A stretch of 57,305 nt of DNA from a virus. The notes under the pieces are model-generated. The model was not told the origin of the DNA and made no database searches. It saw only the letters and a list, made by a program, of their open reading frames with translations. The stretch is taken from the IMG/VR virus record IMGVR_UViG_3300025120_000059, positions 1 to 57,305 of that record; one strand, written 5' to 3'. Every line of letters begins with the position of its first letter. Position 1 is the stretch's first letter. Of this stretch, positions 1 to 57,305 are shown piece by piece. The position numbers and the translations under genes were made by a program.

Positions 1-42
1 GGTGTTTCGGATTGGCGTGGCTACTTCGGTAGTGCCGGTTAA
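1..42 (+). CDS. 3' end of a gene, probably major capsid protein (partial)
   Basis: Frame 1 reads 13 codons ending in SAG and a TAA stop before any spacing or ribosome site appears. The window ends with portal, scaffold and a pre-capsid gene in the same direction, so the gene ending here is most economically the major capsid protein, whose body lies outside the window. Only the last residues are visible, so the identity is inferred from gene order and not from motifs. Confidence 0.5.
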   Translation, partial: GVSDWRGYFGSAG

Positions 43-51
43 TAAAGTGTG

Positions 52-76
52 GGGGAGTGGTGTAATGCCACTCTCC
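52..76 (+). promoter_or_regulatory. hairpin after the capsid gene (possible attenuator or terminator)
   Basis: A 9-bp stem (GGGGAGTGG against CCACTCTCC, one G-T pair) closes a 7-nt loop just after the presumed capsid stop. No clean T-run follows, so it may be a weak terminator or an mRNA 3'-end stabiliser that lowers expression of the downstream genes relative to capsid. Confidence 0.45.
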
Positions 77-101
77 TGCTACTTTACCTAAAGGAGAGAT
101 T

Positions 102-443
102 ATGGCTTCAAATATTAAAGTTGCAATAGCAACTGGAGATGCTGTTCTTAAATATGTAGATACTGACACAACTGTTGGAAGCAACGGTACTGCTGATAGT
201 AACATTCCAAGCACGACACGCATCGTAGCTATTCATGCATTGGCAACAGCGGCTGGTTCTTATTCAATTAAAGGTCAACGTCAGATTACAAATAAGACTG
301 CTGAAGGTACAGCTATTAAGTTTCAGGTAGCAGCCAACGAAGCTTCGGATATTTATATCGGAGACATGGGTGTTGCAGTTTACGGTGTGGTCAGTATTTC
401 TGGTCCCACTGATGGTTGCGTTCTAACTGCTATGCTTGGCTAG
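102..443 (+). CDS. small virion-associated protein, possible head decoration
   Basis: A 113-residue protein starting 11 nt after a strong AAGGAGAG ribosome site. It is rich in Ala, Thr, Val and Gly with alternating hydrophobic and polar residues, as expected of a beta-rich domain, and has no Lys-rich tail. Its position directly after the presumed capsid gene and before an adaptor gene suggests a head decoration or vertex protein. I do not recognise a named family; the role is inferred from position and composition only. Confidence 0.6.
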   Translation: MASNIKVAIATGDAVLKYVDTDTTVGSNGTADSNIPSTTRIVAIHALATAAGSYSIKGQRQITNKTAEGTAIKFQVAANEASDIYIGDMGVAVYGVVSISGPTDGCVLTAMLG

Positions 444-445
444 TC

Positions 446-1126
446 ATGCCTGACTACGCATATTTAAAATCAGATTTAATTAATACGACTGAGAACGACT
501 CAACGGAGTTTGCAACGCAAATTCCCTTTTTCATTACCAAAGCAGAACTTCGTATCACAAAAGATATTGATGATATTGGTTTGGATGAATTTACAACCGT
601 TTCAGTTTCATCAGGGAATGCAGGTGCTGTTCCGCTGAATGATCGTGTACGTATTGTTCGTAACGTAAACTATACTGTAAGTACAGGAACAACTGTAACT
701 AATTTGCTGCAACGAACTGTTGAGTATGCAAATGATTACTGGCCTGTAAGTGCATCCACAGGCACCCCAAGATATTATTCACGGCGTACTAACTCAAGTA
801 TTAAGATAGTACCCACACCAGTTTCAGCAACCACTGTTGAAATACAGACGGCATCACAACCGCTTGCATTGGCATCGGCAACAGGCACAAGTGTTACAAC
901 CAGTAACTACTTTAGTGAATACTGTTACGATGCCTTATTTTATGGTTGCCTTATAGAAGCTACCATGTACATGAAGGATTGGGAAACTCTTCAGGTATGG
1001 CAAACAGAATATCAAAACTCAATTCAAACTCTTCGTAATCAGGCTCGCAGAACTAGACAGGACGATATGGAAGTTGCAGCTTCTCCTGCTGGCGGTCCTA
1101 ATACAATTATCCAAGCAGGATCATAG
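446..1126 (+). CDS. head-tail adaptor-like protein
   Basis: A 226-residue protein. An upstream TTG at 416 would overlap the previous gene, but the ATG at 446, two bases after the previous stop, fits the tight spacing of this operon better. It has a helical C-terminal part (about residues 160-210, YDALFYGCLIEATMYMKDWE) and a beta-rich middle, a layout shared by podovirus adaptor or tail-tubular proteins that sit under the portal. Its place next to the head genes agrees. A general virion structural role is likely; the exact ring it forms is inference. Confidence 0.6.
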   Translation: MPDYAYLKSDLINTTENDSTEFATQIPFFITKAELRITKDIDDIGLDEFTTVSVSSGNAGAVPLNDRVRIVRNVNYTVSTGTTVTNLLQRTVEYANDYWPVSASTGTPRYYSRRTNSSIKIVPTPVSATTVEIQTASQPLALASATGTSVTTSNYFSEYCYDALFYGCLIEATMYMKDWETLQVWQTEYQNSIQTLRNQARRTRQDDMEVAASPAGGPNTIIQAGS

Positions 1127-1137
1127 GGAGAATATAA

Positions 1138-1941
1138 ATGGCAATGGGAAGAAAATTAGTTAAGGCTTTAATGCCTAAAAAGAAGCCTTCCGCAACAGAC
1201 TCTAAAAGTCTTGAGCGTTCTTCTAAAAGAAAACCTGTAGGTTCTGAGCAAAGGTCTGCTGAAGATGCTCGTAATAAAGGAGAAGATAAGGCTCGTAAAA
1301 ATATAGCAGAAGAAGCTAAAGATTTGGGAACTCCTGCTGGCGCAACAGATATGAAAGCATTAGGAGGTCAATCTGATAGTACAGATAAAGCAAATAAACC
1401 TAGAATAGAACGTGCTGGAATGTCTAACCGTAGTAAAGGTATAAGTAAAGAATATAAAGCAGAAGAAGAAAGATTAAAAAGCAATCAAGAAAAACAAAAA
1501 AAACTAACATCTAATCTAAAAGCTTACAAAGGAAAAAATCCAGCCATACAAAAACGAATAGCGAAGTTAGATGAAGAAATTACACTACAAAAAAATAAAC
1601 TAAAAGGAATGAAAAAGAGAAACCTAATAAGACGTAAGGGAGGCGGCTACATGAAAAAGAAAACGGCTGGTGGCGGTTCACTAAAGATGGTAGAAAAGAA
1701 TGGTAAAAAAGTTCCGTTCTATGCTGCTGATGGTGTAGGTAAGATGGCTAAAGGTGGTAAAGTTAGTAAAGCAATGGGCGAAGATCGTACCCGTGTTCCC
1801 GCAGAATACTCAGCAAAAGCTCAGTCTAAGAAACCTGTAAAGAAAAAGATGGGCGGCGGTCAAGTTTACAAACGTAAGCATGGTGGCAAGACTGTTTCCG
1901 GTAACGATGGTAACTCTATCGTAGCCGCATGTTATGACTAA
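1138..1941 (+). CDS. large Lys/Gly-rich basic protein
   Basis: A 267-residue protein with a GGGAGAA ribosome site 7 nt before the ATG. The first half is charged and probably helical or coiled (residues about 100-165, many K and E). The second half is Gly-Lys rich with repeated GGGxxxKK and KGGKV clusters, ending in a Gly-rich, Cys-containing tail. It opens a run of small basic proteins between capsid and tail genes. Nucleic-acid binding or packing inside the head is plausible from charge, but I recognise no named domain. Confidence 0.6.
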   Translation: MAMGRKLVKALMPKKKPSATDSKSLERSSKRKPVGSEQRSAEDARNKGEDKARKNIAEEAKDLGTPAGATDMKALGGQSDSTDKANKPRIERAGMSNRSKGISKEYKAEEERLKSNQEKQKKLTSNLKAYKGKNPAIQKRIAKLDEEITLQKNKLKGMKKRNLIRRKGGGYMKKKTAGGGSLKMVEKNGKKVPFYAADGVGKMAKGGKVSKAMGEDRTRVPAEYSAKAQSKKPVKKKMGGGQVYKRKHGGKTVSGNDGNSIVAACYD

Positions 1942-2116
1942 CCGTTCCTCTATAGGAAAACAAATTACTCGTCCCGGTAAAGTTAAGAAAGTAATGGGCG
2001 AGTACAAACGGGGCAAACTTAAAAGTAGTTCCGGTAGAAAAGTTAAGACTAAGAAACAAGCAGTTGCCATCGCACTTAGCGAGGCACGTAGAAAGAAACG
2101 TAAAAGGAGAAGTTAG
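1934..2116 (+). CDS. DUF6496-type small basic protein
   Basis: A 60-residue, very basic protein overlapping the end of the previous gene by 8 nt. The centre reads KVMGEYKRGKLKSSSG followed by a KKQAVAIALSEAR segment, which is the signature I associate with the DUF6496 family found in phages and bacteria (M-x-E-F/Y-K-x-G-x-L-x-S-S-S-G, then K-QA-AIALSEA). The function of that family is not known. The tail is KKRKRRS, suited to binding nucleic acid. Confidence 0.75.
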   Translation: MTNRSSIGKQITRPGKVKKVMGEYKRGKLKSSSGRKVKTKKQAVAIALSEARRKKRKRRS

Positions 2117-2290
2117 ATGGGACCGCATACACTTATTAAACGGCCACATAATCTAGATGAAATTGTAGGCCGTCCTACTGGACAGGGCTTTGGTGCTGCA
2201 CGTAAGGGACCGGCTGTAATGGGACCGCCGAAGGATGTTGTAGTTGATGAAGACTACGAACAGGGCAAAGCTTTTAAAGTAGAAGACTAA
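2117..2290 (+). CDS. small hypothetical protein (57 aa)
   Basis: An open frame of 57 residues starts at the base after the previous stop and ends 2 nt before the next gene, filling the gap exactly. A ribosome site (AAAAGGAGAAG) lies about 6 nt upstream inside the previous gene. The product begins MGPHTLIKRPHN, has Gly-Pro-rich turns, and ends in an acidic stretch (VVVDEDYEQGK), unlike its basic neighbours. No family recognised. Confidence 0.65.
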   Translation: MGPHTLIKRPHNLDEIVGRPTGQGFGAARKGPAVMGPPKDVVVDEDYEQGKAFKVED

Positions 2291-2292
2291 TT

Positions 2293-3762
2293 ATGGTTGC
2301 AAGAGATCAACTCTTAAAAGCTATTGAACAGGTTGAAAGCGGGGGACGCAGAGATGCTGTTAGTCCTAAAGGTGCCAGAGGCCGTATGCAGGTTATGCCA
2401 GCAACAGCACGGCAACCGGGATATAAAGTTAAACCTGCCCGTGATGAAAGCGAAGAAGAGTATACCAGAGTTGGTAAAGACTATGCTATGGCATTGCTTA
2501 AAAACTATGGTGGTGATCTTGAGGCCACTCTTGTTGCCTATAACTATGGACCGGGAAATGCTAACAAATGGATAGCTTCTGGTAGAAATAAAAGCGATCT
2601 TCCCAAAGAAACCAGAGATTATATTACCAAAGTTAGTAAACAGCTTGGAGGAAAAAACATGGCAACTAAAAAAGAACTTACCGATCAAAGAAAAGCTTTG
2701 CAGCGTAAGGTACGTAGTGGTAGTGCTACTGATGCTGATAAAAGAAAATTAAAACGTGTTCAAATTGAATTGGGTTCTAAGGGTAAGACTACAGCTAAAG
2801 CAAAAGCAAAAGCTCCTGCACCTAAAGCAAACATACAGAAGGCTTCTCTTCAACAGCGTCTTCAACAATTAATGGAGGACTCTCTCCCACTAGATGAAGA
2901 CCTTGCAGGTAGAGCTTTAGATCAAGGCGCATATGCTAAGTATTCAGAACCACAACGAGCCGCTCTTAATAAGGCACTACAAAGAGAACGTCCTCCTTCA
3001 GACTTTGAAAGAACATATGAGCGTAGAGGATCAGGTGTTCCTCAACTTCAACGTAGAGCAGACGATATAGCTTTACCCTTTAATAGAACCACAGGTAATA
3101 GGGGTACGATGCGTCCTGCTAATGTTGATCCTGATCTTCAGCGTGGTGTAAGTCGTGTACCAAGAGGAGATATGAGAATTGGTCCTTCCTCTCCAGAAAT
3201 TACTGAAGCACAGTTTTCTTATACTGATCCCGGTACGATTCCTACTGAAGACCAATTTAGAGCTATGAGAGCTACAGATATAGATGAAGACTTTGCAGGT
3301 AGAAGAGGTTTACCCTCTTTAGAACTTATGTCTAATGCTCCTACACCTCCCAGATCAAGCGGTGGTCGTGGTGATATGGCGGCACAGAATAAAGGTTATG
3401 AAACTCTTCGTGAATACTTTATTGAAGACATGACACCTCGTAAGTCTAAGGTAATGACACCTTTTGGTATTATTGATATTGATAGTACTGAAGATGCATA
3501 TGGTAGTGGCGATGAAATTACAGACATGCAAATTGAAATGGGACAGAAAAAAGGTGGCCGTCTTAAAAAGAAAAAGAAACCAGCCACTCGTAAGAAGGTA
3601 GCTGCTAAAAAGAAAAAGGTTGCTGTAAAGAAAAAGCCTGTTGTACGTAAGAAAGCTGTTGCAAAAAAACCACCCATGCGTAAGAAGACTGTAGCTAAAA
3701 AACCTGCTGGTCGTAAACGTGCAGCCAAAAGAGGCTTCGGCGCAGAACTTAGAGGTAACTAA
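2293..3762 (+). CDS. lytic transglycosylase (SLT domain) with basic AlgP/H1-like tail
   Basis: A 489-residue protein. Residues 1-115 form a soluble lytic transglycosylase domain: catalytic Glu15 in VESGG, then GRMQVMPAT near residue 36, and YNYGPGN near 88. Such domains cut the peptidoglycan glycan strand; in podoviruses they usually travel in the virion and open the cell wall during DNA entry. Residues 120-410 are of unknown fold. The C-terminus (about 418-489) is a run of KK and RKK repeats resembling histone H1 or AlgP tails and ends in ELRGN. An in-frame ATG at codon 123 has its own strong ribosome site, so a shorter second product lacking the enzyme domain is possible. Confidence 0.85.
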   Translation: MVARDQLLKAIEQVESGGRRDAVSPKGARGRMQVMPATARQPGYKVKPARDESEEEYTRVGKDYAMALLKNYGGDLEATLVAYNYGPGNANKWIASGRNKSDLPKETRDYITKVSKQLGGKNMATKKELTDQRKALQRKVRSGSATDADKRKLKRVQIELGSKGKTTAKAKAKAPAPKANIQKASLQQRLQQLMEDSLPLDEDLAGRALDQGAYAKYSEPQRAALNKALQRERPPSDFERTYERRGSGVPQLQRRADDIALPFNRTTGNRGTMRPANVDPDLQRGVSRVPRGDMRIGPSSPEITEAQFSYTDPGTIPTEDQFRAMRATDIDEDFAGRRGLPSLELMSNAPTPPRSSGGRGDMAAQNKGYETLREYFIEDMTPRKSKVMTPFGIIDIDSTEDAYGSGDEITDMQIEMGQKKGGRLKKKKKPATRKKVAAKKKKVAVKKKPVVRKKAVAKKPPMRKKTVAKKPAGRKRAAKRGFGAELRGN

Positions 3763-3763
3763 T

Positions 3764-4120
3764 ATGGTTGACTTTAAATCTAAAATAAAAGCACAGAAAG
3801 CTAAAGATAGAAAACGGGCTGGTAAAAGATCAAAGTCTGTTTCAGGAGATAGAATGCCTTCAGCACCAAGAGCTTCTTTACCCTCTGCCAGAAAAAGCGC
3901 AAACAACAGTGCTGCAATTATGAAAAGCGTTGCTAGTCTTTTTAAAGACAAAGATGGTTTGTCATATCAAGAAGATTATACTATTGATCCTAATACATTT
4001 GAAGCAAGTATAGATGATGTATTTTTTGAAGGTTTTAAAAAAGGCGGTCCTCTTAAAAATGCTAGTAAAAGAAAACGTGCAGCACTTCGTGGGCAGCGTT
4101 CTGAACTGAGAGGATCGTAA
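3764..4120 (+). CDS. small basic protein with C-terminal SELRGS tag
   Basis: A 118-residue protein. I place the start at the ATG one base after the previous stop (preceded by AGAGG) rather than at an upstream ATG inside the previous gene. The N-terminal 45 residues are highly basic; the middle is acidic (TIDPNTFEASIDDVFFE); the end is RKRAALRGQRSELRGS, nearly identical to the end of the next gene product. Function unknown; probably a virion or DNA-associated protein from context. Confidence 0.65.
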   Translation: MVDFKSKIKAQKAKDRKRAGKRSKSVSGDRMPSAPRASLPSARKSANNSAAIMKSVASLFKDKDGLSYQEDYTIDPNTFEASIDDVFFEGFKKGGPLKNASKRKRAALRGQRSELRGS

Positions 4121-4121
4121 T

Positions 4122-4403
4122 ATGAGTAATAAAAAATTAAGAAAGACTGTTACTTCTGATTTAGATAAACCAGAAGAAGAAGAAAAGAAAAGCGAAAGAG
4201 ATGAGCTTTTTGATAACTTAGGATCAGGCATGGGGCTTTTACCTGCTGTTGTTGGGGCGATGGGTCCAAAAGGATTAACATCTATTGGGCTTGTCAAAGG
4301 ACTTCTTGGAAAAAGTAAAGGTGGTAAAGTAGGTAAGAAAAAAACTACTGTTAGAAAACGTGCTGCACTTAGAGGACAACGCTCTGAACTGAGAGGATCG
4401 TAA
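4122..4403 (+). CDS. small protein with the same C-terminal SELRGS tag
   Basis: A 93-residue protein: charged N-terminus (EEEEKKSERDE), a Gly-rich hydrophobic middle (LLPAVVGAMGPKGLTSIGLVKGLLG, possibly membrane-active or an amphipathic helix), then a basic tail ending in RKRAALRGQRSELRGS. The last 25 nt of the gene, its stop and the next start codon are identical to the same region of the gene before it. Function unknown. Confidence 0.65.
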   Translation: MSNKKLRKTVTSDLDKPEEEEKKSERDELFDNLGSGMGLLPAVVGAMGPKGLTSIGLVKGLLGKSKGGKVGKKKTTVRKRAALRGQRSELRGS

Positions 4404-4404
4404 T

Positions 4405-4728
4405 ATGGCTAAAGACTATGAAGATGATGTAAGTCTTTTTGAAGAACTTCTAAAAGAATATGAAGAAGAAGAAGATGCGGAAGAAGTAGGTGAGCCAGTT
4501 CCCGGTGATAACATTAATGTAATACGTCAACAGGTACAGAGCGGTGGCAGCAGTGGTGGTGGTTCTAACTTTTTAAACACAGCCATGCAACTGGGTAAAC
4601 TTGCTATGATGTTTAAAGAAGGTGGTCAAATAAAAAAGAAGACTAAGAAAAAGAAAAGAGTTGTTCGTGGTGTAGGTGCTGCTAAACGTGGTTACGGTAA
4701 AGCCACTTATTCTAAGAAAATGTACTAA
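4405..4728 (+). CDS. small protein with acidic N-terminus and RGxG basic tail
   Basis: A 107-residue protein. Residues 1-35 are strongly acidic (LLKEYEEEEDAEEVGE), followed by a Gly/Ser linker, a short hydrophobic helix (AMQLGKLAMMF), and a basic tail with RGVGAAKRGYGKA. The ribosome site is AGAGG within the last codons of the preceding gene. The RG-x-G-x-A tail recurs in the next gene. No family assigned. Confidence 0.6.
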   Translation: MAKDYEDDVSLFEELLKEYEEEEDAEEVGEPVPGDNINVIRQQVQSGGSSGGGSNFLNTAMQLGKLAMMFKEGGQIKKKTKKKKRVVRGVGAAKRGYGKATYSKKMY

Positions 4729-4739
4729 GGAGATTTGAT

Positions 4740-5381
4740 ATGGTTGCAGCACTAAGAAAAATTGTAAGTAAACGTGGTCGTAAACGTAAGGCCAAGGGCG
4801 TTAAACCAGCATCGCCTGAACAGAAGATGGGTGCTAAAGAAGCTAAGATGAAGCTTACTGACTTTAAAAAACTTTCAGATGCTCAACAGAAAAAGTTTAT
4901 TAAAGAAGCTAAAGATGCTAACAAGCCAAAGAAAAAGAAAAAGCCTGTGGTAAAACGTAGTTCCAAAGACAATAAAGAACTTCAAAGTCTTATGGCGCAG
5001 CAGAAAAAAGAAATGAAAGAAGATGCCTTGGGATCAGACGTTCTTCCCAAACGCCGTGCGACTGGTCCTGCTGGACAAGAAGTAGAACAAGGTCCGTTGC
5101 TTTCCAAAGTACCTACACCTAATAAAAGAGAAATGTCTCCTGAGACATATAAACGTCAGAAGAGAACAGGACAACGCCGCAAAGGAGAGTATGCTCCTCC
5201 TGCCAGCATGATAGGCGAAGAGATGGGCATGGGTGGTAGAGGTCGTGAGATGATGCCTACTGGTAAAGAACTTGAAGAACTAATTTCAAGTGGCTTTGAA
5301 ATTAAAAAGTATGGTGGTAAAGTAAGGCGTCGTATGGGAGGACAAGTACGAGGCTACGGTAAGGCTCTTCGTGGTTACTAA
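4740..5381 (+). CDS. Lys-rich basic protein with RGYGKALRG tail
   Basis: A 213-residue protein with its own AAGGAG ribosome site. The first 80 residues are dominated by Lys, with a helical DFKKLSDAQQKKFIKEA segment. The middle is mixed and Met/Gly rich, and the end is MGGQVRGYGKALRGY, matching the tail motif of the previous gene. Charge and position suggest packing with DNA or another acidic partner in the virion; this is inference. Confidence 0.6.
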   Translation: MVAALRKIVSKRGRKRKAKGVKPASPEQKMGAKEAKMKLTDFKKLSDAQQKKFIKEAKDANKPKKKKKPVVKRSSKDNKELQSLMAQQKKEMKEDALGSDVLPKRRATGPAGQEVEQGPLLSKVPTPNKREMSPETYKRQKRTGQRRKGEYAPPASMIGEEMGMGGRGREMMPTGKELEELISSGFEIKKYGGKVRRRMGGQVRGYGKALRGY

Positions 5382-5574
5382 AGAATTTTTAAAACAGTAT
5401 AATAAATCTGTTCAAGAAGGATATGATGATTATACTTTAATAGATCATTCAGCTACTAGACCTAATAAAGAAGACTATAAAGATTTTAATGAATATATAA
5501 ATAGTCTTTGTAACTATATAGGAAAAAAGTTTAGGTATACATATGGCAGTAAAGCAAAAAAGAAAACCCAGTAA
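5371..5574 (+). CDS. small hypothetical protein (67 aa)
   Basis: Starts at a GTG that overlaps the end of the previous gene by 11 nt and ends inside the next gene. The product is Tyr-rich (YDDYTLIDH, FNEYINSL, YIGKKFRYTYG) with a basic KKKTQ tail and is less basic overall than its neighbours. No family recognised. The overlap pattern is like that of other genes in this operon, but the GTG start makes it less certain. Confidence 0.5.
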   Translation: MVTKEFLKQYNKSVQEGYDDYTLIDHSATRPNKEDYKDFNEYINSLCNYIGKKFRYTYGSKAKKKTQ

Positions 5575-5842
5575 CATGAAGGGCATTACGATTGGTAGGG
5601 GCATGAAGCGTCCTACCAAGTCAGGTGCTGGTATGACTAAGAAGGGTGTGGCTAAATATCGTAAGCAGAATCCCGGTTCTAAGTTAAAGACTGCTGTAAC
5701 TGAAAAGAAACCTACAGGCAAACGTGCATCAAGACGTAAGTCATACTGTGCTAGGTCTGCGGGACAAATGAAGAAGTTTCCAAAGGCTGCTAAGAATCCT
5801 AATAGCAGACTAAGACAAGCTCGCAAAAGATGGAGATGTTAA
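5543..5842 (+). CDS. DUF6321-type Cys/Lys protein
   Basis: A 99-residue basic protein overlapping the previous gene by 32 nt. It contains GMTKKGVAKYRKQNPGSKLKTAV, then RRKSYCARSAGQMK, and ends in RKRWRC. This order (AG-T-KGV-YR-NPGSKLKTAVT, RRKSFCARM, final RKW-C) is the pattern I know from DUF6321 in phages. The conserved Cys residues hint at metal or nucleic-acid binding, but no function is established. Confidence 0.75.
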   Translation: MAVKQKRKPSNMKGITIGRGMKRPTKSGAGMTKKGVAKYRKQNPGSKLKTAVTEKKPTGKRASRRKSYCARSAGQMKKFPKAAKNPNSRLRQARKRWRC

Positions 5843-5994
5843 TGAAAAAAGCAGTAAATGCTCCTAAAGGTTTTCACTGGATGAAAGCCGGTAAAGGATT
5901 TAAACTTATGAAGAATCCTACTGGTGGCTATGTAGCACATAAAGGTGCTTCAAAAAAAGCAAGCTTTGAAGTTCAGAAGATACATAAGAAATGA
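5842..5994 (+). CDS. very small basic protein (50 aa)
   Basis: A 50-residue frame whose ATG overlaps the previous stop by one base and whose TGA overlaps the next ATG (ATGA), with TGGAG about 8 nt upstream. The product reads as a compact domain (KGFHWMKAGKGFKLMK, then GGYVAHKGASKKASF), similar in style to other small basic phage proteins here. Such perfect chaining with both neighbours supports it being translated. Confidence 0.65.
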   Translation: MKKAVNAPKGFHWMKAGKGFKLMKNPTGGYVAHKGASKKASFEVQKIHKK

Positions 5995-6389
5995 TTAAAC
6001 GTAAGAAAGGCGGCACAGCCACTAAACGTGACCCAAAGAAGTGGGCAGCGGCAAAGGCCAGAGCAAAGCGTAAGATGGGCGGTAAACACTCTGCCAGAGC
6101 TATGCAGCTTGCTGTTAAGTATTACAAAGATTCTGGTGGAACTTATAGCGGTAAGAAAAAGTCTACTAATAAACTTTCAAAGTGGAGCAAGCAAAAATGG
6201 AAAACCAAGTCGGGAAAACCATCTGGCAAAACGGGAGAAAGATATTTACCGGAGAAAGCAATCAAGTCCCTGTCGTCAAAGGAATATGCAGCGACCACCA
6301 AAGCAAAGAGAAAAGGGACTGCTGCCGGGAAGCAGTTCGTGAAGCAGCCCAAAAAGATAGCAGCTAAAACAAAAAGGTTTAGAACGTAA
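5991..6389 (+). CDS. DUF5872-type basic protein
   Basis: A 132-residue basic protein chained by ATGA to the preceding gene. Residues 57-130 hold KLSKWSKQKWKTKSGKPSG, GERYLPEKAIKSLSS and a GKQFVKQPKKIA stretch, the order seen in the DUF5872 family of phages and large eukaryotic viruses. The biochemical role of that family is not known. The N-terminus (KKWAAAKARAKRKMGGKHSARAMQ) is a separate basic helix. Confidence 0.75.
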   Translation: MIKRKKGGTATKRDPKKWAAAKARAKRKMGGKHSARAMQLAVKYYKDSGGTYSGKKKSTNKLSKWSKQKWKTKSGKPSGKTGERYLPEKAIKSLSSKEYAATTKAKRKGTAAGKQFVKQPKKIAAKTKRFRT

Positions 6390-7063
6390 TGGCAGTATCA
6401 GGAACATATGACTTTAACCTTGACATAGACGAGGTTATACAAGAAGCGATGGAGATGATCGGGGGTGAAGACACTCTTGGTCACGAACCTGCTTCTGCAC
6501 GTCGATCTATAAATTTAATGTTGCGAGATTGGCAAAACCGTGGTATACTATTATGGACTACAAGTGTATCATCCTTTACTGTAACTGCAAGTACTACTTC
6601 TTATGATCTATCTTCTTCTACTATAGATGCTCTTGAAGTTGTTCTTAACAGAGATAATACTGATATTAAATTAGAACGTATAACACCTGAAGAGTTTTTG
6701 CTTATTCCTAATAAAACACAAACTGGAAGATCATCTCAGTACTCAATCAGAAGAGGCAGAGATAATCCCGTCATGTCTGTTTGGCCTATTCCTGAGAACT
6801 CTACAGATGTTTTAAAGGTTGAAGTATTCAGTGAACTTACAGATGTAAATAAATCAGCAGATCAGAATGCTGATGTTCCTAAAAGATTTTTACCATGTCT
6901 TACTGCTGGACTATCTTATTACATGTCAATGAAAAGATTTGGTGTAGATGCTGGTCGTATACAAATGCTAAAAGCAAACTATGAAGAGTGTCTTGCCAGA
7001 GCAATGCAGGAAGATAGAGAAAGAGCTTCAATGCGTGTTGTGCCAAGACTAAGGTATATCTAG
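6389..7063 (+). CDS. head-tail connector / tail adaptor protein (gp4-like)
   Basis: A 224-residue protein. The N-terminal part (DIDEVIQEAMEMIGGEDTLGHEPASARRSINLMLRDWQNRGILLW) is the helical start typical of podovirus connector or tail-accessory proteins. A beta-rich centre containing YDLSSSTIDALEVVL and SVWPIPE and a helical C-terminus follow. These proteins plug or extend the portal and link it to the tail. The ATG overlaps the previous stop by one base. I am confident of the connector class, less of which ring. Confidence 0.75.
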   Translation: MAVSGTYDFNLDIDEVIQEAMEMIGGEDTLGHEPASARRSINLMLRDWQNRGILLWTTSVSSFTVTASTTSYDLSSSTIDALEVVLNRDNTDIKLERITPEEFLLIPNKTQTGRSSQYSIRRGRDNPVMSVWPIPENSTDVLKVEVFSELTDVNKSADQNADVPKRFLPCLTAGLSYYMSMKRFGVDAGRIQMLKANYEECLARAMQEDRERASMRVVPRLRYI

Positions 7064-7338
7064 TGGCTAGTACTAAGAACGCACTTGCTATGTGTGATAC
7101 ATGTGGGTTTGTATATCCACATCGTGTTATGCGAATGAACAGTTATGGAATGCTGGTATGTCCCGAAGACTTTGAAGGACAGTTTGATTTAAAAAACCAT
7201 CCTCAAAATCATGTGCCTGATGTAAGAGATAATCCAGCTATTCTTAATCCTCGTCCAGATACAGGTGGGCGTAATCTTACATGGAGTCAGGCCAGTACGG
7301 CATGGGGATCAACAGATAAGTATTGGAATCTAATATGA
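7063..7338 (+). CDS. zinc-ribbon-like small protein
   Basis: A 91-residue protein starting at GTG overlapping the preceding TAG. It has CDTCGF near residue 11, H20 and a later VCPEDFEGQ, giving a CxxC ... C arrangement suited to one zinc ion. A conserved-looking HPQNHVPDVRDNP segment follows. Similar short Cys proteins lie beside connector genes in related phages. Role probably structural; function unknown. Confidence 0.65.
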   Translation: MASTKNALAMCDTCGFVYPHRVMRMNSYGMLVCPEDFEGQFDLKNHPQNHVPDVRDNPAILNPRPDTGGRNLTWSQASTAWGSTDKYWNLI

Positions 7339-10300
7339 GCGATTTAACAAGTCAACTAATATCAAATACATATAAACAGATTATACTTGTTAGTTCTTCA
7401 ACTAGCAATACTGGTGTAGATACTTCCCTGAAAGCAGTGCAGACAGGTGATGGTGTTAACACTGCTTTGAAGGTAGCTACTAATGCAGTACAGATCACTG
7501 GTGCGTTGGGTGTAGGTGGTGCTGTATCTCTGGATGGAAATCTTCATGTAGATGACAAAGTATGTGCCAGTGCTTTCTATGGTGATGGATCAAATCTTAG
7601 TGGTGTAACAGCAACGATTGCTGGTAACATATCAGTAAGTAATGCTACAGTGGGTGGCAATCTTTATGTAGGCGGTACTGCCACAGTTGCTGGTGCGGCA
7701 CACTTACAGTCAAGTCTGTCCGTTGCAGGGGCTGCTCAGTTTGCAAGCACGGTAACTGTAGTTGGTGCAGCACAATTTCAAAGCACTGTAACTGCTGTTG
7801 GTGCAGCTACTTTTAAATCTACAGTTACAGTAGAAAATGCAGCAGCCTTAAAAAATAATGTATCAGTTGGTGGTACATTTAATGTAGCTGGCGCTGCCGG
7901 ATTTACTTCCAAGTCTGACTTTAGCAATGATGTATCAGTCAGTGGTCGCCTTGATGTGAGAACATCTGCTTGTATTGGTGGAGTACTTGATGTTGAGGGT
8001 GTAGCTAACTTTGCAACCAATGTATCAGTAAGTGGTAATGTACATGTTGTTGGCAATGTAACCGCTGCTGCATTTTATGGTGATGGTTCTAATATTACAG
8101 GTGTTGCTGCTTCTATTGGTAATCTTCCAGATAATGTTTCTATTGCAGGTTTCCTTAATGTTGGTGAAACTCTTGGTATTACAGGTGGTGCAACTTTTTC
8201 CTCTACTGTCACAGTTGTTGGTGCAGGTACATTTAAAGATAGTGTAAGTGTAAGTGGTAATCTAGCTGTAGGAACTAATGTTTCTATTGCAGGAACTTTA
8301 AGCGTTGGTGGTGCTGTAGACTTTAACAGTACACTGGATATTGTAGGAAATACGTCTATCGGTGGTATGGGTATCATTAATGGACCAGCTAAATTTAATA
8401 ATACAGTTACTGCTCTTGGTGCCACGCATCTTCAAAGCACACTGTCTGTTGCAGGAGCAGCAACCTTTGCATCCACAGTAACAGTAGTTGGTATAGGTAC
8501 ATTTAAGGATGATGTCTCTGTAAGTGGTAATACTAATCTTGGTGGTACAGTAACAATAGCCGGAGCAGTAAGTCTTGCCTCTACTCTTAGTGTAGGTGGT
8601 GCAGCAAACTTTGCAAGTACAGTAACCATTGCTGGCACAAATATTCAAGCTGCTAATGCAAGAGTATGTGCCAGTGCGTATTATGGTGATGGTTCTAATC
8701 TTACAAATGTAGGAATTAGTGGGAATGTTTCTGTAAACAATGCTACAGTAGGTGGTAACTTATTTGTAGGTGGCACAGTTACTGTAGCTGGTGTTGCTAT
8801 ATTTGAAGATGCTGTCTCTATATCAGGTGCGGTAAATATTGCAGGTAATACTTCTGTAGGTGGTACATTAATAACTACAGGTAAAGCTGAATTTAAAGAT
8901 GATGTGTCTGTATCAGGCAACACTGTATTTGGTGGCACACTAAGAGTTGCAGGGGCAACGTCACTAGAAGGTGCCGTTGATCTTAATAGTACGCTTACTG
9001 TGGCAGGAGCAGTATCACTTGCTTCGACTCTAAGTGTAGGTGGAGCAGCAAACTTTGCCAGCACAGTTACAGTAGTAGGTGCTGCTCATCTCCAAAGTAC
9101 AGCATCTATAGCAGGTGCAGCAGTATTTGGCAGTACTGTAACTGTAGTAGGTGCTGGTACGTTTAAGAGTAATGTCTCTGTAAGTGGCGATCTTGATATA
9201 GCTGGTAATGTATCAGTAGCTGGTACACTGTTTGCTGCTGGAGGAATAACTTACGATGGAGATGTTTCTGTTAGTGGTAATTTAGCTGTTGGTGGCAATA
9301 CATCAATAGGTGGCACTCTTAGTGTTACAGGCGCAGTGTCACTAGCATCAACACTATCAGTTGGCGGTGTTACTAATTTTCTTAGCACAGTAACAGTTGC
9401 AGGTAATACAAGACTTGGAGCAATAGTTACTGTTGTAGGAGCGGCACATCTTCAGAGTACAGTATCAGTAGGAGGTGCTGCAAACTTTGCTAGTACAGTT
9501 ACGGTAGTCGGCGCAGCACATCTTCAAAGCACAGCCTCAATAGCAGGTAATACTGTAGTTGGGGGAACTTTACGAGTTGCTGGAGCAACTTCATTGGAGG
9601 GTGCTGTTGATCTTAACAGTACGCTTACTGTTGCTGGTGCAGTGTCACTTGCTTCTACTCTCTCAGTAGGAGGTGCTGCAAACTTTCTTAGCACAGTTAC
9701 TATTACTGGTACAAATGTACAAGCTGTTAATGCAAGAGTATGTGCAAGTGCATACTATGGAGACGGCTCAAACCTTACTGGAATTATTACATCAGTAGAA
9801 GGTAACTTATCTGTAACTAATCTTTTGGTTGGTGGTACTGTAACGGTTGTTGGTGCAGGTACTTTTAAAGATAGTGTTTCTGTGTCTGGCAATATAAATG
9901 TTGGAGGTACTGTCACAGTTGCTGGAGCAGTATCACTAGCCTCTTCATTATCAGTAGGAGGTGCTGCAAACTTTGCATCTACAGTTACAGTAGTTGGTGC
10001 AGCACACCTTCAAAGTACAGCTTCAATAGCAGGTAATACTGTAGTTGGAGGCACACTCAGAGTTGCTGGAGCAACTTCATTGGAGGGTGCTGTTGATCTT
10101 AACAGTACGCTTACTGTTGCTGGTGCAGTATCACTTGCTTCGACTCTAAGTGTAGGTGGAGCAGCAAACTTTGCATCTACTGTAACAGTAGTCGATGCTG
10201 CACATCTTCAGAGTACAGTATCAGTAGGTGGAGCAGCAGTATTTGCCAGTACTGTTACAGTAGTTGGTGCTGCTCATCTCCAAAGTACAGCTTCAATAGC

Positions 10301-12680
10301 AGGTAATACTATAGTTGGAGGTACACTAAGAGTTGCTGGAGCAACATCACTAGAGGGTGCAGTTGATCTTAATAGCACACTTACTGTTGCTGGTGCAGTG
10401 TCACTTGCTTCTACACTAAGCGTAGGTGGAGCAGCAAACTTTGCTAGTACTGTTACAGTAGTTGGTGATGGTACGTTTAAAAGTAATGTTTCTGTTTCAG
10501 GAAATCTAACAGCAACTGGAACGGCTGTTAAATTTATTAATGCTGCTGTATGTGCATCTGCATACTATGGTGATGGTAGTAATATTACAGGTATAGATGC
10601 AGACGTAGGTGGAAATATTTCTGTTAGTAATGTTCTAGCTGGAGGTACGCTCAGAGTTGTGGGAGCAACTTCTCTTGAGGGTGCAGTTGATCTTAACAGT
10701 ACACTTACTGTGGCAGGAGCAGTATCACTTGCTTCTACTCTTTCAGTAGGTGGTGCAGCAAACTTTGCATCTACAGTTACAGTAGTTGGTGCAGCACACC
10801 TTCAAAGTACAGCTTCAATAGCAGGTAATACTGTAGTTGGAGGTACACTAAGAGTTGCTGGAGCAACATCACTAGAGGGTGCAGTTGATCTTAATAGCAC
10901 ACTTACTGTTGCTGGTGCAGTATCACTTGCTTCTACTCTTTCAGTAGGTGGTGCAGCAAACTTTCTAAGTACTGTTACTATTACTGGTACAAATGTACAA
11001 GCTGTTAATGCAAGAGTATGTGCCAGTGCTTACTATGGAGATGGTTCTAATTTAACAGGTATTTCAGCAGATATAAGTGGAAATATTTCTGTTAACAATG
11101 CTACAATAGGTGGTACTTTATTTGTAGGCGGTACTGCCACAGTTGCTGGTGCAGCACATCTTCAAAGTACAGTATCAGTAGGTGGAGCAGCAGTATTTGG
11201 TAGTACAGTTACAGTAGTTGGTGCAGCACACCTTCAAAGTACAGCTTCAATAGCAGGTAATACTGTAGTTGGAGGTACACTAAGAGTTGCTGGAGCAACT
11301 TCATTGGAGGGTGCTGTTGATCTTAATAGCACACTTACTGTGGCAGGAGCAGTGTCACTTGCTTCGACTCTTTCAGTAGGTGGAGCAGCAAACTTTGCAT
11401 CTACAGTTACAGTAGTTGGAGCAGCACATCTTCAAAGTACAGTCTCAGTAAATGGCAATGCTATACTTGGAGGTACACTTAGAGTTGCTGGAGCAACGTC
11501 ACTAGAGGGTGCTGTTGATCTTAATAGTACACTTAGTGTGGCAGGTGCAACACATCTTCAAAGCACAGTCTCAGTAAATGGTGCAGCAGTATTTGGAAGT
11601 ACCGTAACAGTAGTTGGTGCCGTACACCTTCAAAGTACAGCCTCAATAGCAGGTAACACTGTAGTTGGAGGAACGCTAAGAGTTGTAGGAGCAACATCAC
11701 TAGAGGGTGCGGTTGATCTTAACAGTACGCTTACTGTGGCTGGTGCTGTATCTTTAGCATCAACTCTTAGTGTAGGTGGAGCAACCAATCTAGCAAGCAC
11801 TGTTACTGTAGTAGGCGCTGGTACATTTAAAGATGACGTATCAGTAAGCGGTAACACTGTACTAGGTGGTACGCTTAGAGTTGCTGGAGCAACATCACTA
11901 GAGGGTGCTGTTGATCTTAACAGTACACTTACCGTTGCAGGAGCGGTTTCTCTAGCCTCGACTCTTAGCGTTGGAGGAGCAACTAATCTTCTTAGCACTG
12001 TTACTGCTACAGGTAATGCTGGATTCTTAGGCACAGTACGAGTAAGCGGTGCTACAAGTCTTGAAGCTGGTTTGGTTGTTGGTGGTAAGGCAGAGTTTGA
12101 TAGTGATGTATGTGTATCAGGAAATACTCAGTTAGTTGGTACACTTAAAGTAACAGGTGCTACTACTATTACAGGTAACTCAGGCTTCTTGGGAACTGTT
12201 AGAGTATCTGGTGCTACTTCTTTGGAAGGTACTACACACATTACAGGCACAGCTACGATTACAGGTAACTCTGGTTTTCTTGGAACTATACGAGTATCTG
12301 GTAATACTTCTCTGGAAGGACAACTACAGCTAACTGAGTCAGCGGCTGCTGCTGTACATACCACTGCAATTAATGGTGTGACGTCTGTGTCTCTTAACTT
12401 CGGTATAGCACAGAACTTCTTTACCTCTGTTACTGCCGCACATACACTGGCACGTCCTACCAATGCAAGAGTAGGACAGGTTGGTAGTATTCTTCTTATG
12501 CAGGATGGTGGCTCTGGTACGGTTGCTTATAATGCTTGTTGGAACTTTATTGGTGGTACAGCCCCAACATTCTCAACTGCTGATAATGCAATGGATAGAT
12601 TAGATTATATTGTTGTATCTATTTCCACTGATAACACTGCTGAAAATATTCAAGCAGTAATGACACAAGCTTATAGTTAG
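7335..12680 (+). CDS. giant repeat-rich tail fibre protein
   Basis: A 1781-residue protein; the ATG at 7335 overlaps the previous TGA and is preferred to a TTG at 7323. Almost the whole length is built of short beta-strand repeats of the type VSVSGN, STVTVVGA and GGTLRVAGATSLEGAVDLNST, as in parallel beta-helix fibres. Six copies of a YYGDGSNLTG cassette are spread through it. The last 110 residues differ and form a tip or trimerisation domain (SVSLNFGIAQNFFTSV, then GTVAYNACWNFIGGTAPTF, MDRLDYIVVS), a type common at fibre ends in marine phages. It probably binds the host surface. No catalytic motif is seen. Confidence 0.85.
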   Translation: MSDLTSQLISNTYKQIILVSSSTSNTGVDTSLKAVQTGDGVNTALKVATNAVQITGALGVGGAVSLDGNLHVDDKVCASAFYGDGSNLSGVTATIAGNISVSNATVGGNLYVGGTATVAGAAHLQSSLSVAGAAQFASTVTVVGAAQFQSTVTAVGAATFKSTVTVENAAALKNNVSVGGTFNVAGAAGFTSKSDFSNDVSVSGRLDVRTSACIGGVLDVEGVANFATNVSVSGNVHVVGNVTAAAFYGDGSNITGVAASIGNLPDNVSIAGFLNVGETLGITGGATFSSTVTVVGAGTFKDSVSVSGNLAVGTNVSIAGTLSVGGAVDFNSTLDIVGNTSIGGMGIINGPAKFNNTVTALGATHLQSTLSVAGAATFASTVTVVGIGTFKDDVSVSGNTNLGGTVTIAGAVSLASTLSVGGAANFASTVTIAGTNIQAANARVCASAYYGDGSNLTNVGISGNVSVNNATVGGNLFVGGTVTVAGVAIFEDAVSISGAVNIAGNTSVGGTLITTGKAEFKDDVSVSGNTVFGGTLRVAGATSLEGAVDLNSTLTVAGAVSLASTLSVGGAANFASTVTVVGAAHLQSTASIAGAAVFGSTVTVVGAGTFKSNVSVSGDLDIAGNVSVAGTLFAAGGITYDGDVSVSGNLAVGGNTSIGGTLSVTGAVSLASTLSVGGVTNFLSTVTVAGNTRLGAIVTVVGAAHLQSTVSVGGAANFASTVTVVGAAHLQSTASIAGNTVVGGTLRVAGATSLEGAVDLNSTLTVAGAVSLASTLSVGGAANFLSTVTITGTNVQAVNARVCASAYYGDGSNLTGIITSVEGNLSVTNLLVGGTVTVVGAGTFKDSVSVSGNINVGGTVTVAGAVSLASSLSVGGAANFASTVTVVGAAHLQSTASIAGNTVVGGTLRVAGATSLEGAVDLNSTLTVAGAVSLASTLSVGGAANFASTVTVVDAAHLQSTVSVGGAAVFASTVTVVGAAHLQSTASIAGNTIVGGTLRVAGATSLEGAVDLNSTLTVAGAVSLASTLSVGGAANFASTVTVVGDGTFKSNVSVSGNLTATGTAVKFINAAVCASAYYGDGSNITGIDADVGGNISVSNVLAGGTLRVVGATSLEGAVDLNSTLTVAGAVSLASTLSVGGAANFASTVTVVGAAHLQSTASIAGNTVVGGTLRVAGATSLEGAVDLNSTLTVAGAVSLASTLSVGGAANFLSTVTITGTNVQAVNARVCASAYYGDGSNLTGISADISGNISVNNATIGGTLFVGGTATVAGAAHLQSTVSVGGAAVFGSTVTVVGAAHLQSTASIAGNTVVGGTLRVAGATSLEGAVDLNSTLTVAGAVSLASTLSVGGAANFASTVTVVGAAHLQSTVSVNGNAILGGTLRVAGATSLEGAVDLNSTLSVAGATHLQSTVSVNGAAVFGSTVTVVGAVHLQSTASIAGNTVVGGTLRVVGATSLEGAVDLNSTLTVAGAVSLASTLSVGGATNLASTVTVVGAGTFKDDVSVSGNTVLGGTLRVAGATSLEGAVDLNSTLTVAGAVSLASTLSVGGATNLLSTVTATGNAGFLGTVRVSGATSLEAGLVVGGKAEFDSDVCVSGNTQLVGTLKVTGATTITGNSGFLGTVRVSGATSLEGTTHITGTATITGNSGFLGTIRVSGNTSLEGQLQLTESAAAAVHTTAINGVTSVSLNFGIAQNFFTSVTAAHTLARPTNARVGQVGSILLMQDGGSGTVAYNACWNFIGGTAPTFSTADNAMDRLDYIVVSISTDNTAENIQAVMTQAYS
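8930..11990 (+). repeat. imperfect tandem repeats inside the fibre gene
   Basis: Within the fibre gene a cassette coding for GGTLRVAGATSLEGAVDLNST occurs ten times by my count (about 8935 to 11930), most followed by AVSLASTLSVGGA and HLQSTASIAGN units. Neighbouring copies differ mostly at synonymous third positions while some pairs are almost identical in DNA (for example around 9580 and 10060), suggesting old repeats plus recent duplication or gene conversion. Confidence 0.85.
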
Positions 12681-12691
12681 GATTAATAAGA

Positions 12692-15085
12692 ATGGTATTT
12701 AGTAATAATCTTTTAATGGGTGCTGCTGGTCAAGCAACAGGATATGAGATTGATCAGAGCATTCGTTTTAACGACAACGATTCTGCTCATCTAGCAAGAG
12801 ACGGTTTTGGTCAAAGCCCGACATCTTCAACAGTTTGCACCATTAGCGTTTGGGTTAAACGTGGTAATAATTTTGGATCAAACTCCGTAATTATTTATGG
12901 TGGCGATCCAAGTGGTTCAACAGCAGAATCATTACGTTTTGGTACGGGCAATCAACTTCAGTTTAGTCAAGCGTCCAGTGATTATGATTTAAAGACAACC
13001 CAACTTTTTAGAGATGTCGGGGCGTGGTATCACATAGTTGCTGTCCTTAATACCGGCGCTGCTGAAAGCAGTAGAGCCGCACTATATGTTAATGGCTCTC
13101 AAGTCACGGCTTTTGCTACAGAGAATTATCCCGGTTCTAGTTATTCAACAAACTTTACTGCTAACAGTAGTTCTGTTGAGCATGTAATAGGATCAAACGC
13201 CTCTGGGGGTGGTGCGTCTCAGTTTTTTGATGGTTATATAGCCGAGTTTAATTTTATAGATGGTCAAGCCTTAACTCCTGCCAGCTTTGGTGAAACCAAC
13301 GCCGATGGTGTATGGGTGCCAAAAGCTTACTCAGGAAGCTATGGAAATAATGGTTTTTTTATAGATGGCCGGGATAGCTCTGATCTTGGAGACGATGAGT
13401 CAGGCAACGGAAACGATCTTACCTCCAGTGGACTAACCACCGCAGATCAGATGGGCGATACGCCGACTAACAATTTCTGGACATTAAACCCAACTGATCG
13501 TCATGCCTCTAATGTAACCATTCTTGATGGCAACTTGAGGGCTGATTGTACGTCATCAGCAGAGGGAAGCGTGTTTGCGCCAATGCTTCCCGAAACTGGC
13601 AAGTGGGCATGGAAAATTACAGCTACATTAAACATGGGCAGTGGTGCTGAGTATCCTGTTCTTGGGATTGTTCCTTCAAATAACGCAGATTTACGTAGCC
13701 CGATGCGTTCCGGTGGCACAGGAGAAGGCTATGGTGCAGATGGACGTTTCTTTTCTGCGTCAGCAGGTAGCAACTCTTCTTATGGGGCAGCTTGGGCAGA
13801 TGGTGATGTAATTGAAGTTGGTTGGGATGCTGATAATGGTGCGTTAAGTTTTTGGCATGAGGGTTCAGCACAAGGTGTTGCTGTAACAGGATTAACAGGA
13901 CGGTGGAAGCCAGCGCAAGATCACTATTCAACTGCTGGCGGTGATACTTTGTCAGATTTTGGTCAAAGCGGATACACACCTACTGATAGCTCTTACAAAA
14001 CTCTCTGCACCGCCAACCTTCCCACACCAACAGTCGCAGATGGGTCAAAGTATTTTCAGACTACGCTGTACACCGGCAATGGAACAGCTATTGGCTCCGG
14101 TGGTCTTGAAGTAAATCAATCTGGAAACAGTACATTTCAGCCTGACTTTGCTTGGATTAAAAACAGAACAAGTGCTGGAAATGAACATGATCTTTACGAT
14201 GCTGTAAGGGGTGTTACAAAAGTACTCTTTTCTTCTACTACTCAAGCGGAGGCAACCGTTTCAGAGGGTCTAACCAGTTTTGACACAGATGGGTTTACTG
14301 TCGGAAACAGAGGCGAGGTAAATACCAGCGGCAACTCTATGGTCGGATGGCAATGGTTAGCCAACGGCTCCGGCAGCGGCAACACTGATGGCAGCATCAA
14401 CACAACTGCGACATCCGTTAATACCACGGCTGGGTTTAGTATTATAGAATGGTCCGGCACAGGGGCGAACGGCACTATCGGACATGGGTTAGGTATCCAG
14501 CCCTCGCTCTACATTGTGAAAAATACTGCTACAACAAATAGCTGGATGGTGGGCAGTACGCTCTACCCCAATACAAAATTCCTTAACCTAAATTCTTCTG
14601 ATGCTCTTGATACAGCAGCGGCTGTCTGGAACAGCGCATATCCAACTAGCAGTGTAATTAATCTGGGCAGCAATGTTGCCAGCAATGGTAGCGGCACGAA
14701 CAACATGATCTGTTATGCATTCGCAGAAATTCCCAACTATAGTTCTATCGGAAGTTACACCGGCAATGGATCGACAGATGGTCCTTTTGTTTACACGGGT
14801 TTCAAACCTGCTTTTATTATCTTTAAGGTAACTTCCAATGCTCCTACTGGTTGGGTAATGTTGGATAACCAACGAGATACCTATAACGCTGTAAATCATG
14901 TATTACAGCCTAATGAAAATTCTGCTGAAAGCAGTGGCTCAGATAACTGGGACATTCTTTCAAATGGATTCAAAGTGAGAACGACTTGGGGTGCTGTCAA
15001 CGGTTCTGGGTATACAGTGACATACATAGCCTTTGCAGAACACCCATTCGGCGGTGACGGCGTTGCACCAGCTACAGCAAGATAA
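12692..15085 (+). CDS. tail fibre with LamG, SPRY and DUF7483-like domains
   Basis: A 797-residue protein. Residues about 20-225 resemble a LamG/concanavalin-type sandwich (RFNDNDSAHLARD, WYHIVAVLNTG, ALYVNGSQV, GYIAEFNFIDGQAL). Residues 285-430 resemble an SPRY domain (GKWAWKITATL, VIEVGWDADNGALSFWHEG). The rest, from about 445, matches the DUF7483 type seen in marine phage fibres (PDFAWIKNRTSAGNEHDLYDAVRG, then GFSIIEWSGTG and an AFAEHPFGG ending). All three are sugar- or protein-binding folds, so host recognition is the likely role. Confidence 0.8.
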   Translation: MVFSNNLLMGAAGQATGYEIDQSIRFNDNDSAHLARDGFGQSPTSSTVCTISVWVKRGNNFGSNSVIIYGGDPSGSTAESLRFGTGNQLQFSQASSDYDLKTTQLFRDVGAWYHIVAVLNTGAAESSRAALYVNGSQVTAFATENYPGSSYSTNFTANSSSVEHVIGSNASGGGASQFFDGYIAEFNFIDGQALTPASFGETNADGVWVPKAYSGSYGNNGFFIDGRDSSDLGDDESGNGNDLTSSGLTTADQMGDTPTNNFWTLNPTDRHASNVTILDGNLRADCTSSAEGSVFAPMLPETGKWAWKITATLNMGSGAEYPVLGIVPSNNADLRSPMRSGGTGEGYGADGRFFSASAGSNSSYGAAWADGDVIEVGWDADNGALSFWHEGSAQGVAVTGLTGRWKPAQDHYSTAGGDTLSDFGQSGYTPTDSSYKTLCTANLPTPTVADGSKYFQTTLYTGNGTAIGSGGLEVNQSGNSTFQPDFAWIKNRTSAGNEHDLYDAVRGVTKVLFSSTTQAEATVSEGLTSFDTDGFTVGNRGEVNTSGNSMVGWQWLANGSGSGNTDGSINTTATSVNTTAGFSIIEWSGTGANGTIGHGLGIQPSLYIVKNTATTNSWMVGSTLYPNTKFLNLNSSDALDTAAAVWNSAYPTSSVINLGSNVASNGSGTNNMICYAFAEIPNYSSIGSYTGNGSTDGPFVYTGFKPAFIIFKVTSNAPTGWVMLDNQRDTYNAVNHVLQPNENSAESSGSDNWDILSNGFKVRTTWGAVNGSGYTVTYIAFAEHPFGGDGVAPATAR

Positions 15086-15100
15086 TAGGAGAAGAAAGTA

Positions 15101-15673
15101 ATGTGGAAACATAATGGCAGAACGATTACAGTAGGTAGAGCATGGACCGCTGACAATGGTGTTCAGAATCCTGCTAACTGGCATATCTGGTCTGCCTCAG
15201 AAAAAGTAGCTGCTGGTGTTGTTGAGATAGTAGAAGAAACTCCACCTGATAGTAGACTATATCATTGGGGACAAAACTCTGATGGTACTATTACATCTAC
15301 TGCTAAAGCTATTGAAGATGTTAATGAAGTAGATGAAGATGGTAATGCCCTATTAGATGAAGATGGAAATCAAGTTGTTACTCTTGGTGTTAAGTCTAAT
15401 CTAATTCAAGAAGTTAAGGTACAACAAGCATCTCTTCTTTCACAGAGTGATTGGGCAGTTGTTCGTTATATAGATACAACTGTAGCAGTACCATCTAATA
15501 TACAAACATGGCGCAATGCAATTAGGAGTAAAGCAACAGAGATGGAAACAGCTATAACCAATGCTGCTAATACAGATGCTATTGCTGGACTATTTTTAAC
15601 ATATACAACAGAAGATGATGGTAGTATTACAAAGTCAGGTATACTCTATGATTGGCCTGAGTTAGTAGAGTAA
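15101..15673 (+). CDS. tail fibre assembly chaperone-like protein
   Basis: A 190-residue protein with an AGGAGAAG ribosome site. The C-terminal half contains SQSDWAVVRYIDTTVAVPSNIQTWRNAIR followed by a helical segment, the layout of DUF4376-like or tail fibre assembly chaperones (L-x-DW...P...WR-x-x-LR). Its place directly after a fibre gene agrees. The N-terminal half is beta-rich and of unknown role. Confidence 0.65.
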   Translation: MWKHNGRTITVGRAWTADNGVQNPANWHIWSASEKVAAGVVEIVEETPPDSRLYHWGQNSDGTITSTAKAIEDVNEVDEDGNALLDEDGNQVVTLGVKSNLIQEVKVQQASLLSQSDWAVVRYIDTTVAVPSNIQTWRNAIRSKATEMETAITNAANTDAIAGLFLTYTTEDDGSITKSGILYDWPELVE

Positions 15674-15873
15674 TGTTTTATTATATCTCAGTAATTATAA
15701 TAACAATGTTACCTACAGGTGAACCTATTAAAGAACATTCTGTAACAGGACCATTTCCTGATATAGTAAACTGCATGAACTATGCAAATGTTATTAATCA
15801 AATAACAATAGAAGCAAACACAAAAATTTTACGATCAGAGTGTAAAGAAAAAGCTAAAAGAAAGGCAGTATAA
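15673..15873 (+). CDS. small membrane-anchored or exported protein
   Basis: A 66-residue protein whose ATG overlaps the previous TAA by one base. The first 12 residues (MFYYISVIIITM) are hydrophobic, like a short signal or anchor. The rest has two Cys residues and ends in KEKAKRKAV. It overlaps the next ATG by one base. No family recognised. Confidence 0.5.
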   Translation: MFYYISVIIITMLPTGEPIKEHSVTGPFPDIVNCMNYANVINQITIEANTKILRSECKEKAKRKAV

Positions 15874-17441
15874 TGGCAAGTACATATACAACAAATCTTC
15901 GCCTAACAAAACAAGGGGATGGAGAAAATCCAAACAGTTGGGGAGCTATTCTCAATGATGGAGTTATCAGTCTTGTTGATGATGCCATTGCTGGATATAC
16001 TACAGTATCAATTGGGAGTGCTGCAACTGTAACCTTGACTAATGTTCAGGGTGCTGGTGATCAGGCTCGTTCTGCTATTCTTGAATTTAAAGGAACAGTT
16101 GGTGGGACGCACAATGATATAGTAGTTCTTATCCCTAATAATTCTAAATCTTATATTGTTAGAAACTCTGTATCATATAATGACGCAACAGATTCAGTGG
16201 TAATGAGAGTAGCTGGTCATACTGGAGTTACAGTTAATTCAGCCGAGACTGCTTTATATGTAACTAATGGAACAACAGTATATCCTGTAAAAAGTAATAC
16301 CTTTACAAATCTAGTAGCTACAACTATTACAGCAGGAACTGTAAATACAAGCACTCTTAATGTTTCTACGTCTGCTCTTTTTGTTGATAATGCTAAGTTA
16401 AATATTGGAACTGGAAGTGATCTTCAAATTTATCACGATGCTTCTAATAGCTATATACAAGAAGCAGGAACAGGTAACTTAATTGTTGGATCAAATATCT
16501 TTGCTGTTAAAAATGCCGCTGTTAATGAAACTATACTTACTGGTACTGAAAATGGTGCAGTTGAACTATACTTTGATAATGCTAAAAAATTAGTAACAAC
16601 TACTGTTGGTGTTTCTATTACAGGAAATATGGTAGCAACTACTTTGTTTGGAGATGGTAGTAATCTAACAGGGCTTACAACAGGATTACCAATAAACTAT
16701 TTAGGTGGTCTTACACTTTCTAATAATAGTACTGATTCAGCACATGATATTGATATAGCTGCTGGTGCTGCCAGAGACAATGCAAATGGTACTGATTTAA
16801 CATTGTCTTCTGCTATGACTAAACAAATAGATGCAACATGGGCATCTGGAGATGGTAATGGCGGTATGGCAGATGGTGTATCTTTATCAACAAATACTTG
16901 GTATCATGTTTTTGTAGTTGCAACCGATGCTGGAGGAGTTGATGCTGGTTTTGATACGGCTGTAAATGCATCTAATCTTGTAGGAACGTCAGGAGTAGCT
17001 TCTGCATTTCGACGTATAGGTTCTGTTCTTACTGATGGTAGTAGTAATATTATTTCATTCATTCAGTTTGGTGATGAGTTTATATGGAGTACACAAATTA
17101 ATAATGTTAATGGTAGTGGTCTGGGAACAAGCAGAGTTTTGCAAACAGTAACTAGTCCTTTAGGCGTACAATGCCGAGCAATTCTAGGACTTGTAGGAGT
17201 AGTTGCAGGTTCAAACTCTCAGGTTGTAATAACACTTACAAATCCTGATGTTGATGACGCTACTCCTGCCAATAGTAATGCAAATAACGCTGGTGAAAAT
17301 AGTTCTGATGCAAATGGTACATGGGCTGCTGGCACTCATATTGTTCTAACTAATACTTCAAGTCAGGTTGCCTTTAGACAAAGCTTTAATAGTACAGTAT
17401 ATATTAATACTAATGGTTACTATGATAGTCGTGGTAAGTAA
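15873..17441 (+). CDS. tail fibre / virion structural protein
   Basis: A 522-residue protein. The N-terminus (MASTYTTNLRLTKQGDGENPNSWG, then an LNDGVISLVDDAIAG stretch) is a common start of marine phage fibre proteins, probably the virion-attachment part. A LFGDGSNLTG motif near residue 265 is the same cassette found six times in the giant fibre. The C-terminal 250 residues form a distinct beta-rich domain. It probably makes another fibre or shares a fibre with its neighbours. Confidence 0.7.
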   Translation: MASTYTTNLRLTKQGDGENPNSWGAILNDGVISLVDDAIAGYTTVSIGSAATVTLTNVQGAGDQARSAILEFKGTVGGTHNDIVVLIPNNSKSYIVRNSVSYNDATDSVVMRVAGHTGVTVNSAETALYVTNGTTVYPVKSNTFTNLVATTITAGTVNTSTLNVSTSALFVDNAKLNIGTGSDLQIYHDASNSYIQEAGTGNLIVGSNIFAVKNAAVNETILTGTENGAVELYFDNAKKLVTTTVGVSITGNMVATTLFGDGSNLTGLTTGLPINYLGGLTLSNNSTDSAHDIDIAAGAARDNANGTDLTLSSAMTKQIDATWASGDGNGGMADGVSLSTNTWYHVFVVATDAGGVDAGFDTAVNASNLVGTSGVASAFRRIGSVLTDGSSNIISFIQFGDEFIWSTQINNVNGSGLGTSRVLQTVTSPLGVQCRAILGLVGVVAGSNSQVVITLTNPDVDDATPANSNANNAGENSSDANGTWAAGTHIVLTNTSSQVAFRQSFNSTVYINTNGYYDSRGK

Positions 17442-17469
17442 TATAAAGTCATAACTAGGATAGAATAGA

Positions 17470-19311
17470 ATGACAGAACTTAAAAAGTTTGATTTTAAAC
17501 AAGGCTTTAATAGAGAAACAACCCAGTATGCTGAAGAGGGTAGTTGGTTTGACGGTGATCGTGTACGTTTTCGTGCAGGTCGTCCTGAAAATTTAAGAGG
17601 TTATCAGACCAGAGCTTTGGCTGCTACTTTTGATGGTTCTGCCAGAGACTTAATTACATGGTCAGACAGTTCTGGAATAAGTAGGATTGTTTTTGGTACG
17701 CCTGATAAACTTTATGAACAAGATGGCGATCAGTTATATGACATTACGCCTATTGTTACTGCCGTTACACTGGCAAGCTGTTTTGGAACTTCTTCAGGTA
17801 GTACAAGAGTTTGTTGTTCCGATGCGGGACACAACCAGAAAGTTGGTAACTATGTTCTCTTCACTTCTTCCGCAGCTTTTAATGCTGTAAGTTTACAGGG
17901 AAATGTTTATCCTATAACATCAGTAGCAAGTGCTAATGTATTTACTATTAGTGTAAGCAGTGCTGCCAATGCAACTGGCAGTGATGTAGGATCAGCAACA
18001 TTTCAATATTATTTACCTACAGGTTTTTCTGTTGTAGCAGCGGGACTTGGTTATGGTGCTGCTTCTTTCCAAGCTACTGTCTGTGCTTCAAATACTAGAG
18101 CATGGAATCAGCCAGCATCAAGTGGTATTGCTTTTGATGTAACGCAGTGGAGCTTAGATAACTGGGGAGAAGATATTGTAGCTAATCGCAGTGGAAGTAA
18201 TATATTTTATTGGGATGTTGATAGTTCTACAATACCGGGTCAAGTACATGCTGCTTCTATAACAACCTCTCCTATTAGTGTAAACTCTATTCTTGTTTCT
18301 CCAAATGATAGACATCTTATTGCTTTTGGAACTAACGAATTTGCTGTTGATGCTACAGTAAGTGGTACTTTTAATCCTATGCTAGTTAGGTGGTCTGATC
18401 AAGATGATAAAAGTAATTGGGTTCCTGCTGCTAATACAACGGCTGGTGAAGTTGTACTAACTGATGGTACTAAAATTATAGGTGCAAAGCGTTCAAAGAA
18501 TGCTATTAATATTTGGACAGATAATTCTTTATGGACTATGGCTTTTGTTGGACCTCCCTTTACGTTTAGATTTACACAGGCTGGTAGTAATTGTGGTATG
18601 GTTGGACCTCATGCTGGTATTGATTTCAATGGTGTGACATACTGGATGGGCTTTGGTAACTTCTATAGATTTAGTGGGCAAGTAGAAACTTTACCCTGTA
18701 CAGTTCGTAGATTTATCTTTGATGATATTAATCAAAACTACTATACCAAAGTATATGCAGGAACCAACTCAGAGTTTAACGAAATCATTTGGTTATATCC
18801 TTCAGGCGATAGAACGGAGTGTGATAAATATGTTATCTACAATCCTGTTGATAATTATTGGGTATACGGTACTATGTTTTTTACTACTTTTGCTGATAAA
18901 GAAGTATTTGGAAATACCATCACAACAGGCGTTACGGCGGCAGGTAATAATATTTATAACAATGAGCCTGTCTCTGTATTTGTTGGTGCTAATAATGAAA
19001 CACTAAGTTCATTTGTTGAGTCTGCTGATTTTGATATTGCAGATGGTAATGCCATCATGTTTATGAACAGAGTTATTCCTGATTATGAAATGGTAAATGG
19101 TGGTAAAATTAAAATGAAGATTACTACTCAACAGTATCCAGAAGCTTCTGAGGAAGTTACAAAAGAATTTGATATTACAAATGCAACACAAAAGGTTGAC
19201 TTCAGAAGTAGAGGAAGGCAAGCTAAAGTTAGGGTGTCTTGTGATTCCAATGGTACGAGTTGGAGATGGGGATCACTTCGACTTGCACTACAGGGAGATG
19301 GTAGAAGATAA
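17470..19311 (+). CDS. tail nozzle / stabilisation protein
   Basis: A 613-residue protein opening with MTELKKFDFKQGFNRETTQYAEEGSWFDGDRVRFRAG, a recognisable start of podovirus tail hub or nozzle proteins (P22 gp10 / T7 gp12 role). Regular beta-propeller-like segments follow (DLITWSD..., GTPDKLYEQDGDQLYDITP, VSPNDRHLIAFGTN). It probably closes the distal end of the short tail. The position between fibre and ejection protein genes supports this. Confidence 0.75.
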   Translation: MTELKKFDFKQGFNRETTQYAEEGSWFDGDRVRFRAGRPENLRGYQTRALAATFDGSARDLITWSDSSGISRIVFGTPDKLYEQDGDQLYDITPIVTAVTLASCFGTSSGSTRVCCSDAGHNQKVGNYVLFTSSAAFNAVSLQGNVYPITSVASANVFTISVSSAANATGSDVGSATFQYYLPTGFSVVAAGLGYGAASFQATVCASNTRAWNQPASSGIAFDVTQWSLDNWGEDIVANRSGSNIFYWDVDSSTIPGQVHAASITTSPISVNSILVSPNDRHLIAFGTNEFAVDATVSGTFNPMLVRWSDQDDKSNWVPAANTTAGEVVLTDGTKIIGAKRSKNAINIWTDNSLWTMAFVGPPFTFRFTQAGSNCGMVGPHAGIDFNGVTYWMGFGNFYRFSGQVETLPCTVRRFIFDDINQNYYTKVYAGTNSEFNEIIWLYPSGDRTECDKYVIYNPVDNYWVYGTMFFTTFADKEVFGNTITTGVTAAGNNIYNNEPVSVFVGANNETLSSFVESADFDIADGNAIMFMNRVIPDYEMVNGGKIKMKITTQQYPEASEEVTKEFDITNATQKVDFRSRGRQAKVRVSCDSNGTSWRWGSLRLALQGDGRR

Positions 19312-19586
19312 TGGCAAGATACCCTACTTTACCTTTTGTTATTAATAGTGATAGTATAGAAGATGCTTATAGTACAGTAAGAAATTGGGCATCTGCTTTG
19401 GTAAATGATTTGGATACAAGAGATACTCAGATAGACACAAAACCATCTACTAATATATTTACTGTTACTACAGTTACAGAAATAGGACGACCCAAGAAAG
19501 GCGATATAGCTTACTCAGTAAGTTCTGGTAAATTTAAAGGCTATGTAAGTCTTGGAGCAGAAACATCATGGCAGGATTTAAATTAA
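19311..19586 (+). CDS. small tail-associated hypothetical protein
   Basis: A 91-residue protein overlapping the preceding stop by one base. It contains a helical N-terminal half (SIEDAYSTVRNWASALVNDLDTRDTQ) and a C-terminal GRPKKGDIAYSVSSGKFKGYVSLG beta-hairpin-like part that resembles a short fibre tip domain. It may bind a neighbouring tail protein. Function unknown. Confidence 0.6.
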   Translation: MARYPTLPFVINSDSIEDAYSTVRNWASALVNDLDTRDTQIDTKPSTNIFTVTTVTEIGRPKKGDIAYSVSSGKFKGYVSLGAETSWQDLN

Positions 19587-19792
19587 TGAACTCAATTAGC
19601 GATCATATGAAAATGATACAAAATAGTACTCTGTTAAAAAACTATAATACTGGTCAAGCTCTTGATCCTTCTAGATTTAGAATAGATCAAGCGCAAGAAC
19701 AATTTGGCAAAATGAATAAAATAGGGTATAATAGTAGTAACTTTATTGCAGATCAAACAGCATTGCAATCTAATTATGGGAAGTTAAAATAA
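19568..19792 (+). CDS. small hypothetical virion-region protein
   Basis: A 74-residue protein from 19568, or 68 residues if translation begins at the ATG at 19586, which overlaps the previous TAA by one base as is usual in this operon. Both starts have weak GGAG or AGGA sites. The product is polar and helical (NSISDHMKMIQNSTLLKNYNTG, RIDQAQEQFGKMNK). No family recognised. Confidence 0.55.
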   Translation: MAGFKLMNSISDHMKMIQNSTLLKNYNTGQALDPSRFRIDQAQEQFGKMNKIGYNSSNFIADQTALQSNYGKLK

Positions 19793-21189
19793 TGGCATTA
19801 AGAGAAATGATGGAAATGAAAGAAACAATGGGTAGTCAAGGAATGCCTGAAAGCCTTGATACTATGGCTGCTGTACGTAGTGGCGGTATGCCCCCACCTC
19901 CTCCGCAAGCACAGGGAATGATGCCTCCTGCCCCTTCTCCTGCAATGGCTCCACAAGCTATGCCACAACCAGCACCAGCAATGGGTGGTCCTGCCATGCC
20001 TCCTTCTGGTCTTGCTGGTATAGCTCCTCCTGTGGCTGCTCCTATGGCTCCTCAAGCTGAAACCGATCCTCTTAAAATTATGGGAGGTATTGCCCTTGCT
20101 ACTTTGATGGAACGTGGTGAGAAAAAAAATATGTTTGAAAGTTTTACCAAAGCAGCAGAGGATAGAGGAATGTCTCTTCCATCTTCTGATAGTGGATTAA
20201 TGAGACTTGCCGCTGAAGGTGGTCCTGTACTTTATCGTAGAGATTCTGGTCCATTAAATACTGGTCCTACTAGAGATGAAATATTAAAACAAATGCAAGA
20301 CCTTGCAGTAGAATATGGAGTTGAAGGATCAGAATATGTTGCTGCTGGTCTGCCTAATATGATAAGTTTTCAATTAGGACAACCTCTTAACTTTGGAAAC
20401 AATCCTCGTATGCCGGGTGGCGGGTATGCGGAACTTTTGTATCGTCGAGGAGAAGGGCCGGGAGGATATCAGCCTAGAAGTGGTGGTGCAGCAGCTTTTG
20501 AATCTCAATATAATGCTTTGCTTAATCAGTTGCAAAATGTTAATAATAGACCAGCCGAACCTGCTAAACCTAAAGAATTTATTGGTATTGATGATGGAAG
20601 GTATGGAGGTTTAAACGATCCTAACCTACCATCATTTGATGCTGCACAACAAAGAAATCAATATAGATTGGCTACTGGTTTCTTTGAACAACCGCCGGGT
20701 CCAACTGTTAATACAGAAAGACTACTAACACAGGCATATGGTGAAGGCAGTCCTATTCTTTCAGAAATTATGCAGGGATTACAGCCCAGACGTAATCCTA
20801 ATGATTTTGAAACCGCACGGTTAGCCTATGCTAATCTACCAGATGTTCAGCTACCTCCTGAAGTTGAGGCTAAAAGTGGTGGTGGTTTATACGAGTTAGC
20901 TGCTGGTGGTGAGTTTGCTGGCAGAGTTCCCGGTGATGGTGGTGGTATGCAGGACAATGTATACATGCCTATCAAAGAAGGCGAAGAGCAAGTTGCTACT
21001 CTGGCTGTTAGTCCTACAGAATATGTTGTTGATAGTCATACAATGGCTGCGCTTGGTAATGGTAATCCTGATAAGGGTGCTGACTACATGGATGCTGTTG
21101 TTAAAGGTATACGACAAGAAGCTTATGGGACTGATGAACAGCCTAATGAAATTAATGGTTTGCAAACTCTTGTATCAATGATGGGTTAA
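19792..21189 (+). CDS. Pro/Met-rich virion protein with conserved C-terminal module
   Basis: A 465-residue protein. Residues 15-90 are low-complexity Pro, Met, Ala and Gln and probably disordered. The middle is Gly-rich and mixed. The last 95 residues (GMQDNVYMPI, then ATLAVSPTEYVVDSHTMAALGNGN, then a helical DYMDAVVKGI) form a compact module that recurs in tail-region proteins of marine phages. It lies directly before two very large internal proteins, so a tail or ejection-complex part is likely. Confidence 0.6.
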   Translation: MALREMMEMKETMGSQGMPESLDTMAAVRSGGMPPPPPQAQGMMPPAPSPAMAPQAMPQPAPAMGGPAMPPSGLAGIAPPVAAPMAPQAETDPLKIMGGIALATLMERGEKKNMFESFTKAAEDRGMSLPSSDSGLMRLAAEGGPVLYRRDSGPLNTGPTRDEILKQMQDLAVEYGVEGSEYVAAGLPNMISFQLGQPLNFGNNPRMPGGGYAELLYRRGEGPGGYQPRSGGAAAFESQYNALLNQLQNVNNRPAEPAKPKEFIGIDDGRYGGLNDPNLPSFDAAQQRNQYRLATGFFEQPPGPTVNTERLLTQAYGEGSPILSEIMQGLQPRRNPNDFETARLAYANLPDVQLPPEVEAKSGGGLYELAAGGEFAGRVPGDGGGMQDNVYMPIKEGEEQVATLAVSPTEYVVDSHTMAALGNGNPDKGADYMDAVVKGIRQEAYGTDEQPNEINGLQTLVSMMG

Positions 21190-21620
21190 TGAAGTTTATA
21201 AAAATACAACCACAATCAATAGAATTAATTTGGCCTCTGGTTAAAGACTTAGTTCAAAAACCAATAGATTTTAATCTTGGTGAGTTTAATTTAGAAGATG
21301 TATATAACTGGTTAACAAATGGATATATGCATTTATGGATTATAGGTAATGAAGAAGAGATATTAGTAGCAGTAGTTACAGAGTTTGTTACTTATCCAAG
21401 AGAAACTAGACTACGAATAGTTCTTGCCGGTGGTAAGAAAAATAATATGAATAGATGGTTTGATATTTTTTGGGATAAAGATTCTGAGATACATAAGTTT
21501 GCTAAGAAAAATAATGTAAAAAGATTTGAAGTGTGCGGTAGAGATGGTTGGCTTAGAGTTCTTGCAAAGGTTGGCTTTAAAAAGTTCTGCACTGTTTTAA
21601 CAAGGGAAGTGGAAATATGA
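21189..21620 (+). CDS. GNAT-like acyltransferase-fold protein
   Basis: A 143-residue protein. It has the strand-helix order of the GNAT fold: LWIIGNEEEILVAVVTEF in the centre, RLRIVLAGGKKNN, and a C-terminal KRFEVCGRDGWLRVLAKVGFKKF segment typical of small phage GNAT-like proteins sitting among tail genes. In other phages such proteins are thought to be virion-associated or to modify host proteins. Substrate unknown, and I cannot confirm an acetyl-CoA loop. Confidence 0.6.
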   Translation: MKFIKIQPQSIELIWPLVKDLVQKPIDFNLGEFNLEDVYNWLTNGYMHLWIIGNEEEILVAVVTEFVTYPRETRLRIVLAGGKKNNMNRWFDIFWDKDSEIHKFAKKNNVKRFEVCGRDGWLRVLAKVGFKKFCTVLTREVEI

Positions 21621-23995
21621 CTGTGAAACAAAATATTAAAATGTTTTTAGATGACTTATCTGTAAAGGATAAGATTGAAGTTCTTAAAGAACTTTATAAA
21701 GACATTGCAGAACTTGGTGTTGAGGGAGATACTGAGCTTGCCCATATTAATACCTTTGAAGCTAATCTTCTTAGAAAGTGTGGTGGTTCTGGTACGCTTA
21801 ATCCCAACACAGGTCTTCCTCAGTATAGTAAAGGTGGTGGTGGTACTCCGCAAGCTACCTTCCAGAACACTAATCAGTTCTCCAGAATACCTGATGAAGT
21901 AGCTCCCTTTGCTTCTGATGTTTTGACAGAGGCTCAAGATTATTATCGCATGATAATGAATCAGGGATATGATCCTTATACTGGTGCGGTAACTGCTCCT
22001 CAGACAGAAGAGCAAACAGAAGCACAGGCTGGCCTTGCTGCACTTGGCAGGGCAGGACAGGGAACTACTCTTCAACAGGAAGCTCTTGACCTACAGCGTC
22101 AGCAGGGAGAGAAGTTTACTCCTGAAGTAGCACAGGAATATATGTCTCCGTATCAGAGAGCAGTCACTGATATAGAAAAGAGAAAAGCTGTTGAAGACTT
22201 TGAACGTAATATTATGCCACAGTTTGAAGCACAGGCTGTACAGGCTGGTGGTATGTCTGGTCTTGGTTCACGGGCTGGTGTACAGGCTGGTATTCTTGGA
22301 GAAGGTTTGCAGACAAGGCTTGGAGATATTGAAGCTAAAGGATTGCAGTCATCTTTCCTTAATGCTCAACAGCAGTTTCAGAATCAAAAGCAACGGGAAG
22401 CAGGACAGGCAAGTCAGACTGCTGCACTTGGCCCTGCTATGTTTAGTCAAGGTCTTGCTCAACAGGGAGCCTTGCAAACTGTTGGTGAGCAGAAGCAGAA
22501 CCTTGCTCAGAAAGCTTTGGATGAACAATACTTTAAGTTTTTGGAACAGAAAGCATTTCCTGAAGAACAGCTTGCTAAGTATTCTGGGTTTGTCTATGGT
22601 AATCCCCTCTTGTCGCAGCGTGATGTAACCAGTACATCACAGGCTGGTCGTAACTTTAATGCACCTAGCAGTGGCGCACAGTTGCTTGGTACTGGTCTTG
22701 CTGCTGCTAATACATTCCGTCAGATTGCACCTCAGACTTTTGGTTCCTTTACTTCAGGAGTTGGTAGTGTATTTGGTAAAACTGGTGGTGGTTTGTCTGA
22801 TATTATTGAAAGGCAAGATGGTGGTAATTTAACTGCTTATGAAGCTTCACGTAAAAGATTAGCAAATCTTCCTCAGTTTAATAATAGAGAAACTGGTAGA
22901 GCTAGAGCAGCAAGAGAAAAAATAGAAACAGACGAAGCACGAAACTTACTGTATACTCCTGCATCTGATTTTACAGGACTAGAAACAGGACCACTTCCAG
23001 AACCTTCTATATCTCCAGAAGATTTAATTAAACTAGCAGAAAGAACTCCTAGCGAAGCTCCTTCTGGTATTGATGTTGAACTTTATAATAGGTTTGGAGA
23101 TAGAAATCGACTTACTCAAGATCAGATTGATGCAAGAATGCGGCCTGATATGTATGACCCTGATGTTGTAAGAAGACGGGCCGAAGAAAGAGAACGTAGA
23201 AGAGAAGGCTTCTATGGTAAGTCTGATAAAGAAAGAAGAGCTTTTAATAAGAGTATGGCTGATCGTCGCAGGGCTGAGAGAGATGCTGACTATCAACGTA
23301 GAAGAGAACTTATTGGTGAGGCTGATCCTATAGGAACTCTTCTGTCACAGTTATCTCAGAGCCTTCTAAGAACAAGAGACTATGACGAAACAACTGGTAT
23401 AGGTGCTAGACTTGCTGAAGGTCTTGGCAATACAACCTCTAGACTAAGCGAAGCAGATAAAGAACGTAGAGCAAAGCTTCTTAAAGTTGAGGATGAGTTT
23501 GGAAGAAGAAGAGCCGAAGAGTCTGAGAAAGAGTTTGAGGCTGAAGGTCAGCTATTGTCCAGAGGAGAAGAGCGTGAAGCACTGGCACTGGCAAGAGAGT
23601 TTAAGCTTGAAGATAAGATACTTGACCTACCGTATGCTAAACAGCGTAAGGCACTTGAGCTTATCAATGCTGGTCTGAAAGGTGAGAAGCTTAAAGCAGA
23701 GATTGAAAAACTAAAAGCTGAAGCAAAAGCAGAAGGTACAACTGAATTAAGTCCTACTGAAACTAATGCTCTTATAAAAATGTTTGATAGTAATAATGCC
23801 GCAGTTTTTGGACAAGCTTTTATTGATGGAAAACCATTTCCTGAAATTGAAGCAGACTTAAACAAAGCTAGACAAAAAGCTATAGAAGTTGCTAATACAC
23901 GAGGCATCCAAGCGGCAAATGAAGAATACATGAAGATAGCTCAACGAATAAAAGATGCTTATAACGCAGGACAATATAGTAAAAATAAGGTATAA
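21617..23995 (+). CDS. large internal virion / ejection protein
   Basis: A 792-residue protein overlapping the previous gene by 4 nt. Residues 130-320 are Gln/Ala-rich helices (EQTEAQAGLAALGRAGQ, SPYQRAVTDIEKRKAVEDF, a GGMSGLGSRAGVQAG glycine patch), the type found in DNA ejection proteins of podoviruses. Residues 400-700 are very rich in Arg and Glu with long coiled segments. With the next gene it probably forms the internal core or the conduit for DNA passage across the cell envelope. Confidence 0.65.
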   Translation: MTVKQNIKMFLDDLSVKDKIEVLKELYKDIAELGVEGDTELAHINTFEANLLRKCGGSGTLNPNTGLPQYSKGGGGTPQATFQNTNQFSRIPDEVAPFASDVLTEAQDYYRMIMNQGYDPYTGAVTAPQTEEQTEAQAGLAALGRAGQGTTLQQEALDLQRQQGEKFTPEVAQEYMSPYQRAVTDIEKRKAVEDFERNIMPQFEAQAVQAGGMSGLGSRAGVQAGILGEGLQTRLGDIEAKGLQSSFLNAQQQFQNQKQREAGQASQTAALGPAMFSQGLAQQGALQTVGEQKQNLAQKALDEQYFKFLEQKAFPEEQLAKYSGFVYGNPLLSQRDVTSTSQAGRNFNAPSSGAQLLGTGLAAANTFRQIAPQTFGSFTSGVGSVFGKTGGGLSDIIERQDGGNLTAYEASRKRLANLPQFNNRETGRARAAREKIETDEARNLLYTPASDFTGLETGPLPEPSISPEDLIKLAERTPSEAPSGIDVELYNRFGDRNRLTQDQIDARMRPDMYDPDVVRRRAEERERRREGFYGKSDKERRAFNKSMADRRRAERDADYQRRRELIGEADPIGTLLSQLSQSLLRTRDYDETTGIGARLAEGLGNTTSRLSEADKERRAKLLKVEDEFGRRRAEESEKEFEAEGQLLSRGEEREALALAREFKLEDKILDLPYAKQRKALELINAGLKGEKLKAEIEKLKAEAKAEGTTELSPTETNALIKMFDSNNAAVFGQAFIDGKPFPEIEADLNKARQKAIEVANTRGIQAANEEYMKIAQRIKDAYNAGQYSKNKV

Positions 23996-23999
23996 TTAA

Positions 24000-26900
24000 A
24001 TGGCAACTAACTTTAGTATTTTTACTGAGGAACAAACTAGTCCTGCTGAAAATGTTTTACCAGAAAACCAGACACAATCTTCTGGAAACTTTTCTATATT
24101 TAACACTACTGAACAAACTCAACAGGCACCTACAAAAACTAAGGAGCCTGAACAATCTACTATGGATAATCTTGTTAAGAATCAGGGCTGGTTGAAAGAT
24201 GCTAAGACTATCTATAAGCATGAGAAGGGTGAGGACTATAAAGGTTCTGACAAAGACTTAGACTATTGGTTTAGGAATAGGCACTCTCGCTTTGGTAATG
24301 ACCTAACTAATTTAGGTATGACTGCTTATGATGCTGCTCAGTTAATGGATGACGATGTTAAACGTGCATGGGTTAATTCATTAGATACATGGGACAATAC
24401 AGAAGGCAGTCTTGGTTCTTTTGCAAACGCTGTCTTTCAAACTGTAACTGATCCTACAGCTATTGTAGGTGCAGGTAGTTTAGGTACAGGTCTTGCAGCA
24501 AGAGCGATTGGTAGAAAAGCTGCTCTTGATGGTTTTAAACAAACTTTAAAATCACAAATTAAAGATCAAGCTGTTAAACAAATTTCAAAAACAAAGGTTG
24601 GGAAAAAAGTTGCTGAAGAAGCTGCAAAGAAAGAAGCTGTAGAAAAAAGTGGTAAAAGAATAGCAGTAGAATTAGGTGCTATTGGTGCTGGTTATACTGC
24701 GTCAGATGATCTTATGTATCAATCTTTTAATATTGATACTCAGGAAGCTATGGAAGACCCTCAAGTAACCGAAACTGATTATCTACAAACTGCGGCTATG
24801 GCATTGGCAGGTGTTGGAATTGGCCTTGGACTTGCTGCCCCTTCTGTTGCGCTTAGAAAACTTGGTAGAAAAAGACAAGCTAGAAGAGAAGCAGCAGAGC
24901 AACAGCGTATAGTTGACGAACAGCCTAAAGTTCCTGAGACAACCAAGACATATTCTAAAGTTGATGGTTCTGTTGGTGCAAGAAATATAGCAGATCAGGC
25001 ACAGCAAGAACTAGAAGTAGATGGTGTTCTGAATATAGATATAGGTGAGGTTGTTCCCCTGCAAAATCTTAGAGAGATTAATGAGGAGCTTAATGCTGCT
25101 GGCTTTAGTGATCTTGCAAAAACAGGACCGGGTAAGTATGCTGCAACTAAACTAACTCAGTTACAATTCTTTAAACCAGAAAGTGCTAGTGTAGCTCGTA
25201 CACGTACAGAAAAAATACTAGGTCGTGTTGGTAAAGTATTTCGTTCTGATGCTGGTGTTACAGGAACTACATCTGAAGCACAACAACGTCTGTCAACTGG
25301 AAGACGTAGGATAGATAACTCTCGTCAACTTTCTGAAAGACAGATAGCAACATCTTTTGAAAATTTAAACAAAGCTGTTAGAAAAAACTTTGGTGTAAAA
25401 AATCTTAGTCCTATTCAGGCTAAATTAGTTAACGATGCTTTGCGTGGTCGTGAAGCAGCAGTACAAGAACTTGCAAAAAATGCACCTGATGTTTTAGAAC
25501 AGGTTCAAAAGATGAGAAATAATGTTACTTCTCTTCAGGAAGATTTGTTAGCAACAGGTGCAATTAGAGATGGTTCTAATCTAGAGACAAAGATTAAAAG
25601 TTCTATGGGTACAGGTGGCAAAGACGAACTATACCTGACAACTTCATATGAAAAGTTTGATAACCCTAATTGGGGTAAGGAAGTTACTACTCGTACAGGT
25701 AAGCGTGGTAAACCTATTGTTGTAGAAGCAAAAGAATATCTTCAGTCTCAGGCTAAGTCAAATAATAAAGCATTTGGTATTGCTATTGGTAAAAAAGAAC
25801 GAGGCATACCTCTAAATGCTAAAGATCAAGAAGTATATGATAGATTTATGTCTGAAGATGGAGAGATAAATAATACTATTGCTAAAATATTAGATACAAA
25901 CGAAGACGATGTGCTTAAAGTATTTTCTAATAATGCAATTATTAATAAGGCTAATGCTGCTAAAATTCTTAAAGGAAAGGAAGCTATTCCTGAAGAGATT
26001 AGAATGTTAATGGGTGAGTACGAAGACCCGTTTGTTAACTATGCAAGGACTGTTTCTAAACTAAATCAAACCATAGCAAACATTGATTATGAAAAAGATA
26101 TAGTTGCTCTTGCTAATAAAGGATTGATACAGGGAGTAAGAACTAGCAAGTCTTCTAGTAACGACTTTGTTCCTGTAGGAGATAGCTTACCACTAAGAAA
26201 AGATATTGATCCTAAGTTTGGTATGGATGATGTTGATACAGGTATAGGCGGCATCTATGCATATCCTGAAGTTGCTGCTGGTATTATTAATGGTAATGAA
26301 ATCTTTCAAACAACTATTAAACCACTGCAAGCTTACCTTGCATTGCAGGGCCATACCAGAGCAGCCAAGACTGTCTACAGTCCCACTGCTATTGCTCGTA
26401 ACTTTATAGGTGCAGGTTGGATGTCGGCTGGTGCTGGATATCTTAACCCACGTAACCTTAGTGAGATACCTAAAGTTATGAAGGGTCTTTATAGAATGAG
26501 TGATGAAGACCTTAATGCTGAAATGGAAAAAGGTATTGCTCTTGGTTATCTGCAAAGTGGTACAGATTTGGGTTCTTTCCGTGCAGCACTTAGTGATGCT
26601 GGTGATGCTTCTTTCTGGAACTTTACTAACAAAGCTTTGTCTGATAAAAATAGTCTGGCAAAAAGAGCTAAGAAGTTTAATGTTAGTGCTGTTAAATTCT
26701 ATCAGTCAATGGATGATATGTGGAAGCAGTATGCCTTTCTAAATGAGAAGGGAACTTACAGACAAGTTCTTGCTGATAAGGGTATTAATCCTGATGATGT
26801 TGTTAGAAGATTTAACAGTGCTGATGGTAAGCTTATTGAGATAACAGAGCTAGATGAGTATGCTGCTAATGAAGTTGCAAAGCATATGCAGAACTATGCT

Positions 26901-28235
26901 GGTGTACCACAGTTTGTTCGTACTGCCAGACTACTTCCAGCAGCAGACTTCTTTGCCTTCACCACAGAGATTATACGTACTCAGAAAAATATTATCAAGA
27001 CTGCTCTTAAAGATATAAAAGAAGGGCAGCAGTTAATGAGAACTGGTAAGGAAAATGCTGATGGTACATTGAAAGGTCAGGCACAATCTGTTGCTGGTCA
27101 GCGTAGACTTGGCTCTGTCATAGCTGCACAGTCTGCTGCACCTGCACTGGCCGCTGCTGGTTATGCAGTGACAGGTATGGATCAACCTGCCACAGATGAG
27201 AACGGTAAAGAACTGCCATATACAGTTAAGGAAGGTTATGAAGCCTTTGATCAGGAGTGGCAACGTGGTGCAGACTTCCTCTATCTTGGTGTGCCTGAAG
27301 ATGGCAAAGCCAGAAGAATTAATCTTAGTTATCTTAATCCGTGGTCCAAGACACAAGACCCTATTCGTGCTGGTATCAGAGCATTGTCTTCTGATAGTGA
27401 TATTGATAGTAGTCTTGACGAAGCTTTTGCTAGGTCTGTATGGCAACCTCTTAAAGAAACATTTGGTTTCTCCATGTTGGCTGATGCAGCACTAAGCATG
27501 GCGTTTAATGTGGATGAGTTTGGCAGACCTATCTTCAGAGAAACTGATACTGCTGGTGAGAAGTTCAGAAACGGAGTGGTCACAACTCTGGAAACATTTG
27601 AACCGGGACTTATTAAAACAGCAAGAGACTTCAGCACATCGCTTAATGCACCAGCTAAAGAAGTAAGAGATACTGTTTTGGGTAGCTATGGTACTCCTGT
27701 CGGCTTTACCAGAAGCGGTAGGATAAAAGCTTTTGACGAACAGATTGTTGGTCTGAGTGGTATTAAGCCAGAGACTATAGATATTAAAGATACACTTGGC
27801 TTTAAGCTCAGTGCCTTGAAACGAAACATGGGCGAGTCTAACAAAACTTTTCAGAGAGCATACCAACAAAGAACTCCTATAACATCCGATGAACTTGTTG
27901 AGGCGTATTCAGATGGTATAAGAAAAGAATATCAATATGCAAAAGAAATGTTTGATGTTATTACCAAAGCTAAAAGTATTGGTCTTTCAAATGCAGAGAT
28001 CATACGTGCTGTAACTGATGATGGGTTATTCAGTAAAAGACTTGATAAGAAGATGTTGTATAATCTAGTTAATCGTGGTGTGTTTGTTCCTGCACCACCT
28101 AAGATGAGTGACATCTACAAGTGGGGAATGTCCACAAAGAAACGTACAGGTTCTAAGCCGCCCATTGAAGAAGCTCAACAGGAAATATTTAAAATATATC
28201 GCCAGTATGCTGGTGCAAGTACAGGAGAAAGATAA
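24000..28235 (+). CDS. very large internal virion protein
   Basis: A 1411-residue protein, the second largest here. It starts with two FSIF repeats in a disordered 50-residue leader. Several hydrophobic Gly/Ala segments could insert in membranes (SFANAVFQTVTDPTAIVGAGSLGTGLAA near 145; AAMALAGVGIGLGLAAPSVAL near 265; IAAQSAAPALAAAGYAVTG near 1045). The rest is long charged helices. This size, position and pattern fit the inner core protein that is ejected with DNA in T7- and N4-like phages. No peptidoglycan hydrolase motif is apparent in it. Confidence 0.65.
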   Translation: MATNFSIFTEEQTSPAENVLPENQTQSSGNFSIFNTTEQTQQAPTKTKEPEQSTMDNLVKNQGWLKDAKTIYKHEKGEDYKGSDKDLDYWFRNRHSRFGNDLTNLGMTAYDAAQLMDDDVKRAWVNSLDTWDNTEGSLGSFANAVFQTVTDPTAIVGAGSLGTGLAARAIGRKAALDGFKQTLKSQIKDQAVKQISKTKVGKKVAEEAAKKEAVEKSGKRIAVELGAIGAGYTASDDLMYQSFNIDTQEAMEDPQVTETDYLQTAAMALAGVGIGLGLAAPSVALRKLGRKRQARREAAEQQRIVDEQPKVPETTKTYSKVDGSVGARNIADQAQQELEVDGVLNIDIGEVVPLQNLREINEELNAAGFSDLAKTGPGKYAATKLTQLQFFKPESASVARTRTEKILGRVGKVFRSDAGVTGTTSEAQQRLSTGRRRIDNSRQLSERQIATSFENLNKAVRKNFGVKNLSPIQAKLVNDALRGREAAVQELAKNAPDVLEQVQKMRNNVTSLQEDLLATGAIRDGSNLETKIKSSMGTGGKDELYLTTSYEKFDNPNWGKEVTTRTGKRGKPIVVEAKEYLQSQAKSNNKAFGIAIGKKERGIPLNAKDQEVYDRFMSEDGEINNTIAKILDTNEDDVLKVFSNNAIINKANAAKILKGKEAIPEEIRMLMGEYEDPFVNYARTVSKLNQTIANIDYEKDIVALANKGLIQGVRTSKSSSNDFVPVGDSLPLRKDIDPKFGMDDVDTGIGGIYAYPEVAAGIINGNEIFQTTIKPLQAYLALQGHTRAAKTVYSPTAIARNFIGAGWMSAGAGYLNPRNLSEIPKVMKGLYRMSDEDLNAEMEKGIALGYLQSGTDLGSFRAALSDAGDASFWNFTNKALSDKNSLAKRAKKFNVSAVKFYQSMDDMWKQYAFLNEKGTYRQVLADKGINPDDVVRRFNSADGKLIEITELDEYAANEVAKHMQNYAGVPQFVRTARLLPAADFFAFTTEIIRTQKNIIKTALKDIKEGQQLMRTGKENADGTLKGQAQSVAGQRRLGSVIAAQSAAPALAAAGYAVTGMDQPATDENGKELPYTVKEGYEAFDQEWQRGADFLYLGVPEDGKARRINLSYLNPWSKTQDPIRAGIRALSSDSDIDSSLDEAFARSVWQPLKETFGFSMLADAALSMAFNVDEFGRPIFRETDTAGEKFRNGVVTTLETFEPGLIKTARDFSTSLNAPAKEVRDTVLGSYGTPVGFTRSGRIKAFDEQIVGLSGIKPETIDIKDTLGFKLSALKRNMGESNKTFQRAYQQRTPITSDELVEAYSDGIRKEYQYAKEMFDVITKAKSIGLSNAEIIRAVTDDGLFSKRLDKKMLYNLVNRGVFVPAPPKMSDIYKWGMSTKKRTGSKPPIEEAQQEIFKIYRQYAGASTGER

Positions 28236-28619
28236 GTGTCTAACTGGGAATACTTTACTGAAGATGAGATGCGTTGTAAGGGTACTGGAGAGTGCCATAT
28301 GGATGAAGAGTTTATGGAAAAACTTATTCGTTTAAGAAAAGACTACGACAATCCAATGATTATATCTTCAGGTTACAGGGACATAGCGTATAATACTACA
28401 ATAGGTGGCTCACCTAACTCTGCACATATCTATGGTAAGGCTGCTGATATTTTAATTGGTGGTCACGAAGCTTTTAAACTACTACGTCTTGCTATTATAC
28501 ATGAGTTCAAGGGTATTGGTGTGTCTCAACGTGGCATGTATGAACGCCGCTTCTTGCACCTTGATACAATGGAAGATGGGGATCACCATCCTCGTCCGTG
28601 GTTATGGAGTTATAAGTAA
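28236..28619 (+). CDS. M15-type zinc peptidase (endolysin)
   Basis: A 127-residue protein starting at GTG next to the previous stop with GGAG upstream. It matches the small peptidase M15 (M15A_3) family: YRDIAYN near residue 47, SAHIYGKAADI with zinc ligands His64 and Asp71, and FLHLD with His108. These enzymes cut peptide cross-links of peptidoglycan. The whole protein is a single domain with no signal peptide, so it needs a holin for release. It is the main candidate endolysin. Confidence 0.9.
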   Translation: MSNWEYFTEDEMRCKGTGECHMDEEFMEKLIRLRKDYDNPMIISSGYRDIAYNTTIGGSPNSAHIYGKAADILIGGHEAFKLLRLAIIHEFKGIGVSQRGMYERRFLHLDTMEDGDHHPRPWLWSYK

Positions 28620-28697
28620 ATGACAGGTCGTTCATTTATTATATTTTTTATAGCAGTAATACTAACAGCTATAATTGTTGGTCCTGCTAACGTATAA
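28620..28697 (+). CDS. 25-residue single-span membrane peptide
   Basis: The ATG follows the endolysin TAA directly. The product is MTGRSFIIFFIAVILTAII plus GPANV, almost entirely one membrane helix. A GGAG lies about 12 nt upstream. Its place between endolysin and a membrane/coiled-coil protein suggests a lysis accessory (pinholin, antiholin or leader peptide), but its size makes this uncertain. Confidence 0.45.
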   Translation: MTGRSFIIFFIAVILTAIIVGPANV

Positions 28698-28710
28698 TAC
28701 GGAGGTTAGT

Positions 28711-29073
28711 ATGGAAGGTGGTATTGACATACGTCTGGTCGTAACTATTGCTGGCATCTTATTCAGTGTAGCAGGAGCCAGTGCTGTAGCTAAGATGCAG
28801 ATTAAACAGTTAGTAGAAAAGCTGGATGATATTGAGCAACGTCTGCGTAAGATGGATGCTCGTAGTGATAAGCTAATCACTTCAACTGAAACTCAGGAAC
28901 AAAGAATTAATATTTTAGCAAAGATGGCAAGTCCTGAAAATCTTAGAAGAGATCATATGCAAATGGCAGAGATTGTTACGCATGTAGAACGACTACAAAA
29001 AGATTGTGATAGACTATATTCCATGCATAATGGAACACATCCTCCTGTTCCTAGTGAAAGAGTAGGTAAATAA
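28711..29073 (+). CDS. membrane-anchored coiled-coil protein, possible inner-membrane spanin
   Basis: A 120-residue protein. I choose the ATG at 28711 because GGAGG lies 5 nt before it; an upstream ATG has no such site. Residues 7-27 (IRLVVTIAGILFSVAGASAVA) form one membrane span, followed by a long coiled coil (residues 30-75, KQLVEKLDDIEQRLRKMD) and a soluble tail. That is the layout of an i-spanin or of a small coiled-coil holin-like protein. It is the last gene before the terminator. Confidence 0.6.
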   Translation: MEGGIDIRLVVTIAGILFSVAGASAVAKMQIKQLVEKLDDIEQRLRKMDARSDKLITSTETQEQRINILAKMASPENLRRDHMQMAEIVTHVERLQKDCDRLYSMHNGTHPPVPSERVGK

Positions 29074-29143
29074 GTTAATATCCTCTGTAACGAGCTAGGA
29101 GCGTCATACAGAAGAATCAGTACCTCTGGGCTATACGCCTACC

Positions 29144-29192
29144 AGAAGGGCTAGAGAAGGCTACTCAGTGGCTCTCCTAGCCCTTCTTTTTT
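29144..29192 (+). terminator. Rho-independent terminator for the late + strand operon
   Basis: An 11-bp perfect stem (AGAAGGGCTAG against CTAGCCCTTCT) closes a 22-nt loop and is followed by a T-run (TTTTT) on the + strand. It lies between the last late gene and the convergent small terminase gene, whose stop codon overlaps the T-run. On the - strand no T-run follows, so it works mainly in one direction. The 70 bases before it (29074-29143) hold nothing I can name. Confidence 0.85.
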
Positions 29193-29685
29193 ACTCTACC
29201 AGTAGGGAATTTTCCTCTTCACTGTCTCCAAGCGGTTCTTCTGCATCATCAACAACATCTTCTTCAAATAAGGCAGTAGCAAACTCACACTTAGATAAAA
29301 GGTGTACAACTTTCTCTTCTCCCAGTACATTTAAACATCCAACAATAGCAGTCTCTAGTGTGTCCTTATCCATAGATAAACCACTATCACTATTAGAACC
29401 ACGAATACGTGACAATAGTTCAAGTGCTTTGATAGCACTGTTAGTATGTCCGTTTGCTTTAGCAAATGTATACTGACTTTCTATTTCTTCTATAACATTA
29501 ACATCTGTCTCAAGCTGTTGTTCAAGTTCATGTACACGATCAACTACTTCTTGATTCTGTAGTAACCTGTATCCTTGATTGTAAGCAGAGTCAGCAGCAT
29601 AACCAGCAGCCTTTGCTGCCTCAGTTGCATTGCGATGCAGAACGTAAGCCTCTGCAAACTTTTCTTGCTTCTCGTTAAGAGACAT
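29191..29685 (-). CDS. terS: terminase small subunit
   Basis: A 164-residue protein starting MSLNEKQEKFAEAYVLHRNATEAAKAAGYAA, then AYNQGYRLLQNQEVVDRV. This LN-KQ--F---Y----NATEAA--AGY pattern with a following helix is the DNA-binding N-terminus of the Terminase_2 small subunit family. The centre is helical for oligomer formation and the end is acidic. It recognises viral DNA for packaging. It is about 21 kb from the large subunit gene and on the opposite strand, which is unusual. Confidence 0.85.
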   Translation of the reverse strand: MSLNEKQEKFAEAYVLHRNATEAAKAAGYAADSAYNQGYRLLQNQEVVDRVHELEQQLETDVNVIEEIESQYTFAKANGHTNSAIKALELLSRIRGSNSDSGLSMDKDTLETAIVGCLNVLGEEKVVHLLSKCEFATALFEEDVVDDAEEPLGDSEEENSLLVE

Positions 29686-30086
29686 TATTTCATATTACTT
29701 CTGGCTACACCCTTCCACTTCTCAGCAGTACGCATACCACCAAGTCCTAAAAGAGAAAGCAGGAGTGTCATCAAAGCTTGTGTATCCAGTGCAGGTAGTT
29801 CTACTATAGGATACCAGATAGCAAGCCCCCAACTCAGAACAGGTGCCAGTATAAACTGCCACATCAAAGCAAAGCAACATACCCACATGATAGCTGGCCT
29901 AGCTCCACTTACAAAGATGGAGGGATGCTTTGCCTGTTCAATGTTTGCTTCTGCTTGAGCAAGGTCAAGCGATACCATCTGTGTCTGAAGCTCATGCTCT
30001 AGCTTTTTCTTCAGGTCTTTATCTTCTACAAACTTATCAAGTACCTTACCGGCTACACCGATAACTGAATCTGCAATACCTAACAT
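29685..30086 (-). CDS. 3-TM holin (GTA/phage holin type)
   Basis: A 133-residue protein. Residues 1-50 are a charged helix. Then come HPSIFVSGARPAIMWVCCFALMWQF, a second hydrophobic stretch (VLSWGLAIWYPIV), and LLLSLLGLGGMRTAEKWKG near the end. This is the pattern of the three-span holin family also found in gene transfer agents (with the R-P-----W and GLGG-RT-EK motifs). It would permeabilise the inner membrane for the endolysin. It is encoded in the - strand operon, not beside the endolysin operon. Confidence 0.8.
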   Translation of the reverse strand: MLGIADSVIGVAGKVLDKFVEDKDLKKKLEHELQTQMVSLDLAQAEANIEQAKHPSIFVSGARPAIMWVCCFALMWQFILAPVLSWGLAIWYPIVELPALDTQALMTLLLSLLGLGGMRTAEKWKGVARSNMK

Positions 30087-30775
30087 TCTTGTTCCTCCTC
30101 TTTCTTTAGTTTAACAACACGAGGATACTGATCTATCCTATAACCTTCAGTATAAAAAGTCTTGGTATCTCCTTCTTCCATTGTATCAGCAAAGAGATAT
30201 ATTTTCAAGTGTTTAAATTTTCTACTTTTCTCAGCTAACATCTGAAGCCAATCATTAGGGGAGAATACAGAGATGTGAGCATTCCTACCATCAGGCAGAA
30301 CTTTTACTGCTTCGTAACAAGCTACGTTTAGAAATACCATCTTTTTTGCATATGAAAAGATTTCCTCAACCACCCAACCCAAGTCTTCTTCTGCAATATG
30401 TTCAAGAACATCTGTGCATATCACTGCGTCTTTCTTATGTATAGGAAGCTTACTATATTTTTCATAGCCGGGATCAAAGAGTTCACACTCATCCAACTCC
30501 CAATATTCAGGAAGAGGACAGTCAATCTCATTAGTCATCTCTGAAAACTTATCAGTATATAGTACTGCCTTGCCACACCCATAGTCAAGTACAGACTTAC
30601 AGTCATTGTTTTTCAGGTATAGTTTAATAAGGTCCACAAACTTTAGAAGGCTACGTCCATTGAACATTCCTTCTCCCTGATCATGCTTCTCCTCATACAT
30701 CTTAACAAGATTCACATAATCATCTGATGGGTTATGTCTACTGTTAATGTTATCTATACTAATATCAGACATCAT
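30080..30775 (-). CDS. class I SAM-dependent methyltransferase
   Basis: A 231-residue protein. Motif I is SVLDYGCGKAVLY (about residue 60), with an acidic strand end near 95 (WELDECELFDPGYEKY) and VICTDVLEHIAEEDLGWVVEEIF as the post-motif region, all typical of class I methyltransferases. The protein overlaps the next upstream gene by 11 nt and is in a unit with two sugar-transfer proteins, suggesting O-methylation of a sugar. The substrate is unknown. Confidence 0.75.
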   Translation of the reverse strand: MMSDISIDNINSRHNPSDDYVNLVKMYEEKHDQGEGMFNGRSLLKFVDLIKLYLKNNDCKSVLDYGCGKAVLYTDKFSEMTNEIDCPLPEYWELDECELFDPGYEKYSKLPIHKKDAVICTDVLEHIAEEDLGWVVEEIFSYAKKMVFLNVACYEAVKVLPDGRNAHISVFSPNDWLQMLAEKSRKFKHLKIYLFADTMEEGDTKTFYTEGYRIDQYPRVVKLKKEEEQEC

Positions 30776-33149
30776 AATATCCTTTAAATTTAATTCTAGC
30801 GTCTTGTTCTTCTTTGATCTTCCAAAGGTCAGCTACCATAGTATCTTCACCATGAAAAGTCAGTATGCCGTCAAGGCCGGGATCACTAAATACTTTTTCA
30901 CAATCCTGTGCCATAGCTAGTAGCTCACCTGTTGTCCAGTAAGTTTGATCTTTAACATTGACTTGTATGTATTTAGGCTTGGGAGTTTCCCCACCTTCAA
31001 GATCACCAGTAGTTTCTGTCATCTCTTCTTTGGTTGGTTCTTCACGGCAACAGTCAAAACCAAACAAGTGTAAATCTCTGAACCCCATTGTATGCATCAT
31101 ACCAATAGCTCTCATTGCAGCACATGTACCACCAGTAATAAGAGTAGCTCCTTTAGGAATGCCAAGACTTTCATTAAGCCTTACCTGTTGGTTTTGTATC
31201 TGCGCTCCCTGTTCTTCTTCAGTTCTTAGTGAGTCAGTAAATGCATGCCATCCCCACAGTTTAACATTACGTTCTTTAAGGTGTGCAGTTACTGATGGAT
31301 CAGTCATAGATGCTACAAAGAAATTAGTATCTGCATGTGTAGTTTTAAACAGGTCCTTACGTATAATATTATGGGTACTCTTCTGAGTAATGGGTCGTGG
31401 ATCAAGAACAATACATCCCCACGGAATAATATTATTCTTCATCAGACCCGGCAGTGCATGTTTAACAGTAAGCACTTTGCAGCCGGGATGTTCATGTATA
31501 AATTTTTCTAGTTTACCGTAATCTAGATAAGGTCCAGCAGAGACAATGACCCCGACTTCTCTATGAGGTGGATGCTTCTGTACCCATTTATTTTCATCAA
31601 TGCTTTTCATATTAGATTTAATATTATTAGCAATGTATTCTTTAGATACAGAATCTCTGGGATGTACTATAATTGGTACACGTTTTAAGTCTTCTGGAAC
31701 TTCTTCCAATGTAGCATCGTGAAGTATAACAGCAAGATGTGTATGTCCTGCTGGCAGAACTTTATCAGTAGAAGGCAATACATGTTTTCTTGTTGGTACA
31801 CTTTCATCAAACTCTGTCCAACCATCTTCTGTAGTTTTTTCTGCGTTTACTTTCTTAATAAGAATAGCATCAAAAACTTTCTTAACTCCCTGATGTTTTT
31901 CATCAGGTATAACTATAGCATCTGGATTAGGATTGTCTGTTTCATCACGTTCTTTTGTAAAGAAATGATCCATGATTACAACAGGAGTATTCTTCAAACA
32001 GTTGTACTCATGTTGTACTGTTTCTTCGCTATTACCACTACCGATAAATGCAAGGTCCGCAACAAAAGGTTCGTTTCTTTTCTCAAGAGTATCACGAACA
32101 TTGCCTTTATGTATCTCATAGGAAAATGTTTTATTCTTTTCCCTCTTCATATGTTCTTTAAACTCTTCAAACCTTTTTACAACAGCAGCCTTTGTATTGT
32201 GAGGCTTAACATTATTTTCTTCTGCGTCTAGTTCTGCCGTTGCATCTTCAAACAAATCATACCCAATGTAATGTACAGCATCTCTATTGTCAAAGGCAGC
32301 AAGAGCCATCTCAATAGCACGACCACCATTCCATGTACCTGTCTCAAGAATAGTTTCAGGTTTGTAATGTCGAATCAAATCAGCAAGCTGCTTATATCTA
32401 TTAGGTAGGATGTCAGGTGTGGTATCTGTTTCAGATAAAGATACTATCCTATTTCCCTGACTGTCTCTAAAGTTAGCAGAAGATTTATCTGCCAGATTAA
32501 TAAACAAACTTTTAAATGAGTTAGAAGAATGTAGATTAAAACCATGTGCATTATAGATAGTAAGAAGACGACTAAGAATAAAGGTGGTTGTCCATTCTCT
32601 GTAGTTAAGATATTCTCCTGAGACGTAAGCACCTCTTAGATCGCCAAGAAGATCAACCGTGGTTTGTTTAGAAAGATTAAATGCTGCAAAGTAATCAGCA
32701 TCTTCCATACACATAAAGTCACAGTCTTTTTTAATATATCTCTCAAGAGTTTCAGTTCTAATATCTTTGGTAATAAGACTAAGAGGTTCCAACCAAAGGA
32801 GCCATGCATCACTATTGTTAAAGGCACACTCACTAATAGCAAATGCTTTAGGTGCAGCAGACATACCATCTAAAGCTTCACTATAATTTATAGCTCCACC
32901 TTCTGTTCCGTTGTGTTCTTTATTCTCCTTAATAAAGTTTGAGTACTCTTCAACATCTTCTAGGTTATGATAAAAGATATTCTTTTGTTTAGGAACATCG
33001 TAATTATCAATGTCCATGTTATAGTAATAACAATGAAACTCAAAATCAGGTTGCCAATTATTCTTAAATGACTCTAGAAGTTTGTGTCCATTTTGTTTAA
33101 AGAGCTTTTCATTAAAAGCTGTAGCTACTTTAAAGTTCATAAGGTTCAA
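30765..33149 (-). CDS. three-domain fusion: glycosyltransferase-like, methyltransferase, DUF115/MptE-like
   Basis: A 794-residue protein with three regions. Residues 1-245 resemble a sugar-transferase domain (FKVATAFNEKLFKQNGHKLLESF, DAWLLWLEP, DCDFMCMEDADYFAAFNL). Residues 255-440 hold a methyltransferase-like domain (PETILETGTWNGGRAIEMALAAF, IGYDLFEDA, VVIMDHF). Residues 520-794 look like DUF115, the core of bacterial flagellin-modifying Maf proteins and archaeal MptE (EVGVIVSAGPYLDYGKLEKF, CIVLDPRP, LITGGTCAAMRAIGMMHTMGF). The protein probably builds or transfers a modified sugar. The domain calls are by motif only. Confidence 0.65.
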   Translation of the reverse strand: MNLMNFKVATAFNEKLFKQNGHKLLESFKNNWQPDFEFHCYYYNMDIDNYDVPKQKNIFYHNLEDVEEYSNFIKENKEHNGTEGGAINYSEALDGMSAAPKAFAISECAFNNSDAWLLWLEPLSLITKDIRTETLERYIKKDCDFMCMEDADYFAAFNLSKQTTVDLLGDLRGAYVSGEYLNYREWTTTFILSRLLTIYNAHGFNLHSSNSFKSLFINLADKSSANFRDSQGNRIVSLSETDTTPDILPNRYKQLADLIRHYKPETILETGTWNGGRAIEMALAAFDNRDAVHYIGYDLFEDATAELDAEENNVKPHNTKAAVVKRFEEFKEHMKREKNKTFSYEIHKGNVRDTLEKRNEPFVADLAFIGSGNSEETVQHEYNCLKNTPVVIMDHFFTKERDETDNPNPDAIVIPDEKHQGVKKVFDAILIKKVNAEKTTEDGWTEFDESVPTRKHVLPSTDKVLPAGHTHLAVILHDATLEEVPEDLKRVPIIVHPRDSVSKEYIANNIKSNMKSIDENKWVQKHPPHREVGVIVSAGPYLDYGKLEKFIHEHPGCKVLTVKHALPGLMKNNIIPWGCIVLDPRPITQKSTHNIIRKDLFKTTHADTNFFVASMTDPSVTAHLKERNVKLWGWHAFTDSLRTEEEQGAQIQNQQVRLNESLGIPKGATLITGGTCAAMRAIGMMHTMGFRDLHLFGFDCCREEPTKEEMTETTGDLEGGETPKPKYIQVNVKDQTYWTTGELLAMAQDCEKVFSDPGLDGILTFHGEDTMVADLWKIKEEQDARIKFKGYYDV

Positions 33150-33912
33150 TTATTCCTTTCCCTGCAAGGTATGTGTAATCTCCATTCCATTCAGAGGCGT
33201 AGATACCATCTATTGATCTACCACATTTCCATTCTTTAAACCACGGTCCACCTGTAGTAAAGTGTACGTTCTTAGCTTTCATATCTTCAGGTGAATGACC
33301 ATCAAGCCAGTTCCACTCCTGATGTATCGTTCCAATGTCAGAGTCTTTGTCAGGCAACCACTCAAAGCCATGCAGCCATGATCCTGACTGTGTGTTAACA
33401 ACTTCAGGAGTTAGCTTTCTATTTAGATCGTGTCCACAGTTCCACAGAATAAGACTTGACCAGTTCTTCCTGCGATAGTGTTCCTGCTTCTTACCATCCA
33501 TCTTGTATTCTTCAGCAGGTTCATACTGATGCTTAACACAATAAGCTGGATAGTAATCCATGTTGTACTCTTCAAAGATTTCATTGATATCGGTACGTAG
33601 ATACATGTCACAGTCCATGTACAAAGCCCAACCCTGATACATATTCAGAGCAGGTACAAGAAAGCGTGAGAAGCTGAACTCAGTAGAGAACGGCTTACCA
33701 TCTATGTCATCAATCATCTGTCCATCTTGAACTGTATGCTTACGATTGTACATACCCATACGTTCCAGAACATCCAGACGCAGAGGTTTGATGTCTACAT
33801 TATCAACAGCAATCCGTTCAATCGTAAACTTTAAAACTTCATAAGCTACGTCTTCTCTTGGATCGTATCCAATGTAAACTGTGTTAGGGGACTTTCTCAT
33901 ATATAACTCCAT
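33130..33912 (-). CDS. GT8-like glycosyltransferase
   Basis: A 260-residue protein. It has the hallmark strand FLVPALNMYQGWALYMDCDMYLRTD with a DCD (DxD) metal/nucleotide-sugar motif near residue 99, preceded by TVYIGYDPREDVAYEVL, and a WNCG plus W-H-EWN--DG ending region. This fits glycosyltransferases with a GT-A fold, like GT8. It overlaps the following gene by 20 nt and begins the sugar-modifying group. A sigma70 promoter lies just upstream. Confidence 0.75.
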   Translation of the reverse strand: MELYMRKSPNTVYIGYDPREDVAYEVLKFTIERIAVDNVDIKPLRLDVLERMGMYNRKHTVQDGQMIDDIDGKPFSTEFSFSRFLVPALNMYQGWALYMDCDMYLRTDINEIFEEYNMDYYPAYCVKHQYEPAEEYKMDGKKQEHYRRKNWSSLILWNCGHDLNRKLTPEVVNTQSGSWLHGFEWLPDKDSDIGTIHQEWNWLDGHSPEDMKAKNVHFTTGGPWFKEWKCGRSIDGIYASEWNGDYTYLAGKGIIEPYEL

Positions 33913-33928
33913 AGTTAACCGTTATACT

Positions 33929-33958
33929 ATTATAACATCATAATAGCTTTATTGTCAA
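33929..33958 (-). promoter_or_regulatory. consensus sigma70 promoter
   Basis: Read on the - strand: TTGACA, an 18-nt spacer, and TATAAT, both hexamers perfect. It lies 17 nt upstream of the glycosyltransferase start, with only a short leader, and would drive the sugar-transfer, holin and small terminase genes. It sits immediately after the tRNA gene. Confidence 0.85.
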
Positions 33959-33967
33959 GGACTTTCT

Positions 33968-34044
33968 TGGCGCACTTGGCAGGACTCGAACCTGCAACCT
34001 ACAGATTAGAAGTCTGTTGTTCTATCCAGTTGAACTACAAGTGC
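33968..34044 (-). tRNA. tRNA-Arg (anticodon TCT)
   Basis: A 77-nt cloverleaf reads cleanly on the - strand: 7-bp acceptor stem (GCACTTG with CAAGTGC), D arm, anticodon stem ACAGA/TCTGT with loop CTTCTAA, giving anticodon TCT for AGA codons, T arm with GGTTCGAGTCC, discriminator G and an encoded CCA end. AGA is a common Arg codon in the phage genes here, so it probably supplements host decoding. Confidence 0.95.
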
Positions 34045-34165
34045 TAGTATGTTGTATTTCTTTTAGATATTTTTTACCTTTTTCTGCTATTTCTTTTATA
34101 GTTCTAGTACAAACTACACAAAAGGTTTGTGTTGGATCAAGCTTACATTGTTTCTGACACTCCAT
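34022..34165 (-). CDS. DUF1289-like small Cys protein, overlapping the tRNA
   Basis: A 47-residue protein. I choose the ATG at 34165 because AAAGGAG lies 7 nt before it; the frame continues further upstream but would overlap the next gene. It reads CQKQCKLDPTQTFCVVCTRTIKEI, four Cys in the C---C--D-----C--C-RT--EI layout of DUF1289, probably binding zinc or an Fe-S cluster. Its last 23 nt (ending in HTSTCSSTG) are also the 5' part of the tRNA gene. Confidence 0.6.
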   Translation of the reverse strand: MECQKQCKLDPTQTFCVVCTRTIKEIAEKGKKYLKEIQHTSTCSSTG

Positions 34166-34199
34166 ACTTTTCTCCTTTGACTCCTCAGTGGGCCACCAG

Positions 34200-35885
34200 T
34201 TACACCCCACACGATCCACCATGACCTGTAATGTCACAGATGTCATGTGTCTCAAGACCTTCTTCAAACTCCTCACCAAGTTTTTCTACAGCTTCAGAAT
34301 ACGACACCGAAGATAGAGGCTGTCCTCCCCGACATCCATCAGGATACACCGTGAAACCTCGCAGCCTGTGAGCATAAGAAGCAAGAGTATTAGTAAACTC
34401 TTCAACAGTATCTTCATTGTTTAGTTTACTCCCCCACTTAGGCAGATTAATTGTACTGCTGATAGACATATCAACATAGTCCTGTACGTCTGCCTGAAAC
34501 TTCATGCGTCTCTGATAGTCCTCTGCAAGATCAAGTGCTGACTCAATGTTCTTTGGATCAATACCATAGAGATCAATAATCTCCTGTGCTGCACTGTCCA
34601 CCACGTACTGATAGTGCCAACGATTACCACCCTTCAGATACCTGCGCTTATAAGCAACAGCAAAGATAGGCTCAACACCTGTCGATGTTCCTGCAAGAAT
34701 ACCTATTGATCCAGTTGGAGCAATGGCTCTATTAGCGACAGGACGACTACAGCCAAGAGTATCAGCAAAGCTGGAGCTAACGTGATCACTAACTCCTTTA
34801 TATACCGATAGCCATTTGTGAAGTCCTTCAGTAACCTCATACTTCTCTCCTCCCTTAATTAACCATTCATGCATACCCATCAAACCAAGACCAAGCCTAC
34901 GGTTCTTCTCACGGGTTTCATAAACTTTAGCGTATGGAAGTTTTGCTCTGAGCGTACCGCACAACAAGAACTTAGTACCAAGCTCCACTACTTCAGCAAA
35001 CTCTGAAAGACTTTCAATCCTGCCCATGTTAACAGACCCAAGATTACACACGTCACTATCATCAGCGGAAGTAACTTCCGTACAAGCGTTGCGAAGCGTC
35101 TCATTCTCTTTATCAAAGAAGTTGAACGAGAAACCCGGCTCGGCAGTTGATAGGGCTTGACGAACATTCTGCTTAAAAGTATCCCCAACATCTCCTGTCT
35201 TCCAATAATTAAGTAACCATTCAGTATCATAGTTTACGCTAACATTTGTCATATCAAGAGGAGCATTAAAGTTAAAGTCTTGCTCCTTAACTTGACCAAC
35301 AGAGAATCCTGTCTCTCCAACAGGCATGTCATACCAGTTCTTGCTGGTAAGAAATTTATCTACATCAGGATGTTTCCAGTTCAGGCTGGCATAGATAGCA
35401 GACCTACGGCTACCACCCTGCATAACCCTGCGACCAATTTCGTTGATCATCTGCATCTTAGGTATGGGTCCACTTGACAGACCACCAGTACCATTAAGGA
35501 TACGTCCCTCTTCACGATAGACAGAGTAGTCAATACCAATGCCACCACCTGTCATAAGACAGGACTCAGACTTCCATGAGATGTCTGCCCAATCTTCTCT
35601 GGTATCCTCCTCTGCTTTGAGCAGGTAACAATTATTAAAAAACTTATTCTCTCTACCTGCATAGTAGAGGTAACGACCACCGGGAATAAACTTTAGGTCA
35701 GTGATCATACGCTTCAGTGCGTCTCTGTCATCCTTACTTAGATATTCTTTACACACATCATCCACCAATACAGATGACAGTGCGTCCCATGTCTCACACC
35801 CATGATGGGCGTACTTGTGTTTGAAAATGTCTTCGCTAAACTTAGAGCGAAACATTGGGTTCTCGTTAGATCGAAATTGTGGCAT
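34200..35885 (-). CDS. ribonucleotide reductase, probably class II (B12-dependent)
   Basis: A 561-residue catalytic subunit. It has IPGGRYLYYAG and NNCYLL (Cys86), a TGGGIGID loop, NACTE with the radical Cys268 and Glu270, DVCNLGSVN (Cys280, partner of Cys86), LGLGLMGMHEWL, and PTGSIGILAGTSTGVEPIFA. The end CDITGHGGSC (Cys550, Cys559) is a redox tail. It makes deoxynucleotides. No small (radical) subunit is encoded nearby and the chain is short, so class II using adenosylcobalamin is most likely. The class is inferred from this and not from a diagnostic motif. Confidence 0.85.
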   Translation of the reverse strand: MPQFRSNENPMFRSKFSEDIFKHKYAHHGCETWDALSSVLVDDVCKEYLSKDDRDALKRMITDLKFIPGGRYLYYAGRENKFFNNCYLLKAEEDTREDWADISWKSESCLMTGGGIGIDYSVYREEGRILNGTGGLSSGPIPKMQMINEIGRRVMQGGSRRSAIYASLNWKHPDVDKFLTSKNWYDMPVGETGFSVGQVKEQDFNFNAPLDMTNVSVNYDTEWLLNYWKTGDVGDTFKQNVRQALSTAEPGFSFNFFDKENETLRNACTEVTSADDSDVCNLGSVNMGRIESLSEFAEVVELGTKFLLCGTLRAKLPYAKVYETREKNRRLGLGLMGMHEWLIKGGEKYEVTEGLHKWLSVYKGVSDHVSSSFADTLGCSRPVANRAIAPTGSIGILAGTSTGVEPIFAVAYKRRYLKGGNRWHYQYVVDSAAQEIIDLYGIDPKNIESALDLAEDYQRRMKFQADVQDYVDMSISSTINLPKWGSKLNNEDTVEEFTNTLASYAHRLRGFTVYPDGCRGGQPLSSVSYSEAVEKLGEEFEEGLETHDICDITGHGGSCGV

Positions 35886-35899
35886 AGGTTTGTCCCCCT

Positions 35900-36208
35900 T
35901 TAGTTATCGTATTCCATTTCCAATATGAGTTGGGCGTAGTGGATAGCCTTCTCTATGTCTTTCCTGCCTTCTCCTTTGGTGCGATGGCGAGTGATGTATT
36001 TTATCACATTGCCCTCTAGATAGTCAAGCCCATTGGCATGAATATATTCTACTGGTTGTATCTTACATCCCTTGTAATGTTGTCCTCCAACTTGCTGCTT
36101 TAATGCTTTAGCTTCTTTTGTACGCCTCATGTAATAAGAATAGTTTCCCTCTTGTATAGGATAGTTTGAATGGTCATAGGAAAGAGTTAATTTTTCTTCT
36201 GATTTCAT
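35900..36208 (-). CDS. DUF3310 protein
   Basis: A 102-residue protein with GGAG 7 nt before the ATG. The core VGGQHYKGCKIQPVEYIHANGLDYLEGNVIKYITRH, then a GRKDIEKAIHYAQLILE helix, is the DUF3310 pattern (VGG-HY----I-P---I--N-L---G---KY--R). It is a common small protein of phage nucleotide and replication modules; the activity is unproven. It overlaps the upstream gene by 35 nt. Confidence 0.9.
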   Translation of the reverse strand: MKSEEKLTLSYDHSNYPIQEGNYSYYMRRTKEAKALKQQVGGQHYKGCKIQPVEYIHANGLDYLEGNVIKYITRHRTKGEGRKDIEKAIHYAQLILEMEYDN

Positions 36209-36497
36209 TAGCGTTCTCCGATGTTATAGTTTTAATAGCGAAGCTTCTTACTACTTTAGGTTCTAATCCAGCAAGCTCGCACGTTGCCTCAAAGTTTTCA
36301 CAGGTTACTCCAATAGAACAGAAGACCCATGCGCTTGCTTGATCACGATGCAGCACTGTCTCTAAACTTTCACTGGGTTCTTTAGGTTTGGATAAGTCTA
36401 ACAAAGCTTGAAGGATTATGGCAAGATGTAATGTCTTGTCTGAATCTTTCTCAGTTAGATCGTACAGTGTACCGAAGTCCGGTACTTCATTTGTCAT
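36174..36497 (-). CDS. hypothetical protein in the replication operon
   Basis: A 107-residue protein overlapping the upstream gene by 11 nt. It is helical: KTLHLAIILQALLDLSKP, then LHRDQASAWVFCSIGVTCENFEATCELAGL, which resembles a short DNA- or nucleotide-related helix bundle, and ends in VVRSFAIKTITSENANEIRRKI. No family assigned. The position between DUF3310 and the GIY-YIG gene is all that hints at function. Confidence 0.6.
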   Translation of the reverse strand: MTNEVPDFGTLYDLTEKDSDKTLHLAIILQALLDLSKPKEPSESLETVLHRDQASAWVFCSIGVTCENFEATCELAGLEPKVVRSFAIKTITSENANEIRRKINSFL

Positions 36498-37206
36498 CAG
36501 ACCCTATCCTTTCTATTTTTACTATGTCTTTATAAGGCTTATAAATACCATTTATAACTTTATATAAAGCACTGCTATCATACCCATCTATGTTTTTTAG
36601 CGTTTGGAATTCTTCAGTGTGACCATCTTTAAATGTTATAATATATGGTCCTTTAAAATTAGGATGTTTTTCTCCCGATTGAGCAGCACTCATGTTCGCA
36701 CGATGTTCAGCACTAAGTGTCTTGCCTGTATGAGCAGCACTTAACTTCGCACGAGTTTCAGCACTAAGTGTCTTGCCTATATTACCAGCACTTATCTTCG
36801 CACGGCTTTTAGCACTGTGAAACTCAGGAGCGATAAACTTTACAGCACCTAGCTGAGCATTGTAATACAGTCGCTCACCACAGGGCAGTAGTTCCGGTGA
36901 GAGTACATCATTGTCTGTCTGGAAATGTACCTCACCGCTTACCACACCACCTCTTGTTTTATAGTTACAGATAATCTCAAAGGTAAACTTATCTTTACCA
37001 AGACGCTTCATGTCTTCTTTGAGTGGCTTACATGATCCTGCGTACACTCTCCAGTTAGATTCTCTGTCACGTTTTCTTTTCTTATAAGTATGGTAGAACT
37101 TCCTACCAATATATTTCCTGCCACTGACAGTGTTTGTTATAAGGTAAACAAAACCATAGTATGTATCAGGGTCTACCTCGCCAACCCAATGATGTTTCTT
37201 GGACAC
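36487..37206 (-). CDS. GIY-YIG endonuclease with NUMOD3 repeats
   Basis: A 239-residue protein starting at GTG one base after the previous stop. Residues 12-110 carry the GIY-YIG fold: YGFVYLITNTVSGRKYIGRKF, NWRVYAGSCKPLKEDMKRLGKDKF. Residues 150-190 hold three NUMOD3-like DNA-binding repeats (KTLSAETRAKLSAA, KTLSAEHRANMSAA, each about 18 aa). It is probably a freestanding homing or DNA-processing endonuclease placed between exonuclease and DUF3310 genes. Confidence 0.85.
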   Translation of the reverse strand: MSKKHHWVGEVDPDTYYGFVYLITNTVSGRKYIGRKFYHTYKKRKRDRESNWRVYAGSCKPLKEDMKRLGKDKFTFEIICNYKTRGGVVSGEVHFQTDNDVLSPELLPCGERLYYNAQLGAVKFIAPEFHSAKSRAKISAGNIGKTLSAETRAKLSAAHTGKTLSAEHRANMSAAQSGEKHPNFKGPYIITFKDGHTEEFQTLKNIDGYDSSALYKVINGIYKPYKDIVKIERIGSDDK

Positions 37207-38064
37207 TTAGACAGAGACTTCCGGTACGTCAGGCTGCTTCGCTACCTGCGTAAGATACCGCCTACCCTGCGAATACTTGAACGCACGTAGACCTTGACCG
37301 CCATTAGCATCCGACCAACAGTCTCTCTTATGCTCGCAATAAACACAACCAACAGCAAGCTTACGGTTGCCAGACTTACCATCAGGTAAATCGGAATAGC
37401 ACTTATCAGGTACGCTACTGTCAGCAACCACATTTTTAAGATGCTTAATTCTTTCTTTAGCATTGATCATATCCATACTGTGCAGTTGAGAAAGACATAC
37501 CTCACCAGTAGACTTGTTGATGGCAAGGAAGGCCGCACGATCCAGACCATTAGCTGCTGCATAGGCAGAAACCTGTGCAACATAACCAAATGGATCGTCC
37601 TCTGTTAGTTTATTATATTTAAACTTATCAAACCCCATACCACTGGCAGACTTAACATCAACAAGCACACCATCAATAATAGAATCTTGATGCCCTACCA
37701 CACCTTCAAGCGTAACCTCTTTCTGTTGATCTGTAACCTCATGTCCTGCTACTGTAGCACAGAGCAGCAGAAGCTCCTCAAGAATATATCCATATAGAAA
37801 CTTAATTCTTGTAGATGGTGGCAGTGTCTCTGGTGTTAGCTTCTTGTTGACATCGTACCAAAGCTTTCTATCAGGCTTACCAATAGCAGACAGACGTAGG
37901 TTGCCACGATCTCTTGGTACTTCATAGAGAAAACTTTTCAGATGTACCTTCAGCATCTCTCCAAAGGTATCAATATGTTTGTCTACCTCTGCTTCATCCA
38001 TATCAATAGGTGTTAGATTAAACAGATCATAGATATCTTCTACAAGAGTTTCTATTGTTTTCAT
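37207..38064 (-). CDS. PD-(D/E)XK (RecB/Cas4-like) exonuclease
   Basis: A 285-residue protein if started at 38064 (MKTIETLVED); an upstream in-frame ATG at 38109 lies within a hairpin leader and would add a non-conserved GECCSSGQHS stretch. The nuclease core is GVVGHQDSIIDGVLVDVKSASG (Asp, Asp, DVK), followed by a Q-SAYAAA helix. Cys near 255-270 (CVYCEHKRDCWSD) may hold a metal. It likely trims DNA ends during replication or host DNA breakdown. Confidence 0.8.
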   Translation of the reverse strand: MKTIETLVEDIYDLFNLTPIDMDEAEVDKHIDTFGEMLKVHLKSFLYEVPRDRGNLRLSAIGKPDRKLWYDVNKKLTPETLPPSTRIKFLYGYILEELLLLCATVAGHEVTDQQKEVTLEGVVGHQDSIIDGVLVDVKSASGMGFDKFKYNKLTEDDPFGYVAQVSAYAAANGLDRAAFLAINKSTGEVCLSQLHSMDMINAKERIKHLKNVVADSSVPDKCYSDLPDGKSGNRKLAVGCVYCEHKRDCWSDANGGQGLRAFKYSQGRRYLTQVAKQPDVPEVSV

Positions 38065-38074
38065 TATATAAGAA

Positions 38075-38106
38075 GGGGAGTGCTGACCACTACTGCAACA
38101 CTCCCC
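38075..38106 (-). promoter_or_regulatory. leader hairpin before the exonuclease gene
   Basis: An 11-bp stem (one G-T pair) with a 10-nt loop separates a strong AAGGAGG ribosome site from the ATG at 38064. Folding would bring that site to about 14 nt from the start codon, as known for a few T4 genes with structured spacers. It could also act as a weak terminator after the SSB gene. No T-run of terminator type follows. Confidence 0.6.
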
Positions 38107-38125
38107 CATGCCTCCTTATGTTATA

Positions 38126-38590
38126 TTAGAAAGGTACTGCTTCCGATACAGCTTCTTGTACATAGCCACCGTCAACAGGGGCGAAGTCTTCATTACCATC
38201 TTTATATTCAATGAAGTCCACAACCTGTACGGCTGCAAGGTCAGACGATACTCCTGACTTGCCAGCATAATTCCAATCATAAGGAATTGCTTTTACATTT
38301 ACTACGCTACCATTAGCAATTTTCTTTCCATCCCACAGGTTATTCTGTGAGTCTTTGACGATGGGTGCCTGACGCTCAGTCCCATCCTTACGCATAACCT
38401 TACGCTTAATAGTAACAAAGTCACCACGTTCATCTCCCTTGTTAGCGATAGGAAGATTAGCAGCTTCAATGGTTGCACGGTTGTCATCGTTAACCTCAAC
38501 CTGAATGCTCCACACCGGATCGAACTTAACGTTCGGCTCAGTGATAGAAGCATAGTGGCACTTACCAGAAATGTAAATCGGATCGTTCAT
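38126..38590 (-). CDS. T7 gp2.5-like single-stranded DNA-binding protein
   Basis: A 154-residue protein with OB-fold strands (IYISGKCHYASITEPNVKFDPVWSIQVEV, FVTIKRKVM, GSVVNVKAIPYDWNY) and a GVSSDLAAVQVVDF strand, as in the T7 gp2.5/DUF2815 group. It ends in an acidic tail finishing EAVPF, the acidic plus aromatic end these proteins use to bind the replisome. An AAAGGAG ribosome site precedes it, and a consensus promoter lies about 90 nt upstream. Confidence 0.8.
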   Translation of the reverse strand: MNDPIYISGKCHYASITEPNVKFDPVWSIQVEVNDDNRATIEAANLPIANKGDERGDFVTIKRKVMRKDGTERQAPIVKDSQNNLWDGKKIANGSVVNVKAIPYDWNYAGKSGVSSDLAAVQVVDFIEYKDGNEDFAPVDGGYVQEAVSEAVPF

Positions 38591-38680
38591 AAATAGTCTC
38601 CTTTAAAACGCTGCGCTATTGCAGCCATGATGGGGATCATTCCCCGTTGGGTTGTCTACTACTAACTAAACAACGAGTGC

Positions 38681-38710
38681 ATTATAGCACATCGTATATT
38701 GGGATGTCAA
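38681..38710 (-). promoter_or_regulatory. consensus sigma70 promoter
   Basis: Read on the - strand: TTGACA, an 18-nt spacer, TATAAT, with TGC before the -10 (extended -10). It lies just past the DNA polymerase stop and drives SSB and the genes below it. The leader (38591-38675) contains two small hairpins (GGGGA-TCAT-TCCCC at 38632-38645 and CTGC-GCTATT-GCAG at 38611-38624). Confidence 0.85.
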
Positions 38711-38714
38711 CATA

Positions 38715-40346
38715 TTAATGTGTCTCTGCCCAATTATTTCCAACCTTGAAGTCTGAGTCAAGGTCACACTTAAAGTTTAGTATTTCCTGTGTCGTATACA
38801 TAGCCTCCTTTGTTATCTTGGTAAAGCTTTCTATGTCTGGTTTGGCTACCTCAAACTGATACTCATCATGTACTGAGGCAACAAGCTTGGCGTCAAGGCC
38901 ATGCTCCCAGATCATCCTGTCCATCTCAACAAGCCAACGCTTGCACACCACTGCACCGGCACCTTGAAGTAGAGTATTAAGTGCAGCATGTTCGTGCCTG
39001 ATGTGTAGCATACGTCCATCAAGACCACGTATCAAACCCTTTGAAGCTACTGCGCCTATATCTTTACGTAGCTTGTTAAGTGCTGGCATATTCTTCAGGA
39101 ACTTTCCGATAAGTTTCTGTCCATCAGAAGAGTTACCACCAACTACACTACCAATCTTAGCGGGACCAGCACCATACAAAAATGCATAGATAAATGTCTT
39201 GGCTTGGTCACGGTTACTTAGACCTGCTGCCTTCATGTTAGCTGTATGTACATCACCTGTCAGTACCTCATTGGTAAACTTAGCATCGTTCATATAGTGA
39301 GCAAGACATCTAAGCTCAAGGCCACTGGCATCAGTACCTACTAGCTGATGTGTCTCTGGATTAGATACTGTCCAGAGTTCTCTGCACTCTTTACCATATG
39401 GACTGTACACTGCTGGAACCTGTGCCATGTTTGGGCCATGATGTGCCATCCTGCCGGTGATAGTCTTGAGAGTAAGCACCCTGCCATGCACTCGTTCCTG
39501 TTCGCTACATGCCTGTATCCACGCCTTCAGTAGGCCGGTACGTTTCTGTAGCAGGAAGTAACGAGAGAACATCTTAGCCTCTGGCATATCAATCGTATCC
39601 AGCACTGCCTCATTGACAATCACATTGCCCTTGTCTGTTTTCTTTGTAGGCTTCCATCCCTTCTTCATCAGACGTTCAGCAATCTGCTTACGACTTGCTA
39701 TATTAAAAGGTATTTCTTTTGTCTTTGTCTTTAGCTCTACAATGGTAGGTGGAAACATATCGTGAGCCTTCTCTTCAAGAGAGTACAACTCATCCATAAG
39801 TTTAGCTTCCAGTGTCATACCCTTCATCAGGTCAAAGGCAAAGCCGTTGCTCTGTTGTTTATCTACGATGCTACGAACCTTCCGTTCCAGATCATAGGAT
39901 TCATCAGAGAACTTCTTACCTTCTTCCTGTAGGTAGTCATACGTCTCCATTGTTACAGCCGTGTCGGTGTAACAGTACTTCAACATCTCTTCATTGAAGT
40001 GGGAGAAGTCATGGTAGTCACCCTTCTTGTGGTTGAAGAAGTTACCCCATGACTCAAGGGAGTGACCACCATCACGTATAGGATTATATAACTGTGACTT
40101 AATAAGTGTATCATCAATCTGATCTATCTTAATATCAGAACCAGTAAACTTATTAAGTAAGGGAGCGTCGAAGCTGATACCGTTGTGCATAATAAAGGTA
40201 TCTATTTTCTTCGACCACTCCCTGAAGTCACGGCATTCATCTCCTATCCAGTGTCGTGTCTGTCCTGTTTCTTTGCTCCTTGCTACGATACAGTGTATCT
40301 TGGTTGCATTGATAGCATCTGTTTCTATATCAACTACTGCTTTCAT
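38715..40346 (-). CDS. DNA polymerase, family A (T7-like)
   Basis: A 543-residue polymerase, shorter than T7 gp5 (704). Exonuclease motifs: VVDIETD (Asp6, Glu8), HNGISFDAP (about 54-62) and YCYTDTAVTMETY (about 124-136). Polymerase motif A is GTDASGLELRCLAHYM (Asp339), motif B is NRDQAKTFIYAFLYGAG (378-394), and motif C is VASVHDEYQF (Asp494, Glu495). The end VGNNWAETH resembles T7's C-terminal NWAICH. It replicates the genome and proofreads. No obvious thioredoxin-binding insertion could be picked out. Confidence 0.97.
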   Translation of the reverse strand: MKAVVDIETDAINATKIHCIVARSKETGQTRHWIGDECRDFREWSKKIDTFIMHNGISFDAPLLNKFTGSDIKIDQIDDTLIKSQLYNPIRDGGHSLESWGNFFNHKKGDYHDFSHFNEEMLKYCYTDTAVTMETYDYLQEEGKKFSDESYDLERKVRSIVDKQQSNGFAFDLMKGMTLEAKLMDELYSLEEKAHDMFPPTIVELKTKTKEIPFNIASRKQIAERLMKKGWKPTKKTDKGNVIVNEAVLDTIDMPEAKMFSRYFLLQKRTGLLKAWIQACSEQERVHGRVLTLKTITGRMAHHGPNMAQVPAVYSPYGKECRELWTVSNPETHQLVGTDASGLELRCLAHYMNDAKFTNEVLTGDVHTANMKAAGLSNRDQAKTFIYAFLYGAGPAKIGSVVGGNSSDGQKLIGKFLKNMPALNKLRKDIGAVASKGLIRGLDGRMLHIRHEHAALNTLLQGAGAVVCKRWLVEMDRMIWEHGLDAKLVASVHDEYQFEVAKPDIESFTKITKEAMYTTQEILNFKCDLDSDFKVGNNWAETH

Positions 40347-40823
40347 TCAAGCAGCTTTTTTTTGTAATTGATTTTGATTTAATCCATACCCCTCACCATG
40401 TCCTAAATTAATTATATTATTTGGATTAATAAGTTGTTCTTTAGTTGCCCAACCTCTGATAACAAATTTAGGAAAGTTTGTGGTAACTAAAACAAAAATA
40501 TCAATATCTTTATAAGGTGTATTTAATTTTGCTAGTAGTTTTCCTGTAGAATATTTTGTTGTTTTAACATCTATTCTTTTTCCAGAGTGAGAAATGAGAT
40601 CAGCGCCGCCCTGTCTTGCATATATTGTTAAGTCAGGATATACATTAAGCCATTTACCCACGCAAAGTTCGCCACCTAAACCTAGAAGATCAGTTTCTAA
40701 ATTACTTTGTGGACCTATCTTTGCGTTATAAACTCCTGAAGAACGGGCTACATCGTGACGCATTTCAGCCCCTATCTTACAAATTTTTTGTTCAAATTCT
40801 GTAAGTTCATATTCATATATCAT
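40347..40823 (-). CDS. PD-(D/E)XK-like endonuclease
   Basis: A 158-residue protein. After a helical N-terminus comes GLGGELCVGKWL, then GADLISHSGKRIDVKTTKY: the Asp ... DVK pattern of PD-(D/E)XK nucleases, with a beta strand (IDIFVLVTTNF) after it. The stop overlaps the polymerase start region. It may be a resolvase or a DNA-degrading enzyme. This family level is supported; the substrate is not known. Confidence 0.7.
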   Translation of the reverse strand: MIYEYELTEFEQKICKIGAEMRHDVARSSGVYNAKIGPQSNLETDLLGLGGELCVGKWLNVYPDLTIYARQGGADLISHSGKRIDVKTTKYSTGKLLAKLNTPYKDIDIFVLVTTNFPKFVIRGWATKEQLINPNNIINLGHGEGYGLNQNQLQKKAA

Positions 40824-41286
40824 TTGTCATGTCCACTAAGTATGCATCTTCTACGGGAATGTGAAAGAATTTTTCTCCCTTTCTTATCTTATAGTTAGAG
40901 GCTTCTTTAACTTCACACTCTAACAATGTGTTACCATCTACGTGCCATGCCATAGTGCAGTCATGGTTGAAGACCACAAAAGTAAGTAGGTCATTGTAAC
41001 ATTCCTTCTTCCATTTGTCAAGAAGCCTTTGCTTACGATGTGGTATACGTAACTCTTTCCAACTGTCGGGCCACTCGTTACCCTTCCAAGAATACTTCAC
41101 CTCCACTTCATAGAGATGTCTTGGAAGGTCTGGACCTACAGTTGAAACAATATCAAAGTAAGTTGTTTCATTAGTATCTATATTAGTATGATCTTTATTT
41201 TCTAACCAAGATACCATAGCTTCTTTGGCTTCTCTGTCAGCTTTCTCATATAGATTACGATCAAACTTCTTTCTAACCTCACTCAT
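40813..41286 (-). CDS. possible second PD-(D/E)XK-fold protein
   Basis: A 157-residue protein. I place the start at 41286, which has GGAGG 6 nt upstream; in-frame ATGs at 41301 and 41292 do not. It reads TYFDIVSTVG (Asp) and LYEVEVKYSWKG (ExK), a nuclease-like core, followed by LRIPHRKQRLLDKWK and a hydrophobic FVVFNHDCTMAWHVD strand. It overlaps the primase gene by 8 nt. Such proteins occur beside phage replisome genes. Function not proven. Confidence 0.6.
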   Translation of the reverse strand: MSEVRKKFDRNLYEKADREAKEAMVSWLENKDHTNIDTNETTYFDIVSTVGPDLPRHLYEVEVKYSWKGNEWPDSWKELRIPHRKQRLLDKWKKECYNDLLTFVVFNHDCTMAWHVDGNTLLECEVKEASNYKIRKGEKFFHIPVEDAYLVDMTNDI

Positions 41287-42901
41287 TGTCATCCTCCACA
41301 AAGGGGTTGTCGATCTGTGTCATGCGTCCTGTCTCACCATCATAGTGAAGGTGACAAGCTATACCAGTGTCACCTGTGTACCTGTTCTTCAAGACACGGA
41401 TAGAGGTGGTATTAGCTTCGATAGGATCGTCTGCCTGTTGGTTACGCTCCAGTGCAATCACTGCATCAGACAGGTGGGCAATAGAAGCAGAGCCACGTAG
41501 GTGTGACAGGGTAACTTCACGGCCATTCTCATGCCCATTGTCACCTGATGGGCGACGTAGGTGGCTGACCAGTAGCAGGGCAATGCCTGTCTCCTCAACA
41601 AGAGAACGAAGCTTGGTCATCAGGATGTCGATAGACTTACGCTCATCGCCGTTGTCTTCCTGTCCTGATACAAGGATAGACAGGTGATCAAGGAAAATCC
41701 ACTTGCAGTCAAGAGCTTTTGCCATGTATCGGATGCGACTAAGTATCTCATCGTTCTCCATGCTGCCAAAGTGATCGAAGGCAAAGAACCTACCAGAGTC
41801 AATCGTCTTGGCTTGCCAATCATCCAACTGTTCCTGCGTGTACTGGTCACGTATCTCCTTAATGTACAGTCTAGCGTTAGCTTCCACACTCATAAGGTTG
41901 AAGGCAGTCTGCTTCGTGTTCTCTTCCATAGCAAGCACACCAATATTATCTTTGGTATTCTGCATAATATGATACATAAGCTCACGCATGATGCTGGACT
42001 TACCCATACCTGCACCAGAGGTGAACGTCACAAGCTCTCCTGTCCTGATGCCATAGGTCTTGTCGTTCATACCGGACCACGGGTAGGGACAAGTCTCGTT
42101 GTGTGTCTCATCGTACAGGCTACGGCCAAGGTCAGCAAGGTTGATAATACCTGCCGGTGTAAAGGTACGTGCGCTCCACCATGCCTGAGTAAACTTCTCA
42201 CGTTGACCTGTCTTCAGATACTCATTGGCATCCTTGAGTTCAAGGTCCATGATCTTACACTTGTTAGGCTCAAACAGTTTAGCAACAGCCTGTGCTGCCT
42301 CCTTGCCCTGCTTATCATTGTCAAAGCAGAGAACAATAGTATCGAACTTGTTAAGGTATTCAAGTGACTGCTGACAGTTCTTCACGGCAGACTGTGCGCC
42401 GTTCTTAATAGATACTGAAGGCCACTTCGATCCCATCAGTTCATAGGCACTCATGGCATCGATCTCACCCTCACAAACCGTGACAAACTTACCTGTCTGA
42501 CCAAAGATATTCTGACCAAACAAACCACACTCAGAAAGATTACCCTCAGACCAGAACTGTTTGTCACTGGTACGTCGGAACTTAGATGCAAGATGATTAC
42601 CATTCTTGTCGTAGTATTTGTACATGTGTTTATCTACAATGGTGCCACTCTTACTTACAGTGACGCCATACTTCTTACAGGTATCAAGAGTAATTTTTCT
42701 GTCAGCAATAGCTGAGAAGGTAAAAGATGAGGGATTTTCATTCTGCATTTTGATAACCTGAGTTGGTTGGGTTGGCATCTGTTCTCCATTTCTATAGGGC
42801 TTGGATTCGTCGCAGCTAAAACATTTAGTTCCCCACTCGTAGTATGCCAGTGCGTCTGACGAACCACAGTCGGGGCAGGGTTGGTGTGTTTTAAGTTCCA
42901 T
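41279..42901 (-). CDS. primase-helicase (T7 gp4-like)
   Basis: A 540-residue protein. N-terminal zinc-binding domain: CPDC (9-12) and CFSC (27-30). TOPRIM primase: FVTVCEGEIDAMSAYELMG and VLCFDNDKQG. Helicase of the DnaB/RecA type: Walker A TSGAGMGKSS, Walker B CKWIFLDHLSILV, and RSLVEETGIALLLVSHLRRP. It makes primers and unwinds the fork, working with the polymerase and SSB. The start at 42901 has GGAG 6 nt before it; an ATG at 42913 is also possible. A conserved hairpin lies immediately upstream. Confidence 0.95.
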   Translation of the reverse strand: MELKTHQPCPDCGSSDALAYYEWGTKCFSCDESKPYRNGEQMPTQPTQVIKMQNENPSSFTFSAIADRKITLDTCKKYGVTVSKSGTIVDKHMYKYYDKNGNHLASKFRRTSDKQFWSEGNLSECGLFGQNIFGQTGKFVTVCEGEIDAMSAYELMGSKWPSVSIKNGAQSAVKNCQQSLEYLNKFDTIVLCFDNDKQGKEAAQAVAKLFEPNKCKIMDLELKDANEYLKTGQREKFTQAWWSARTFTPAGIINLADLGRSLYDETHNETCPYPWSGMNDKTYGIRTGELVTFTSGAGMGKSSIMRELMYHIMQNTKDNIGVLAMEENTKQTAFNLMSVEANARLYIKEIRDQYTQEQLDDWQAKTIDSGRFFAFDHFGSMENDEILSRIRYMAKALDCKWIFLDHLSILVSGQEDNGDERKSIDILMTKLRSLVEETGIALLLVSHLRRPSGDNGHENGREVTLSHLRGSASIAHLSDAVIALERNQQADDPIEANTTSIRVLKNRYTGDTGIACHLHYDGETGRMTQIDNPFVEDDNE

Positions 42902-42914
42902 AAACTTCTCCATA

Positions 42915-42966
42915 TTAATTGAGCCTTAGTAGTTTCGTAGAAACTCTACTACTAAGACTCAATTAA
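42915..42966 (-). repeat. covarying hairpin element, copy 1 (upstream of primase-helicase)
   Basis: A 9-bp outer stem, one mismatch, and a second 9-bp stem (CTTAGTAGT/ACTACTAAG on the + strand) enclose an inner AGTTTC/GAAACT mini-hairpin with a 3-nt loop and an extra CTACT on one side. This is the same architecture as four other hairpins in the early region (47873, 49488, 50347, 50603), with different arm sequences. Confidence 0.9.
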
Positions 42967-42968
42967 GT

Positions 42969-43157
42969 TTACCATTTACCTTTACTGTTTTCCATGAGTT
43001 CCTTACATAACTCTTGTCGGTGTGCAGCTATATCCTTTTCTATTGATACCAGTGTCTCTATCTTATCAACCATCTCCATCTTACGCCACGGTGCTTTAAA
43101 ACATGTTTGTACATGTCCTCTTTCTTTTGGTTTGTATACTTCAACTAGAACTTCCAT
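42969..43157 (-). CDS. small hypothetical protein (62 aa)
   Basis: A 62-residue protein started at 43157, four bases after the stop of the upstream small gene, with AAGGGA about 9 nt before. An ORF extending further upstream in this frame would run through the neighbouring gene. The product has a charged N-terminus (VEVYKPKERGHVQTCF) and a coiled-coil-like C-terminus (MVDKIETLVSIEKDIAAHRQEL). No family recognised. Confidence 0.6.
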   Translation of the reverse strand: MEVLVEVYKPKERGHVQTCFKAPWRKMEMVDKIETLVSIEKDIAAHRQELCKELMENSKGKW

Positions 43158-43161
43158 AGCT

Positions 43162-43320
43162 CTATCCCTTCTTGATTTCATAAACTCTTTCTGTAGGTAA
43201 TCCGGTAACATGTTGAGTGAGTTGTTCACGGTTTTGAAGTTCTTCTTCTGCCTCCTTCTTAGTAGTGAAAGATTTAATCTCCACATCTCCCCACTCCTTT
43301 CTTAATACTAACTTCCACAT
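43162..43320 (-). CDS. small hypothetical protein (52 aa)
   Basis: A 52-residue frame starting inside the last codons of thyX (13-nt overlap) and ending 4 nt before the next gene. It begins MWKLVLRKEWGDVEIKSFTTKKEAEEEL, a beta-hairpin followed by a helix in the style of small phage accessory proteins, and finishes RVYEIKKG. The tight fit between its neighbours supports it over the longer frame that overlaps it. Confidence 0.6.
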   Translation of the reverse strand: MWKLVLRKEWGDVEIKSFTTKKEAEEELQNREQLTQHVTGLPTERVYEIKKG

Positions 43321-43976
43321 AACGCACTCCATGATTCAGGAAATAACTTTTCCATATGATCTCCGATTGGTTTAACCACGCTACTGGTTTCAAGTTGTGC
43401 GTCTTTGCTGCACCGTAGTTTGTATATTCTTGCGAAGGCCATCAGTGTACCAGACCAGTACCACTCCGTCAACATGCTTTGTGGCAGCACAGTTCGTGCT
43501 TGTTCAGGACATACACCTATATCTAACATAGCTTTATAAGCATCAAGACAGTGGCGTGTTGCATCTATGTACATATGATCTACTATGTTCTGTGATGGTG
43601 TGGCATCTTCTGATGATCCCTGCTTTACATTTTCTGCACTCTGTCTCCAGTAATCAGGCGACCAGAACTCTGGTTCTGTTTTAATATACCTACGGCTAAC
43701 CTCATTCCAGACAAGACCAACTTGATGTTTCATAAGTTGTCGTGCTACGAAGATGGGTGCCTTGATCCTGAACTGTGCAGAGCCATGACCAAACGGTGTC
43801 CAGTGATTGTGCTTGGCAAGATACTTTATTAGTTTAATATCTTTATCTTGAAGCACTCCCTCAGTCGGACCACCAAAAGGTATTGTTTCCCAATCAGATT
43901 CTTTATCAAAGCTAACCCGTGCTGCATTAACAACGCTGAGATCGTTACCCATGTGATCAATCAATTCAACATTCAT
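43308..43976 (-). CDS. thyX: flavin-dependent thymidylate synthase
   Basis: A 222-residue protein. I start at 43976 (MNVELIDHMG), which has GGAGG upstream. It carries ARVSFDK near the N-terminus, FGHGSAQFRIKAPIFVARQLMKHQVGLVWNEVSRRY (the ThyX signature R-----K-------NE-SRRY, here with RQLMKHQ before it) and CPEQARTVLPQSMLTEWYWSG. It makes dTMP from dUMP with FAD, NADPH and methylene-THF. With ribonucleotide reductase it feeds DNA synthesis. Confidence 0.95.
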   Translation of the reverse strand: MNVELIDHMGNDLSVVNAARVSFDKESDWETIPFGGPTEGVLQDKDIKLIKYLAKHNHWTPFGHGSAQFRIKAPIFVARQLMKHQVGLVWNEVSRRYIKTEPEFWSPDYWRQSAENVKQGSSEDATPSQNIVDHMYIDATRHCLDAYKAMLDIGVCPEQARTVLPQSMLTEWYWSGTLMAFARIYKLRCSKDAQLETSSVVKPIGDHMEKLFPESWSALCGS

Positions 43977-44151
43977 CAAAGGTATCCTCCCACAGTTCAT
44001 GCACAAAAGAAACTTTATCTTCCATAATATTATCTGCTTCTTTCTTTGCTAACTTCTTAGCCTCTTTGTAGACATAACCTTCATCAACATATTCTCTGAT
44101 CAGATCACGCATTAAACCACTGCGTTCTTTCTGCCATAAATTCTTAGCCAT
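43966..44151 (-). CDS. small helical protein (61 aa)
   Basis: A 61-residue, charged and probably all-helical protein (KERSGLMRDLIREYVDEGYVYKEAKKLAKKEADNI), overlapping thyX by 11 nt at its end. Only the gene order (next to thyX and small early genes) is informative. No family recognised. Confidence 0.6.
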   Translation of the reverse strand: MAKNLWQKERSGLMRDLIREYVDEGYVYKEAKKLAKKEADNIMEDKVSFVHELWEDTFDEC

Positions 44152-44152
44152 G

Positions 44153-44323
44153 TTAATCTAAATCCTCTAAGTCTTTAAAAAATTCTTCTCTATCTTTTTG
44201 ACTTGTGACATCGTACCCTGACTTCTTCATCAACAACCACAACTCTTCGCCGTATCCTAAAGATTTTCTTAAAGTATTTTCTTTTTCTAAACGGTGCCAA
44301 TCAAGATCGTATATTTTTGTCAT
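44153..44323 (-). CDS. small hypothetical protein (56 aa)
   Basis: A 56-residue frame that starts inside the end of the upstream gene (23-nt overlap) and stops 1 nt before the next start. It reads MTKIYDLDWHRLEKENTLRK, then GYGEELWLLMKKSGYDVTSQKDREEF, a compact helical acidic protein. It fills the gap exactly, which supports it. No family known. Confidence 0.6.
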   Translation of the reverse strand: MTKIYDLDWHRLEKENTLRKSLGYGEELWLLMKKSGYDVTSQKDREEFFKDLEDLD

Positions 44324-44486
44324 CGTATTCTACCCACCCAGTATTAGCGTTTGTTTGTTTTTCTTTTGCTAGTTCTTTTCTTAGGTCATCAATTAATTTT
44401 TCCTGTTCTTTTATTCTAGCTTTTAACATCTTAACATTAGTATTTAATATGTCCCAAGCGGACTTCAAGTTAGTGTCTTCTGTCAT
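44301..44486 (-). CDS. small coiled-coil protein (61 aa)
   Basis: A 61-residue protein, with residues 10-47 a strong heptad coiled coil (NTNVKMLKARIKEQEKLIDDLRKELAKE). The GGAG site 6 nt before its ATG is also the spacer of a consensus promoter, whose TATAAT directly abuts the ATG. It overlaps the next gene by 23 nt. Function unknown. Confidence 0.6.
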   Translation of the reverse strand: MTEDTNLKSAWDILNTNVKMLKARIKEQEKLIDDLRKELAKEKQTNANTGWVEYDDKNIRS

Positions 44487-44515
44487 ATTATACTCCTGTC
44501 ACCGGCTGTTGTCAA
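44487..44515 (-). promoter_or_regulatory. consensus sigma70 promoter overlapping a ribosome site
   Basis: Read on the - strand: TTGACA, 17-nt spacer, TATAAT. The -10 ends exactly where the 44486 gene's ATG begins, so transcription from it would start a few bases inside that gene, while longer upstream transcripts would use the GGAG in the spacer to translate it. It would drive thyX and the replisome genes below. Confidence 0.8.
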
Positions 44516-44990
44516 TATAAAATACATGTTTATCTATTTGCCCCACAAGAGAGAAGCGATCATCCAATGCCCAGTAAGGTGTGACATAAGAGGCATGATA
44601 GTGGGTTGCTCCTTCAGTGTGGAGTAGCACAACGCCCTGTAGAGCAAGCTCTGCTGCGCTGACTGCTTCATTATAAGCATCTACATTTGCAATAGTTTCT
44701 GGCTTCCCGTCACACCAGTATGAGAAGTGACACTTGTTTCTGACGGGCTTACCCTTCCATGTTCTGCCCTGACGGACAACATCACAGATATTATCTGGAT
44801 AATGTTCTGACTGCACTCGTTGCAATACCACGTTTGCTACAGCAAGTTGTGCAACAAAAGATTCTGAACGTGCTTCAAAGTATACTGCCTCTGCTAGACA
44901 TGAAAGGTTGTCTGCCCTTACCTGAGATGCAAAGACAGAAAGGATAATAAAGAATATAAAGTTAAGTATAATAATCTTTAAGTAGTTCAT
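44499..44990 (-). CDS. SleB-type cell wall hydrolase with signal peptide
   Basis: A 163-residue protein. Residues 1-26 are a clear signal peptide (short basic start, IIILNFIFFIILSVFA core, then SQVRADN). The rest matches the Hydrolase_2/SleB fold: CLAEAVYFEARSESFVAQLAVANVVLQRV with the catalytic Glu in the YFEAR stretch, CDVVRQG--W, CHFSYWCDG, GATHYHASYVTPYW. Such enzymes cut peptidoglycan. The signal peptide would export it without a holin. It lies in the early region, far from the main endolysin. Confidence 0.85.
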   Translation of the reverse strand: MNYLKIIILNFIFFIILSVFASQVRADNLSCLAEAVYFEARSESFVAQLAVANVVLQRVQSEHYPDNICDVVRQGRTWKGKPVRNKCHFSYWCDGKPETIANVDAYNEAVSAAELALQGVVLLHTEGATHYHASYVTPYWALDDRFSLVGQIDKHVFYIDNSR

Positions 44991-45184
44991 TGCAATCTTT
45001 CAATTTTTATATTAAAAGGAAATCCACCAGACAATTCTTTTATACCATGACACATAAGATATGCGGCGGCATCTTCATATGATGGAAAAGTATACACCTC
45101 TTCTTCATCTTCGTTTATCATTAAGTCAATGTCATCTACATCCTTAACTGTATCTTCTTGAGCTTGGGTTATTATATAACTCAT
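44987..45184 (-). CDS. small hypothetical protein (65 aa)
   Basis: A 65-residue acidic protein: MSYIITQAQEDTVKDVDDIDLMINEDEEEVYTFP, then SYEDAAAYLMCHGIKELSGG and FNIKIERL, suggesting a small alpha/beta unit. It is chained by ATGA with the gene upstream, and overlaps the SleB start by 4 nt. No family known. Confidence 0.6.
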   Translation of the reverse strand: MSYIITQAQEDTVKDVDDIDLMINEDEEEVYTFPSYEDAAAYLMCHGIKELSGGFPFNIKIERLQ

Positions 45185-45324
45185 CGACCCTGCCCTCTAT
45201 ACTTTTTAAAGCTACGTCTCTTATGTTTATTGTTGGGACGGGAAAGAGTTCCCGCCCCGATTGATGTACGTTTCTTGATCCGATGTTGTGTTGGATCGTA
45301 CTTACCATCAGTCTTCTTTACCAT
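45181..45324 (-). CDS. very small basic protein (47 aa)
   Basis: A 47-residue frame. Its ATG lies within the stop region of the DUF932 gene (TAATG) and its TGA overlaps the next ATG. It is Arg/Lys-rich (HRIKKRTSIGAGTLSRP, KHKRRSFKKYRGQGR), reminiscent of ribosomal-protein-like or nucleic-acid-binding tails. The perfect chaining supports translation; the function is unknown. Confidence 0.6.
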   Translation of the reverse strand: MVKKTDGKYDPTQHRIKKRTSIGAGTLSRPNNKHKRRSFKKYRGQGR

Positions 45325-46220
45325 TAGACAACCTCCAATTCTTTCCAGTGTGGTGATGCCAACATCTTACGTACTTTATCTTCACGTAGTACACGGGTGT
45401 TAGCTTTAGGTACATGGGTAGACCATGCTGTAGCTGCCTGATAAGCAGTCCACAGTGTGCCTTTAGTCTGCTGACTATAGCCTTCGTAGTGACCACGGCC
45501 TATGATGTGACGGTTCTCTTCGTCAAAGGTTTTCATCAGGTTGGATAGCATCACCTTGTTAGGAACCTGTGCTTTGCTTACGTTGTCCATACGCTTTGCA
45601 AGTGTGTTACTGAACAGTGAGATCGCAGTGTCACGATCAACCGTTGTATTATACCACACTTTCATCTGATCCATACCATCGTTGGCAATGAAGTCAGATG
45701 CAGCCCTGATCTTACTGGCAAAGCTGGTGACAGAGAAGTTCTTTGAGTGGCGACCATACACATAGGCCAGCTTGTTACCATCAACAAGAGTATTGTAACA
45801 GGCTGATCGGAAGTAACCCATCATTCCATTGTTAGCCCATGTTCTGTTGTGGCTGGTACGAAACTTGAACTGAGGTGTAACCAAGTCATTCCTTCCATCA
45901 ATGGTAGTAGCTTCAGCGTTGAACTTAGCAGTAAGTTCTAGCTGTTCGCCATGTCCAATCACATTGGTTTGAAACTCAGCACCATCAAGATCAATACCCG
46001 ACATAGCGATAGACTGTTCAAGATTTTCTACAAGATCAAGATACTGTACTGGCTCGTAGGCTTCCGACACAATAGCAATAGGTTCTCCGCTATCAGTTCG
46101 ACGCAGACCTACGCCCAATGACGGATGAATCTCTCCTCCATCAACCCCACCAAAGTTAGGGTTGAACGCACCAAGAGAAAACTTTTCTACGTTAAAGTTA
46201 AGTACATCATGGTTAAACAT
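45324..46220 (-). CDS. DUF932 (phage/plasmid-like) protein
   Basis: A 298-residue protein with the features of DUF932: SGEPIAIVSEAYEPVQYLDLVENLEQ (residues 45-70), GEQLELTAKF, VTPQFKFRTSHNRTWA, and an SFASKIRAASDFIA segment. These proteins are common in phages and plasmids and often lie in early accessory regions; some are near anti-defence genes, but no activity is established. It is the largest protein of this early block. Confidence 0.85.
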   Translation of the reverse strand: MFNHDVLNFNVEKFSLGAFNPNFGGVDGGEIHPSLGVGLRRTDSGEPIAIVSEAYEPVQYLDLVENLEQSIAMSGIDLDGAEFQTNVIGHGEQLELTAKFNAEATTIDGRNDLVTPQFKFRTSHNRTWANNGMMGYFRSACYNTLVDGNKLAYVYGRHSKNFSVTSFASKIRAASDFIANDGMDQMKVWYNTTVDRDTAISLFSNTLAKRMDNVSKAQVPNKVMLSNLMKTFDEENRHIIGRGHYEGYSQQTKGTLWTAYQAATAWSTHVPKANTRVLREDKVRKMLASPHWKELEVV

Positions 46221-46374
46221 TTTGGTTATCTTTCATCTTTAGGTTGAAACGTATTGAGTGTAGTTGCTGAATACATTGTGACATCTTGTCACTGTCTTCC
46301 AGTTTTACTGAGCCATTCAACTGAAGCTGGCTTAGTACTTCAAGAGTTTCTTCTATGGCTTCAAGCGGTGTCAT
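46213..46374 (-). CDS. small hypothetical protein (53 aa)
   Basis: A 53-residue protein starting at 46374, inside the last codons of the upstream gene (14-nt overlap); an ATG further upstream at 46422 is less likely because it would overlap more. It is helical and amphipathic (MTPLEAIEETLEVLSQLQLNG, MSQCIQQLHSIRFNLK). No family known. Confidence 0.55.
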   Translation of the reverse strand: MTPLEAIEETLEVLSQLQLNGSVKLEDSDKMSQCIQQLHSIRFNLKMKDNQNV

Positions 46375-46579
46375 CGTTCCAGCTTTCGTAACCGTCTGAA
46401 AGGGAACGCATTTCGTGTTCAATCCATCCGTTTAGTTCTTGGATATTAATATCTTCTGGCTTTGAATCGTATGCAATTAGCTCCATGTATTCTTCTACCA
46501 TTGGGCGACACCACTCATCGCCACCATAACGCAGAAACTTTTCAACATCTTCGATGTCTTTAAACTCAGGAATATTCAT
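46361..46579 (-). CDS. small acidic hypothetical protein (72 aa)
   Basis: A 72-residue acidic protein (MNIPEFKDIEDVEKFLRYGGDEWCRPMVEEYMELIAYDSKPEDINIQ in outline: two helices with several Trp and Glu), ending SWNDDTA. Such acidic small proteins are common in phage early regions and sometimes act by mimicking DNA, but nothing specific shows that here. Confidence 0.55.
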   Translation of the reverse strand: MNIPEFKDIEDVEKFLRYGGDEWCRPMVEEYMELIAYDSKPEDINIQELNGWIEHEMRSLSDGYESWNDDTA

Positions 46580-46580
46580 G

Positions 46581-46802
46581 TCATTCTCCTCTAAGTTGTA
46601 TATCTTTTAGTGTGTACTCGGCTAGTATACCATTAAATGTATTAGAGATCAAGCACAATCCATTCAAAGCAGACGGTGCATTTGTCATGGTAAAAGTCAT
46701 AGCTGCCATCAGAGATTCCTCTGCAATGTTTAGATCGTCAGTGTCTTCTTCTTGTAGTAAACTAAGTTCATTATAAACTTGTTTAAATACTTTCATATTC
46801 AT
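46581..46802 (-). CDS. small hypothetical protein (73 aa)
   Basis: A 73-residue protein with GGAG 7 nt before the ATG at 46802. It has an acidic helix (YNELSLLQEEDTDDLNIAEESLM), a hydrophobic centre (AAMTFTMTNAPSALNGLCLISNTFNGI), and ends KDIQLRGE. No family recognised. Confidence 0.55.
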   Translation of the reverse strand: MNMKVFKQVYNELSLLQEEDTDDLNIAEESLMAAMTFTMTNAPSALNGLCLISNTFNGILAEYTLKDIQLRGE

Positions 46803-46822
46803 ATGGTAACTCCTCTAGTATG

Positions 46823-46948
46823 TCATGCCATGCGTTCATTATCTTTATCCTTTGGTTTTGGTGGTGGCTTGCCGCCGAAATAAGTTTCTTGTATCCACTT
46901 ATAATGCTCTGGCGTATTAGGTTTAGGCGGCTTTTCTTTCTCTGGCAT
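46823..46948 (-). CDS. very small Pro/Lys-rich protein (41 aa)
   Basis: A 41-residue frame with GGAG 5 nt before the ATG at 46948. It reads MPEKEKPPKPNTPEHYKWIQETYFGGKPPPKPK and ends in DNERMA, with the central HYKWIQETYFGG the only structured-looking part. It fills the gap between two genes. No family known. Confidence 0.55.
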   Translation of the reverse strand: MPEKEKPPKPNTPEHYKWIQETYFGGKPPPKPKDKDNERMA

Positions 46949-46950
46949 AC

Positions 46951-47133
46951 TCACTCCATGTCTACTGTGGGATCACCCCAGCTTACTTCTATGTTTTGTT
47001 TTAATTTAAACTGATTACATCCCTCGACATAAGCTTGATATTGTTTATCACAATCTTCTTTATTATACCACCACTTAGGCATTACACTGTAAGACAGTTG
47101 TTGAAGTTCGTCCCAATCTTTTTTAGATAACAT
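46951..47133 (-). CDS. small hypothetical protein (60 aa)
   Basis: A 60-residue protein overlapping the previous gene by 11 nt and separated from the next by 2 nt. It is Trp/Tyr-rich (LSYSVMPKWWYNKEDCDKQYQAY) with an acidic end. No family known. Confidence 0.55.
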   Translation of the reverse strand: MLSKKDWDELQQLSYSVMPKWWYNKEDCDKQYQAYVEGCNQFKLKQNIEVSWGDPTVDME

Positions 47134-47338
47134 AGCTTTGCTCCTTCTTCAGCCATTCAAGTTGCACCATAGCTATATCATAAGCCTGTGCTGGTGTCAA
47201 ATCAGTAAGAGAATAGATGGTGTACTTTAGACCAGACTTCTCGCCTGTAGTCTTAATCTTTTTACGTAGGTTTGTGTCCCATGTAATCTTCCAGTTATCA
47301 CCACCAAGTTCTATCTCTACGAAGTCAACTGTCTTCAT
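47123..47338 (-). CDS. small hypothetical protein (71 aa)
   Basis: A 71-residue protein. The ATG at 47338 has GGAGG 5 nt before it and is preferred over a far upstream ATG in the same frame. It looks like a small alpha/beta domain (MKTVDFVEIELGGDNWKITWDT, YTIYSLTDLTPAQAYDIAMVQLEWLKK). No family known. Confidence 0.6.
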   Translation of the reverse strand: MKTVDFVEIELGGDNWKITWDTNLRKKIKTTGEKSGLKYTIYSLTDLTPAQAYDIAMVQLEWLKKEQSYVI

Positions 47339-47525
47339 TTTGTACCTCCAATTCACTTTGTAAGTTGAATAATATTTCGTGCATTTCGTCAAACAATTTC
47401 TCTGATTTATCCCACTGCCCAATGCGAGCCATACTAAATGCGATCTCCATACCCATTCTTGCAAAAGAAAGTTTAGCAGATGTTGGTTTATCTTTAATGC
47501 TTTTTAATACATCGTCACGAGTCAT
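47325..47525 (-). CDS. small helical hypothetical protein (66 aa)
   Basis: A 66-residue helical protein (MTRDDVLKSIKDKPTSAKLSFARMGMEIAF, then KSEKLFDEMHEILFNLQSEL). It overlaps both neighbours slightly. No family known. Confidence 0.55.
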   Translation of the reverse strand: MTRDDVLKSIKDKPTSAKLSFARMGMEIAFSMARIGQWDKSEKLFDEMHEILFNLQSELEVQNEDS

Positions 47526-47688
47526 ACTCTACCTCCATGTCAGGGACAAAGCCTTTGTCTGTGAATAAAGTTAGCTCAAAGTCTTGGTCAGTTTTATCAG
47601 TGACAGTTACCGTTATGGTTGTGAAGCTTTCGTAGTCTTCACGTTTCACTTTGATGTTGTCTACGCTATGTATTCTGAGTCCGTTCAT
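47515..47688 (-). CDS. small hypothetical protein (57 aa)
   Basis: A 57-residue protein. The start at 47688 overlaps the previous TAA (TAATG) and has GGAG 8 nt before; an ATG at 47706 is also in frame but lies inside the previous gene. It is beta-rich (MNGLRIHSVDNIKVKR, SFTTITVTVTDKTDQDFELTLF). No family known. Confidence 0.55.
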   Translation of the reverse strand: MNGLRIHSVDNIKVKREDYESFTTITVTVTDKTDQDFELTLFTDKGFVPDMEVEYDS

Positions 47689-47837
47689 TAGCTCATCTCC
47701 ATCCATTCTGATTCAGTTCTACGTGCAGCTTCTGCGTAGGTTTCATTGCAGCCTTTAGGCCACCCATCCAACTCCAGATACTCCACCCATAAGTCAAAGA
47801 TATTTTCTTTGAGCATTTCGTTTTCATGGTTACTCAT
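47688..47837 (-). CDS. very small hypothetical protein (49 aa)
   Basis: A 49-residue frame with GGAG 6 nt before the ATG at 47837. It is an acidic helical protein: MSNHENEMLKENIFDLWVEYLELDGWPKG, then a NETYAEAARRTESEW helix. It is the first gene after hairpin copy 2, which lies 36 nt upstream. No family known. Confidence 0.6.
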   Translation of the reverse strand: MSNHENEMLKENIFDLWVEYLELDGWPKGCNETYAEAARRTESEWMEMS

Positions 47838-47872
47838 TTCAATCTCCAAAAAACGTCTTAGTAATGGTATAA

Positions 47873-47926
47873 TTAATAGTCGTTATGTAGTATCGTAAGA
47901 TACTTCTACTACATAACTCCTATTAA
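47873..47926 (-). repeat. covarying hairpin element, copy 2
   Basis: Arms TTAATAG/TATTAA-type (7 bp with a GC closing pair), a 2x2 interior loop, then GTTATGTAGT/ACTACATAAC (10 bp) enclose the inner AGTATC-GTAA-GATACT mini-hairpin and a one-sided TCT/CTACT bulge (+ strand). It lies between the 47928 and 47837 genes. Same architecture as the other copies. Confidence 0.9.
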
Positions 47927-47927
47927 G

Positions 47928-48596
47928 TCAAGCGGCAATCGCTGATGCCTTCTTCTTACTTGTACCATGTGCAGGAAAGCCTACCACTACATTCCTATCC
48001 CACTTCTCACATAGCATACATGATGCACATGATACTTCATCTTTGTATGTTGCGGGACATACCACAACCTTTCTACCTTTAGGTGTAACAGTGTTAGTTG
48101 TCTGATCAATCGGCAACACAGTTGCAACTGGAGCTATGTTAAGATCGCATAGCTTGTCAGCATGTTCAAGATTGTTGGCAGACACATTAACAGTAAAGCC
48201 TAAGTGGTTCATAATGTTGACAGTTATGGCATTCTGGAAGTTGTCCAGTACGTCATAGTGTGTGTATGTAAACCCACGCTTGCCCTTATTAGCTTTGGCA
48301 AGCTCAATACACTTCTCATTGTCCAGCTTCTCCATGTCACCGGGCAAGTCGCCAGCTTGATTGTGCCGCCACTTGCTACCAGTGGGCAAATCTTTGATCT
48401 TGTCAATGAACGTAGCCCAATCGTCGCCACGTTCTTTCCGGGTGACTTTGTCCCAATGTAGTTTCAATGGGCCACTGTCGGCATAGCAGCCATTCGATTT
48501 GAAGGGACACGAAGTGGGACATGTTGTCGCAGTGCTAGTAGTGACTGCCATCTTTCCCACTTTGACGTTCTTTGATTTAGGCGTAATGTGAAACAT
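47928..48596 (-). CDS. Cys-rich phage protein (GP88/DUF7227-like)
   Basis: A 222-residue protein with GGAGG before its ATG. It has TCPTSCPFKSNGCYADSGP near residue 25, several more Cys near the C-terminus (CPATYKDEVSCASCMLCEKW), and WRHNQAGDLPGD in the middle. The four-Cys start is like that of GP88/DUF7227 phage proteins, which look built to hold an Fe-S cluster or zinc. Its function is not known. It lies in an early gene block. Confidence 0.7.
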   Translation of the reverse strand: MFHITPKSKNVKVGKMAVTTSTATTCPTSCPFKSNGCYADSGPLKLHWDKVTRKERGDDWATFIDKIKDLPTGSKWRHNQAGDLPGDMEKLDNEKCIELAKANKGKRGFTYTHYDVLDNFQNAITVNIMNHLGFTVNVSANNLEHADKLCDLNIAPVATVLPIDQTTNTVTPKGRKVVVCPATYKDEVSCASCMLCEKWDRNVVVGFPAHGTSKKKASAIAA

Positions 48597-48744
48597 TTAT
48601 TTCCTCCAAAAAATCCTCAGTTTCAAAGTAACACACATCGGCGTCGGTAGTAAAGGCATTTTTATTTTTAATGCCTTCCGCAATCCGTCCATTGAGTTCG
48701 GTGCGTTGTTCGACGGTCAGTTCCTCAACATAGTTGATAGTCAT
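48577..48744 (-). CDS. small hypothetical protein (55 aa)
   Basis: A 55-residue acidic frame overlapping the next gene by 20 nt. It reads MTINYVEELTVEQRTELNGRIAEGIKNKNAF, then TDADVCYFETEDFLEE, a small helical protein. Its last codons also carry the ribosome site of the Cys-rich gene. The upstream ribosome site is weak. No family known. Confidence 0.55.
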   Translation of the reverse strand: MTINYVEELTVEQRTELNGRIAEGIKNKNAFTTDADVCYFETEDFLEEINVSHYA

Positions 48745-48805
48745 AGATTTTTACCATAGTTTGCACATAAGATAGGAACCTCTGACATTCCTATCTCTGT
48801 ATAAA

Positions 48806-49081
48806 CTAAGCCGCTTCGGATACCAACTGTGCTATGGCCCTTGAGGTATTTTCTCCAGATTTTAGCACTTTGATAAGCTGCCGTGCAATGACACGCTGAT
48901 GGTCACGCATCCGGCCACCGTCTACCGACTTGCGATGCCGTGCCAGCTTTGCTACAGCCTTGTCAAACCTACCCCAGTTACCAATGGTAACATTTTCTTC
49001 AATAAGCTTTTCCAGCTTGGGATCGGCATAGAGGTTATACTTACCACGGCGTTCGGTGTACTGAATTGCAGGAGTTGTCAT
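48806..49081 (-). CDS. basic hypothetical protein (91 aa)
   Basis: A 91-residue protein, basic and helical (LIEENVTIGNWGRFDKAVAKLARHRKSVDGG, RMRDHQRVIARQLIKVLKSG). A hairpin (49101-49146) lies 20 nt before its start, and another (AGATAGGAA/TTCCTATCT, 48770-48796) just after its stop. The basic helices could bind nucleic acid. No family assigned. Confidence 0.6.
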   Translation of the reverse strand: MTTPAIQYTERRGKYNLYADPKLEKLIEENVTIGNWGRFDKAVAKLARHRKSVDGGRMRDHQRVIARQLIKVLKSGENTSRAIAQLVSEAA

Positions 49082-49100
49082 AGTATATATCTTTCTATTT

Positions 49101-49146
49101 AGGTTAGGAATAATGCAAGGCTTATCGTGAGGTGCCTTGCTAACCT
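49101..49146 (-). promoter_or_regulatory. two-stem leader hairpin of a different type
   Basis: An outer AGGTTA/TAACCT stem and an inner 7-bp GCAAGGC/GCCTTGC stem with a 12-nt loop. This hairpin lacks the bulge-and-mini-hairpin core of the repeated family but sits in the same place, just upstream of a - strand gene. It may be a processing or regulatory structure. Confidence 0.6.
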
Positions 49147-49160
49147 CTGTTAAGCTACGC

Positions 49161-49451
49161 TTATGCCATTGTCATATCGACAAATTCAGCGGCATCTTCT
49201 TTGATAGCTTTAGCTATGATATTATTAGACCGTTTGTGAGCAGCTTCCAGCTTTTCTTCTACAGCCTTCGGCTTAGTGCTGGTAATTGCTTCAGCTTCGG
49301 GCAGCTTGTCACCATTGCGGATGACTTTGAAGTTCCCGTTCGGGTGTACAACCCTAATAGGAGTGCCGGAGTCGGCAGCTTTGCTGAACAAGTCTTTGCC
49401 TTTATCAAGTGCTACCCACTTGTCAGCTACGAAAGTTTCCATTGTTGCCAT
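49161..49451 (-). CDS. hypothetical protein (96 aa), first after hairpin copy 3
   Basis: A 96-residue protein: a beta-rich start (MATMETFVADKWVALDKGKDLFSKAADSGTPIRVVHPNG), a short linker, and a helical basic end (LEAAHKRSNNIIAKAIKEDA). GGAG lies about 8 nt before the start. Hairpin copy 3 is 37 nt upstream. No family known. Confidence 0.6.
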   Translation of the reverse strand: MATMETFVADKWVALDKGKDLFSKAADSGTPIRVVHPNGNFKVIRNGDKLPEAEAITSTKPKAVEEKLEAAHKRSNNIIAKAIKEDAAEFVDMTMA

Positions 49452-49487
49452 GATATATCTCCAATCAGTTGGCGGTTTCTACTGTAT

Positions 49488-49540
49488 CTAATTGATCCTT
49501 TACAGTATCGTAAGATACTCTACTGTAAAGTATCTATTAG
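49488..49540 (-). repeat. covarying hairpin element, copy 3
   Basis: Arms CTAAT/ATTAG, then GAT/ATC with mismatches, then CTTTACAGT/ACTGTAAAG (9 bp) enclose the same core (AGTATC-GTAA-GATACT plus CTACT, + strand). A TTGACA on the - strand lies just upstream (about 49556-49561), but the -10 that would match it is poor. Confidence 0.9.
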
Positions 49541-49541
49541 G

Positions 49542-49706
49542 TTAGTCGCATCCCTCTGTCAAGAACGCACACAATGCTATAAATGCGAATGGCAATGCAA
49601 AGAGGATTGGGAAAGTGTCCCAACCTCTAAAGCAAAACCCATACATTCCGACAAGAACTGCCGGAAACATCAACAGCAAAGCTGTGTTTCTAATTTTCTC
49701 AAACAT
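49542..49706 (-). CDS. small membrane protein (54 aa, two spans)
   Basis: A 54-residue protein starting at 49706, one base after the upstream stop. It has two hydrophobic helices (TALLLMFPAVLVGMYGF and FPILFALPFAFIALCAF) joined by a short loop with a Trp-Asp turn, and a charged N-terminus. It could be an early membrane-acting or superinfection protein; nothing specific supports this. Confidence 0.6.
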   Translation of the reverse strand: MFEKIRNTALLLMFPAVLVGMYGFCFRGWDTFPILFALPFAFIALCAFLTEGCD

Positions 49707-49707
49707 A

Positions 49708-49878
49708 TTAGTCCCCATTTCTCTGTCTGAAGATGCGATCTTTGAGCTTGCTTGCATGAATCTGAAATTGTTCTTCCTCTTGGAAGAATGAACATATTGT
49801 CAGATGGTCTTGATCCTGATTTACAGGGTGATTTTGCAACTCAACCAAGTTATACTTGTCAAGCATTTCATTTAACAT
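49708..49878 (-). CDS. small acidic hypothetical protein (56 aa)
   Basis: A 56-residue protein. The start at 49878 (MLNEMLDKYNLVELQ) has GGAG 6 nt upstream; a TTG further up is not needed. It is acidic and helical with an Arg-rich end (DRIFRQRNGD). The GGAG and start are part of a 52-nt segment duplicated near 50129. No family known. Confidence 0.55.
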   Translation of the reverse strand: MLNEMLDKYNLVELQNHPVNQDQDHLTICSFFQEEEQFQIHASKLKDRIFRQRNGD

Positions 49879-49882
49879 ATTA

Positions 49883-49934
49883 ATCTCCAATTAAAGATTT
49901 ATAATTGTTTCAAGCGTAGCTTCGTCTTCATCCA
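49883..49934 (-). repeat. 52-nt direct repeat (partial copy of the 3' end of the 50137 gene)
   Basis: These 52 bases match 50129-50180 with only two differences. In the upstream copy they are the last 14 codons, stop and following ribosome site of the 50137 gene. Here they encode an isolated 14-codon frame (MDEDEATLETIINL, 49891-49935) directly after the 49928 gene. It looks like the scar of a duplication or insertion. Confidence 0.85.
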
Positions 49935-50122
49935 TTATATTTATCCATTTCTGTTGTATTCTTTACAATTTCAGCAAGATCAATAATATCCTTGGCTGTA
50001 TATACAAAAGCCCAATCTTCTCCAAGAAGATCATCGGCTATTTCATTGGCAACAAAAATATCACCGCAATTACCCAATGGGTGACATACCCCCAAGTAAC
50101 AAAAAGCATAGTAGCTATCCAT
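49928..50122 (-). CDS. small hypothetical protein (64 aa)
   Basis: A 64-residue protein with GGAG 8 nt before its ATG. It starts MDSYYAFCYLGVCHPLGNCGDIF, three Cys near the start, then EIADDLLGEDWAFVYTAKDIIDLAEIV. It sits between the two copies of a 52-nt direct repeat. No family known. Confidence 0.55.
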   Translation of the reverse strand: MDSYYAFCYLGVCHPLGNCGDIFVANEIADDLLGEDWAFVYTAKDIIDLAEIVKNTTEMDKYNG

Positions 50123-50136
50123 TAGCTCATCTCCGA

Positions 50137-50307
50137 TTAAAGATTTATAATTGTTTCAAGCGTAGCTTCGTCCTCATCCAGTGTGGCAATCCACCAACCA
50201 TGTTGGTCATGCAGGTCAATGGCTCCGCCATTCACAGATGTGTGAACTCGGAAAGCTCCATCAAGATGCTGGTCAATCTCCGATTGTAGGAATGAAATGT
50301 TCGACAT
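50137..50307 (-). CDS. small hypothetical protein (56 aa), first - strand gene
   Basis: A 56-residue protein with GGAG 6 nt before its ATG at 50307. It is the first gene of the - strand early array, 40 nt after hairpin copy 4. It reads MSNISFLQSEIDQHLDGAFRVHTSVNGG, then IDLHDQHGWWIATLDEDE, a beta-sheet-like small domain with an acidic end. No family known. Confidence 0.6.
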   Translation of the reverse strand: MSNISFLQSEIDQHLDGAFRVHTSVNGGAIDLHDQHGWWIATLDEDEATLETIINL

Positions 50308-50346
50308 GGTAATCTCCGATTAGGTTGGTTGGTTGGGTTATAATAT

Positions 50347-50399
50347 CTAATTAACCCTCTATAGTATCGTAAGATACTCTACTATAGAGGTTTAATTAG
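50347..50399 (-). repeat. covarying hairpin element, copy 4
   Basis: The cleanest copy: CTAATTAA/TTAATTAG (8 bp), one mismatch, then CCTCTATAGT/ACTATAGAGG (10 bp), inner AGTATC-GTAA-GATACT and the CTACT bulge (+ strand). It begins at about the expected transcription start of the - strand promoter at 50403-50432 and ends 40 nt before the first gene. Confidence 0.92.
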
Positions 50400-50402
50400 G
50401 TT

Positions 50403-50432
50403 AATCTAGCTTATCGTCATTCGGTTTGTCAA
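50403..50432 (-). promoter_or_regulatory. candidate early promoter (- strand)
   Basis: Read on the - strand: TTGACA (perfect), 18-nt spacer, TAGATT (4 of 6). Transcription would start close to hairpin copy 4 and run into the early gene array. The spacing equals that of the promoters at 33.9 and 38.7 kb. It is the best promoter I see for the early operon. Confidence 0.6.
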
Positions 50433-50440
50433 CCCTCATC

Positions 50441-50698
50441 AACCACTATTGTGGTTCATCGTAGGCATGACAGACCTGCATTGGTTGCATAGCAACTAAA
50501 AGCTACGCTTTGTCAAGGGGTTAGCTAGTTTTCTGTTGGTTACTACGAAGTAGTAGAAGCTGACTACAAGACATCCTTTGGATGAATTTGCCAAGACTAC
50601 TACCAATTACTCTCCTCCGTAGTAACATTCTGTTCCTACTACGGAGAGATAATTGGGTTCCCATAGCAAAGGCTTTGTTGGCAGCATAGCTGCTATGC
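50441..50698. other. array of short hairpins in the divergent control region
   Basis: In the 610-nt gene-free gap (50308-50917), short perfect palindromes with 3-4 nt loops follow one another: AACCAC-TATT-GTGGTT (50441), GTTGC-ATA-GCAAC (50484), AAAGC-TAC-GCTTT (50499), TACTAC-GAA-GTAGTA (50541), CATCC-TTT-GGATG (50572), then a fifth large hairpin (50603) and GCATAG-CTG-CTATGC (50684), followed by G7, TGG, A8 and TA repeats. No gene fits here. It may be an origin, a structured RNA or a regulatory region. Confidence 0.7.
50603..50656 (-). repeat. covarying hairpin element, copy 5
   Basis: CCAATTA/TAATTGG (7 bp), an interior loop, then CTCCGTAGT/ACTACGGAG (9 bp) enclose an inner AACA-TTC-TGTT mini-hairpin and a one-sided CCT spacer before ACT (+ strand). 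The architecture is as in copies 1-4 but with a diverged core. It lies in the control region, not next to a gene start. Confidence 0.75.
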
Positions 50699-50882
50699 GG
50701 GGGGGTGGAAAAAAAACCTGCACATGTATATATATATAAACAACCACTCTCATATACAGACAAAAATCTACGGACTACTCATCAAAATAAAAATAAGGTA
50801 TCCATACTGTGACATAAATACAACAAAGCGGTACTAATTAGTTCCTTATTAGTATTATTTTATTATTTTATTAGTATCTCTA

Positions 50883-50911
50883 TTGTATATCTCTATAGTA
50901 TAGTGTATAAT
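50883..50911 (+). promoter_or_regulatory. sigma70 promoter for the packaging/capsid operon
   Basis: TTGTAT, 17-nt spacer, TATAAT, with TG in the extended -10 area. The first transcribed base would fall at about 50918, exactly the A of the large terminase ATG, so the message may have no 5' leader. Confidence 0.7.
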
Positions 50912-50917
50912 AGTACT

Positions 50918-52459
50918 ATGGAGTATTTAGATAGTAACTATATAGAACAGTATGTCAACCTTGAAGCTTTGTTAAAGCAGAATGTTGATACTCAATGTAA
51001 TGATGACTTCTTGTCTTTTGTAAGACTGATGGCACCTTCGATTGTGTCTGACTTCAGGATGGGTCGTCACATTGAAGTTATCTCAGATAAGCTACAACAG
51101 GTACAGGATGGTCAAATAAAAAGACTGATGGTCTTTCTTCCACCACGTTCATCAAAGTCTGTTGTCTGTTCCAAGTTGTTTCCTGCATGGTATCTGGGCA
51201 GGAACCCTGAACATGAGATACTAAGTATATCGCACAGTGACCAACTGGCAAGTGACTTTGGCAGATCAGTCAGGGACATAGTAAACACTGAGGAATACCA
51301 GAAAGTATTCAGGGGTGTCTCCCTTAGAAGTGATGTCAGGGCTGCTGGTAAGTGGAAGACAAACCATAATGGTACATACTATGCTGCCGGTGTCAGATCA
51401 CAGATTGCTGGACGTGGCGCACATGTAGCTATACTTGATGATGCTATGTCTGAAGAAGATGCGATCTCCAGTGCAGGTAGAAGGTTTATTAAAGAGTGGT
51501 ATCCTGCGGGACTCAGAACACGTATCATGCCAGACGGTGCCATTGTCATAATCAATACAAGGTATCACTATGATGATCTCTGTGGCTGGCTACTGAAGCA
51601 GCAGGAGAATATGTCTGACTATGAAACTATACCGTGGGAGGTTGTTAAGATACCTGCATGGTTAGATGAAGAAGCAGCAGAGATGCTTGATCTTCCAGTA
51701 GGAGGTAGCTACTTTCCTGAATGGAAGTCTGACAGGATACTCAGGATGGATGAGAGTGAGATCAAGGCAAGTAACGGAAGCCGGTACTGGAACTCTCTTT
51801 ACATGCAAGACCCCACACCTGAAGAGGGTGGTCTTATAAAGAAAAGGTGGATACAGGATTGGGATCAGGAAGACCCACCCAACTGTGAATTTGTAATACA
51901 AACTCTTGATACTGCCTTCTCCACCAGTACCACCGCTGACTACAGTGTCATACAAACATGGGGTATATTCTACATGTATGACCAAGATGAGAACGGCAGG
52001 GAGGACTTTGCAGCCCACCTGATACTTCTTGGTAACATCAAGGGCCGCTTTGAATATCCAGAACTTCGACGGCTGGCGCAGAAATTATACAATGAACATA
52101 GACCTGATGTCTGCATGGTGGAGAAGAAGGCATCCGGTCAATCGCTTATACAGGATATGCGACGGGCGGGACTCCCGGTAATGGAATATAATCCTGACAG
52201 GGATAAGGTATCCAGAGTTTACGCAGCCAGCCCCATCATGGAAGCAGGTCGCCTGTGGATACCTAAGAGTAAGAAGTGGGCAGATGATCTCATTGAAGAA
52301 CTTATACGGTTTCCCAATGCAGCCCATGATGACCAAGTGGATGCCCTGACAATGGCAGTACACTACATGAAGGAATCATGGCACCTCTCGCATCCCGAAG
52401 ACCCTGAAGAAGAAGAGGACAGGGTAAGCAAGGGCAGAGCAACATACTGGAATGTCTAA
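50918..52459 (+). CDS. terL: terminase large subunit
   Basis: A 513-residue protein. The start at 50918 (MEYLDSNYIEQY) is preferred to a GTG at 50903 that overlaps the -10 box. ATPase: Walker A-like LPPRSSKSVV (about residue 75), Walker B HVAILDDAMS. Nuclease: TLDTAFSTSTTADYS, MVEKKASGQSLIQDM, AHDDQVDALTMAVHYM. It pumps DNA into the head and cuts it, using the small subunit encoded at 29.2 kb. No ribosome site is seen before the ATG. Confidence 0.95.
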   Translation: MEYLDSNYIEQYVNLEALLKQNVDTQCNDDFLSFVRLMAPSIVSDFRMGRHIEVISDKLQQVQDGQIKRLMVFLPPRSSKSVVCSKLFPAWYLGRNPEHEILSISHSDQLASDFGRSVRDIVNTEEYQKVFRGVSLRSDVRAAGKWKTNHNGTYYAAGVRSQIAGRGAHVAILDDAMSEEDAISSAGRRFIKEWYPAGLRTRIMPDGAIVIINTRYHYDDLCGWLLKQQENMSDYETIPWEVVKIPAWLDEEAAEMLDLPVGGSYFPEWKSDRILRMDESEIKASNGSRYWNSLYMQDPTPEEGGLIKKRWIQDWDQEDPPNCEFVIQTLDTAFSTSTTADYSVIQTWGIFYMYDQDENGREDFAAHLILLGNIKGRFEYPELRRLAQKLYNEHRPDVCMVEKKASGQSLIQDMRRAGLPVMEYNPDRDKVSRVYAASPIMEAGRLWIPKSKKWADDLIEELIRFPNAAHDDQVDALTMAVHYMKESWHLSHPEDPEEEEDRVSKGRATYWNV

Positions 52460-52487
52460 CAGAGGCAGCTAAAGCTGCATAAAAGAT

Positions 52488-52516
52488 TTGGGCTTTACCA
52501 GATTATGTGCTATAAT
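52488..52516 (+). promoter_or_regulatory. sigma70-like promoter before the portal gene
   Basis: TTGGGC, 17-nt spacer, TATAAT, with TGC before it (extended -10). It lies between the terminase and portal genes. A small hairpin (GCAGC-TAAA-GCTGC) precedes it. The same ATTTGGG -35 start recurs in the promoter at 55887, suggesting a late-promoter subtype. Confidence 0.6.
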
Positions 52517-52550
52517 TAATGCAGGGAACAAATTTTGAATAGGGAAATAA

Positions 52551-55097
52551 ATGGCTACTGAAAGAAATCCATACGATATGATGCCAGAAGAGGTTGGCGA
52601 TGTTGTTGCTATGCCTATGGAAGAAGAGTCCAATGCTACCTTTGAGGTTGATCCTGAAGACGGTGGTGTTATTGTTGACTTCTCTGAACAGGTTGTGGGG
52701 ATGGAAGCATCAGAAGATATTGCCGAATGGTTCGGTGATATGTCTGAACTTCTTGAAGAAGATGAACTGAATGATATTGCCAATGATGTTATTGAAAGCT
52801 ATCAATCAGATAAAGATTCCCGTGCTGAATGGGAGTCCATGTTTGAGAGTGGCTTTGATCTTCTTGGGCTTAAACTAGAACAGGGTTCAGAACCCTTTGA
52901 GGGTGCATGTACTGCTGTACATCCTCTCCTGATTGAATCGGCAGTCAAGTTCCAATCCAAAGCTTCCGGTGAACTATTCCCATCAAGCGGTCCTGTCAAG
53001 GCACAGATACTTGGCAAGTCAAACGCAGAAAAAGAATTACAGGCCAACAGAGTTCAGAACTTTATGAACTATCAGGTAACGGAGCAGATGCCCGAATACT
53101 TTGATGAGTTTGAAAGAATGCTGTTCCATCTCCCGATCATTGGATCAGCATTTAAAAAGTTGTACTATGACGCAACAACCAAGCGTCCCCGCTCTGAGTT
53201 TATTCCTATTGATCAGTTCTATGTATCATACTATGCAACTGATCTTGCCAACGCTGATCGTTATACACATGTAATCTATCGTAGTCCTGTTGAAATAGCA
53301 CGGGATATTAATGCTGGTGTTTATCAGGATGTTGATCTTCCCACACCATCATCTAATAATATTACAACCTTTGCAGAGAAGATGGATACAATCATTGGGT
53401 TGTCTCCCTCCTCTGATAATGATCCTCAGTATGTCTTGCTGGAACAGCACTGCTATCTTGATATTGAAGGAGAAGAGATTCCTCTTCCATACATTGTTAC
53501 TGTTGAGAGTCAATCTAGACAGATACTAAGTATTCGTAGAAACTATAACCAAGATGATCCAAACAAAGAAAAAATAGGACACTTTGTTCATTACAGGTTT
53601 GTACCGGGTTTTGGTTTTTACGGTCTTGGTCTTATACACTTCCTTGGTAATTTGACTATGAGTGCTACTGCGGCAATGCGTTCGCTGATAGATGCAGGGC
53701 AGTTTGCAAATCTACCGGGAGGGTTTAAGGCTAAAGGAGTAAGGATGGTTGGTGACAACGAACCTATTGCTCCCGGCGAGTTCAAAGAGGTTGAAGCAAC
53801 TGGTATAGACTTATCAAAGGCTATTGTTCCCCTCCCCTATAAAGAGCCTTCCTCTACTCTATTCCAGATGTTGAATTTCGTAGCTACTGCTGGACAGAAG
53901 TTTGCGGACAGCACGGAGCAGGTTATCTCCGATGCTGCCTCTTATGGACCCGTTGGAACTACTATGGCTTTGCTGGAAGCAAGCAGCAAGTTTTTCTCAG
54001 CAATACATAAACGGCTTCACAAGTCCCAGAAAGATGAGTTTAGAATCCTTGCTCGTATTGACTATGAATATCTTCCAGAAGAATATCCTTATGATGTTCC
54101 ATATGAAGATCGTAGTATTTTTAAACAGGACTTTGACGGTCGTGTAGATATTATCCCAGTATCTGATCCTAACATTCCATCCAATGCACATCGTATGATG
54201 ATGGCAAACATGGCACTACAGATGGCGCAGCAGTCTCCTCCCGGTATGTTTAATCTGGAAGAACTTAACAGGACAATCCTTAATGCTGCCAACATGCCTA
54301 ATGTTGATCAGATACTCCCACCCAAGATTGAACCTAAACCGCTTGATCCTGTATCAGATATTATGGCTGCTACTAAGGGTGTGCCTATTGCTGCATTTCC
54401 CGGCCAGAACCATGATGCACATATCCAGATTAAGATGGCATATCTTGAAGACCCCATGAACGGTAAGAATCCAATCATGCAGCGCATTGCTCCAATACTT
54501 CAGGCTAACATTCAAGAACATTCTATTATGAAGTATCAGGAACAGATGAATGGTATGACTGACCAGATGATGCAGGGAGTTAGCCCTGAAGAAGCTCAGA
54601 ACCCTGCCGTTGTTGAGATGGTCATGGCACAGGCTGCACAACAAATCCTTAATGCTAATCAGGCAATGGGTCAGGCGCAGTCTCCTGAACAACAGCTTGT
54701 ATCTCTGGAACAGGCCAAGGTTGAACTTGAGAAACAGAAACTACAGTCTGATACTATGGTTCAGGCAGCAGAGATGGAACTCAAGACCAAGAAACTTAAA
54801 CTTGAAGAAGCTGACCAGATCATTGATCTTCTCAAGACTAATGCTGCTAACAGTATGAAAGAAGAAAAATCAGAACTTGATCGTGAAGCTAAAGAGCGTC
54901 TTAAAGAACTAGACATTGAAGGCAAGCTTGATCTTGAAGATTTTAAAGTAACAGCAGCAAATGAAAGAGAAGTTGCCCAAACAATTAAAGATATGTTAGA
55001 GGCAAGAATGAAAGATGATAAAGATATGGAAGATAAAGCTCTTGAAGCTTTAACACAATTAGCAGTAATGCAAAAGGAGAATAATTATGATGACTAA
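52551..55097 (+). CDS. portal protein (P22-type)
   Basis: An 848-residue protein of the large podovirus portal class. After an acidic N-terminus (residues 1-75) come SRAEWESMFESGFDLLGL, EPFEGACTAVHPLLIESAVKFQSKASGELFPSSGPVK, FVHYRFVPGFGFYGLGLIHFLGN and RSLIDAGQFANLPGGFKAKG, the pattern of P22-like portals. The C-terminal 250 residues are Gln/Met-rich and then highly charged coiled coil, probably the barrel. It forms the ring through which DNA enters and leaves. Confidence 0.9.
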   Translation: MATERNPYDMMPEEVGDVVAMPMEEESNATFEVDPEDGGVIVDFSEQVVGMEASEDIAEWFGDMSELLEEDELNDIANDVIESYQSDKDSRAEWESMFESGFDLLGLKLEQGSEPFEGACTAVHPLLIESAVKFQSKASGELFPSSGPVKAQILGKSNAEKELQANRVQNFMNYQVTEQMPEYFDEFERMLFHLPIIGSAFKKLYYDATTKRPRSEFIPIDQFYVSYYATDLANADRYTHVIYRSPVEIARDINAGVYQDVDLPTPSSNNITTFAEKMDTIIGLSPSSDNDPQYVLLEQHCYLDIEGEEIPLPYIVTVESQSRQILSIRRNYNQDDPNKEKIGHFVHYRFVPGFGFYGLGLIHFLGNLTMSATAAMRSLIDAGQFANLPGGFKAKGVRMVGDNEPIAPGEFKEVEATGIDLSKAIVPLPYKEPSSTLFQMLNFVATAGQKFADSTEQVISDAASYGPVGTTMALLEASSKFFSAIHKRLHKSQKDEFRILARIDYEYLPEEYPYDVPYEDRSIFKQDFDGRVDIIPVSDPNIPSNAHRMMMANMALQMAQQSPPGMFNLEELNRTILNAANMPNVDQILPPKIEPKPLDPVSDIMAATKGVPIAAFPGQNHDAHIQIKMAYLEDPMNGKNPIMQRIAPILQANIQEHSIMKYQEQMNGMTDQMMQGVSPEEAQNPAVVEMVMAQAAQQILNANQAMGQAQSPEQQLVSLEQAKVELEKQKLQSDTMVQAAEMELKTKKLKLEEADQIIDLLKTNAANSMKEEKSELDREAKERLKELDIEGKLDLEDFKVTAANEREVAQTIKDMLEARMKDDKDMEDKALEALTQLAVMQKENNYDD

Positions 55098-55260
55098 AGG
55101 TAAGGGATATCCTGAACACGTAAAGGATACTGGTAAAAGTTTTGGCGATGCATATGCACAGGATATTACAGGTGGTCGTAATGTTCGCAGTGCGCTTAAC
55201 GAATGGGATGACTTCTCTTGGAAGTCGTCTGATAGCAAGAAGGGTTCTAAAAAGAAGTAG
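55087..55260 (+). CDS. small hypothetical protein (57 aa)
   Basis: A 57-residue frame overlapping the portal stop by 11 nt with AAGGAG about 8 nt before its ATG. It reads MMTKGKGYPEHVKDTGKSFGDAYAQDITGGRNVRSALNEWDDFSW and ends in KKGSKKK. Its place between portal and GroES suggests a head-assembly accessory role; no family known. Confidence 0.65.
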   Translation: MMTKGKGYPEHVKDTGKSFGDAYAQDITGGRNVRSALNEWDDFSWKSSDSKKGSKKK

Positions 55261-55452
55261 ATGAATATTTGGGATGAAGTAGTTAATGGTTTTAATGAAG
55301 AAATTAATAACCTAAGACTTACATTATCAAATGGTTCTGCGGAAGACTACTCGCATTATCGACAAATAGTAGGGTCCATATCAAGTCTTGAGTGGGCCAG
55401 AGATAACTTAACAGACATAGTTAAAAAACGTATGTATATGGAGGATGACTAA
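55261..55452 (+). CDS. small hypothetical protein (63 aa)
   Basis: A 63-residue helical protein starting right after the previous stop: MNIWDEVVNGFNEEINNLRLTLSNGSAEDY, then HYRQIVGSISSLEWARDNLTDIVKKRMYMED. Similar short helical proteins (with YRQIVG-I) precede head genes in related phages. Function unknown. Confidence 0.65.
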   Translation: MNIWDEVVNGFNEEINNLRLTLSNGSAEDYSHYRQIVGSISSLEWARDNLTDIVKKRMYMEDD

Positions 55453-55885
55453 AGAGATGCAACAAGTGAGTATGGGTGGTGCGATCAAAAATGATCTTTG
55501 GATTACTGATGTAGACGAAGCTCCTGATCCCTCACCATTGCCGAAGATACCGGGCTTTCATGTTTTGGTTCGCCCTGTTTCGGTAAAAAGCGTAACCAAG
55601 GGTGGTATCCTACTGCCTGATTCTACCAAAGATGATATGGCTTATCTAACCACAGTGGCACAGGTTCTCTCAATGGGAGACTTGGCTTATATGGATAAGG
55701 ATAAGTTCCCTGCTGGAGCTTGGTGTAACGTAGGCGACTATGTATGCTATGGTAAACATGCAGGAACTAAGTTGTTTTACAAAGGAGTTAGGCTTATTCT
55801 TTTGTTTGATGATCAGGTTATTATGAAAGTAGAAGACCCTAAAGACCTTGATCCTACCTTTAATCTAGGAAAGGGGTCTGGATGA
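55445..55885 (+). CDS. GroES-like co-chaperonin
   Basis: A 146-residue protein overlapping the previous gene by 8 nt. The core PKIPGFHVLVRPVSVKSVTKGGILLPDSTKDDMAY has the GroES mobile-loop pattern (T-GGI-LP) at residues 55-65, followed by VAQVLSMGDLAYM, VGDYVCYGKHAGTKLFYKG and LILLFDDQVIMKVE. GroES partners with the GroEL chamber; phage versions (such as T4 gp31) help fold the capsid protein. The site directly before scaffold and capsid fits. It is longer than host GroES (about 95-97 residues), with extra sequence at both ends. Confidence 0.85.
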   Translation: MTKEMQQVSMGGAIKNDLWITDVDEAPDPSPLPKIPGFHVLVRPVSVKSVTKGGILLPDSTKDDMAYLTTVAQVLSMGDLAYMDKDKFPAGAWCNVGDYVCYGKHAGTKLFYKGVRLILLFDDQVIMKVEDPKDLDPTFNLGKGSG

Positions 55886-55886
55886 T

Positions 55887-55915
55887 TTGGGAAAAGTAGT
55901 ATAGTGTGGTATAAT
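55887..55915 (+). promoter_or_regulatory. sigma70-like promoter before the scaffold gene
   Basis: TTGGGA, 17-nt spacer, TATAAT, with TGG before it (extended -10). It lies between the GroES-like and scaffold genes and would give extra transcription of scaffold and capsid, which are needed in large amounts. Confidence 0.65.
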
Positions 55916-55959
55916 ATTAATAACGTAAATCGTTTGTATCGTTAGCAACGGAGAATAAA

Positions 55960-56898
55960 ATGTCTACAGAAGATAACTGGAACGATATTGAAGTTTCAGC
56001 AGAAGATAAAATTGAGATTGAAATTGAACAGGATGTGCCTGAAGAAGTTGTAGAGGAACAGCCTGTACTGGAAACTAAAGAAGAAGTTAAAGAAGAAGTT
56101 AAAGAAGAGACTCCTGAACTGGAAGGTATTGAAACCAAAGGTGCGGAGAAAAGAATACGGCAACTTATTCGTCAACGTAAAGAACGTGAAGAAGAAGTTG
56201 AACAGCTATTAGAAACTAATAGAAAACTTTCTGAAACACTGAAGCAAAAAGAAGAAGAAGTTTTCAATGTTAGTAAGAATAGTCTTGAAGCATCTGAGAA
56301 GCAGCTAACAGATAAGATTGACTTAGCTCGTCAGGCTTATCTAGAAGCCTTTGAAGAAGGTAACAAGGAACGGGTACTTCAAGCACAGGAAATGCTTAAT
56401 GATGCCCAATCAGATTTAAAGAACGTAACTTCAGTAAAGTCTCGTTACTCTGAAGAATATTCTGAACCTGTTCAGCAAGAAGCACCGGCCCCCGCACCAA
56501 GACGCAGGGATAGGCGTGCAGAAGAGTGGGCAGGTAACAACGAGTGGTTTGGTAAGGATAATGTTATGACTGCCGCTGCTTTGGCAATCGATGCTGATCT
56601 AAAGGAGCAAGGATATGATCCAGACGATGAAGACTTTTATGACGAAGTTAACAACAGGATTCAAGAAGCTTTTCCACACAAGTTTGGAGAAGTTCAGGAA
56701 CGTGTGCAGGAAAACACGAACAAACCTGCTCAAGTGGTATCGGGGGCTTCACGCTCGTCTCCGAACTCTGGTAGGAAGATTAAGCTGTCGAAAGAAGATG
56801 TAAATCTTGCTAACAAATGGGGTATCCCACTTGAAAAGTATGCCGCTGAAAAGTTGAAGGTAACTTCGGCGGACGGCGAATATACTGATATTAATTAG
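55960..56898 (+). CDS. scaffolding-like protein
   Basis: A 312-residue, acidic protein with an ACGGAG ribosome site. Residues 1-55 are very acidic (many E and V), followed by a long coiled coil (residues 60-140, KRIRQLIRQRKEREEEVEQLL), a linker with Pro/Ala, and a basic C-terminus (GRKIKLSKEDVNLANKWGIPLEKYA), the usual layout of phage scaffolds, where the C-terminal basic helix contacts the capsid protein. Its place before the capsid genes fits. Confidence 0.75.
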   Translation: MSTEDNWNDIEVSAEDKIEIEIEQDVPEEVVEEQPVLETKEEVKEEVKEETPELEGIETKGAEKRIRQLIRQRKEREEEVEQLLETNRKLSETLKQKEEEVFNVSKNSLEASEKQLTDKIDLARQAYLEAFEEGNKERVLQAQEMLNDAQSDLKNVTSVKSRYSEEYSEPVQQEAPAPAPRRRDRRAEEWAGNNEWFGKDNVMTAAALAIDADLKEQGYDPDDEDFYDEVNNRIQEAFPHKFGEVQERVQENTNKPAQVVSGASRSSPNSGRKIKLSKEDVNLANKWGIPLEKYAAEKLKVTSADGEYTDIN

Positions 56899-56913
56899 AA
56901 CGTGGAGGATAAA

Positions 56914-57305
56914 ATGAATACACGAAATGAATCACGTAGTAGCGATGTTCGTGAGAACAACATGAGAGAAGATCAGTGGACCTTTGAAGAGCCTAATGCT
57001 TTGGAAATACCTGACTCGGTGAAAGCCCGGTTTGATGCTGAAGGAATGGCTTATCGGTGGATACGTATATCTGTCAGAGGTGCCGATGATGTACTCAATG
57101 TTGGGAAAAGACTTCAGGAAGGATGGGTACTTGTTACCCCCGATGAAGTTCCCGAACTTGCAATTTCATCTGCCGTGAGAGATGAAGGCCGGTATCAAGG
57201 TGCAGTCTGTCGTGGGGATTTGGCGTTAGCCAAAATGCCAGCCGGTAAAGTTAAGGCTAAGAGAAGGTTTTATGAGAACAAAGCTAATGATCAAATGGAT
57301 GCTGT
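56914..57305 (+). CDS. conserved pre-capsid protein (partial at window end)
   Basis: At least 130 residues, cut by the window end, with GGAGG before its ATG. It reads MNTRNESRSSDVRENNMREDQW, then FDAEGMAYRWIRISVRGADDVLNVGKRLQEGWVLVTPDEVPEL, and ends within a basic helix. Proteins of this type occur between scaffold and capsid in marine podoviruses. The capsid gene itself is not in the window. Function unknown. Confidence 0.65.
   Translation, partial: MNTRNESRSSDVRENNMREDQWTFEEPNALEIPDSVKARFDAEGMAYRWIRISVRGADDVLNVGKRLQEGWVLVTPDEVPELAISSAVRDEGRYQGAVCRGDLALAKMPAGKVKAKRRFYENKANDQMDA

Follow-up and report, generated by a model that had tools for sequence, protein, structure and literature searches.

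The window, a 57,305 bp IMG/VR virus record analyzed over its whole length (G000), is a marine podovirus-like genome. Its two transcription blocks are divergent and adjoin near 50.4-50.9 kb. The rightward block carries terminase and portal, and the leftward block consists of small early genes and replication genes; gene calls on the metagenomic genomes were made with a simple script. Five hairpins lie within this left block, all on its coding, minus strand. Hairpin 1 (42915..42966, −) sits between the stop codon of a 105-aa gene (42969-43286) and the Shine-Dalgarno (SD) sequence and ATG (42901) of the DNA primase/helicase gene (41279..42901, −), which encodes 540 aa from that SD-preceded ATG and matches PHROG 239 (E 4.8e-185). 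Hairpin 2 (47873..47926, −) separates the stop codon of a DUF7227 gene (47928-48596) from the SD and ATG (47837) of a 49-aa early gene (47688..47837, −), and hairpin 3 (49488..49540, −) separates that of a 71-aa gene (49542-49757) from the SD and ATG (49451) of a 96-aa early gene (49161..49451, −). Hairpin 4 (50347..50399, −) lies 39 nt ahead of the ATG (50307) of a 56-aa early gene (50137..50307, −); these three early genes have no assigned function. Hairpin 5 (50603..50656, −) is not directly followed by a convincing gene and probably belongs to the leader of the early transcript that runs leftward. The first-pass annotation of this DNA had placed four copies 13-40 nt ahead of minus-strand starts. 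For the 42915 copy the start needs correcting, since it is the ATG at 42901 and not 42913 that has an SD sequence (GGAG); with this start, the hairpin-to-ATG distances are about 13, 35, 36, and 39 nt, the 13 nt being that of the 42915 copy.

The minus-strand RNAs of the five copies fold with energies of −19.6 to −25.5 kcal/mol (z = −6.8 to −8.6), values matched by 0 of 200 shuffles. Together with the covariance model described below, these folds bear out the five coordinates, the arm pairing, and the common shape originally proposed. The one-sided AGTAG/CTACT bulge, also put forward as a shared feature, is a less stable register of a slippery sequence. In the favored register of the main core, AGUA pairs with UACU below a GA/GA internal loop that is symmetric, and GUA-UCU-UAC caps the hairpin; this register has an energy of −13.7 kcal/mol, versus −8.6 kcal/mol for the bulge, and we therefore rejected the bulge as the conserved feature on this ∼5 kcal/mol difference. 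In general, the lower stem is AU-rich and ∼8 bp long and ends at a weak position; above it come an upper stem (7-10 bp, sequence largely free), a G.A internal loop (mostly GA/GA), a mini-stem of 2-3 bp, and a pyrimidine-rich loop, with the apical loop sequence UCU(U) accompanying a GU(A)/(U)AC mini-stem. As the first-pass annotation had noted of the inner stem, the mini-stem above the apical internal loop does vary (GUA/UAC, GU/AC, AC/GU, UU/AA).

The large majority of 112 distinct hairpins have GA/GA or a near purine variant (GAA/GA, AGA/GAA, GAA/GAA, AA/GA, GGA/GA) as their apical internal loop, a proportion inflated by the many hairpins that were selected by exact core. Copies found by position alone have purine-rich loops as well: GGA/GTA in L180, GTA/GTA in L213, GTA/GA in L164, AA/GA in G012, and ATA/GTA in G017. 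Conservation is far stronger at the apex than in the stems, and the apex differs among subclades. Within the window, hairpins 3 and 4 carry the exact family core, hairpin 2 has one additional A in the loop (GAA/GA), and hairpin 1 has the apex AGU-AGA/GAA-GU-UUCU-AC; hairpin 5, with the apex GGAACAGAAUGU, is the most divergent of the five and has an orthologue in G009. The symmetric GA/GA loop of most copies is not the three-nucleotide one-sided bulge followed by tandem G.A that defines a kink-turn. Two features of the structure point to the mRNA strand. Tandem G.A exists only on that strand (the other reads TC/TC), and in many copies the lower and upper stems are separated, at about pair 8, by a G.U wobble or an A.G mismatch, not by A.C. 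The overall asymmetry between G.U and A.C is not significant with stem ends included (24:22 by cluster); for the inner 16 pairs only, the ratio is 15:2, and 14 of the 15 G.U pairs fall at one position.

To size the family, we scanned 2.9 million viral contigs with the exact 20-base apical core common to the 49488 and 50347 copies. The core, GTATCGTAAGATACTCTACT, was found in 59 IMG/VR stretches, many with 2-4 copies, and every core copy in these stretches folds with its own complementary arms, though the search required the core only. The 59 distinct hairpins fall into 34 arm clusters, their seven innermost arm pairs are almost perfect, and their arms have no common consensus sequence. In 41 distinct sequences, pairing fills 90.2% of cells compared to 69.9% in shuffled controls, both-side changes occupy 188 pair cells compared to 53.6, and the covariation score is 0.551 compared to 0.163; shifting the partner by one column lowers pairing to 29-42%. 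The first-pass claim that arm sequences change and yet pair is thus upheld well beyond the window. A descriptor of 7-nt arms around AGTAG...ACT gave 49 matches in 15 genomes or contigs, whereas six permuted motifs in the same test gave 0, 4, 0, 0, 0, and 1; a seventh, GTAGA, gave 34 because it overlaps the real motif in a shifted register. Relaxing four core bases added only two loci, and the core is almost fixed across the clade.

We also built a covariance model, a check that the first-pass annotation had proposed. This model (R1) was built from exact-core matches, and its E-values are rough. Trained on 41 distinct hairpins, almost all from other contigs but including the 49488 copy and identical sisters of the 50347 copy, it recovered all five window copies on the minus strand (80.1, 70.2, 62.3, 53.3, and 22.2 bits), with hairpin 4 scoring highest. 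The plus-strand mirror images scored lower (37.5, 29.7, 28.2, 23.5, and 16.5). R1 also detects window copies whose apex departs from the search core, as well as many additional copies with other apices in the fetched loci.

The placement of the hairpins is equally regular. An SD-ATG ORF lies within 60 nt on the core strand for 41 of 66 hairpins, compared to 0 of 66 on the other strand, and all 63 comparable hairpins, which come from one clade, lie on the early/replication strand, opposite to terminase. Most hairpins start at the upstream stop codon, or no more than a few nt from it, and end 10-42 nt before an SD-ATG, with hairpin-to-ATG distances ranging from 10 to about 92 nt. In G001, G011, and G014, a copy lies between the polymerase stop codon and a promoter-like sequence in place of an SD. 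With two exceptions (L063, L064), the core-fetched loci encode proteins of one phage clade, consisting of ∼56 kb marine podoviruses with synteny to the window and terminases 72-95% identical where present. The closest cultured phages are distant, namely HTVC103P-type pelagiphages (polymerase 47%) and HTVC027P (terminase 41%).

The site upstream of primase allows orthologous positions to be compared. Hairpins with unrelated arms stand at this same place in the window's group, G001/G011, G005/G012, and G017, and also in contigs fetched by their primase (e.g., L164, L180, L213), while several other relatives have no hairpin there. The arms of hairpin 1 are identical in 14 further contigs fetched by their primase, and hairpin 4 is present in L011, L026, L038, L049, and L054. 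Among 23 contigs whose primase is about 91-99% identical to that of the window, the window's hairpin is present in 15 and the site is empty in 8; copies are therefore gained and lost as units, and those present keep pairing. Since a given site can be empty in a sister phage, single copies are dispensable. Two of the observations had been named in advance as evidence against the elements, relatives without them and arms that lose pairing; the former does occur, in that given sites are empty, but the hairpins that are present pair. Stem changes between close copies comprise 80 compensated doubles, 18 changes kept by G.U, and 57 that break or restore a pair, counts that lean towards structure because the alignment was fitted to it. 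Identical copies also repeat within one genome. Covariation, unrelated but paired hairpins at orthologous sites, and the fixed strand and place strongly support the selection on structure claimed at the outset, and it is nearly certain that what is selected is the RNA structure of the coding strand.

Outside the clade, blastn with the 50347 hairpin found no copy in cultured phages, the exact core is absent from the bacterial genomes of GTDB, and R1 found no copy in T7 or in the examined parts of HTVC115P, HTVC103P, HTVC027P, CRP-901, CHOED, Aeromonas 1233, and Slicky01. No Rfam 15 family matched the hairpins at its gathering cut-off (best Spy392987, 24.1 bits versus 47), and the same element was not found in the literature. 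The only match to Rfam at cut-off in the window is a tRNA elsewhere. The hairpins are a large RNA family absent from Rfam, a well-supported structured family in a marine phage clade for which no cultured member was found.

Outside T7 and T4, few signals that act post-transcriptionally have been described for early phage operons. We folded T7 (NC_001604) at positions that we take to be those of the RNase III processing sites R0.3 to R18.5, and 8 of the 11 sites folded clearly. Like the hairpin family, T7 sites are intercistronic, lie between a stop codon and the next SD-ATG, and occur several times per genome on polycistronic mRNA; as folded here, they have a similar two-stem shape with a mid-hairpin break. 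T7 sites have a conserved upper stem (AAGGUC...GGCCUU) and a 3′-side mid-stem internal loop, whereas the upper stem is free in our family and the loop is symmetric and apical. The family may work like T7 RNase III sites, but by sequence or loop it is not a member of them. Because the location matches, the RNase III-type or 5′-stabilizer role suggested by the first-pass annotation fits by analogy; its further idea of cleavage at the one-sided bulge is unsupported, the conserved feature being the G.A loop near the apex.

The reading we favor, at about even odds, is that the hairpins are cis-acting intercistronic elements of early mRNA that mark sites of cutting or end protection, as at T7 RNase III sites. 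Each hairpin forms in the early leftward polycistronic RNA, between one stop codon and the next SD sequence, and by this analogy would be read by a structure-specific factor, either host RNase III or an RNA-binding protein recognizing the G.A-loop apex. It would mark a boundary at which the long message is cleaved or exonucleases are brought to a halt, and single early cistrons would thereby be stabilized and translated independently, as T7 does with its RNase III sites. That the message is cut or its ends are protected there, and by which factor, is our inference. Ten clade records contained no phage-encoded RNase III while control genomes were positive, and an RNase III, if one acts here, would have to come from the host; a search of the same ten records for T7-type RNA polymerase gave 0 matches, as did its control search. 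Several points count against cutting or protection, namely an invariant apex beyond the need of RNase III, the lack of a phage RNase III, the absence of single copies from contigs with a primase 92-99% identical to that of the window, the varying hairpin-to-ATG distance, and the three copies before a promoter-like sequence.

Because the G.A-loop apex hardly changes while the stems are free, a specific reader is to be expected, and who processes or regulates early phage mRNA in marine bacteria thus becomes a testable question, even without the host. This apex exceeds what RNase III alone should need, and a protein-operator regulon therefore remains the main rival. A phage or host RNA-binding protein would then bind the apex and repress or activate downstream translation, much as coat protein binds the MS2 operator. 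The conservation of the apex relative to the stems, its differences between subclades, and the several copies per genome beside the SD of early genes all speak for such a regulon, but the wide range of distances to the ATG, the three copies ahead of promoter-like sequence, the leader copy with no gene behind it, and the failure to find a candidate protein make it somewhat unlikely. Passive stabilization of 3′ or 5′ ends, by blocking exonucleases with no cutting and no specific partner, would suit hairpins that are very stable for their length and mostly begin at the upstream stop. REP/BIME elements of enterobacteria, intercistronic imperfect palindromes able to stabilize upstream mRNA, provide the precedent; their sequence is conserved along the arms, whereas our family is conserved at the apex only and lies on one strand of a phage operon. 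A passive barrier needs no invariant apex, and with a core almost fixed across the clade we regard this explanation as improbable. Returning to a recognized processing mark, we also entertain, as a possible but doubtful extension, that the hairpins are phage mRNA elements of a new class, located between cistrons of the early operon, whose stems are free and whose G.A-loop apex is recognized by a dedicated factor, from host or phage, which cuts the message or marks it. If so, the code would be post-transcriptional and specific to the lineage, and in the CHOED, Aeromonas 1233, and Slicky01 lineages the same task would fall to hairpin families with other caps.

Strong stem-loops at gene ends within an operon could also be transcription terminators or attenuators. 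An intrinsic terminator is a G+C-rich stem followed by a U tract; here the 10 nt past the stem hold a mean of 3.0 U, TTTTT occurs in 1 of 52, and no terminator-like site was found around copies 4 and 5. An operon with several complete stops would be silenced, since most of the downstream genes have no promoter before them. We rejected this barely credible reading for want of the U tract. In PeSLs, a promoter is paired with a terminator-like loop. Such T4-type cassettes (promoter plus stem-loop) resemble our family in being intergenic stem-loops that recur and are gained or lost among related phages, and in the three copies that precede promoter-like sequence; most family copies differ in having neither promoter nor U tract. 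PeSL cassettes are cited in PMC5931544. A DNA-level element with no RNA role (an operator palindrome, a replication or packaging site, or a mobile insertion) finds support in the presence or absence of the hairpin at one site among close relatives and in the identical copies within one genome, which resemble gain of a mobile unit. However, with arms free to vary, the stem cannot hold a sequence-specific DNA site, the hairpins keep a fixed strand and orientation with respect to the genes, and only as features of the mRNA strand do the GA/GA apex and the G.U/A.G position make sense. We hold this alternative highly improbable, with a palindromic operator or origin disfavored by strand bias and free arms. 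In place and number, the closest repeats on record are the extended start-associated sequences (ESAS) of cluster K mycobacteriophages, inverted repeats found several times per genome just upstream of gene starts (PMC3203893). Their consensus varies between subclades, departures in their arms do not support base pairing, and the authors favor DNA-binding sites (PMC3203893). The ESAS arrangement, one consensus with non-covarying arms and then a 13-bp SAS, was not found in our family, whose arms covary strongly and have no common consensus. For intergenic inverted repeats in phages, a covariation test is thus advisable before they are labeled DNA operators.

Hairpins with identical arms recur at different genes in two relatives of the window, at positions 22520, 27857 and 32286 of genome G001 and at 19660 and 32475 of G006. 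This repetition suggests that hairpins have recently been copied within a genome, before their arms diverge.

The site of hairpin 1, upstream of the primase/helicase gene, was compared between the window (42899–42971) and contigs fetched for their primase (L139–L142, L148, L150, L151, L153 and L157). Presence or absence of the hairpin differs among contigs whose primases are very similar. Filled and empty sites have common flanks, and about 15 nt are replaced between them, so that the hairpin is not a clean insertion.

The covariance-model search of the window returned only one separate plus-strand candidate, a weak match (18.1 bits, E = 0.15) at 50878–50936 that adjoins the terminase start and is probably due to chance.

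Aeromonas phage 1233, Vibrio phage CHOED and Pseudoalteromonas phage Slicky01, whose primases are 44–47% identical to that of the window, each carry their own intergenic hairpins followed by a Shine-Dalgarno sequence and ATG. The apices differ from those of the window family, being CCTAGG palindromes in the first two phages and TTTAGTC-CTTAA-GACT in Slicky01.

Directly behind the DNA polymerase gene lies a strong minus-strand promoter-like sequence (TTGACA, 18 nt, TATAAT; 38681–38710). Several sister genomes have similar sequences at this site, and those of G001, G011 and G014 have a hairpin in front of them. The replication block also contains two other minus-strand genes, one for a tRNA (33971–34044) and one that resembles GIY-YIG homing endonucleases and has NUMOD3 (36487–37206).
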